Origin: a virus
IMG/VR virus record: IMGVR_UViG_3300007735_000573
Span: 1 to 28,454 of that record
DNA length: 28,454 nucleotides
Reading direction: 5' to 3' (one strand)
Shown here: positions 1-28,454 of the stretch, piece after piece
How positions within the stretch are numbered: the first letter of the stretch is position 1
Layout of the letters: every line of letters starts with the position of its first letter
The notes under the pieces: model-generated
Told to the model about the DNA's origin: nothing
Seen by the model: the letters and a program-made list of their open reading frames with translations, nothing else
The model's database searches: none
Made by a program: the position numbers and the translations under genes

Positions 1-622
1 TATAACTCGATGCGGAGACAGTCGAACAAAAGCTTAAACTTGGGTTATTTGAACAACTTGGCGGAGAAGAATAATACCAGGTCCCCCCTCCACGTTGAAA
101 AGATGCCGTGGAGGATGTATCCAGATAATTTGAATTGGTTATATTCAAGTCTGCGTCCTGGTTTGGATACCACTTACTTGATGTGTTTAAAGAATTTTTA
201 TAGAGCCAACTCACTCCGTCTGCAGAACCACCGGATGCATATAAACCCGTTCCCATTGCCCAACTCTGACTTATAGGGAACGCATAGATTGTATAATCTA
301 TAGGAAGTTCTTTGGATTCTATGACCCGCAAGGTCAATGTGAATTTTGGATTTGATATATCTCCGGACGAAATAGACCTGCTTACTTCGGTCATATCAAA
401 CTTTATAAGAGAACGCTTTATGTAATTCTTATACTCATTTACAAATCGATTAACGGTTACATAGTATGAACCAGAAATATATCCAGAAAGAACACCCGTG
501 AAGCTAGATAGACTTCCTGTATATCCGCAGGCCGAACCACTAAAACCTCCGTGCATAGTTCCAGAAACACAGCTGCTTCCCGTTATTCCTGTGAAGTGAT
601 CAACTGTAAATGATAGTGCCAT
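1..622 (-). CDS. DNRLRE-like surface/baseplate-associated protein (partial, C-terminus off the left edge)
   Basis: The minus-strand frame is open from an ATG at 622 to the window edge, giving 207 residues and no stop. The first 60 residues are rich in Gly, Ser and Thr with repeated F-T-G and S-G-S turns. A segment around residues 70-120 then reads R-S-L-I-K-F-D-M, a beta-rich stretch (F-T-L-T-L-R-V), and Y-T-I-Y-A-F-P followed by Q-S-W. That order matches the second half of DNRLRE/CBM96-type beta domains (a R-x-L-L-x-F-D strand, then V-x-x-x-W). The two genes upstream carry what looks like the first half of the same domain. It lies at the end of the baseplate operon and has its own late-type box 4 nt before the ATG. 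A role as a virion surface or adhesin component is inferred. The family call is by eye. Confidence 0.6.
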   Translation of the reverse strand, partial: MALSFTVDHFTGITGSSCVSGTMHGGFSGSACGYTGSLSSFTGVLSGYISGSYYVTVNRFVNEYKNYIKRSLIKFDMTEVSRSISSGDISNPKFTLTLRVIESKELPIDYTIYAFPISQSWAMGTGLYASGGSADGVSWLYKNSLNTSSKWYPNQDADLNITNSNYLDTSSTASFQRGGGTWYYSSPPSCSNNPSLSFCSTVSASSY

Positions 623-626
623 ATCG

Positions 627-634
627 TATAAGTA
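627..634 (-). promoter_or_regulatory. Late-type promoter box TACTTATA
   Basis: TACTTATA on the coding strand, 4 nt before the ATG at 622. Box and spacing match the one before 6162. The proximity implies a leaderless or nearly leaderless transcript if this is a -10 element. Confidence 0.5.
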
Positions 635-650
635 TTGTCATTTTAGTGAT

Positions 651-1037
651 TTATGGGAAAACAAAGAAATCTTCGTCAGTGGATAAATAGAGAGCGTCCC
701 CATCCTCCTCGGTTATAATATTTCCAAATTCATCTACTATCCCCGCAGGACCACATATTCCACCCGGAGATGAGGCGGCTGAACAATTTACTGATCCGCT
801 TACGCTTCCGGTTGCACAATAAATGCTCCCCGTAAAATACCCATTAAAATTCTGGACATATCGGTTCACAAGTTCGCTGGATAAAGTGGTGGTGGAGAGC
901 GACGCGGTCCGAAATGTTCTTGATAATTTGTTTACACATCCAACTTCAACGTAAGGAGATGTTCCGAAGTTCTTCCTCCGAGCAGTTTCTTCATTGTAAA
1001 TGAAGGTATCTTTTTGACAAAAAATAAAATGATGCAT
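651..1037 (-). CDS. DNRLRE-N-like small structural protein
   Basis: A 128-residue protein. Residues 9-33 (K-D-T-F-I-Y ... K-N-F-G-T-S-P-Y-V-E-V-G) match the opening of DNRLRE-type domains, usually A-D-t-x-i ... N-y-G-s-x-x-x-L-x-V. The middle (about 65-90) is a Gly/Ser/Cys-rich stretch with F-T-G-S and G-S-V-S-G-S repeats. The tail is acidic and aromatic. It begins only 1 nt after the stop of the 95-residue paralogue and is followed 28 nt later by the next DNRLRE-like gene. No signal peptide or membrane segment is seen. It is probably a virion surface component made with the baseplate genes. Function is unproven. Confidence 0.6.
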   Translation of the reverse strand: MHHFIFCQKDTFIYNEETARRKNFGTSPYVEVGCVNKLSRTFRTASLSTTTLSSELVNRYVQNFNGYFTGSIYCATGSVSGSVNCSAASSPGGICGPAGIVDEFGNIITEEDGDALYLSTDEDFFVFP

Positions 1038-1038
1038 A

Positions 1039-1326
1039 TCAACAACTTTCGTTTTCCGTCAAAACCAACCCACATCCTATTATACTCCCCGAGACATCTG
1101 ACGCCGAGCCGGTGATTGACCCTGTTATTTTTCCGGTAAATCGTATTAAGTTCAATCCAGAAAAATCGGTTATTGCGTGCTGTAAAGAAGACGTGTTCAG
1201 ATAAGTTTTTACTGTATAATTTATCGAAGAGATTTCTAGTATTTCGTCACGCCCAAAGTTATTCCCTCTATAATCTGGGTGATTATCTACAAACGAATCT
1301 GCAGTTGGAAATACAAACTTGTGCAT
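1039..1326 (-). CDS. DNRLRE-N-like small structural protein
   Basis: A 95-residue protein starting 3 nt after the gp6-like stop, so it belongs to the baseplate operon. The start M-H-K-F-V-F-P-T-A-D-S-F-V-D and the following N-N-F-G-R-D-E-I-L-E-I resemble the first strands of a DNRLRE-type domain. It parallels the next gene (M-H-H-F-I-F-C-Q-K-D-T-F-I). The C-terminal third has F-T-G-K-I-T-G-S-I-T-G-S-A and S-G-S-I-I-G-C turns, also seen in the two downstream genes. The three genes look like related modules. A surface or adhesin role is inferred from context only. Confidence 0.6.
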   Translation of the reverse strand: MHKFVFPTADSFVDNHPDYRGNNFGRDEILEISSINYTVKTYLNTSSLQHAITDFSGLNLIRFTGKITGSITGSASDVSGSIIGCGLVLTENESC

Positions 1327-1329
1327 ATT

Positions 1330-3294
1330 TTAAAGACACTTTCCTCTAATGTCTGTGTCTGGATATTTCACCTCGAACACGGCTGGGTCAATCGGAGGAT
1401 ATACTATCTTATGCTTTGTAGCAGCAACTAAATCATATTCACATGGAGAATAGTTTCCACCAACTAAATTCGTGAACTTCAAATCTGACACGGCCTGTAC
1501 GCCCTCAACCTTTGCAATCTCAAGTTCTAACTGACCTATATTGATCGGTTGAGAAAACTGCCAAAGTTCTATATCGAAAAACTTTTTAACAGCGGAAATA
1601 CAGTCGGCCAAAACTTCTTTTTTATTATAAGTAGAATAAGTCAGAACGGTAAAATCCACACCCACATTTACTATGAATCCGTCTATTATATTTACTCTAT
1701 CCGATATCATCCTATATTTTGAAATATACTTCTTCAGATTGTATACCAACGCTTCATTTACGGGGGTGAGGTTTTTATTATCATCGTAAGTCAAGACATA
1801 CAAATTTATTCCGAATGGATTTACGCCATCGAGATTAGCTTTTCTCAACCCAGCTTGAGTGGAATCTAGTATCAAATTGTGATTTTCATCCAATAATCCA
1901 TTTACAGACTGTATATTGTTGGAAGTCAGATCTGACTCGGTTGAAACGTATGCTTTAGAAACTCTTCCGTATTCGGCAGGCATACTCAACACTCTGGCTA
2001 CGTAATCTTCTTTAGTCACCATTCTGTCCTGGGAAGCAAAATTGGCCATAGCATTGTGTTTCATCTCCAAAATAGATTCGGACGAGGCTCCGCCTGTTGC
2101 AGGGATTGGATTTGACACACGCAGACTGCTTTTTACAGTATTTACCAAATTACTTTCTGCTGGCAGATACTCTACAGCATCATCGAATTCTATTTTGCTT
2201 ATAGATGTTATATCCCCAACGTTTGCATTTGACTCAATCCCGCCGCCAATGATATATTTAACCGATAAGGTCGTGTTAAATGGCGACGACCCATAAGAAT
2301 TGGATTTTACAAAACAGGTTGGATCCAGAGTAAGATTATATCTGGATACATTGGAGAATCCCACACCTAACAGTTCCGAGTTAGGTACTAATATCTCTTC
2401 CTCAAGACTGTCTGTAGATGAACCAAACTGAAGGAAGGTCTTATTATTCTCATCCACTTCGAGGATATATCTCCGATTTGTTCTTAGGAATTTTATTATG
2501 TTCGGCACGGTGGAACTATAGTCTGAATATTCTTCAAAATTAAACCGATTATTTTCTACCGGCAAATGAATCAAATCCTGAGCTAAAAAGTCAACCTGAT
2601 ACCAATCGTTATTATCGGAATCTTTCACCGAGACAATCTTTATTACGTTGTCCTCCGCCAATTCTATTCTCAGATTCGGAGTCTGGCTGGAAACAACAAA
2701 CTCTCTGGAAATAGTTTTTCCTGAGTAAGCCTTTACAGATTTCTTTATAAGATAGAATTCTGGTTCCCCTGCGGAATTTCTTGAAAAAACTTCGTCAACT
2801 CTCGGGTAAAGTTCGCTTTTTATAGAAAAATTTACAGTTTCGGATGTGATGAAAGACGTTCTGTTCGAGGACACCGCTTCCATTCCCTCCTTAACTATCA
2901 GAGCGTATCTAGTGTCCGGCTCAAATGTTCCGTCACTATTTCTCTTTGATGGGATTATTTGATATAAATCTAAAATTGTCGCAGAAGGTTTGCTTGGTCT
3001 GGGAGTATACCCCAAGAACTTTACAAGGTTTATCACATTCTTCCGTTCTTCCGCAAAATTTATAAGCCCCTCCTTGAACTGATAGTCTATGTAGAAAGAT
3101 AAAACGTCACCTACATACGATGCCATGTCTATGAACATCATTCCTGGAGAAGAGTTGTTGAAATCTTTGTAAGTTCTGGGATAATAGTGTTTTGCAAAAT
3201 CGATAAGATTTTCCTTTAACGCGTCAAAATCTTTGCCTAGGTATCTGATTTCCCTTGACAGAGGTTTGAAATTCTTATCTAATGTTGTTCCCAT
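1330..3294 (-). CDS. 6: Baseplate wedge protein, T4 gp6-like
   Basis: A 654-residue protein, close to T4 gp6 in length. The N-terminal part (about 12-100) carries the family signature of this baseplate wedge group: R-Y-L-G-K-D-F-D-A-L-K-x-N-L-I-D-F-A-K, then S-P-G-M-M-F-I-D-M-A-S-Y-V-G-D-V-L-S-F-Y-I-D-Y-Q-F. A proline-containing T-P-R-P-S-K-P-S-A segment follows. The C-terminal half has the baseplate-J-like core, including V-T-K-E-D-Y-V-A-R-V and V-D-F-T-V-L-T-Y. In T4, gp6 dimers tie neighbouring wedges into the baseplate ring around the hub. It is followed immediately by gp25-family partners upstream and the DNRLRE-like genes downstream. No Shine-Dalgarno sequence is seen, and the ATG lies 3 nt after the gp25 stop. 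Confidence 0.88.
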   Translation of the reverse strand: MGTTLDKNFKPLSREIRYLGKDFDALKENLIDFAKHYYPRTYKDFNNSSPGMMFIDMASYVGDVLSFYIDYQFKEGLINFAEERKNVINLVKFLGYTPRPSKPSATILDLYQIIPSKRNSDGTFEPDTRYALIVKEGMEAVSSNRTSFITSETVNFSIKSELYPRVDEVFSRNSAGEPEFYLIKKSVKAYSGKTISREFVVSSQTPNLRIELAEDNVIKIVSVKDSDNNDWYQVDFLAQDLIHLPVENNRFNFEEYSDYSSTVPNIIKFLRTNRRYILEVDENNKTFLQFGSSTDSLEEEILVPNSELLGVGFSNVSRYNLTLDPTCFVKSNSYGSSPFNTTLSVKYIIGGGIESNANVGDITSISKIEFDDAVEYLPAESNLVNTVKSSLRVSNPIPATGGASSESILEMKHNAMANFASQDRMVTKEDYVARVLSMPAEYGRVSKAYVSTESDLTSNNIQSVNGLLDENHNLILDSTQAGLRKANLDGVNPFGINLYVLTYDDNKNLTPVNEALVYNLKKYISKYRMISDRVNIIDGFIVNVGVDFTVLTYSTYNKKEVLADCISAVKKFFDIELWQFSQPINIGQLELEIAKVEGVQAVSDLKFTNLVGGNYSPCEYDLVAATKHKIVYPPIDPAVFEVKYPDTDIRGKCL

Positions 3295-3297
3295 AAT

Positions 3298-3717
3298 TTA
3301 AATCTTTATGTTCTCTAACTCAAAGTCGAGGGTGTCTCTCTGATCGGTTTGTATCACTGTAAATTCTAACGTTATCCTCAACTTATAATTATCATCGTTG
3401 GAAGAGTTTTCTGTGTTAATAATAGATATTTTATCCACACTGACTTCGGGTATCCAGAAAGAAATCTCCTCCCTCAGAAGATTCTTTACTATCTCGTTCA
3501 TATTCTCATCCTGTTGTTCAAATAAGACTGTGTATAATCTCGTTCCAAATTCCGGCATCATTCTCCGTTCACCCCTCCGCGTTTTTAAGAAGTTTGACAA
3601 ATTAGATTTCACCTGGGTATTGGTATCGAATGACTGTTGAAAATACCCACCAGGACCATTTACAATCGGCAATGTTATACCTATAGGGTATTTCGACGAT
3701 GTTATGTTGGATATCAT
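3298..3717 (-). CDS. 25: Baseplate wedge protein, T4 gp25-like
   Basis: A 139-residue protein, the usual size for gp25/GPW family proteins. The diagnostic block T-R-R-G-E-R-R-M-M-P-E-F-G (about residues 46-58) is followed by L-Y-T-V-L-F-E. Further on, I-V-K-N-L-L-R-E-E-I and W-I-P-E-V-S-V match the rest of the family fold. gp25 sits in the inner baseplate next to the sheath-initiating region in T4 and has counterparts in type VI secretion (TssE). The gene lies between an unknown 143-residue protein, whose stop codon it overlaps by one base, and the gp6-like gene, so the wedge genes are co-transcribed. Confidence 0.9.
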   Translation of the reverse strand: MISNITSSKYPIGITLPIVNGPGGYFQQSFDTNTQVKSNLSNFLKTRRGERRMMPEFGTRLYTVLFEQQDENMNEIVKNLLREEISFWIPEVSVDKISIINTENSSNDDNYKLRITLEFTVIQTDQRDTLDFELENIKI

Positions 3718-4148
3718 TATCTGTTAGTTGACTTTGTTTTTGACAACTTTAGCAATTGAGAGTAATCTCGTGTAAGAGCTGCTGCCACGACCGGAGGGGC
3801 GCTCTCGACATTATCCAAAACCGAAGGTGCATCAGTTGTCATGGTAGAGGGTGCGCCCGCGACCATCTGGCCCTCTTGTTTTATTCTGACTGTGGTTTCG
3901 TTGAGAATGTCATTCAAGACAGCATTTTTTACATATTGACGCTTCTGACCAGTGGGTTGAGCAGCAGGTGGTGCCGGACGTGGTTGTTGAGGAACGTCAT
4001 TCATTTGTTTGCGAACATTTCCCTCTTGAATACCCTTAGAGTGTGGTTTCATACCGGAAAAATATTCGTCCAATACCGATGGTAATATCTCCCTTAACTT
4101 ACGTTCTATAGATTCCCCTATAATTTTTTTGAATTCCTCTGTGTTCAT
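3717..4148 (-). CDS. Unknown baseplate-operon protein with helical N-terminus and Pro/Ala-rich linker
   Basis: A 143-residue protein that I do not recognise. Residues 1-32 form a charged amphipathic helix. Residues 50-70 are a Pro/Gln/Ala-rich flexible stretch. The remainder is rich in Thr, Ala and Val and ends with basic residues. It is the first gene after a late-type box (TATTTATA, 5 nt upstream of the ATG), and its last base overlaps the start of gp25. The position suggests a baseplate assembly or linker protein. There is no motif support. Confidence 0.65.
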   Translation of the reverse strand: MNTEEFKKIIGESIERKLREILPSVLDEYFSGMKPHSKGIQEGNVRKQMNDVPQQPRPAPPAAQPTGQKRQYVKNAVLNDILNETTVRIKQEGQMVAGAPSTMTTDAPSVLDNVESAPPVVAAALTRDYSQLLKLSKTKSTNR

Positions 4149-4153
4149 AATGT

Positions 4154-4161
4154 TATAAATA
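4154..4161 (-). promoter_or_regulatory. Late-type promoter box TATTTATA
   Basis: TATTTATA on the coding strand, 5 nt before the ATG at 4148. It probably drives the 143-residue gene, gp25, gp6 and the DNRLRE-like genes. Confidence 0.5.
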
Positions 4162-4174
4162 TCTAAATTCGGTG

Positions 4175-5779
4175 TTATCTTCTATTTTTCCCCGTCCAAC
4201 CACCAGGAACACCGTTTCCCGATGAGATATCTATGGTTACTGGGTTTACGCCGTCTGTTATCCTCCCACCATTCGATCCTGGAGAATATCCTCCGCCGGT
4301 GAGAAACACTCGCCGACTCATAAGAGTGTGTAATTTATCCCTAAGCGCGTACAGTCTTTTTAATTGAACAGGAAACTGAGTTTGGTCTGGATTTGCTCCA
4401 CCCGCATTTGGGTGTGAGTGTTGGTAATGGTGTGAGTGTTCTATTAACCAATTACATAGATCATACAACCAGTCAACGGTCGTCTGTCCTAACAATGCCG
4501 GCTCTCCCGTCGCATCATATTCCCCCAAATATATGGCAGGGGAATTAAACACTACCTTCGAGTTTGTCGACATAACTATCTGATCGTGAGAATCCACCAC
4601 ATATTCACTATCCGTCACGACCATGTATCTCTTTTTTGAAAAATGTATAGATTCTCCGAACCTAGATGAAAATAAAAGCCTATCGCTGTTTATAACTATC
4701 TGATCCTTATCGAGCTTCGGAAACTCAAAAGATGTACTTCCTTTAGGACTGAACTTGGGTTGTTCCTCGGAAGCATTTTTTGAAAAGGGAGTCTTGTAAC
4801 ACGTCGTCCTAAATCCAGATATGGTTTTTCCAGATGTGATGTGAATCGAAGAACCGTCATTATTTATGTCCTCTGAAATATACCCAGTAAAACTCTTTTC
4901 ATTTAAAGATTTTGATATGGGTTGTATATCATTAAGTTTCGGGTGAAGCGACTGTTTAGACAACTGCGCAATAGGCCGTTGTCTATTTCGTATCAATATC
5001 ATGGGATTTCCGCCGCCGTAATTCTCATCCCCACTCTTGTAATTGTCATAATCACCCACATCGTTTTTTCTGTCGGCATCGTAAGCGCCCATTCTCACGC
5101 TCTGACCGAAACGGCCTTCGAGGATAACATCGCCCTCGAAACGACGGAGATTTCTTATCTTACTGTTAAACCAAAAGTAATTTCCAAGAATGCCGTTAAA
5201 TCCCCCAGACGAGCCTCCCGGAAAACAATCAAATCTGGAAATAGGACCCCTCAATTTTACAGAGCCATATGAGGTGTTTTTTTCCTTTTTTCCGTATGTC
5301 ATTTCATATCTAAAGTCGGCATTTGAATTACAATTTCCCTTCGTATTTACCTTTGAAGTGTAATAGAATTTATCGAATATCTTAACTACATGGACAATTT
5401 CATTAAGAGTGGGTATTGACAGTAACGTAGAATCCAGAGGAACTGCCCATATTAAAGATTCCTTTTCAAACTTTTCATGTGTATAACACAACCTAACTAA
5501 AGCTGTCCCTATTGAAAAATAATCTCTATCTTTTATAGAGAGAGGTTTTCCATTAAAATCTGGAGGGTTTTCAAGTGGAGTAATTACGTCACCCAACCCC
5601 TCGCCTTGTTTTGAAAAAATAGGGTGGTTATCATCTAAAACCACATCAAGGACTATGGCTGGTTCAAACTGGATTATGCTCCTGCCGCTCTGTATTATTT
5701 TATTGTCTCTTTTTGTAGACAATAATACAACATCATCTGTTGATGTATCAAATATAGAATGGTCTATAGAATAACTCAT
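4175..5779 (-). CDS. Baseplate hub/spike-like protein (gp5/VgrG OB-fold type, no lysozyme domain seen)
   Basis: A 534-residue protein. The N-terminal 40-140 region has the strand pattern of an OB-fold, including L-S-I-P-T-L-N-E-I-V-H-V-V. At residues 221-231 the block E-G-R-F-G-Q-S-V-R-M-G matches a signature found in spike/hub proteins of large marine-type myoviruses. Later segments resemble gp5/VgrG C-terminal regions (S-D-R-L-L-F-S-S-R, S-N-S-K-V-V-F-N-S-P-A-I-Y-L-G, then L-L-G-Q-T-T-V-D-W-L). A His-rich loop H-S-H-H-Y-Q-H-S-H-P lies near residue 445 and could bind metal, as in spike-tip domains. T4 gp5 carries an internal lysozyme domain, and I see none here. The gene overlaps the preceding gene by 4 nt. 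The assignment rests on motif memory and context. Confidence 0.68.
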   Translation of the reverse strand: MSYSIDHSIFDTSTDDVVLLSTKRDNKIIQSGRSIIQFEPAIVLDVVLDDNHPIFSKQGEGLGDVITPLENPPDFNGKPLSIKDRDYFSIGTALVRLCYTHEKFEKESLIWAVPLDSTLLSIPTLNEIVHVVKIFDKFYYTSKVNTKGNCNSNADFRYEMTYGKKEKNTSYGSVKLRGPISRFDCFPGGSSGGFNGILGNYFWFNSKIRNLRRFEGDVILEGRFGQSVRMGAYDADRKNDVGDYDNYKSGDENYGGGNPMILIRNRQRPIAQLSKQSLHPKLNDIQPISKSLNEKSFTGYISEDINNDGSSIHITSGKTISGFRTTCYKTPFSKNASEEQPKFSPKGSTSFEFPKLDKDQIVINSDRLLFSSRFGESIHFSKKRYMVVTDSEYVVDSHDQIVMSTNSKVVFNSPAIYLGEYDATGEPALLGQTTVDWLYDLCNWLIEHSHHYQHSHPNAGGANPDQTQFPVQLKRLYALRDKLHTLMSRRVFLTGGGYSPGSNGGRITDGVNPVTIDISSGNGVPGGWTGKNRR

Positions 5780-6162
5780 TTAATTTCCTTGACCTGAACT
5801 GTTGTGGATTTTGAGTTTCCCGACTGAAGTTTTTCTACCTCTTCCATGAGCTGTTTCCGTTCTTCATCAGTTATGGAAAATCCGTTTGCTCCGGCTGCTG
5901 CCTCTTCGTTTTGTTTTGAAATGATTCTTTGAATTATGGCAGCAAGCTTTACGAGTTGTTCATCGTTTTTTACCCCTACATCCAGATAGTCTCTGATGAG
6001 AGGAACTATAACTATGGCGTCGTTCACACCTTTTATAAGAGATCGGAGTTCACTTATCAGAACATCCAACTGATCTTTCTTTTCATTCTGATTTACAACT
6101 ATTTCCTTACACAAGGATGAGAAAGATTTGCCCTTATATATCTCAAATTCATTAAGTTCCAT
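5776..6162 (-). CDS. Unknown helical protein of the baseplate operon
   Basis: A 128-residue, almost entirely helical protein with predicted coiled-coil stretches at about 25-75 and 95-115. The linker is Ala/Gly-rich (A-A-A-G-A-N-G). It has no membrane segment or catalytic motif. Its stop overlaps the hub-like gene start by 4 nt, suggesting translational coupling and a role alongside the hub protein, for example as a chaperone or minor baseplate part. A late-type box sits 4 nt before its ATG. Function unknown. Confidence 0.65.
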   Translation of the reverse strand: MELNEFEIYKGKSFSSLCKEIVVNQNEKKDQLDVLISELRSLIKGVNDAIVIVPLIRDYLDVGVKNDEQLVKLAAIIQRIISKQNEEAAAGANGFSITDEERKQLMEEVEKLQSGNSKSTTVQVKEIK

Positions 6163-6166
6163 ATCC

Positions 6167-6174
6167 TATAAGTA
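6167..6174 (-). promoter_or_regulatory. Late-type promoter box TACTTATA
   Basis: TACTTATA on the coding strand, separated by GGAT from the ATG at 6162. The arrangement is almost the same as the box before 622 (TACTTATA, CGAT, ATG). Confidence 0.5.
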
Positions 6175-6225
6175 TCAACTCTCGGAAGACTTTAAGACAC
6201 AATCACAGATTATCTATATAATTGG

Positions 6226-7110
6226 TCATATGACTCCCTCTTCCACATATTTCTTTGTGATTTTTTGCTGATATTCCTTCATCTTATTTATGATCTTTGT
6301 TATGGCTTGAGTTTTACATGACGAAATTTCTCTAATGTAGAGATATAAAGCTTTCTTGTTGAAATAATCCAACCGGTCACTGTTTCTGAACAGTTCCACA
6401 ACCGCCTCAGCTATTTTAAGATCTCGGCTCTTCGGAAAAATCGTTTTTATATTTTTATCCCAATACTCGACCATCATTCGTATGAATTCTTCATTTTCTT
6501 TGTCTTTTTGATACGTATCGACGGTTTGCAACCGAACTGTGTTTTCATCGTTTTCTTCACTTATATCTACCTGCTGATTATAACGTTTATAGTTTGAATT
6601 GTTGTTAAATATCAAATAGTTTTTAGCGACTATACTAAAGTAGGAGAAAGCCTTACCCTTTCCCTCCTCAAACTTATGAATGTTAGCTACTAAGTGAGAA
6701 AGAGTTTCCTTCTGGACTTCAAGTGGGCCGACGTCAAAGTAGCTAAATTTGAAAGTATTAAAAACATTCTCTACCAACTTCTCGAATGATCTCTGTATAC
6801 AGGTTTCGTATATATGATTTCTTTTATCCTGATCAACTTCTTTATTGAATCGGATTATAGCGTCTTCCGTATCCTTTGTAAAATACATCTTCTCGACCGA
6901 TATCTTTTTAGGTTTAACCTCCGGTTGGGTGGATTTTTGTTCTACAATCTTTTTTGATGGATTCACCGATGGAACCGATATCATCTCCGTTGGCAATGGT
7001 GAACGAGACTTTTTAGATTGGGAACCGGCCACTTGCCGCAAATTCTCTTTTTTTGAGAGATTCTTCACGGGCATCTTGGTCTTTTTTGATTTCTTCTTGA
7101 GTTTCGACAT
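6226..7110 (-). CDS. 55: Late-transcription sigma factor, T4 gp55-like
   Basis: A 294-residue protein. The first 75 residues are Lys/Ser/Pro-rich and look disordered. Residues 80-185 look like sigma region 2. F-E-E-G-K-G-K-A-F-S-Y-F-S-I-V-A-K-N-Y-L corresponds to the sigma-70 region 2 core helix (compare the F-x-x-x-x-G-x-A-F-x-x-Y pattern), followed by N-N-N-S-N-Y-K-R. In T4, gp55 binds the host RNA polymerase core and reads the simple late promoter. The start is uncertain: the first 98 nt overlap the preceding membrane-protein gene, and an internal ATG at 6984 would avoid the overlap. The boxes upstream of many minus-strand genes are candidate targets. Confidence 0.78.
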   Translation of the reverse strand: MSKLKKKSKKTKMPVKNLSKKENLRQVAGSQSKKSRSPLPTEMISVPSVNPSKKIVEQKSTQPEVKPKKISVEKMYFTKDTEDAIIRFNKEVDQDKRNHIYETCIQRSFEKLVENVFNTFKFSYFDVGPLEVQKETLSHLVANIHKFEEGKGKAFSYFSIVAKNYLIFNNNSNYKRYNQQVDISEENDENTVRLQTVDTYQKDKENEEFIRMMVEYWDKNIKTIFPKSRDLKIAEAVVELFRNSDRLDYFNKKALYLYIREISSCKTQAITKIINKMKEYQQKITKKYVEEGVI

Positions 7111-7366
7111 AGGTTTTTTCTTTTAAATCGTTCACGATGGATACGATGTTTGAGAATACGAAGCCAACTTCATCATCACGTTCAAAGATTTCTTTTTCGT
7201 CGACCATTTTAAGCATATAATAAGTTTCCTTTACTATGCCTTGATATTTGAGTATCCAAGACTCGTATTCATCTATCTTATCAGTGGCAACGTTAGTTGC
7301 CTTTATAAGAAAAATGTTAAGAATTATTGATACTAACAATGCCAATGATAAAATGATTGTGATCAT
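7013..7366 (-). CDS. Small N-terminally membrane-anchored protein
   Basis: A 117-residue protein. Residues 2-23 form one hydrophobic membrane segment (I-I-L-S-L-A-L-L-V-S-I-I-L-N-I-F-L-I). A soluble, charged helical tail follows, with likely coiled coil near 75-105. No catalytic motif is seen. The gene overlaps its upstream 44-residue neighbour by an ATGA junction and the sigma-like gene downstream by up to 98 nt. Three-gene coupling suggests co-regulated expression with the late sigma factor. Function unknown. Confidence 0.65.
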   Translation of the reverse strand: MITIILSLALLVSIILNIFLIKATNVATDKIDEYESWILKYQGIVKETYYMLKMVDEKEIFERDDEVGFVFSNIVSIVNDLKEKTYVETQEEIKKDQDAREESLKKREFAASGRFPI

Positions 7367-7497
7367 ACATCTTCGTCGGCGTCGCCCGAGGAAAACTCTT
7401 CCAAGAATTCCACGGCCTCGATTACAATATCCCAGTCGGAACGGTTGATTCCTCGCCTAAGTAATTTTAACACTTCTTCTATTTCTGTTTCGCTCAT
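7363..7497 (-). CDS. 44-residue acidic small protein
   Basis: A short frame, ATG at 7497 to TGA at 7363, encoding a 44-residue acidic protein (M-S-E-T-E-I-E-E-V-L-K-L-L-R-R-G at the start, ending G-D-A-D-E-D-V). The stop overlaps the next start in an ATGA junction, the same coupling seen between many genes here, which is the main support for it being real. The predicted structure is two helices. Function unknown. Confidence 0.6.
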   Translation of the reverse strand: MSETEIEEVLKLLRRGINRSDWDIVIEAVEFLEEFSSGDADEDV

Positions 7498-7536
7498 AAT
7501 ATGAATTATATATCAAAAACATTTTAAAAGAGTCGT

Positions 7537-7665
7537 TTAATTCTTAAACAGTCTGGAAAAATAATCGTGACGTCTCCGTTTCGATGTAACATTACTATTC
7601 GGTTTACTAATTGTCAAATTCTTTTTTAAGATATTTTCTTCAATCGAAATATATTTGTCCGTTAA
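7537..7665 (-). other. Open -1 frame extension after an A10 run (possible programmed frameshift or broken C-terminus)
   Basis: Directly after the run of ten A on the coding strand (7666-7675), the -1 frame stays open for 42 codons to a TAA at 7537. It encodes a plausible hydrophilic tail (start L-T-D-K-Y-I-S-I-E-E-N, end Y-F-S-R-L-F-K-N) and has no ATG or GTG of its own. The zero frame stops at 7662. Slippage on the A run would join the two. Alternatives are a sequencing or assembly length error in the homopolymer, or a recent natural frameshift. Confidence 0.45.
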
Positions 7666-8462
7666 TTTTTTTTTTCTCCTAACTGTTCTTGATCCGCTGT
7701 ATTATATGCTAACAATAGACATATAGCCAATGGGTCAAACACGGTTATAATCAACACGATGAACCACTTGACCACCTTATCCATAGAAATTCCCGCCTCG
7801 TCGGCAACGAACTTAAAAGTTATTATATCATTCTTACCCATCTCGGACAACTTCAATTCTGATATGGATTTGTTCACCGCATCGATATCTTGATATGCGG
7901 CTTCCATCTTTTTGTTTTCCGATTCTATATTAGATTCACTCCTTGTTATCAACTCTACTGTCTGAGTCTGTAGTTCCTGTAATTGTATCGGGTTTCTTGC
8001 AATCATAGAATTCGTCATGGTCTGACCCATCCGCAGTTCTTGTGCAGCTCTCAAGTCATTTATGGTTACTATCCTAGATTTCGACAGATCTATCTTTTTG
8101 TTTATATCAGACCGTTTAGACTCCAACAGTGAAATCTTCTCCAAAGATAACTTATTATCAAGTGAAGAACGTTGATAAGAAGCGGTCAAATACCCAAAAA
8201 TTCCCAACGATGTTATGAACATCAGAACCAAAACGCTGAGTGTTAGGTATATTTTTAGATAGTTTTTTGTGGCTTTCCAATATTTAAACAGATAACTTGT
8301 TGACACAAGTTTTCCGAGTTCCAACGAAGCAGCCATCACCATCGCCGATTCTTTTGAACCGGAGAAAAGCATGGCTATACCTATAATTGAGAAATACGCG
8401 GCTACGGAGGCTATAAAAATTGACGTAGAAGCGACTAACTGTTTAAATGTGAAATTGTGCAT
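7662..8462 (-). CDS. Membrane coiled-coil protein
   Basis: A 266-residue protein. Hydrophobic segments are visible at about 12-33, 70-91 and 233-254, with a long Lys/Glu/Ser-rich coiled-coil region (about 95-215) between the second and third. Near the C-terminus, V-F-D-P-L-A-I-C-L-L-L-A-Y-N recalls conserved phage membrane proteins of unknown role. The stop comes right after a run of ten A, and a 42-codon -1 frame extension follows. A late-type box lies 10 nt before the ATG. A host-envelope function is inferred from the membrane topology only. Confidence 0.75.
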   Translation of the reverse strand: MHNFTFKQLVASTSIFIASVAAYFSIIGIAMLFSGSKESAMVMAASLELGKLVSTSYLFKYWKATKNYLKIYLTLSVLVLMFITSLGIFGYLTASYQRSSLDNKLSLEKISLLESKRSDINKKIDLSKSRIVTINDLRAAQELRMGQTMTNSMIARNPIQLQELQTQTVELITRSESNIESENKKMEAAYQDIDAVNKSISELKLSEMGKNDIITFKFVADEAGISMDKVVKWFIVLIITVFDPLAICLLLAYNTADQEQLGEKKN

Positions 8463-8472
8463 ACTGTATCAC

Positions 8473-8480
8473 TATAAATA
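8473..8480 (-). promoter_or_regulatory. Late-type promoter box TATTTATA
   Basis: TATTTATA on the coding strand, 10 nt before the ATG at 8462. Confidence 0.5.
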
Positions 8481-8507
8481 TCAACACAGTGTCGGAAACT
8501 CTTGAAT

Positions 8508-9173
8508 CTAAAAGGATTTTTGTTCTCGTTTCCACGCATCATATTCCGAACGACAGGCCAAATAATCGCCCGCATGAATCACTCTAGGAAGATTTGTTTT
8601 CAACTCATTGTCTGGGTTGTAACTCTTTAAGTAGGAAGAAGCCGCTTCGTGGTAAAGACCGTCCGACAATTTAATCGCCAACGTTTCTTTCCATGTGCAA
8701 ACAATCTGGTGTTGTTGGAGGATATACAACGCCCTATCCGTGACATCCATATACTGGAGATTTGGGTTAAACTTAAATATTTCTCCTCGATTTTTTTTGT
8801 GCCATTCGCTGTCTTGTGTAAGATAATACTCCCCTTGTTGTAAATCGCCCAATTTACCCAGATCGTGATGTATCGCGGAAAATACCAACTCTTCATCCGT
8901 GAAATCTATGGTAGCACCCATTGCTTCCCACAGTTTCTTTGTTCCAACGGCGGCCCGATACACGTTCATAATGTGGTCAATATACCCACCAACATAGGCA
9001 TTGTGGAAGTGTGCCTTTGCGGAAGCTGGGGCCATAACCAACCTCACTCCATATGCATCTTCCGAATAGAGTTTACGGAGTCTATCTAACCTTTCTCCTG
9101 AAAAGGTCTTTTCGACCAAGGCCATAAATTTATCGTAGAGTTTTTGAAGATCCGTCTCTGAGTATTCTTTCAT
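8508..9173 (-). CDS. HD-domain phosphohydrolase-like protein
   Basis: A 221-residue protein. HD-superfamily ligands are visible: His55 and His57 (A-H-F-H-N-A-Y), His67, the H-H-D triad at 102-104 (F-S-A-I-H-H-D-L-G-K-L-G-D), and a later acidic residue in K-L-S-D-G. HD proteins are metal-dependent phosphohydrolases acting on nucleotides or cyclic nucleotides. The true substrate here is unknown. In a phage, nucleotide-pool salvage or destruction of a host signalling nucleotide are both possible. It stands alone between a 57-residue gene and the membrane protein, without a clear late box. Confidence 0.78.
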   Translation of the reverse strand: MKEYSETDLQKLYDKFMALVEKTFSGERLDRLRKLYSEDAYGVRLVMAPASAKAHFHNAYVGGYIDHIMNVYRAAVGTKKLWEAMGATIDFTDEELVFSAIHHDLGKLGDLQQGEYYLTQDSEWHKKNRGEIFKFNPNLQYMDVTDRALYILQQHQIVCTWKETLAIKLSDGLYHEAASSYLKSYNPDNELKTNLPRVIHAGDYLACRSEYDAWKREQKSF

Positions 9174-9209
9174 TTAAGAATGATATACTGATAAACTGTA
9201 GATACAAGT

Positions 9210-9383
9210 TTATTTACTTCGGATGTAATCTACTAACTTAATACACTCGTCCGCTTTACTGTTTATCTTCGCCATGTCGAGATTTCCCGACTTAGCATAC
9301 GGTAAAGATATAGAAAGTATCTCTTCGAGATTTTTTCTAATCGAATCCTCAACAGTTTCGTTCACTTGAATAGAGTCGCTCAT
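9210..9383 (-). CDS. 57-residue unknown helical protein
   Basis: I prefer the internal ATG at 9383 (M-S-D-S-I-Q-V-N-E-T) over the upstream in-frame ATG at 9410, because a TACTTATA box lies 9 nt before it. The product is 57 residues, helical and acidic, without motifs. Its first 35 nt overlap the end of the GT8-like gene in another frame. Function unknown. Confidence 0.5.
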   Translation of the reverse strand: MSDSIQVNETVEDSIRKNLEEILSISLPYAKSGNLDMAKINSKADECIKLVDYIRSK

Positions 9384-10050
9384 AATCGTATCTATAAGTA
9401 TCGAATACATCAGAATATTCTACATTTTTATGTGTAGGGAGCCACGGGCCTCCTTCTGTGAAGTGTAGTCCTAAAGGTTTTCCATCGTTCGGTTCTTTAT
9501 ACCATCCGACCAACCAATTCCATTGAATCGGTATCGAACCGATGTCATCCTCTTCTAAAAATTTCAATTGGTGGAGAAATGCGCCTGATTGGCCGTTAAT
9601 TGTATCTGGAGATAACGTTTTTATTTTTGGATGTTCGTTATTGAAAATCATCAAACTGCTCCAGTTCTTTTTTGGAAACCTGGTTTGAATTTTTCCACCC
9701 ATTTTAGTTTCATTTATTGGGTTATAATTGTGTTTACAGCACATCACCGCGAATCGGTCATCATACAATTCGACCAAATCATAGATGTCTTTTAGAAAAA
9801 CAAAATCTCCGTCCACGAATATAGAAACCCCACGGAACTCTGAACAGTGTGGTACGAAAAATCGTGCAAAAGAAAAATCAGTGGATTCTGTTGGGTCGTC
9901 CGCACGTCTATAACTTTCGACGGTATATTTGTTTATGGGTCTAATATTGACTCTATATCGTGCGTGAGTTTCTATACTAAATTTACAAACCTCATACGCA
10001 ATCGGGTGTGCTGAGTCTAATCCTATAAATACGTTAAAGTTCTTTCTCAT
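9349..10050 (-). CDS. GT8-like glycosyltransferase
   Basis: A 233-residue protein from the ATG at 10050. A longer in-frame start at 10131 would lie deep inside the preceding gene. The start M-R-K-N-F-N-V-F-I-G-L-D-S opens a GT-A fold. The metal/nucleotide-sugar D-x-D motif is F-V-D-G-D-F-V-F (D80, D82). Near the C-terminus, G-L-H-F-T-E-G-G-P-W-L matches the H-F-T-x-G-G-P-W element of GT8-like enzymes. The enzyme would transfer a sugar from a nucleotide-sugar donor; donor and acceptor are unknown. It overlaps the radical SAM gene by 17 nt, suggesting joint expression within a modification cassette. Confidence 0.72.
   Translation of the reverse strand: MRKNFNVFIGLDSAHPIAYEVCKFSIETHARYRVNIRPINKYTVESYRRADDPTESTDFSFARFFVPHCSEFRGVSIFVDGDFVFLKDIYDLVELYDDRFAVMCCKHNYNPINETKMGGKIQTRFPKKNWSSLMIFNNEHPKIKTLSPDTINGQSGAFLHQLKFLEEDDIGSIPIQWNWLVGWYKEPNDGKPLGLHFTEGGPWLPTHKNVEYSDVFDTYRYDYERLYSSERNC
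9393..9400 (-). promoter_or_regulatory. Late-type promoter box TACTTATA
   Basis: TACTTATA on the coding strand, 9 nt before the preferred ATG at 9383, inside the end of the GT8-like gene. Confidence 0.42.
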
Positions 10051-10891
10051 AAAATAGATCTGCCAAATTTTTTCCCACCTTCTCACCGTGAATGTTGCAG
10101 ACGTTACATGGAGACAATATCCTTTTTCCAAGCATCAAAGTATCTCTATATGAACCGAGTTTCTCTGAGTTCCATATTTCAGATAAAGTGTGAGTGTTTA
10201 TGTTCAATTCGCTTCTACTCTTTCTCCCCCAATCTTCACAACATACGAGAACGTCACCATTCCAATCTATCACGAGCTTATAGAACGGCAAATAACATTT
10301 ATTGTATTTGAATTCGGATATTTTGTCAGAATTTACTGACACGAATCCTGCACGGTTAGTGAATCCGACGGGATTTTTATCCCCATAAGAGATTCTCAAC
10401 GTATAGTCATCATCAGCATACCCACGGAACAGATTTTTGAACTTTTCCAAAGATTCCTCGCCATCATAAACGCTTACTATTATGTGATTTATGCCAGCGG
10501 AGTAGATCTGTTCTATCAGATTCGGTGTGAGCCTATCTCCGTTGGTGTTGATTTCGTGAACCGACAAATCCGGATTAGCTTGTGACACAAACCCTACGTG
10601 TTCCAAGAAATTTTCTGTAAGCAACGGTTCTCCGTTCCCAGACCAGCCGAGTCGGCCACTGTATCCAAATTCGGTAAGTCTCTTTGACAACGAACTAACT
10701 GTTTCAATAGATATGTGTAAATTTTGATTGGGATACTTCTTAGCATCTGAACGTGGACAAAACCCGCACGTTCTATTACACAGCTCAGTTGGGTTCACCG
10801 TTATGCTCTGCAAACATCCATTGACCTCATCGGTATGTTTTATCTGAGAGTTCCTCAAAACAACTACATCGGATTTTGATTTTGCTATCAT
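10034..10891 (-). CDS. Radical SAM protein with SPASM-type C-terminus
   Basis: A 285-residue protein from the ATG at 10891, which overlaps the upstream stop in an ATGA junction. Iron-sulfur cysteines follow the radical SAM pattern C-x3-C-x2-C (E-L-C-N-R-T-C-G-F-C at C38, C42, C45). Then come a G-N-G-E-P-L element and E-I-N-T-N-G, both typical of SAM binding. The C-terminal part has F-Y-K-L-V-I-D-W-N-G-D-V-L-V-C-C-E-D-W-G and a final C-N-V-C, as in SPASM domains that bind extra clusters. Known relatives modify peptides, sugars or cofactors. Sitting between two glycosyltransferase-like genes, it probably alters a sugar or a glycosylated target. The substrate is unknown. Confidence 0.82.
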   Translation of the reverse strand: MIAKSKSDVVVLRNSQIKHTDEVNGCLQSITVNPTELCNRTCGFCPRSDAKKYPNQNLHISIETVSSLSKRLTEFGYSGRLGWSGNGEPLLTENFLEHVGFVSQANPDLSVHEINTNGDRLTPNLIEQIYSAGINHIIVSVYDGEESLEKFKNLFRGYADDDYTLRISYGDKNPVGFTNRAGFVSVNSDKISEFKYNKCYLPFYKLVIDWNGDVLVCCEDWGRKSRSELNINTHTLSEIWNSEKLGSYRDTLMLGKRILSPCNVCNIHGEKVGKNLADLFYEKEL

Positions 10892-11772
10892 TGGGTCAGA
10901 AAGTTGAATTTTTTCTGTAAAACTACGAACATATCGAAGTAGTTGCTCATAAAAATGTCTTTGTCGAAAATATGTTTGGTGTATCTGATTGAATTGAAAA
11001 AACACGTTTCGCTTGGAATCCCCTTGTATTTTTCCCGTATCTCTCCGTAATACTTGCTGTGTAAAAAGTCGTTAGTCACAAAGTTGGTCTTAGAACAGAG
11101 CCAGATGTCATCCAATACGCTTTTCATATCACCCTTCTCCCTGTGATATAGCGGGCGATAGTGATTCCTGACCGGTCTTTCTGTGGAATATTTGTTGGAA
11201 AAGAAATCGACCATCTGTTTACATCCTCCTACGAAAACAAGAGACTGTGGATTGAACTCTTTTATATATTTTTCGACAACAAAATCTGTTATTTCTATAT
11301 CTACATCAACGTTCAATAGACTCTTATTCTTGACGTGAAACGTGGTCAGTTTTTCAGAAACGTTCGGCTGAGCGCCGATGAGAATTTTCAATTCTATACT
11401 ATCTGTCTGGATGGGATGAACTTTCGGGAACCATTCGTAAAAAAGTAAAGTGTCGCCCGACAGTGCTTCTGGAACAACTCTTGTCAATGTCCCCTTCCGT
11501 CCGGTCTTAGATAAAAATCTCGAAAGGATGAATGCCTCAAATTTGTTGGAGGTATCGTTCTTTAATGCACGGAACATTTCTACCGGTATGCCGCTGAAAA
11601 AATCAGAATATATTCTCAACTCTATATCTGAGTTTATAGACAGTGGAATGAGAGCATCGTTGTAAACCGTTAAATCGGCTCCAAGTTTCTTTGCCACAAC
11701 ATAACTTTTTAACAACGTCATAAGATTGGTGGTGACACCAAAATAATCCTGTGATATGTTATGTAAGGTCAT
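10888..11772 (-). CDS. Possible fucosyltransferase-like GT-B protein
   Basis: A 294-residue protein. The N-terminus (V-T-T-N-L-M-T-L-L-K-S-Y-V-V-A-K-K-L-G-A) resembles the G-x-x-N-L ... A-x-x-L-A-x-x-L-G start of fucosyltransferase-like GT-B enzymes. The later part has Q-S-L-V-F-V-G-G-C-K-Q-M and then D-M-K-S-V-L-D-D-I-W-L-C-S-K-T-N-F, comparable to the donor-binding half, where D-x-x-x-L-S-x-x-D-x-x-V is common. The usual H-x-R-R-x-D is not evident, so activity is uncertain. Its stop overlaps the radical SAM start. It is divergent from the plus-strand gene at 11790. Confidence 0.42.
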   Translation of the reverse strand: MTLHNISQDYFGVTTNLMTLLKSYVVAKKLGADLTVYNDALIPLSINSDIELRIYSDFFSGIPVEMFRALKNDTSNKFEAFILSRFLSKTGRKGTLTRVVPEALSGDTLLFYEWFPKVHPIQTDSIELKILIGAQPNVSEKLTTFHVKNKSLLNVDVDIEITDFVVEKYIKEFNPQSLVFVGGCKQMVDFFSNKYSTERPVRNHYRPLYHREKGDMKSVLDDIWLCSKTNFVTNDFLHSKYYGEIREKYKGIPSETCFFNSIRYTKHIFDKDIFMSNYFDMFVVLQKKFNFLTQ

Positions 11773-11789
11773 AGATATACCATATTAAC

Positions 11790-12308
11790 GTGTTTCACAT
11801 AAAAGACAACATTTATCTGTCAGACAAAGATTTTTTATTGGATGAACGAAACCAATCTAATTTAATACAAAGTGACATAAAGAGGATACTAATATGCACC
11901 GAGTATATTGACGGTGAGATAATAAAGAACGAGTCATTGTGCCGTTTCTTATCGGCTTCAAGAATTTCTATTGATTGGGTATTTGACACACAGAGGCTCA
12001 TTCACGAAACAAGATTTAAGATGAAGGGAACGGAGGAATTCAATAAAATACGTAATGCACTTCGATGTAATTCTATCAAAACCACCAGGATTTTCAAAGA
12101 TTTGGCGGATTTTAACGGAAATATTCTGTTAGTGTGCAACAAGATGAATAAAATGTCTCCTGTATTCTGTCTATTGATTGAAAACTTAAAAACGGAGAGA
12201 TCTTCCAATTACATACTGGACTCTTTACCAGAGAGTTCTAAGGACGAAACCTCAAAAATCAGAACCACTCGGATTTTGGAATGTTATAATATGTTGAAAT
12301 CGGTATGA
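11790..12308 (+). CDS. Degenerate dual-specificity phosphatase-like protein
   Basis: A 172-residue protein with a GTG start, on the strand opposite its neighbours. The opening (I-Y-L-S-D-K-D-F-L-L ... L-I-Q-S-D-I-K-R-I-L-I-C) resembles the L-Y-L-G ... L-x-x-x-G-I-x-x-V-L start of dual-specificity phosphatases. Further on, I-L-L-V-C-N-K-M-N-K-M-S-P-V-F sits where V-L-V-H-C-x5-R-S should be: Cys is kept, but His is Val and the catalytic Arg is Met. If the relationship is right, this is a pseudophosphatase. The match is by eye and weak. It is followed 20 nt later by the oxygenase gene. Confidence 0.4.
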   Translation: MFHIKDNIYLSDKDFLLDERNQSNLIQSDIKRILICTEYIDGEIIKNESLCRFLSASRISIDWVFDTQRLIHETRFKMKGTEEFNKIRNALRCNSIKTTRIFKDLADFNGNILLVCNKMNKMSPVFCLLIENLKTERSSNYILDSLPESSKDETSKIRTTRILECYNMLKSV

Positions 12309-12328
12309 TTCCATGACATATTTGAACC

Positions 12329-12928
12329 ATGAGGTTTAGGTCTATAAAATTGTGGAAGGATCCGTTCCAACACTACACGTTTTCTCGGTTTTTTTCTCCC
12401 GTAGAGCTGGCAGACTACAAGTTCGTGGACCCTCACGGAGAAAACGGAAACCAACTCAACCAGACCAGAACCAGCAGTAAACGAAGAATCTTTATTGATG
12501 ACGAATTGTGTGAAAAACACAAAATTTACTCAAAACTTCGAGCCTTTTTCTCGTCGGAAGACACCCTCCGTCTGTTTGAATCATATATCGGAGCGCGTGC
12601 TCCAGAGTATCTCCGTATGGAAATCATAAAAGATGTTGGAGAGTCTTGGTTAGAACCTCACTGTGACATAAAAGAGAAATACCTGAGTCTGTTAATATTC
12701 ATTAACGATGTTGGCGAGGATGAAAACTTAGGAACCGACCTATATTCTTCCGAGTTAGTGGTCAAGAAGACGGTTCCATTCGTGGATAACACCGGATACT
12801 TTTTTTATCCTGGAGATAACACATGGCACGGTCTGGAACGGAGAAAAATTAAGACGCACAGAAAGATTCTTATGGTGAATTATGTGACTTTTAAGACCGA
12901 AATTCAACTTCCTCTAAGAGTTCCATGA
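12329..12928 (+). CDS. 2-oxoglutarate/Fe(II)-dependent oxygenase-like protein
   Basis: A 199-residue protein. Iron ligands fit the H-x-D ... H pattern: H111-C-D113 in L-E-P-H-C-D-I-K-E-K, and His167 in N-T-W-H-G-L-E. The 2-oxoglutarate-binding Arg is probably R178 in H-R-K-I-L-M-V-N-Y-V. The strand F-F-Y-P-G-D-N-T-W-H-G is typical of prolyl-hydroxylase-type double-stranded beta-helix proteins. Such enzymes hydroxylate protein side chains, sugars or nucleobases. Between glycosyltransferases, a sugar or fibre-protein substrate is plausible. The gene converges on the 300-residue minus-strand gene, with 25 nt of tail-to-tail overlap. Confidence 0.75.
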   Translation: MRFRSIKLWKDPFQHYTFSRFFSPVELADYKFVDPHGENGNQLNQTRTSSKRRIFIDDELCEKHKIYSKLRAFFSSEDTLRLFESYIGARAPEYLRMEIIKDVGESWLEPHCDIKEKYLSLLIFINDVGEDENLGTDLYSSELVVKKTVPFVDNTGYFFYPGDNTWHGLERRKIKTHRKILMVNYVTFKTEIQLPLRVP

Positions 12929-13806
12929 GACTTAAAAAACTGGACCAACACGTCAAACTTTTCTGCCTTTCCGGCTCTAAATAACGTGTATCCAGGACGT
13001 ATTCCGTCTAAACAAAACTCTCGTACCAACAGTTCTAACGGAACAAACTCGGTGTTCACACAGTTCTGTAAATCAACCATCACTGACAAAGAATTTCCTC
13101 TCGACAAACTCCCACCCTCTCGTAAAGACACCTTAGATTCCACTCCGACTTCTTGAAATGGAACACCAAAATGGGAACAAACGGTGTATTTCATTTCATT
13201 GTTTCCAGAGACGAAAAATGGAGTTTTTCCTGGGTTTACACTCAAAAATTTTGTAATTGCGTTTATCCAATATCTCCTTTCCATATCAAACTGTTCCGGT
13301 GTACTTGTTTTTAGATTGAACGATACGACGTCTAATGTAGGGGAACGATATTTGTATTCATCTGTTATTATTGGGTCAAACCTAAACGGTTCTATTATCT
13401 GTGAGAGGGATTTTTCGTAACCAACAGCACCATCATTGTAGTCGAGAAGGATTGTCTGGTTTTCCTTCAACGATACATTTGAAATGTTTCCGAACCGATA
13501 AACAAGTTCCCCTTTTATAGAAAACGGATACCACTTCTGAATGAATTCCTTGTATAAATCGGTGTAACTCTCACCTGCATCCAATCTCGCGCGTTCATTG
13601 AAAATGTGTTTTTGAGAACAGTTGTAATCGGGGAAAGAAACTATGTCTAAGTCAATGTCATCAAACCTCAGAATTAAGTTTTTCTCTGTTTCTAAACATG
13701 GAAAAATCAAATTAATAGAGTTCTTCTTACAGAAATCATAAGTTATGATGAACTTTAGAAGGTTTCCAGAAAGGCCGGTGTTTTTGACCGAGAAAAGTTG
13801 GTTCAT
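12904..13806 (-). CDS. Possible GT-B (fucosyltransferase-like) protein
   Basis: A 300-residue protein. The start resembles the 294-residue neighbour: S-G-N-L-L-K-F-I-I-T-Y-D-F-C-K-K-N recalls the G-N-x-L ... A x x L A K K opening of fucosyltransferase-like enzymes. Around residues 165-220, W-I-N-A-I-T-K-F-L ... T-P-F-F-V-S-G-N-N-E-M-K resembles the donor domain (F-x-x-S-x-D-x-x). The signature H-x-R-R-G-D is missing (F-N-L-K-T-S in its place). The start codon overlaps the stop of the sialyltransferase-like gene by 4 nt, so the two are probably coupled. The assignment is tentative. Confidence 0.4.
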   Translation of the reverse strand: MNQLFSVKNTGLSGNLLKFIITYDFCKKNSINLIFPCLETEKNLILRFDDIDLDIVSFPDYNCSQKHIFNERARLDAGESYTDLYKEFIQKWYPFSIKGELVYRFGNISNVSLKENQTILLDYNDGAVGYEKSLSQIIEPFRFDPIITDEYKYRSPTLDVVSFNLKTSTPEQFDMERRYWINAITKFLSVNPGKTPFFVSGNNEMKYTVCSHFGVPFQEVGVESKVSLREGGSLSRGNSLSVMVDLQNCVNTEFVPLELLVREFCLDGIRPGYTLFRAGKAEKFDVLVQFFKSHGTLRGS

Positions 13807-14402
13807 AGAGCTCTGAGTTTCCCCTTTTTTAAAAGAATCGAATGTAAAGCACGTTCGTATGAATATGGATGACGATTCTTGATGTCTCTGTTATGACTTT
13901 GTTTCCAATACCAACCGGTTTTAAAAAAGTCGAACCCATACGTATAAATCTCAGATTCTTTGAAGTGCTTCATAACAAGTCTTATTGCTCTATAACCAAG
14001 ACTCGGATTTATCAACGACAGATCTATGCTCAACGGACCCATCTCTTTATAAGACTCTATTATATCCAAGGCATCTTGACGGTTCATAAAGTGAACGAGA
14101 TTTTCCTTTTGTCTGTCATCCAATAAGGATAATATCTCTCCCTTCACGGTTTCTATTTTGTTATCATCATAGTATTCATTGAAAACTGGAAAAGTAACAA
14201 ACGTTTTTGTTTTTCGGAGCCTCTCGGTGTTAAGCTTCCAATGAGCCGTTATACAGTAGTCTGTTTTTGTGCCAACGTTTTTTTCAAATCCACCCAGTTC
14301 ATATGTTCCAAGTCTAACAACGGTGTCAAACGCATCAATTTGGTCCCCGAGAGTTCTATCTAATACTTCACAACCGTTTCCTATTAATACAAGCTTTCTC
14401 AT
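13803..14402 (-). CDS. Sialyltransferase-like (GT29-type) protein
   Basis: A 199-residue protein, shorter than animal GT29 enzymes, which carry a stem. The large sialyl motif is clear: L-I-G-N-G-C-E-V-L, G-D-Q-I-D-A-F-D-T-V-V-R-L-G-T-Y, then G-G-F-E-K-N-V-G-T-K-T-D (residues 5-48). A small-motif equivalent is N-P-S-L-G-Y-R-A-I (132-140) ... I-Y-T-Y-G-F-D-F-F. The terminal H178-P-Y-S-Y-E183 fits the H-x4-E motif, whose His is catalytic in GT29. It would add sialic acid or a related nonulosonic acid from a CMP donor. It overlaps both neighbours by 4 nt. Confidence 0.72.
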   Translation of the reverse strand: MRKLVLIGNGCEVLDRTLGDQIDAFDTVVRLGTYELGGFEKNVGTKTDYCITAHWKLNTERLRKTKTFVTFPVFNEYYDDNKIETVKGEILSLLDDRQKENLVHFMNRQDALDIIESYKEMGPLSIDLSLINPSLGYRAIRLVMKHFKESEIYTYGFDFFKTGWYWKQSHNRDIKNRHPYSYERALHSILLKKGKLRAL

Positions 14403-15103
14403 CCGTCTTTTAGAGCAACCCTTGGTTGGAGATAATACGGCGACGGATTTATTAAAGATGGCCAGTAGTTCTGGAGTTTTCCGGGAGGAATGTTACGTAT
14501 TCCCTTCAAAAAATCTCCCACATTTCGGTGTATATCATCCACAATGGGCCTCGCATCTTCTCCTAAGTTTCTGTTCATATCCTCTATTACCATATCCATC
14601 TTTTTATTTATTACACAGCTGTAGTTCTTATACAGTTCCGATAAATCCGAATCCGATATTGAATGGATATGTTTAAATCTGTCGAAATATACCTTATCGA
14701 ATTCTTGAGGAGAACTGTAGCCCATGAAATCCATTATTCTTATATAGTTTATGTTCATCCCTTCGATAAAAATAAGGCGTATCACATCCACGGAAGTCAA
14801 TCTAAAAAGGGGTTCTGATAGTATGGGCAAAAGCGTAGAACCTATAAAACTCAAAGTGATCTTCATAGATTCCTCGTAATTTCCCATGGAAAATATCTCC
14901 ACATTAAAAACCTCCGATATAGGGAAAGAATCTATTTCTTTCGTAAGAAGGTTTTTAAGAGATAACGTTCTATCATTCACCTCGAAAAAATTTTCGACTC
15001 CTCTATCATATGGGATCGAATAAATCACCCCATTTCTATTTATTTTAAGGAATCCACAATTATTCTCAAGTGTCTTGATAAGCCACTTTTCAAATGTAAC
15101 CAT
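14399..15103 (-). CDS. Unknown protein between tail fibre and glycan cassette
   Basis: A 234-residue protein with no recognised domain. A beta-rich N-terminal half (G-V-I-Y-S-I-P-Y-D) leads into helices (L-S-E-P-L-F-R-L-T-S-V-D-V-I-R-L-I-F) and a proline-rich end. It is first in an ATGA-coupled run with the sialyltransferase-like gene and sits right after the fibre stop. It has a variant late-type box 4 nt before the ATG. Fibre assembly or modification is possible but unsupported. Confidence 0.65.
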   Translation of the reverse strand: MVTFEKWLIKTLENNCGFLKINRNGVIYSIPYDRGVENFFEVNDRTLSLKNLLTKEIDSFPISEVFNVEIFSMGNYEESMKITLSFIGSTLLPILSEPLFRLTSVDVIRLIFIEGMNINYIRIMDFMGYSSPQEFDKVYFDRFKHIHSISDSDLSELYKNYSCVINKKMDMVIEDMNRNLGEDARPIVDDIHRNVGDFLKGIRNIPPGKLQNYWPSLINPSPYYLQPRVALKDG

Positions 15104-15107
15104 ATTC

Positions 15108-15115
15108 TATAACTT
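15108..15115 (-). promoter_or_regulatory. Variant late-type box AAGTTATA
   Basis: AAGTTATA then GAAT and the ATG at 15103. It has the same 4-nt spacing as the boxes before 622 and 6162, but the first bases differ. Confidence 0.3.
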
Positions 15116-16574
15116 ATGTTTTAATCAAATATCTGAAAGCATACAAGTGTCCGGAACTTGTTATAACGGAGTTTGTTGGATTTAAATTCTCTGGAATACT
15201 CCCCGAATGATTCACGCTCGGTATAAAAAATGATGACGAGAAAACCCTCGATGTCTCTACGAATCCACTATCGTTATAACCCATGAACTGTAAAGTTTGG
15301 TTGGATTGTCTCAGAGAGGATGTAATCATATCGTTATAAGATCCGCTATAACGAACTACGCTGCAGGTGAAAGATTGTCCGTCCGGCAAAAGAAGTCTTG
15401 CGGGAACTTGATGGGTTATACTAGCAGGAGAAGATTGTCTTAAATATCCATCAGAAGTTTGGTCTGTAATATTTTCAGTGACAGAGAACCTTGAACTATA
15501 TGCTACATTTGAGGACGGGGTGAACGTCAGCGATGTATGCGGTCCAAGAGATAAGGCTTGAGTGATATTCGTTCCCTGTATATGGACACTTGCAGTATAT
15601 GTAAGCGTGTCTCCTGTATTTTGTTCTGTTATTATAAATTTATATTGTGCGGCGCCGAGGCCGGTGAATGATACCGTTGGGACTCCTTCTCTTAAAACCT
15701 GTGAAGAACCGCTACCACCTGCTTTCAGAGCGGTTATTGTATATATACCTCTTATGGGCGACAAGGATTGGGTGGTGAACGTCACTACCCCAGAGCTTAA
15801 AGCGTGTCCATATATGTTTACATCGTCGTGATCTATAAAACAATACATCGGTTGAGTTATAGTCGTTCTCGACGCTGATATTACCAACTCTGGGTAAAAA
15901 CCAAATTTGTTTCCAACTACATTGTATAGATTTTGATATGAGTTTACGAATACATCCCGACCGTTACATACTAAATAATTCCCAGTTCCTTCTATGGCCG
16001 ATGTATCCATCCCTGCATATAAAACCATATATCCGGTTTCTATACCATTTGCAGAGTAGTTTGACTTAGAAGCCGTCAATGCGTGACTCGAACTTAGTGC
16101 ATAGCTGCTGGAATAAGCAAATACTCCTGACCCCGATGCGGAGCTCGCCGATATTGAATACGAAGCGCTCAGTGAAGTCGAACCGCTTAGAGAAAAACTG
16201 CTAGATAATGAGTATGAACTGGATAATGCGAATATACCTGATCCGGATGCAAAACTCGCTGTAAGAGAATATGATGAGGAGGCGGCGTAACTGCTGCTAA
16301 ACGCATATATTCCGCTTCCGCTTCCTGCCATAGAAAAGCTAGAAGTCAGGCTGGATGAAGCCCAACTGCTACTAAGTATTCTATCGGAGACAGATGATGT
16401 GAGGGAGTAACTTGCAGACTCCACAGATGCAGATGCAGCGATCACCGTAGAAAGATACCCCCAAGTTACGCTCTTAGATTCTGAAATAGGTGCCACGTCT
16501 TGGATCAAAAACAAATCTTCATTTGATATTTGACCATCGATACTGTTGAGTTCGGATATTCTCTTGTTTGCCAT
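15114..16574 (-). CDS. Tail fibre/collar protein with Ser-rich repeats
   Basis: A 486-residue protein. Residues 5-45 (I-S-E-L-N-S-I ... D-L-F-L-I-Q-D) form a short N-terminal attachment segment that also starts the next fibre. Residues 50-170 are extremely Ser-rich, with three near-repeats of G-S-G-[IV]-[FY]-A-x-S-S-S-Y. Residues 180-225 match the phage tail-collar pattern: G-Y-M-V-L-Y-A-G-M, then Y-L-V-C-N-G-R-D-V and Y-Q-N-L-Y-N-V-V-G-N-K-F-G. The remainder is beta-rich, with Ig-like strands (T-F-T-P-S-S-N-V-A-Y). It is probably a receptor-recognition fibre. It starts 9 nt after a late-type box. Confidence 0.8.
   Translation of the reverse strand: MANKRISELNSIDGQISNEDLFLIQDVAPISESKSVTWGYLSTVIAASASVESASYSLTSSVSDRILSSSWASSSLTSSFSMAGSGSGIYAFSSSYAASSSYSLTASFASGSGIFALSSSYSLSSSFSLSGSTSLSASYSISASSASGSGVFAYSSSYALSSSHALTASKSNYSANGIETGYMVLYAGMDTSAIEGTGNYLVCNGRDVFVNSYQNLYNVVGNKFGFYPELVISASRTTITQPMYCFIDHDDVNIYGHALSSGVVTFTTQSLSPIRGIYTITALKAGGSGSSQVLREGVPTVSFTGLGAAQYKFIITEQNTGDTLTYTASVHIQGTNITQALSLGPHTSLTFTPSSNVAYSSRFSVTENITDQTSDGYLRQSSPASITHQVPARLLLPDGQSFTCSVVRYSGSYNDMITSSLRQSNQTLQFMGYNDSGFVETSRVFSSSFFIPSVNHSGSIPENLNPTNSVITSSGHLYAFRYLIKT
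16065..16319 (-). repeat. Three Ser-rich protein repeats inside the tail fibre
   Basis: Codons 86-170 of the 486-residue fibre encode three related blocks beginning G-S-G-I-Y-A-F, G-S-G-I-F-A-L and G-S-G-V-F-A-Y, each followed by S-S-S-Y and alternating Ser/Ala/Leu. They may form a repetitive shaft. The density of Ser makes them possible O-glycosylation sites. Confidence 0.6.
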
Positions 16575-16583
16575 GTGTCTCTA

Positions 16584-16591
16584 AATAAGTA
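16584..16591 (-). promoter_or_regulatory. Late-type promoter box TACTTATT
   Basis: TACTTATT on the coding strand, 9 nt before the ATG of the 486-residue fibre. Confidence 0.5.
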
Positions 16592-16600
16592 TGTTGTAGA

Positions 16601-17827
16601 TTATCGTTTTATGTTGTAATAAAACGCGCTTCCAGATGGACCCATATCTGTCCCATACACTATCCCTTCTGAATATGTTCCGATTATAGTTCCGGTGCCA
16701 TATGATTGACTTATTTGAGTATTGGTAGGGTGCCCGAGGATTGACGCCGAAATGTAATTTTGTTTATTATAAGGACCTGAACCAGAATAAAAGTTTGAAG
16801 AAATTTTTGGCAATCTATTGGAAACCATACCATCGGTGAATTTATTGCCTATAGAAGAAGACAAGTCGGTGTAAGAGGTAGAATAACTCCTCCCATTGCA
16901 GTCATACCACGCATTAGATCCCGTGACTCTAATTCCGGCATACAATAATATCATTCCTGGCAAAGGCCCATTTGAAGATGTCAATGATATGGAACTTCGA
17001 TCAGAATAAAAAGAAGCGCTATTTATTGAAGACGATATCGAAAACGTACCGGATCCGCTTGAATTGAGTGTAAACTCTGCAGCTGAAGAGCTTACTACAT
17101 TTCCAAAATTTGATGAATGACTTGCGTTTAAATTAAAACTCGATGATATAGATGTTACACCTAATCCCGAAGCATACTGTGCACCACCGGCAGAATGATA
17201 CATAAACTCACCGTATCTAATAGTCGGTGGGTTGTTATACGTTATCGTTGCCGAGAATTTCAAAACTTTCTCACTCGAATCTAACTTCGATACTTCAAAT
17301 TCGTATACTCGTGCCGGAAGACCAAAATAACTTATTACACCCGACGTAGGACTTATGATTCTTGACCCGATTATATCCGCATGACTCGTTGGTTTTAAAA
17401 CATAAGAATTTGCAAATGGACTTCTTGGTTTTACGGTTATGCTTCCGCCAGCATTTGGAATGGTGTAGATATTTAAGGTATCGTCGCTCGCGGTTATCTC
17501 AAACAAATCAAAATTCGTGAAACACTGACTAACGGAAAAAGCATAACTACTTGACCAAGCAAATGAATTTGGTCCACTCAAATTTAAAGTATAATAAGAA
17601 GAAGATACCCGTAAAGATACACTACATGAGGGTGTAGTCCCCGCCGTAAATGAGCTCGTCAATGCGTAACTTGAAGATAAAAATGTGGTCCCATCAATCG
17701 CATCCGACAAATCCCCCAATGATACTGTGTGGGTGGTAAGTTTACTTCTATCGACGACCACGAATAAATCCGCAGAGTCGATGGAACTGCTTATCGAAGT
17801 TAAATTATGGATCTGGCGATTTGACAT
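16601..17827 (-). CDS. Tail fibre/collar protein, paralogue of the 486-residue fibre
   Basis: A 408-residue protein. The N-terminus (I-H-N-L-T-S-I-S ... A-D-L-F-V-V-V-D) parallels that of the other fibre (I-S-E-L-N-S-I ... D-L-F-L-I-Q-D). Ser-rich stretches with S-S-S-Y-A-L-T-S-S occur at 50-60 and 230-280. A tail-collar motif lies near the C-terminus: L-P-G-M-I-L-L-Y-A-G-I, then W-Y-D-C-N-G-R-S-Y and Y-T-D-L-S-S-S-I-G-N-K-F. The C-terminal Gly/Ser/Tyr-rich end probably forms the receptor-binding tip. It is the first of the two fibre genes and has its own late-type box. Confidence 0.8.
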   Translation of the reverse strand: MSNRQIHNLTSISSSIDSADLFVVVDRSKLTTHTVSLGDLSDAIDGTTFLSSSYALTSSFTAGTTPSCSVSLRVSSSYYTLNLSGPNSFAWSSSYAFSVSQCFTNFDLFEITASDDTLNIYTIPNAGGSITVKPRSPFANSYVLKPTSHADIIGSRIISPTSGVISYFGLPARVYEFEVSKLDSSEKVLKFSATITYNNPPTIRYGEFMYHSAGGAQYASGLGVTSISSSFNLNASHSSNFGNVVSSSAAEFTLNSSGSGTFSISSSINSASFYSDRSSISLTSSNGPLPGMILLYAGIRVTGSNAWYDCNGRSYSTSYTDLSSSIGNKFTDGMVSNRLPKISSNFYSGSGPYNKQNYISASILGHPTNTQISQSYGTGTIIGTYSEGIVYGTDMGPSGSAFYYNIKR

Positions 17828-17839
17828 TACTTATACACT

Positions 17840-17847
17840 GATAAGTA
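17840..17847 (-). promoter_or_regulatory. Late-type promoter box TACTTATC
   Basis: TACTTATC on the coding strand, 12 nt before the ATG of the 408-residue fibre. Confidence 0.5.
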
Positions 17848-17854
17848 TGGAATG

Positions 17855-18589
17855 TCAGTCCTTTTTGGATTCTTTTTTGATCTTTTTGATGATAAACTTC
17901 ACCAATTTTGACCTAACAATATCGTCGTCATCAAAAGTAAATGTATAAATTCCATTTTCTTTGCTTTCTCCGTCGTTGAAGGTATCAAACATTTTCTTGA
18001 ATCCGCTTTTAAGTCCTATATCAGTTTGATCGGTATCTCCTAAAACAAATATCTTGCTAAATTCTCCGACACGGGTAATAAGTGTTAACAATTCCTTGGA
18101 GGTCATGTTCTGTGCTTCGTCGGCTATAATAGATTTAGCATTCCAGTTAAGTCCCCTTAGAAATCCAACAGGCACGGATTCAACCCTACCATCCAACTGT
18201 AAAGATCGAACTTCGCTTGGTGGCAACAATTCGTCTAATTTATCTATAAGCGGCTGTAGATAAGGAGCCATCTTCTCATTACATTCTCCTGGAAGAAATC
18301 CCAGTTTACTATCACTGCTTTCCACCGCGCTTCGAATATACATTAAATCGCTCACTCTCTTATCGTTCATAAGCTTAAGCGAAGCTAACACGGATAAATA
18401 TGTCTTGGATGTTCCCGCTGGGCCAGACACAAAAATCATCTTTACATCTCTATTTAAAGCAAGTGATATAAATTCCTTCTGTTTCTCTGTAAGTGGTTGT
18501 TTCTCGAAGATGGTCAGTCCGGTTTTTATTTTAGATTTTTGAGGTATAACTGGGCTTGTATCTGGCTTCCGACGATTTTTATTTTTCAT
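17855..18589 (-). CDS. phoH: PhoH-like ATPase
   Basis: A 244-residue protein. The N-terminal 20 residues are basic. L-T-E-K-Q-K-E-F precedes the Walker A motif G-P-A-G-T-S-K-T (56-63). V-G-F-L-R-G is followed by S-I-I-A-D-E-A-Q-N-M-T (Walker B, D157-E158), then F-V-L-G-D-T-D-Q-T-D as sensor-like segment. This is the standard PhoH order, and phage PhoH proteins usually have this length. PhoH proteins are ATPases, likely helicases, often found in large phages and formerly linked to phosphate stress. They may act on RNA. The start overlaps the preceding gene by 11 nt. Confidence 0.9.
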   Translation of the reverse strand: MKNKNRRKPDTSPVIPQKSKIKTGLTIFEKQPLTEKQKEFISLALNRDVKMIFVSGPAGTSKTYLSVLASLKLMNDKRVSDLMYIRSAVESSDSKLGFLPGECNEKMAPYLQPLIDKLDELLPPSEVRSLQLDGRVESVPVGFLRGLNWNAKSIIADEAQNMTSKELLTLITRVGEFSKIFVLGDTDQTDIGLKSGFKKMFDTFNDGESKENGIYTFTFDDDDIVRSKLVKFIIKKIKKESKKD

Positions 18590-18890
18590 ACTTTTTTAGT
18601 AATTTGACATTAATACGTTTAACTCTATTACAGAGTTCGTATTTCTCTTCATCAACATAAAACTTGTAGATATTCTCTACGTTTTCTAAAAAACAATCTC
18701 CGTGTAAAGTGACTATGAAATCTGAACCCTTGAAGGAAAAAACCTCAATTGAATCTAAGTTATTCTCTAATGAGTGTTCAATTGAATCTAAAACCTGTTC
18801 CGTCATTTTTATCTTATTTTTAGACAGATAGACTTTAAGTTCTGCGTCATCCGACGGTAATTTCAATGACTTATACGATGATGTAGCCAT
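18579..18890 (-). CDS. 103-residue unknown protein upstream of PhoH
   Basis: A 103-residue protein with a mixed alpha/beta pattern: a helix rich in Glu/Leu around 30-45, then strands S-I-E-V-F-S-F-K and F-I-V-T-L-H-G. The C-terminus is Lys-rich and overlaps the PhoH start by 11 nt. No motif is recognised. A late-type box 14 nt upstream probably drives this gene and phoH together. Confidence 0.65.
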   Translation of the reverse strand: MATSSYKSLKLPSDDAELKVYLSKNKIKMTEQVLDSIEHSLENNLDSIEVFSFKGSDFIVTLHGDCFLENVENIYKFYVDEEKYELCNRVKRINVKLLKKYEK

Positions 18891-18904
18891 ATTTCTAACT
18901 GTCT

Positions 18905-18912
18905 AATAAATA
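18905..18912 (-). promoter_or_regulatory. Late-type promoter box TATTTATT
   Basis: TATTTATT on the coding strand, 14 nt before the ATG at 18890. This is the longest spacing in the set. Confidence 0.42.
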
Positions 18913-18950
18913 TCACATAAACCTTCTAATCGACCGTTTTACTGCAAAAT

Positions 18951-18985
18951 AAAACGCCGAGGTGGTTAATTCCTCGGCGTCTTTT
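18951..18985 (-). terminator. Rho-independent terminator, possibly bidirectional
   Basis: A perfect 8-bp GC-rich stem, CGCCGAGG with CCTCGGCG, around a 9-nt loop. On the minus strand it is followed by TTTTATTTT, just after the 71-residue gene. On the plus strand it is followed by TCTTTTAT. Confidence 0.8.
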
Positions 18986-18998
18986 ATATCGAAATATA

Positions 18999-19214
18999 TT
19001 AGTAGACGCGATGACGCTTCTCATCCTTTTCTAAAATTTCTACGTGTGAAGTGGGATCCCAACGGGACACCAATCCCTGCCAATAACCATACTCTTCTCC
19101 GGCCTGTTCTTGCGTTGAGTATTCTAGGTCAGAGACTCTCTTTCTATCTCTTATAACTACGAATCGTGTTGGCTTTGTCAGTTTGATTTTGTTTTTTTGT
19201 GTAGTGTCTGTCAT
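18999..19214 (-). CDS. 71-residue unknown protein
   Basis: I prefer the ATG at 19214 (M-T-D-T-T-Q-K-N-K) over a GTG at 19232 that overlaps the preceding stop. The product is basic, with R-F-V-V-I-R-D-R-K-R and a W-Q-G-L-V-S-R-W motif. A terminator follows within 15 nt. It is last in a three-gene run with the genes at 19229 and 19476. Function unknown. Confidence 0.6.
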   Translation of the reverse strand: MTDTTQKNKIKLTKPTRFVVIRDRKRVSDLEYSTQEQAGEEYGYWQGLVSRWDPTSHVEILEKDEKRHRVY

Positions 19215-19228
19215 ACGTTTTAATATTC

Positions 19229-19507
19229 TCACTCATTGTTCTGATTGTCAACATCTTTGATAATGAAAGATATATTGTTTATCAAACTGGAATATTGGTT
19301 TAACCTTTCCGAAGAAGATTTGGTTGGTTCATGTATATTGAGATTTTTTATTAATTCTTCAATCTCGGATAAAGCTTTTAACGCACGGTTTTTTACCTTC
19401 CGTTCGGCTGTAACAAAACTCTTCGGAACCATGTGTTCAAACTCCGGCTCAGTCTCCGGTGTTTTGAAATCATCTTCATCCATGTAATAACGATTTTGAT
19501 TTTTCAT
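19229..19507 (-). CDS. 92-residue unknown helical protein
   Basis: An acidic, helical 92-residue protein with a likely coiled coil from about 38 to 60 (A-L-K-A-L-S-E-I-E-E-L-I). No catalytic motif or membrane segment is seen. Its first 32 nt overlap the end of the preceding gene. Function unknown. Confidence 0.6.
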   Translation of the reverse strand: MKNQNRYYMDEDDFKTPETEPEFEHMVPKSFVTAERKVKNRALKALSEIEELIKNLNIHEPTKSSSERLNQYSSLINNISFIIKDVDNQNNE

Positions 19508-19769
19508 TTGATTTGTTAGTTAAAAACTCCACAAGTTCATCCTTACTCTTCGAGGTCAATACGATTTCATCGGCCCACAAATTTCCCGTTGTAAAAAGTC
19601 TCCATGTCCACCGAAGACGTTCTTCCCAGGATAATGGCCTTGTGAAATTACCGTAACTCCAGATGGAAAAATTGTATTGATCAAACTCTGTATCATGTTC
19701 CACTTCAACAGCATGTCCATAACAGGCACATTTTATGAATAATGTTCTCGATTTTTGGTCTTTAGTCAT
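19476..19769 (-). CDS. 97-residue conserved-looking phage protein
   Basis: I prefer the ATG at 19769. A longer in-frame version to 19814 adds 15 residues that look non-coding. The sequence F-I-K-C-A-C-Y-G-H-A-V-E-V, then F-S-I-W-S-Y-G and E-E-R-L-R-W-T-W-R, is the pattern of a small phage protein group of unknown function that I have seen in large phages, with two close cysteines and a W-rich centre. Coding-strand AATAAATA lies about 12 nt before the ATG, so the promoter type is unclear. Confidence 0.6.
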   Translation of the reverse strand: MTKDQKSRTLFIKCACYGHAVEVEHDTEFDQYNFSIWSYGNFTRPLSWEERLRWTWRLFTTGNLWADEIVLTSKSKDELVEFLTNKSNEKSKSLLHG

Positions 19770-20142
19770 ACACTTTTTATATTTATTGATACTATGAATT
19801 CGTATCCTCGACACGGTTTAATTGATAGAATTCTTCACATAATCCTTCACTCCCGCTGTATAATACGTATATCATACAAATTCATAACTGGCAAGATTTT
19901 ATACCGAGATTTTTGTAACAGGTTTAAGTTTTTCAGAGACGGAATAATCCGTTCGTTTCTTTGGAAATGAATTGAAAGTATTTTGACCACGGGAACGTCT
20001 CGTCCCATCCAAGAGCTTACACATTCAAGGTAGCAGCCTATCACGGTAATTCGGTTAAACTTAATAACTTACTGTTTCGCGTGAGTATTCGTATATGTAA
20101 TATGACGAATATATAGTAGTTCTTCACAGGTAACTTTCAGGG
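19770..20142 (-). other. Non-coding or weakly coding gap downstream of tmRNA
   Basis: No confident gene is visible. A minus-strand frame at 19847-20044 with a GTG start would encode 65 residues but has no motif, promoter or neighbour coupling. TTGCCA, 17 nt, TATACG around 19870-19900 could be a promoter for the 97-residue gene. An imperfect hairpin (TATTCGT with ACGAATA, 20086-20111) lies just past the tmRNA end and lacks a T-run. Confidence 0.4.
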
Positions 20143-20523
20143 TGGAGCCAGCGGGAGTCGAACCCGCGTGGACAACATTTACTCAACCCAAGACTACACG
20201 TTTATGGTTTTTATTTTTTCGTGAAGGTGATACTAAAACCCGAAAGTTCCTCTCCCTTAGATTTGAGTTACTTCGACAAACCAACCAAATCAAATGGTTT
20301 ATCTAGCTCGATAAATAACGTAACAGGAAAATATCGTGCGTCAATTCATGTTACGGGCAGCCTAATTAGGCTACGGCGTATTCGGCCTCGACACCTTCTG
20401 GTGTGAAGTCGTATGCGATTACGTTTTTAGCGTTTATCTTTTGATAGAATTTTAAAGAAGCCAACTATCATCTTCTACGTGCCTTAGATTTCGTTTACAT
20501 TGCCTCGAAACCAGTATGGCCCC
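20143..20523 (-). ncRNA. ssrA: Phage-encoded transfer-messenger RNA (tmRNA)
   Basis: 381 nt. The 5' end (20523-20517, GGGGCCA) pairs with TGGCTCC at 20150-20144 as the 7-bp acceptor stem, with discriminator A at 20143. The T-arm GCGGG-TTCGACT-CCCGC lies directly before it. The 5' part continues CTGGTTTCGAGG, the conserved tmRNA D-like region. Between the ends lies a tag frame introduced by GTAATC before a GCA resume codon, as in E. coli (TAGTC GCA). The encoded 3' end is ACCC, so CCA would have to be added. tmRNA rescues stalled ribosomes and tags nascent proteins for proteolysis with SmpB. No smpB gene is seen here, so the host protein is presumably used. Confidence 0.93.
20366..20416 (-). 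other. tmRNA proteolysis tag reading frame
   Basis: From resume codon GCA at 20416 to TAA at 20366, the tag reads AYDFTPEGVEAEYAVA, with a hydrophobic A-V-A end of the kind ClpXP-type proteases recognise. The stop lies inside the palindrome AGCCTAATTAGGCT (20359-20372), which would form the helix after the tag. The choice of resume codon is by analogy with E. coli. Confidence 0.75.
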
Positions 20524-20546
20524 AATGGTATTCAAAGAACTAACCA

Positions 20547-20574
20547 ACTCTAACATCAATAAATAGAAAGTCAA
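20547..20574 (-). promoter_or_regulatory. Sigma-70-type promoter of the tmRNA
   Basis: TTGACT (20574-20569), 16 nt, TAGAGT (20552-20547). The same -10 hexamer and spacing occur before 26688. The -35 contains the TGA stop of the upstream gene. A start near 20540 leaves a short 5' leader for RNase P to remove. Confidence 0.65.
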
Positions 20575-21725
20575 TTAGATTTTCCTAAACGAATATCCCT
20601 ATCATGGGGTTTCTCTCCCAACGGAGGGTCGGTCGGACAGCTTGGCATATGGTGGACCAATCCGCTCATGGGCATTCTATAACGAGTTTCGCTTGGAAGT
20701 ATTTCACGTTTGCATCTAAAACACATATCTTTATTAGCCTCTCCCTCAAACTCTTTTAACAAATCATTTTTTGTGGAATTTGTCGGGAGGGTGTGTCCAC
20801 ATGAACTACAAGACTTTGTTCCCTCAATATCATTATGAATCGAGGTTTCTCCATAAGTTCCTTTTTTACACCTTACACATTTCTTACCAGTTATATTAAT
20901 CGTCTTTTCTGGTTTTACTTCTGGCTTAGGCATTGTGAATGATTGCATCTCATTCACGAGATCCCAAAGATTCTTCCCCATCACATCATCATAAACCGCA
21001 GAATCAATTTTATCCCATTGTTCATCCGTTGGTGCCGGCGTGACATTTTCGATTTCGACATCAACTGACGTCTCATCAACTTCTGAATGAAATTCTCCGT
21101 GCGGTTGTGGTGTTCCGACTACGTTACCAGATACGGTTGCTTCATAGTCAAAATCCGAACCGTCTACATTAACCGTGCCTTTAACGAGTTTTGAAAAGTG
21201 TTCCACATCTTCTTTTATCTGGCCCGCCGACAACTTCTGATTCAACTCAGCAGCAACCGCTTTTGCCCGACCCTCATCATAATACTCCATACCAATCGGA
21301 GTCTCTTCATATTCGTCACCCATAGGGTCAGATGTCACTTTTACAATCTGATAAACAATCTCACGTTCGGCATCTGGGTCTCGACTTCCTCTTGATAGGT
21401 CTTCTCGGTTTACAAAGAAATGAGTTTTCTTACCCGAACTGACTGATTCGTTTACTACTGCGCCATCACTTGGGCGATCATCCAAGTTATACATCTTTCT
21501 AAAATAATTGTATCCGTGGACAACATCTCCGGAAAATGCATAAACACCTATATCGCGTTTTCCACTTGGGTATCTTGCCCACACGTATTCGTATTTCTTT
21601 CCCCCCATCATAAACGGTACTTCACCATTCATTTGACGGAGATAAGTCACATACGGCTCATCATACTCGCTCTTGTTTTCGTTCAAACATTGACGGATAA
21701 GTTTTTTCAAAATTCCTTTTTTCAT
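20571..21725 (-). CDS. 384-residue protein with C-terminal zinc ribbons and possible capsid-targeting N-terminus
   Basis: Function not recognised. The N-terminus M-K-K-G-I-L-K-K-L-I-R-Q-C-L-N-E fits a basic amphipathic helix ending in L-x-E, the cleavage pattern of T4 prohead protease gp21. The middle is beta-rich and acidic. The C-terminus holds two Cys clusters: C-V-R-C-K-K-G ... C-S-S-C-G, then C-F-R-C-K-R-E ... H-H-M-P-S-C, both likely zinc-binding. It follows the 572-residue gene by 21 nt, and its stop lies in the -35 box of the tmRNA promoter. It could be an internal head protein or a DNA/RNA-binding factor delivered with the genome. Confidence 0.7.
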   Translation of the reverse strand: MKKGILKKLIRQCLNENKSEYDEPYVTYLRQMNGEVPFMMGGKKYEYVWARYPSGKRDIGVYAFSGDVVHGYNYFRKMYNLDDRPSDGAVVNESVSSGKKTHFFVNREDLSRGSRDPDAEREIVYQIVKVTSDPMGDEYEETPIGMEYYDEGRAKAVAAELNQKLSAGQIKEDVEHFSKLVKGTVNVDGSDFDYEATVSGNVVGTPQPHGEFHSEVDETSVDVEIENVTPAPTDEQWDKIDSAVYDDVMGKNLWDLVNEMQSFTMPKPEVKPEKTINITGKKCVRCKKGTYGETSIHNDIEGTKSCSSCGHTLPTNSTKNDLLKEFEGEANKDMCFRCKREILPSETRYRMPMSGLVHHMPSCPTDPPLGEKPHDRDIRLGKSN

Positions 21726-21746
21726 AGTGGTAATGTTAAATAGAAC

Positions 21747-23465
21747 TCAGCTTCCTTTAAACTCATTAAATGCTTCCACATAGTATTCGTAGTTCTTTTT
21801 ATCTTTATCAGAATCGTTAGTTCTAGGTGGAGATAATTCCTCAAGGCTCAAAGGAGTGGAGTGAATTTTTTTAACTTCTGCTTCCATGTGTTTCATATTC
21901 GTGGAATAACGTGTGTTCGGCTCTTCCATATCACGGTGTAACTGTCTAAGTTTTGAAGCTCTGTCGTTATCACCGTTTCGTTGGGCCGCAAACGCTTGTC
22001 TCAATATTTCGGATTTTTTCCTTCTTTGGGCAATGACATCTGGCTTAGACTGGTCTTCCTTTTCGTCATCGTCCACTTTTTTACGAAGCGGCATTATAAG
22101 ACGATAATTCACGTAAGCAAGTGCATGATCTAACATCCACACAAACCTCTGTTGAGGGTCTTCTCCTCTCATGTCTCCAAACTTGTTCATCACATATAAT
22201 CTACAAAAACTCAACTTATCCAACAGGTCGCCTAGAGTGTGTCCCTTAAATATTCTCAGAAACGCTTCCGGAGTCGTCGCGGTTTCCTTGAACCGACTTA
22301 TTGTTCCGGGCTGAACCAGAGCGGTTTCTTCGTTTTCATTCATTTCATTTGGTTCACATTTTTCGTTCATATACTTTGAAAGTTCACTTAAAAGTTCAGT
22401 TGCGGTTGTTTTACCACCGAATTTTTCATTTATCTCCCTCAATGCCTTCTTTATATCAATCCCCCTATCTCGTAGAGCACGTATGATAGCTACCGCTGAC
22501 GTTCCATAGTGGCTCAATTTCTTCTCAAGTTCAGCGTAAAGAATGTCAGCGGGTATAACATCACCTTCATCATCCGCCAAATTATCAATGGTCTTTATAA
22601 TGACGTTCTTGATTTCCTTCTCCCCCGACTTTGATGCGGCGCCCAAGGCATCCAACTCAGCCTTAATGTTAATCATGTCTATCTTGTGACGGCGTTTCTC
22701 GGATTGTGACCACGTTGCTCCTTTGACGTGCTCATCGGATTCCATCTCAGACAACTTCTTGGAAAGTTCAGATATACGTTTTTGGATTTCCGATTGGGTT
22801 TCCGGTTCATCGGTTTTCATACCCAACAAATTGTTCAATTCCGCCATACTAAGAAGTTTCACACGGTCATCGCCCATCTCGTCGGTTTTAATTTCCCAAA
22901 TCATTGTATTCGGATCAAATCCACACGCCTTCACGATTTCTATAAATAACGGAAGGTTTCTTCTATACAAATCGATGCTGCTTGACCATATAGTAAAATA
23001 TCGTTTAGCGTCTACATTAAAAATTCTAAATCTCCACGTTTCATCATAATGACTATAATCCGCGGTTCCGTCTTTTACTGTATTGTAAAGTCCGCCGAAC
23101 ATATGCGCAATGAAATCTTCCAGATGGCCGTGCCCCTTGGAACCGCCAGAAAATACGTCAATAATTACTCTTTTTTTGACCACATCATCCCAATGATCGA
23201 TCCAAGTGGAAGGTTTAAAAAAGAACTGTGTGCCCCGTTCGTTGAGGTCTTTATCGTGAAGTTGTACCACTGCTTTCTGACCGAGTTCCGGATCATCCAT
23301 TAACGCCACGTAGTTATCTTTGACACCACGCAACGGGTCAGAAAAAATGATTCCGGTGACTGCGTTCGATTCGCCACCATAACCGATATACCGTTTGGTT
23401 CCGTCTTCACGTTTCAATGTGAGAGTGTCTGGATTCTCCAAAAGAAGGTCTTTTAACTTGGTCAT
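21747..23465 (-). CDS. 572-residue unknown protein with possible capsid-targeting N-terminus
   Basis: The start M-T-K-L-K-D-L-L-L-E-N is short, amphipathic and ends L-L-E, like the capsid-targeting sequences of T4 internal proteins. Residues 20-220 are a mixed alpha/beta domain with many aromatic residues and D-V-F-S-G-G-S-K-G-H-G. Residues 225-290 are charged coiled coil (I-S-E-L-S-K-K-L-S-E-M-E), then further helices to a Lys-rich end. No enzymatic motif is recognised. It is the first gene of a pair with the 384-residue protein. The upstream region has CACTAATTATAGTG and TATATTCT but no clear late box. An ejected or head-internal role is inferred. Confidence 0.7.
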   Translation of the reverse strand: MTKLKDLLLENPDTLTLKREDGTKRYIGYGGESNAVTGIIFSDPLRGVKDNYVALMDDPELGQKAVVQLHDKDLNERGTQFFFKPSTWIDHWDDVVKKRVIIDVFSGGSKGHGHLEDFIAHMFGGLYNTVKDGTADYSHYDETWRFRIFNVDAKRYFTIWSSSIDLYRRNLPLFIEIVKACGFDPNTMIWEIKTDEMGDDRVKLLSMAELNNLLGMKTDEPETQSEIQKRISELSKKLSEMESDEHVKGATWSQSEKRRHKIDMINIKAELDALGAASKSGEKEIKNVIIKTIDNLADDEGDVIPADILYAELEKKLSHYGTSAVAIIRALRDRGIDIKKALREINEKFGGKTTATELLSELSKYMNEKCEPNEMNENEETALVQPGTISRFKETATTPEAFLRIFKGHTLGDLLDKLSFCRLYVMNKFGDMRGEDPQQRFVWMLDHALAYVNYRLIMPLRKKVDDDEKEDQSKPDVIAQRRKKSEILRQAFAAQRNGDNDRASKLRQLHRDMEEPNTRYSTNMKHMEAEVKKIHSTPLSLEELSPPRTNDSDKDKKNYEYYVEAFNEFKGS

Positions 23466-23689
23466 ATAGAATATACACTATAATTAGTGATTCTCCAAAC
23501 AAAACCGCCCAGAGATTTTTGTCACTCTGCTCCCGACCCATTCCCAAAAAACCGCCCAGAGAGAACTACTGTTTTTATCCGTTATAACCCATAAGAATCA
23601 ATTACCGGGCGGTCATCCACCAAAAAACTTATTATCATTCAACAGAAATCATTACCTGAGTGACTGCTTACATCAAAACAATTATTGGA
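23466..23689. other. Intergenic region with GCCCAGAGA and GGCGGTCA motifs
   Basis: There is no gene here. AACCGCCCAGAGA occurs near 23504-23515 and again near 23552-23563. The inverse core GGGCGGTCAT lies near 23605, and AGGCGGTCAT again in the promoter of the next gene near 23707. These look like binding sites or hairpin arms, at the junction between left-reading and right-reading genes. Confidence 0.45.
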
Positions 23690-23718
23690 TTGACAGACAA
23701 AGAACAGGCGGTCATACT
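23690..23718 (+). promoter_or_regulatory. Sigma-70-type early promoter
   Basis: TTGACA, 17 nt, CATACT, then 9 nt to the ATG at 23728. The expected transcript start is within 3 nt of the ATG. Confidence 0.72.
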
Positions 23719-23727
23719 ACTGCTTTT

Positions 23728-23964
23728 ATGAATCCAATTATTGAGATGAACATGAAGCCGGAGTATATATGGGAAAATGATCCAAAATCAATTGAAGAAT
23801 CATTAAGGGCGGCATTCAGTAAATTACTTAATAATGAATGTGTAGTGTCTGCCTCCTATAACCCAGAGACACGAATAGCTGATGTTATATTGACTTTGCC
23901 AGTGGAACGTATTAATATATCCTTTACTGTCACTGATAAGGGAATTGAAACGCCCAAGGAATAA
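23728..23964 (+). CDS. 78-residue unknown early protein
   Basis: A 78-residue alpha/beta protein: a helix P-K-S-I-E-E-S-L-R-A-A-F-S-K-L-L, then strands V-V-S-A-S-Y and I-A-D-V-I-L-T-L. No motif is recognised. It stands alone with a leaderless-type sigma-70 promoter between two non-coding stretches that carry related motifs. Early expression and a small regulatory role are inferred from that position only. Confidence 0.65.
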   Translation: MNPIIEMNMKPEYIWENDPKSIEESLRAAFSKLLNNECVVSASYNPETRIADVILTLPVERINISFTVTDKGIETPKE

Positions 23965-24395
23965 AATTTGCCCCTGGTTTTTTTGAGAAACCGCTTGGAA
24001 AAGACAAAAATCCACCCAGGAAAACGTCATATAAGACACATAGGATGTCTAAATAACTCTTATACGTCACCCAAGACGTAAAAAAACATCCAAAACCGAC
24101 AAGAATCTCCCCAGAGAAAAAATGCCGTGTGTTTGCCCAGCGAAAATGAGGTAAAAAAGATAATTTGACCACAAGAAAACACGCTTGCGCGAAAAGAAAC
24201 GCCCCATAGAAAAAAATGCCGTGTGTGTTGCGCCACTGTCCGCGTCACCCCGGTGGGGGGTACCGTCATATTCAGAAGTAAGCCCCCTTTTTGACAGGGG
24301 TTCCACCCCCAGTATGGGGGGGAAGCCGTCATTTTAAGGGGTTACCTGGGGTGGGTAGGGGGTTTGTCTGGGCTTATGGAGTTTATTATAGAATG
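23965..24395. repeat. Non-coding region with dispersed CCCAnnGAAA motifs and a direct repeat
   Basis: At least six related short motifs are visible on the plus strand: GCCCAAGGA (23952), ACCCAGGA (24014), ACCCAAGA (24069), CCCCAGAGAAAA (24109), GCCCAGCGAAAA (24135) and CCCCATAGAAAA (24202). An 18-19 nt direct repeat, ending in AATGCCGTGTGT, occurs at 24115-24132 and 24208-24226. Short frames on the minus strand here have repetitive Phe-rich products and look spurious. The end of the region is G-tract rich. A replication origin, regulator-binding array or packaging element are the options. Confidence 0.5.
24348..24372 (+). other. Potential G-quadruplex tract
   Basis: GGGG, T, GGG, TA, GGGGG, TTTGTCT, GGG in 25 nt meets the four-run G-quadruplex pattern. 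Nearby CCCCGGTGGGG (around 24248-24258) and ACCCCCAGTATGGGGGGG could form hairpins. Confidence 0.5.
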
Positions 24396-24656
24396 TCAAG
24401 CCGTCATCCAGCTCGGTGTAACCCCTTCAAGACCTTCGAGATAGGTGAGGGCCTCTTTCTGAATTGGGGTCATGGTGTAGGAGGAATGAAGTCCGGCCTT
24501 CCGTTCAGCCTTATACTCCTTGGTCAGTTTCTTGATAATCTTCTGACAGAGATTATTACCGATCTTGTCGGTTACTTGTGGGGAGGAGAGTCGGAGACAG
24601 AGGTATTCGTGAGCTTGTTTGGTGGTCATGTTCATCGGAGTTAGGTTCAATTTCAT
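24396..24656 (-). CDS. 86-residue unknown early protein
   Basis: An 86-residue basic helical protein with M-T-T-K-Q-A-H-E-Y-L, K-I-I-K-K-L-T-K-E-Y and T-P-I-Q-K-E-A-L-T-Y-L-E. Its TTGACT-N17-CATACT promoter ends 9 nt before the ATG, which favours this strand over the overlapping plus-strand frame. A small regulatory or nucleic-acid-binding role is possible. No motif is decisive. Confidence 0.65.
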   Translation of the reverse strand: MKLNLTPMNMTTKQAHEYLCLRLSSPQVTDKIGNNLCQKIIKKLTKEYKAERKAGLHSSYTMTPIQKEALTYLEGLEGVTPSWMTA

Positions 24657-24665
24657 TGTGCGATT

Positions 24666-24694
24666 AGTATGGGGTTAAATTGATAAAAAGTCAA
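24666..24694 (-). promoter_or_regulatory. Sigma-70-type early promoter
   Basis: TTGACT (24694-24689), 17 nt, CATACT (24671-24666), then 9 nt to the ATG at 24656. Confidence 0.72.
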
Positions 24695-24701
24695 GCCTCT
24701 C

Positions 24702-25013
24702 TTACCAACCGAAGTTGGCCGCCGTGAGGACGTTCCGTTTTACGTTCTTCTTCGTCACCTTAACTACCTCAGTGTAAGTGGTTTCCATCATGGTGAGAGC
24801 GTCCAGTGGGATAACGTCGTCCATTCCATTACCGAAGACGACCACGAATCCATTCTTGGTGATTGGCCAGCCGAGACGCGCTCGAGCTGCGGTAGTCCGT
24901 TCACGATAAACAACCCGGCCGACCTTGTAGGTGGTGTCCATCATCAGCTTCACTGTGCGGTTGAGAGTGATGGTTTTCTCGGTGATCCGTTTGGTAGTGT
25001 TCGTCGGTTTCAT
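24702..25013 (-). CDS. 103-residue basic unknown early protein
   Basis: I take the ATG at 25013 (M-K-P-T-N-T-T-K-R-I). An upstream in-frame ATG at 25049 lies within the -35 box of the promoter. The product is Thr/Lys/Arg-rich, with R-V-V-Y-R-E-R-T-T-A-A-R-A-R-L-G-W and a V-V-V-F-G-N-G-M-D-D strand. Beta-rich, SH3-like folds are possible. Function unknown. Confidence 0.65.
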   Translation of the reverse strand: MKPTNTTKRITEKTITLNRTVKLMMDTTYKVGRVVYRERTTAARARLGWPITKNGFVVVFGNGMDDVIPLDALTMMETTYTEVVKVTKKNVKRNVLTAANFGW

Positions 25014-25019
25014 GGTTAA

Positions 25020-25049
25020 AGAATACCATTTATTTAACAAAAAAGTCAA
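25020..25049 (-). promoter_or_regulatory. Sigma-70-type early promoter overlapping a terminator stem
   Basis: TTGACT (25049-25044), 18 nt, TATTCT (25025-25020), then 6 nt to the ATG at 25013. The -35 shares bases with the hairpin at 25048-25076. Confidence 0.62.
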
Positions 25050-25076
25050 GCCGTCAGCTGATTAAACTGACGGCTT
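25048..25076 (-). terminator. Hairpin terminator after the 42-residue gene
   Basis: A 10-bp perfect stem, AAGCCGTCAG with CTGACGGCTT, and a 9-nt loop. On the minus strand it runs into GACTTTTTT, as a terminator should. It lies 23 nt past the 42-residue gene stop. Confidence 0.7.
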
Positions 25077-25098
25077 TAACTTACTTAATTTGAACTGG

Positions 25099-25227
25099 TT
25101 AGACGGATTGTCCCTTCTTCCACTGTTCAGCCTTGGCGACTGCTGCTTCTACCTTCTTCTGGTTACGACGTGCGAACAGAACTCCAGCAACCGCTCCAAC
25201 TACCGCTCCTGCAATGAATAATACCAT
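25099..25227 (-). CDS. 42-residue single-pass membrane protein
   Basis: ATG at 25227, with an A-A-A-G-G-A-A-G Shine-Dalgarno-like sequence just before it, unusual in this window. The product starts M-V-L-F-I-A-G-A-V-V-G-A-V-A-G-V-L-F-A, one membrane helix with Gly/Ala packing faces, followed by a basic stretch R-R-N-Q-K-K and a helical tail. A longer in-frame start at 25314 would overlap the divergent promoter region and is unlikely. The 5' leader holds GAAACC/GGTTTC inverted repeats, which might control translation. Confidence 0.6.
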   Translation of the reverse strand: MVLFIAGAVVGAVAGVLFARRNQKKVEAAVAKAEQWKKGQSV

Positions 25228-25278
25228 AAACTTCCTTTCGTTTGTTGAAACCGTTGTGGTTTCATTGATAAATAGGGC

Positions 25279-25306
25279 TTGATTTGTATAAAATCTGGGG
25301 TAAACT
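25279..25306 (+). promoter_or_regulatory. Sigma-70-type early promoter
   Basis: TTGATT, 16 nt, TAAACT, then 10 nt to the ATG at 25317. Confidence 0.68.
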
Positions 25307-25316
25307 GTCCCCACAA

Positions 25317-25580
25317 ATGAAAAAGAACTACAATCACAGTTTCAAGGTCGGTGACATGGTTTATACCACTCACAACGCTTCGTGGGGTATGAAACCGATG
25401 AAGGTGATGGATCTTACCGAGGATGGTATTCGTTGTAAGAGCCCGGATTTCTCTGGTATCGGTTGGTTCGCTGCCAACGAGTGTGAGTTGTTTACAAAGA
25501 AGCGTCGGGCGGAACTGTCTGAACTTCAATCCGAGATGGTTAAGGTCAACCTTTTGAAGAAATCTTTGTTTAAGGATTGA
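25317..25580 (+). CDS. 87-residue early protein with KOW/SH3-like start
   Basis: ATG at 25317 (M-K-K-N-Y-N-H-S-F-K-V-G-D-M-V-Y). A TTG at 25284 is in frame but lies inside the promoter. F-K-V-G-D-M-V-Y-T-T is the usual first strand of small SH3/KOW-like barrels, and M-K-V-M-D-L-T-E-D-G-I-R-C continues that pattern. A charged helix ends the protein. Its TGA stop lies within the -35 box of the next gene's promoter. Function unknown. Confidence 0.7.
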   Translation: MKKNYNHSFKVGDMVYTTHNASWGMKPMKVMDLTEDGIRCKSPDFSGIGWFAANECELFTKKRRAELSELQSEMVKVNLLKKSLFKD

Positions 25581-25604
25581 CATTCGATAATAACGGTTTA
25601 AACT
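25577..25604 (+). promoter_or_regulatory. Sigma-70-type early promoter containing the previous stop codon
   Basis: TTGACA, 16 nt, TAAACT, then 9 nt to the ATG at 25614. The TGA at 25578-25580 is the stop of the 87-residue gene. Confidence 0.72.
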
Positions 25605-25613
25605 GATCCTTAA

Positions 25614-26009
25614 ATGAAATACGCGTATCGAATCGACGTCCAAGGCTTCGGAACAACAACCTACCTCAAATTTCAGTTTGACCGGCAGATTGGTGAGGGG
25701 AGCGCTTACCACAGTTCTTCTTGTTTCTCAGAATTTTCTCCTAAGACGAAATCCATCCTCCGCGCAGTCAATCAGATCAAGGGTGTGAACAAAGGACGGG
25801 AAGGTGTTTTTGGCTCAGGCGGTCTTGTAGAAGTGAATGGTTCAGAACTTGTCGTCCAGATTGCTGGAGCAGATACGTCGGCCTTTCCTAAGATTGCAGA
25901 CCGGATTGTGAAGACGGTTCAACGCCGGATCGCTCCTAACGAGTCTCGTCAGCGGGTGAAGTGTTCCACCATTCAAAAAGAAGTGGACAGGTTGAACGCA
26001 AAGGCTTGA
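25614..26009 (+). CDS. 131-residue unknown early protein
   Basis: An alpha/beta protein beginning with strands M-K-Y-A-Y-R-I-D-V and T-T-Y-L-K-F-Q-F, with G-S-G-G-L-V-E-V-N-G and K-T-V-Q-R-R-I-A. The last third is a basic helix ending L-N-A-K-A. No motif is recognised. It starts 9 nt after its promoter -10, and the next small gene begins 3 nt after its stop. Confidence 0.7.
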   Translation: MKYAYRIDVQGFGTTTYLKFQFDRQIGEGSAYHSSSCFSEFSPKTKSILRAVNQIKGVNKGREGVFGSGGLVEVNGSELVVQIAGADTSAFPKIADRIVKTVQRRIAPNESRQRVKCSTIQKEVDRLNAKA

Positions 26010-26012
26010 TTC

Positions 26013-26174
26013 GTGAACAATTCCGTCGATTCGGAAGCTGAAGTCCGAGTTTTATTGGAATCGGTGCGTGACGGATCGGATAAAGAAACAGACAATCGGG
26101 TGTGGTCAACTATGGGTGGAGCTTACACCAGTCCAATTGATCTCTTTATCAATAATTTAATTGACTTGGATTAA
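26013..26174 (+). CDS. 53-residue acidic small protein with GTG start
   Basis: A GTG start 3 nt after the preceding stop, running to TAA at 26172. The product begins M-N-N-S-V-D-S-E-A-E-V-R-V-L-L-E and ends N-N-L-I-D-L-D. It is acidic, without motifs. Close spacing suggests co-translation with the 131-residue gene. Its last codons contain the -35 of the next promoter. Confidence 0.55.
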   Translation: MNNSVDSEAEVRVLLESVRDGSDKETDNRVWSTMGGAYTSPIDLFINNLIDLD

Positions 26175-26188
26175 AATAAGTCTATACT
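26161..26188 (+). promoter_or_regulatory. Sigma-70-type early promoter
   Basis: TTGACT, 16 nt, TATACT, then 9 nt to the ATG at 26198. It is the closest to consensus in the set. Confidence 0.75.
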
Positions 26189-26197
26189 GTCCTCACA

Positions 26198-26647
26198 ATG
26201 AAATTGCGTTCTAACCAAAAGATTGAGGCCTTGATTCGTGGTGCGTTCCCCAATGCAGGTTGTTTTCGGGACCCGTCTTACGACGATGTTCTCCGTAGTT
26301 ACTCCAAAGCCCTCGATGACTGGGAACGGTATCGGGACTCCATCTGCCCAGCAAACCTTTGCCCTCCACGGTGTTGTGTTTGTGCAACCGACCCTCGGCT
26401 GAAGGACCACCCTCTCCGCCTTAATTGTCAGAAGCTTGTCAACGAGGTAAACCGTTTAGACCGTGAAGCTTACGACAAGTTGTCGGCTGCTCAAAACAAC
26501 CTTCGGTCTATGTATCGTCGTATCAACGAGTTGAAGCGTAAATTTCAGAATGGTTCTGCACCTGCTTTCATGAATTTCAAGTGTGACGACTCCAAAATTA
26601 AGTCCCACTTCAAACAACACATTGTTCCGTTGATTTACGGAGAATAG
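26198..26647 (+). CDS. 149-residue Cys-containing unknown early protein
   Basis: The N-terminal half is basic, with G-A-F-P-N-A-G-C-F-R-D-P-S-Y. The centre has C-P-A-N-L-C-P-P-R-C-C-V-C and a later Cys, a possible metal site. The second half is a long helix (L-D-R-E-A-Y-D-K-L-S-A-A-Q) and a basic region. No domain is recognised. Nucleic-acid binding is possible. Confidence 0.7.
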   Translation: MKLRSNQKIEALIRGAFPNAGCFRDPSYDDVLRSYSKALDDWERYRDSICPANLCPPRCCVCATDPRLKDHPLRLNCQKLVNEVNRLDREAYDKLSAAQNNLRSMYRRINELKRKFQNGSAPAFMNFKCDDSKIKSHFKQHIVPLIYGE

Positions 26648-26650
26648 TGG

Positions 26651-26678
26651 TTGACTTTTTATCAAAACAGAGTAGAGT
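26651..26678 (+). promoter_or_regulatory. Sigma-70-type early promoter
   Basis: TTGACT, 16 nt, TAGAGT, then 9 nt to the ATG at 26688. The -10 is the same as that of the tmRNA promoter. Confidence 0.7.
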
Positions 26679-26687
26679 TATTACCAT

Positions 26688-26954
26688 ATGACCTCAACAT
26701 TTAAAACCATTTCAACACCGATCCTTAAATCTGTCACGCTCGAACTCACTCCGGTCGAAGCAGCAATGCTTATGAGACTTTTGGGTGGAACTAACGTGCG
26801 TGAAAAATCTGAGGTAATTTTCTCGCCTGATACAAACGTGACAGACTCGAAAAATTTTAAAACCCTGGGAATCGTTATTGATCCCGCCGACGTTGTATTG
26901 CTCAATCAGATGTATTTCAACATGTCCAAAATGTTCACCAAGGCAGCAGAATAA
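26688..26954 (+). CDS. 88-residue unknown early protein
   Basis: Strands S-V-T-L-E-L-T-P, a helix V-E-A-A-M-L-M-R-L-L-G-G, and a C-terminal helix L-N-Q-M-Y-F-N-M-S-K-M-F. Compact alpha/beta. No recognised motif. The next gene starts 3 nt after its stop, so the two are probably on one transcript. Confidence 0.68.
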   Translation: MTSTFKTISTPILKSVTLELTPVEAAMLMRLLGGTNVREKSEVIFSPDTNVTDSKNFKTLGIVIDPADVVLLNQMYFNMSKMFTKAAE

Positions 26955-26957
26955 GTT

Positions 26958-27305
26958 ATGGGTTACTGCACATCATACTCTCTTAAATGGGATTGCAAGA
27001 AATCGAAAACCACTTGGGATGAAGTCTCTGACGAGATTGCTCTCCGCCAGAAGGCCGGCACCGATTTCTTTTATGCTGTGGACGAGTCGGGTCAGGGAAC
27101 CGATTCTTGCAAGTGGTATGACCACGAGAAGGAAGTTTCCGATTTCTCCAAGATTTATCCCGACGTGCTGTTTGAACTCTCAGGTGAGGGTGAGGAATCT
27201 GGAGATATTTGGAAGAAATACTTCAAGAACGGTAAGATGCAACTTTGTCAAGTCAAGATGACCTTTGACCCATTTGACGAGTCGAAGTTGAAATTGGTTG
27301 ACTAA
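26958..27305 (+). CDS. 115-residue conserved-looking phage protein (MGY type)
   Basis: Starts M-G-Y-C-T-S-Y-S-L-K-W and contains F-Y-A-V-D-E-S, C-K-W-Y-D-H-E-K-E and F-E-L-S-G-E-G-E-E-S-G-D-I-W-K-K-Y-F. The S-G-E-G-E-E followed by W-x-K-Y-F resembles a small phage group of unknown role. It is acidic and is followed by another M-G-Y protein. No enzymatic motif is evident. Confidence 0.72.
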   Translation: MGYCTSYSLKWDCKKSKTTWDEVSDEIALRQKAGTDFFYAVDESGQGTDSCKWYDHEKEVSDFSKIYPDVLFELSGEGEESGDIWKKYFKNGKMQLCQVKMTFDPFDESKLKLVD

Positions 27306-27358
27306 CGATAAAAAGTCGGTTAATCTATTGGAAGTCGAAACACTTAAAACAAAACTTT

Positions 27359-27718
27359 ATGGGTTACACACAGTACTGGGATCATAAGGGTTTCACCGAC
27401 GAACAGTGGCGAAAGCTCGTTACGTTCACCCGTAACTTGATTTCTAACACCAAGGTTCCGATTGTCAATGGTTCCGGTGATGAAGGAACTTCTCCGGTTA
27501 TCAACGAGCTCCGCATTGCGTTCAACGGTGAAGGTGACGAATCATGTGAGACGTTTAACTTGACCAAGGCTGCACAGGACTTTGAGTTCTGCAAGACCCG
27601 TCAATATCCTTATGACGAGGTTGTGGTCGCCATCATGTGTGAGGCAATGGAGATCAATCCTACGTTTAATCCCCGTTCGGATGGTGGCCCGTCGGTGTTC
27701 GGAACCAAAATCAAGTAA
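27359..27718 (+). CDS. 119-residue widespread MGYTxYW-type protein
   Basis: Starts M-G-Y-T-Q-Y-W-D-H-K-G-F-T-D-E-Q-W and has I-A-F-N-G-E-G-D-E-S-C-E-T-F-N-L, then F-E-F-C-K-T-R-Q-Y-P-Y-D-E-V-V-V-A-I. This matches a widely distributed uncharacterised protein type found in phages, plasmids and bacteria. It shares an M-G-Y start and a G-E-G-[DE]-E-S element with the preceding gene, so the two may be distant paralogues. A clear TTGACt-type promoter is not visible in the 53-nt gap. Function unknown. Confidence 0.75.
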   Translation: MGYTQYWDHKGFTDEQWRKLVTFTRNLISNTKVPIVNGSGDEGTSPVINELRIAFNGEGDESCETFNLTKAAQDFEFCKTRQYPYDEVVVAIMCEAMEINPTFNPRSDGGPSVFGTKIK

Positions 27719-27721
27719 CTT

Positions 27722-28126
27722 ATGACCTATCCTCAAAAGCCGCATTTTTACGAACGTCCTCCCGAGGCGTTGTTGAAACAACATAAGCAAGTCGCCAAGG
27801 TCAGACTTGAAAGTGATGAACTGGTTGACGTTGGGGTGTTGCTGACGGCCACTTCTCCGGGAGAGAGGTGGTATTTTGAATCCGTCACAAACCAACACGA
27901 ATACGATGAACATTATCTGGTTCGCTATCTGGAGTGGACGATTGACAATCCGCGTTTTTATCCGGAATTAATGGCTTACAACAAGGCATTAGAGGCTCAC
28001 ACTCTTCGCATGGCTGAGTATGACCGCCTCATGGTTATTTGGAACGAACAGATAGCGAAGGATGTGGAGGAAGCTGAACGGGCCCAATACGAGAAGCTCA
28101 AGTTGAAGTACGAGCCTAAGGCTTGA
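27722..28126 (+). CDS. 134-residue unknown early protein
   Basis: The N-terminal half is alpha/beta with V-A-K-V-R-L-E-S-D-E-L-V-D-V-G-V-L-L-T-A and W-Y-F-E-S-V-T. The second half is a long helix rich in Glu, Lys and Arg, with E-W-T-I-D-N-P-R-F-Y-P-E-L-M. It follows the MGY gene by 3 nt. Its stop lies in the -35 of the next promoter. Function unknown. Confidence 0.68.
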   Translation: MTYPQKPHFYERPPEALLKQHKQVAKVRLESDELVDVGVLLTATSPGERWYFESVTNQHEYDEHYLVRYLEWTIDNPRFYPELMAYNKALEAHTLRMAEYDRLMVIWNEQIAKDVEEAERAQYEKLKLKYEPKA

Positions 28127-28150
28127 CTTTCTATAAAAATACCCTACACT
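28123..28150 (+). promoter_or_regulatory. Sigma-70-type early promoter containing the previous stop codon
   Basis: TTGACT, 16 nt, TACACT, then 10 nt to the ATG at 28161. TGA at 28124-28126 ends the upstream gene. Confidence 0.72.
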
Positions 28151-28160
28151 GGTTGAACGT

Positions 28161-28400
28161 ATGAGACGTCCGATGGATAAATATCTGTGTTCCTTCAAGT
28201 GTCCCTTCTGTGGGGATAGAGTGGAAGTCACCACCGAGAAACATGAAGATTCTTGGTCAACCGTCCGTGGTCACTGTGATTCCAACACCGCCAAGATTTG
28301 TGGAATGGAATTCAATTTCGGAACATACGGTCAAGGTTTCACTCGTCAGGAAATGAAAGAGTCGGTCATGGAAGTGGTCGGTATCAACTTCATCAACTAA
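28161..28400 (+). CDS. 79-residue zinc-ribbon-like early protein
   Basis: Contains L-C-S-F-K-C-P-F-C-G-D-R (C10, C14, C17) and later G-H-C-D-S (C39) and I-C-G-M-E (C47). The C-x2-C and the C...C pair suggest one zinc ribbon. The rest is short beta strands. Binding of nucleic acid or protein is likely for this fold, but the target is unknown. Confidence 0.7.
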   Translation: MRRPMDKYLCSFKCPFCGDRVEVTTEKHEDSWSTVRGHCDSNTAKICGMEFNFGTYGQGFTRQEMKESVMEVVGINFIN

Positions 28401-28404
28401 CACA

Positions 28405-28454
28405 ATGAGCACGTTTCTAAACAAAAAGTGGGTGACTACGGTTCGGATTCTTTA
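28405..28454 (+). CDS. Start of an unknown gene (cut by the right edge)
   Basis: ATG at 28405, 4 nt after the preceding stop. The 16 visible residues start M-S-T-F-L-N-K-K-W-V-T-T-V-R. Too short to classify. Confidence 0.4.
   Translation, partial: MSTFLNKKWVTTVRIL

Follow-up and report, generated by a model that had tools for sequence, protein, structure and literature searches.

What does a phage make with a block of glycosyltransferase-like and other enzyme genes, and on which target is the product placed? The question is raised by the window (the whole stretch of DNA analysed, IMGVR_UViG_3300007735_000573, positions 1 to 28,454), in which such a block lies at 9349-15103 next to genes of fibre-like proteins. 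The original prediction had described eight genes there and had named the Ser-rich fibre, a capsid decoration and host surface sugars as possible targets; all eight genes were found. Our best explanation, to which we would give an even chance, is a self-contained, co-inherited cassette which builds a ulosonate-containing glycan, oxidised by a radical SAM enzyme, and attaches it to a protein of the virion, with the product of the upstream fibre gene as the most likely acceptor.

Organization and conservation of the cassette

The block is preceded by two fibre-like genes of the minus strand, fib2 (16601..17827) and the Ser-rich fib1 (15114..16574), whose product is the candidate acceptor. Coupling of the minus-strand genes by ATGA overlaps is seen at three junctions (14399-14402, 13803-13806 and 10888-10891), but the genes of the radical SAM enzyme (rSAM) and of the GT8-like protein, with likely ATG start codons at 10891 and 10050, respectively, share a 17-base overlap instead. 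The gene of the 2OG-like protein and that of the GT-B protein FTb are convergent and overlap by 25 bases. Scans for late promoters (TATAAATA and CTAAATA) and sigma-70 promoters gave no clear excess over shuffled sequences; TATAAATA was found at 4 sites, and 16 of 100 shuffles contained as many. Hydropathy gives no sign of a membrane span in any of the eight proteins (the top 19-residue value is 1.43 vs 2.7 for the membrane protein encoded at 7662-8462).

The block is a set conserved among uncultured tailed phages beyond chance. All 13 contigs found by the rSAM protein alone also encode U234, GT29, the 2OG-like protein and the FT family. The GT29 alignment found 15 contigs, partly the same ones, and each of them has the core set. 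The pairwise identities of rSAM, GT29, GT8 and 2OG-like proteins rank alike (Spearman 0.70-0.92 over 78 non-independent pairs). DNA-level relatives were found in no named phage.

GT29 protein and its putative donor sugar

The assignment of the protein encoded at 13803..14402 (minus strand) to the GT29 sialyltransferase family is confirmed by Pfam (PF00777, E 1.1e-9, 38.6 bits vs cut-off 23; 41.9 bits for the homologue in L012). Its profile retrieves ST3Gal1, ST6GalNAc2 and ST6Gal1 from the PDB (E 6.5e-5 to 8e-3), the region of sialylmotif L being aligned with ST6GalNAc2 and ST3Gal1. H178-x4-E183, which we take to be the His-x4-Glu of motif VS, is invariant in all 11 aligned relatives. The only relative in named phages comes from one uncultured phage record.

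Donors of GT29 enzymes are CMP-activated acidic sugars, and for this reason a Kdo-like donor is our best guess for the phage protein, a putative user of CMP-sugars. In PMC11288761 the plant GT29 protein RCKT1/MGP2 is reported, as putative, to be a CMP-Kdo transferase. The plant protein resembles the phage one in family and in this putative donor, but its acceptor is pectin; the phage protein, with its mere 199 aa, is devoid of a membrane span. Bacterial GT29 genes were reported from Gram-negative marine bacteria (PMC5811610).

Two versions of the cassette contain a CMP-Kdo synthetase-like KdsB gene (L015 and L046; 2 of 19 cassette contigs, 2 of 18 cassette records). Both proteins exceed the cut-off of NF003952, the model of one curated CMP-Kdo synthetase subfamily (247.7 and 229.9 bits vs 193), but fall short of the stricter TIGR00466 (143.9 and 129.2 vs 155.2) and also miss NF003948 and NF009905. 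An aminotransferase and a HAD phosphatase lie beside both; since these companions are the same in both, the two insertions may be non-independent. The aminotransferase, where present, is HisC/CobD-like, with scores below the cut-offs of those models. Neither KdsB nor a class I aminotransferase occurs in the 5 records of lineage A, to which the window belongs (all of them apparent fragments). Nothing was found by the cassette-family profiles when the search was extended by 11.6 kb in the sister record of the window and by 19.3 kb in the record of L008.

Fucosyltransferase-fold proteins

FTb (12904..13806, minus strand) and FTa (10888..11772, minus strand) had been proposed as possible fucosyltransferase-like GT-B proteins. 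Sequence-family searches and profile searches against the PDB gave no convincing match for either, and the fold was recovered from the AlphaFold model of FTb (pLDDT 88). The top 15 rows of VIA-align for this model are NodZ, POFUT2, FUT1, POFUT1 and FUT8 (Z 8.8-11.2, the next group being at 7.6), with NodZ 3siw as the best match (Z 11.2, 216 residues, 4.1 A); the best Foldseek E was 1.7e-3. Among the rows listed none is a GT29 or GT8 protein, which is uninformative either way. FTa and FTb belong to one family by iterated profile search, with nothing found by pairwise BLAST. Thus, judging by the model, FTb is predicted to have a GT-B fold nearest to the NodZ/POFUT/FUT8 superfamily, and FTa is joined to it by profile; fucose as the sugar is left unclaimed. 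The HxRR-type motif, presumably the donor motif of this superfamily, is not evident by eye in the FT alignment, which contains no aligned NodZ sequence.

Radical SAM enzyme

The protein encoded at 10034..10891 (minus strand) was predicted to be a SPASM radical SAM protein. PF13186 (3e-11) and PF04055 (5e-8), both above cut-off, agree with this, but the protein is BtrN-like with one auxiliary cluster, i.e. of twitch type. BtrN is an aminocyclitol dehydrogenase of butirosin biosynthesis. BtrN 4m7t is matched over the full length (E 6.6e-25): C38, C42 and C45 (CxxxCxxC) align with the radical-cluster Cys16, Cys20 and Cys23 of BtrN, and C199, C217, C262 and C265 with Cys169, Cys187, Cys232 and Cys235 of its auxiliary cluster, as counted by eye on the alignment. 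These seven cysteines are invariant in all 11 relatives, and Arg152 of BtrN is aligned too. As a BtrN-type dehydrogenase the phage enzyme would be expected to carry out a two-electron oxidation of a sugar alcohol or cyclitol; its partner aminotransferase, where present, is, unlike that of BtrN, HisC/CobD-like.

Bacterial relatives of rSAM are found among sugar genes. In L119 it adjoins a GT29 gene and an aminotransferase (in the 146 genomes of this genus GT29 occurs in 2 and rSAM in 1), and in L122 it lies directly downstream of a KpsF-type isomerase. In Paraglaciecola mesophila (L127) a protein with 36% identity is encoded with sugar genes in a flagellin/Maf island, a site of surface-protein glycosylation. 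This island resembles the cassette in having a BtrN-like rSAM beside a surface-filament protein; it differs in being bacterial, in its Maf-type transferase and in belonging to a genome with no GT29 match. Four rSAM-bearing bacterial genomes were checked for GT29, which is present in two and adjacent in one. A GT29 gene read by eye in a Mesorhizobium prophage-like locus (L129:10873-12108) was rejected, its product having no Pfam or NCBIfam family and the genome no PF00777 match. Distant viral relatives of the cassette encode an amidinotransferase, which in the PDB matches inosamine-phosphate amidinotransferase best, with SxtG scoring almost as well; an NCBIfam scan of the amidinotransferases of Campylobacter phage CP20 and L150 returned no family.

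GT8-like, 2OG-like and phosphatase-like proteins

The product of 9349..10050 (minus strand) is named only GT8-like, since its PF01501 score is below cut-off (E 8e-4, 19.5 bits vs 24.3). Its Asp-x-Asp is invariant in 12 of 12 sequences, consistent with a GT-A glycosyltransferase, and phrog_28018, a family with no function assigned, is matched at 2e-49. A relative is encoded in 498 stretches of viral contigs, and 56 of the 80 loci kept, many of which are short contigs, have no other cassette match.

The proposed 2OG-Fe(II) oxygenase (12329..12928, plus strand) is similarly called 2OG-like only, with PF13640 below cut-off (E 0.16, 13.4 bits vs 27). What speaks for the family is a profile of 11 relatives, which matches the prolyl 4-hydroxylase-domain chain 9ei6 (E 1.4e-4), and the putative HxD...H triad (H111-x-D113 and H167) together with the 2OG-binding Arg (R178), all invariant in 11 of 11. 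None of its relatives is in a named phage.

The small protein PPaseL (11790..12308, plus strand), encoded in 11 of 19 contigs, resembles a degenerate dual-specificity phosphatase. Its C116 is invariant (9 of 9), but the Arg six residues on, which would complete the Cys-x5-Arg active loop of these enzymes, is absent, and no family or PDB match was convincing; the proposal of a degenerate phosphatase is unproven.

U234 and the genes upstream

U234 (14399..15103, minus strand), the uncharacterised protein heading the cassette, has a small beta N-terminal domain, a helical C-terminal part and the end motif WP[ST]L[LI]NPSP[FY], in which W214, P215, L217, N219, P220, S221 and P222 are invariant (12 of 12). 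All 14 confirmed loci with this motif are cassette contigs. The model of U234 is weak (pLDDT 65), and nothing in the viral fold library resembles it at E 0.001 or better. L210, where rSAM, GT8 and aminotransferase genes are present and GT29 is absent, also shows a weak similarity to U234 (2e-6).

A place beside fibre genes, or genes in the fibre position, is seen in related phages as well. In all 18 non-edge cassette contigs U234 is present and stands directly behind, and on the same strand as, a gene of one of three upstream families (lineage A 5/5, B 10/10, C 3/3), the gap being 7-200 bases and at most 43 in 17 of them. In lineage C, the member in L046 carries the tail-fibre domain of T4 gp36 (PF03903, 33.5 bits vs cut-off 26), and the gene after the block there matches structural, head-decoration and minor-tail families. 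No known family is matched by the upstream gene of lineage B. In lineage A the upstream gene is fib1 (5 of 5 contigs), with baseplate genes nearby. Both fib1 and fib2 match PF07484 (Phage Tail Collar) below cut-off (E 5e-4 and 1.4e-4) and are rich in Ser (21.8% and 21.1%). fib1 is 61-72% identical in 4 aligned relatives; against the PDB its alignment found no relative, with one chance-level row (E 0.29).

The Ser-rich fibre had been suggested as a target. Ser makes up 19-23% of the upstream gene products in lineage A, against 7-12% in those of B and C. Another gene of the window, at 2-622, has 19.8% Ser too. By these contents, the idea of a Ser-rich fibre as the acceptor throughout the lineages was rejected.

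Proposed mechanism and alternatives

For the explanation given at the outset we infer the donor, the order of steps, the role of U234 and, above all, the target as follows. The FT-fold glycosyltransferases and the GT8-like enzyme would act in the cytoplasm, where they start or build a short glycan on the fibre. GT29 would then add a CMP-activated acidic sugar of ulosonate type (Kdo or Kdo-like), drawn from the pool of the host or, in the relatives that have it, supplied via the phage KdsB-like enzyme. The BtrN-like rSAM would by oxidation turn a hydroxyl of a sugar, or of the precursor of that sugar, into a ketone, and the aminotransferase, where present, may convert this to an amine. The 2OG-like protein may hydroxylate the acceptor or the sugar, and U234 may tether the enzymes to the fibre.

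It is unlikely that the cassette instead works on LPS precursors via the CMP-Kdo pool and thereby changes the surface sugars of the infected host, so as to mask receptors or exclude superinfection. Kdo is an ordinary LPS sugar, and the two KdsB-bearing versions would fit, as would the Gram-negative origin of the reported bacterial GT29 genes and an acceptor protein that is only a candidate. What lowers the probability of this target of the original prediction is the lack of a membrane span in all eight proteins, which leaves the cassette with no flippase, polymerase or membrane glycosyltransferase; the constant place behind fibre-position genes in three lineages and the bacterial rSAM beside flagellin and Maf also argue against it.

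With similarly low probability, another virion part (capsid, tube or baseplate) or U234 itself is modified, the fibre being merely a neighbour. The invariable presence of U234 and the three different upstream families with their unlike Ser contents suit this, and virion glycosylation has precedent in mycobacteriophages Che8, Corndog and Myrna (Freeman et al. 2023 via PMC12619734 and PMC12363180), where the excerpts name capsid and tail-tube proteins as targets. The fixed position directly behind the fibre-position gene stands against it, and so does the poor conservation of U234 (18-24% identity between lineages A and B).

A small soluble compound or a hypermodified nucleic acid (an aminocyclitol-like metabolite or a sugar-modified base) is a quite improbable product. 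BtrN as the best rSAM match and the amidinotransferase of the distant relatives point to the former, and phage glycosyltransferases modifying DNA (Pyle 2024, as quoted in PMC12619734) to the latter; but no base-modification family is among the matches of the cassette proteins, the tail-gene setting is constant, and the presence of several glycosyltransferases that differ in fold speaks rather for an oligosaccharide attached to a macromolecule.

That the genes are a loose set with no joint function is scarcely credible: in T4-like phages the regions beside the fibre genes are plastic and hold many genes, the GT8-like family mostly occurs alone and, between L009 and the window, rSAM shows 58% identity vs 77% for GT29 and 80% for 2OG, but searches with single members retrieve the whole core, which contradicts such a set, and the identities rank alike.

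Relation to known systems

The proposed cassette, deduced from genes alone, resembles the mycobacteriophage system in that phage-encoded glycosyltransferases would act on the phage's own structural proteins. Unlike that system, for which the excerpts name glycosyltransferases as the genes, it is placed after a fibre-position gene and contains in addition GT29, the BtrN-like rSAM, the 2OG-like protein and, in two versions, a KdsB-like enzyme. Such a gene set in phages was undescribed among the full-text matches listed, in which subscription journals are thinly covered.

An unexplained "interchangeable module" including radical SAM genes was described in Campylobacter phages CP220/CPt10 (Timms 2010, PMC2853527), and the CP20 stretch is laid out like that of CPt10. 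Three gene families are common to this module and the distant viral relatives of the cassette: the BtrN-like rSAM of CP20 matches L153 (1e-27) and the prophage-like L195 (2e-30), its amidinotransferase the viral L210 (2e-20) and its PLP enzyme the viral L197 (2e-12). The CP20/CPt10 stretches (30.8 kb) have no GT29, FT, 2OG, GT8 or U234 match, and the window cassette, unlike the module, has neither the PLP enzyme nor the amidinotransferase. Tentatively, one may think of a widespread and so far unrecognised phage system in which BtrN-type rSAM, PLP enzymes and, in some cases, amidinotransferases or CMP-Kdo synthesis would yield oxidised, aminated or guanidinylated acidic sugars on tail fibres, the Campylobacter modules being another branch. 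We know of no radical SAM step in a described virion decoration.

If our explanation is true, phages would themselves encode the means to place an unusual acidic glycan on the organelle with which they contact the host, a kind of virus decoration which is hardly explored. The radical SAM genes of T4-like phages, remarked on as odd in 2010 (PMC2853527), would also gain a testable function, and short GT29 enzymes as well as BtrN-like catalysts could be drawn from these phages.

Organization of the region

The window, which is the entire virus record (28,454 bases), represents part of a myovirus tail region. The cassette (9349-15103) sits between baseplate wedge genes (1330-3717) and a group formed by PhoH (17855) and two fibre-like genes whose Collar matches are weak (15114-17827). 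The cassette members listed in the original prediction are borne out at this place. The genes are tightly packed: three junctions are formed by ATGA, one neighbouring pair overlaps by 17 bases, and a convergent pair overlaps by 25.

Several other features of the window were observed. In lineage A, the contig group closest to the window, the cassette is directly followed by the gene of a metal-dependent phosphohydrolase-like protein (8508-9173, minus strand; phrog_28876 at 4.7e-7, phrog_5889 of unknown function at 2.4e-9). Relatives of the membrane protein encoded at 7662-8462 are also located near rSAM genes in viral contigs L161, L162, L163 and L196. A full-length tmRNA gene is present on this phage contig (20141-20523, minus strand; Rfam RF00023, 122.4 bits; predicted tag AKNVIAYDFTPEGVEAEYAVA). 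A third Ser-rich protein (19.8% Ser; 2-622, minus strand), distant from the cassette, is truncated by the contig end. At about 24000-28454 the GC content goes up from 0.35-0.42 to 0.44-0.48 (1-kb steps) and plus-strand open frames are commoner than before; no PHROG function was found for the five open frames scanned there.

Cassette proteins

GT29 passes its Pfam cut-off, its profile matches vertebrate sialyltransferases in the PDB, and its His-x4-Glu pair is invariant (11/11 aligned). The radical SAM protein (rSAM) passes both Pfam cut-offs. Its nearest solved structure is BtrN, matched over the full length with E 6.6e-25 (the runner-up is NifB, 9e-7). In the alignment with BtrN, the Cys residues of both clusters (three of the radical cluster, four of the auxiliary one) are matched, and so is Arg152, a residue with a role in BtrN. 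BtrN oxidises 2-deoxy-scyllo-inosamine and has a single auxiliary cluster bound by four Cys, according to an excerpt of PMC9012708. FTa and FTb belong to one family, and FTb, as modelled, has the fold of the fucosyltransferase superfamily. The GT8-like and 2OG-like proteins are below their own Pfam cut-offs and are supported by profile, motif and conservation; of the matches proposed originally, those of GT29 and rSAM held above the cut-offs, and that of the GT8-like protein did not. The description of PPaseL as a phosphatase-like protein is a guess. U234, the protein at the head of the cassette, gave no family match in the searches run and no significant fold match; its most conserved part is the C-terminal motif WP[ST]L[LI]NPSP[FY].

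Conservation of the cassette

As judged from gene content, the cassette is a genuine unit. Scans of viral contigs with the rSAM protein and with the GT29 alignment yielded 13 and 15 contigs, respectively (the two sets overlap), all with U234, GT29, FT, 2OG, rSAM and GT8. Among the 19 contigs taken as cassette contigs, rSAM is found in 19 and U234, GT29, FT, 2OG and GT8 in 18 each; the contig with the most genes missing starts within the region, and the one without GT8 stops ahead of this gene. Less frequent in these contigs are PPaseL (11/19), an aminotransferase (5/19), KdsB (2/19) and a HAD phosphatase (2/19).

Lineage A comprises five contigs near-syntenic with the window, one of them 100% identical at the cassette proteins. 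In lineage B (10 contigs) the cassette is flanked by different genes, and PhoH is 48-50% identical in the six loci where it was seen. Lineage C comprises four contigs, an edge fragment counted. The gene immediately before U234 belongs to one family per lineage (A 5/5, B 10/10, C 3/3): the Collar-like fib1 in A, a family without match in B, and a long protein in C, which has 1,359 aa in L046, where its match to the T4 gp36 tail-fibre domain exceeds the cut-off. In 18/18 contigs of the three lineages the cassette lies behind a gene that is fibre-like or occupies the fibre position.

The cassette genes show a similar ranking of pairwise identities. It is possible that single genes are swapped, because in contig L009 rSAM (8001-8852) is 58% identical to that of the window, with GT29 at 77%, 2OG at 80% and GT8 at 71% (FTa 62%, FTb 65%, HD 91%); this rSAM may be a single-gene replacement. 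In wider scans 56/80 GT8-like loci are without any other cassette match, and most distant rSAM loci are without GT29.

Donor sugar

Taken together, KdsB-like genes, a further cytidylyltransferase, bacterial loci and a plant GT29 suggest that the donor is Kdo or a similar sugar. KdsB-like proteins are encoded in one contig of lineage B (L015) and one of lineage C (L046). They score 247.7 and 229.9 bits with NF003952 (CMP-Kdo synthetase subfamily; cut-off 193) and fall short of stricter models (TIGR00466: 143.9 and 129.2 versus 155.2). Each has a HAD phosphatase gene and one for a HisC/CobD-like PLP enzyme beside it, and with the same companions the two sets may have a common origin. In L197 the further cytidylyltransferase is flanked by rSAM and aminotransferase; it is nearest to PseF, with a score far under the PseF cut-off. 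Bradyrhizobium nitroreducens has the order aminotransferase, rSAM, GT29, with GT29 directly after rSAM, and its opposite strand carries a stretch resembling the isomerase KdsD, which scores below cut-off. Among 146 Bradyrhizobium genomes rSAM was found in 1 and GT29 in 2; B. nitroreducens had been chosen for its rSAM. The gene immediately before rSAM in a Flavobacteriales MAG encodes a KpsF-type isomerase that scores above cut-off. For the plant GT29, a putative role as the CMP-Kdo transferase has been reported (excerpt of PMC11288761). No KdsB was seen in 16 of 18 cassette records, which means that these cassettes would need to draw the donor from a host pool or from genes outside the fragment.

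Probable target of the proposed modification

The target is probably a virion protein. In favour of this, the cassette consistently follows a gene that is fibre-like or in the fibre position, no membrane span was found in its proteins, a bacterial rSAM relative lies inside a flagellin/Maf island (L127, Paraglaciecola mesophila), and in a prophage-like Mesorhizobium loti locus (L129) aminotransferase and rSAM come shortly after the genes for terminase and a DUF4055 protein. Both L129 and the prophage-like L195 combine rSAM with an aminotransferase and a methyltransferase-like gene.

For the fibre itself as the target the chances are about even. The Ser-rich region of the fibre proposed originally as a possible target is confined to lineage A (19-23% Ser in the gene before U234 versus 7-12% in lineages B and C). 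This and the lack of a family match for the lineage B neighbour weaken the specific assignment.

Related modules in other phages

By the patterns used, rSAM relatives were found in 106 stretches of viral contigs, of which 80 were analysed (one virus may count more than once). A GT8-like gene is also present in 35 of these 80 loci, and aminotransferase matches occur in 23 loci with one model and in 5 with another. Large sugar modules lie behind fibre-position genes in L150, L153, L210 and L055. As read by eye (rSAM, GT8 and PLP by profile; family models for L150 only), they contain rSAM, a PLP enzyme, GT8-like, epimerase, PIG-L deacetylase, DegT aminotransferase and an additional gene matching the amidinotransferase of Campylobacter phage CP20. 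In L150 the deacetylase, DegT aminotransferase and NAD epimerase are above cut-off; its amidinotransferase, the one of the four searched against the PDB, best matches inosamine-phosphate amidinotransferase (E 2.9e-45), with SxtG a near tie (1.9e-44). Pelagibacter phage Mosig, an isolated phage, carries a different sugar cassette (7943-13777), in which a GT8-like relative accompanies methyltransferases, a putative sulfotransferase and another GT.

At about 10,200-17,300 Campylobacter phages CP20 and CPt10 have a cluster in which an amidinotransferase and a PLP enzyme accompany radical SAM genes, five of them according to the CPt10 annotation. The amidinotransferase, rSAM and PLP enzyme families of the CP20 module also occur among the viral loci described here. 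Timms et al. (2010) called the CP220/CPt10 modules "interchangeable" and named metabolic fitness as a possible benefit (excerpt of PMC2853527). We infer that this old puzzle is tied to sugar chemistry.

The 2018 report of bacterial GT29 does not contain the word "virus" in its main text (PMC5811610). A phage set of this kind is not described among the full-text literature matches listed. In mycobacteriophages, phage GTs are known to glycosylate the virion (excerpts via PMC12619734 and PMC12363180), and the cassette as proposed here would resemble these systems in this respect.
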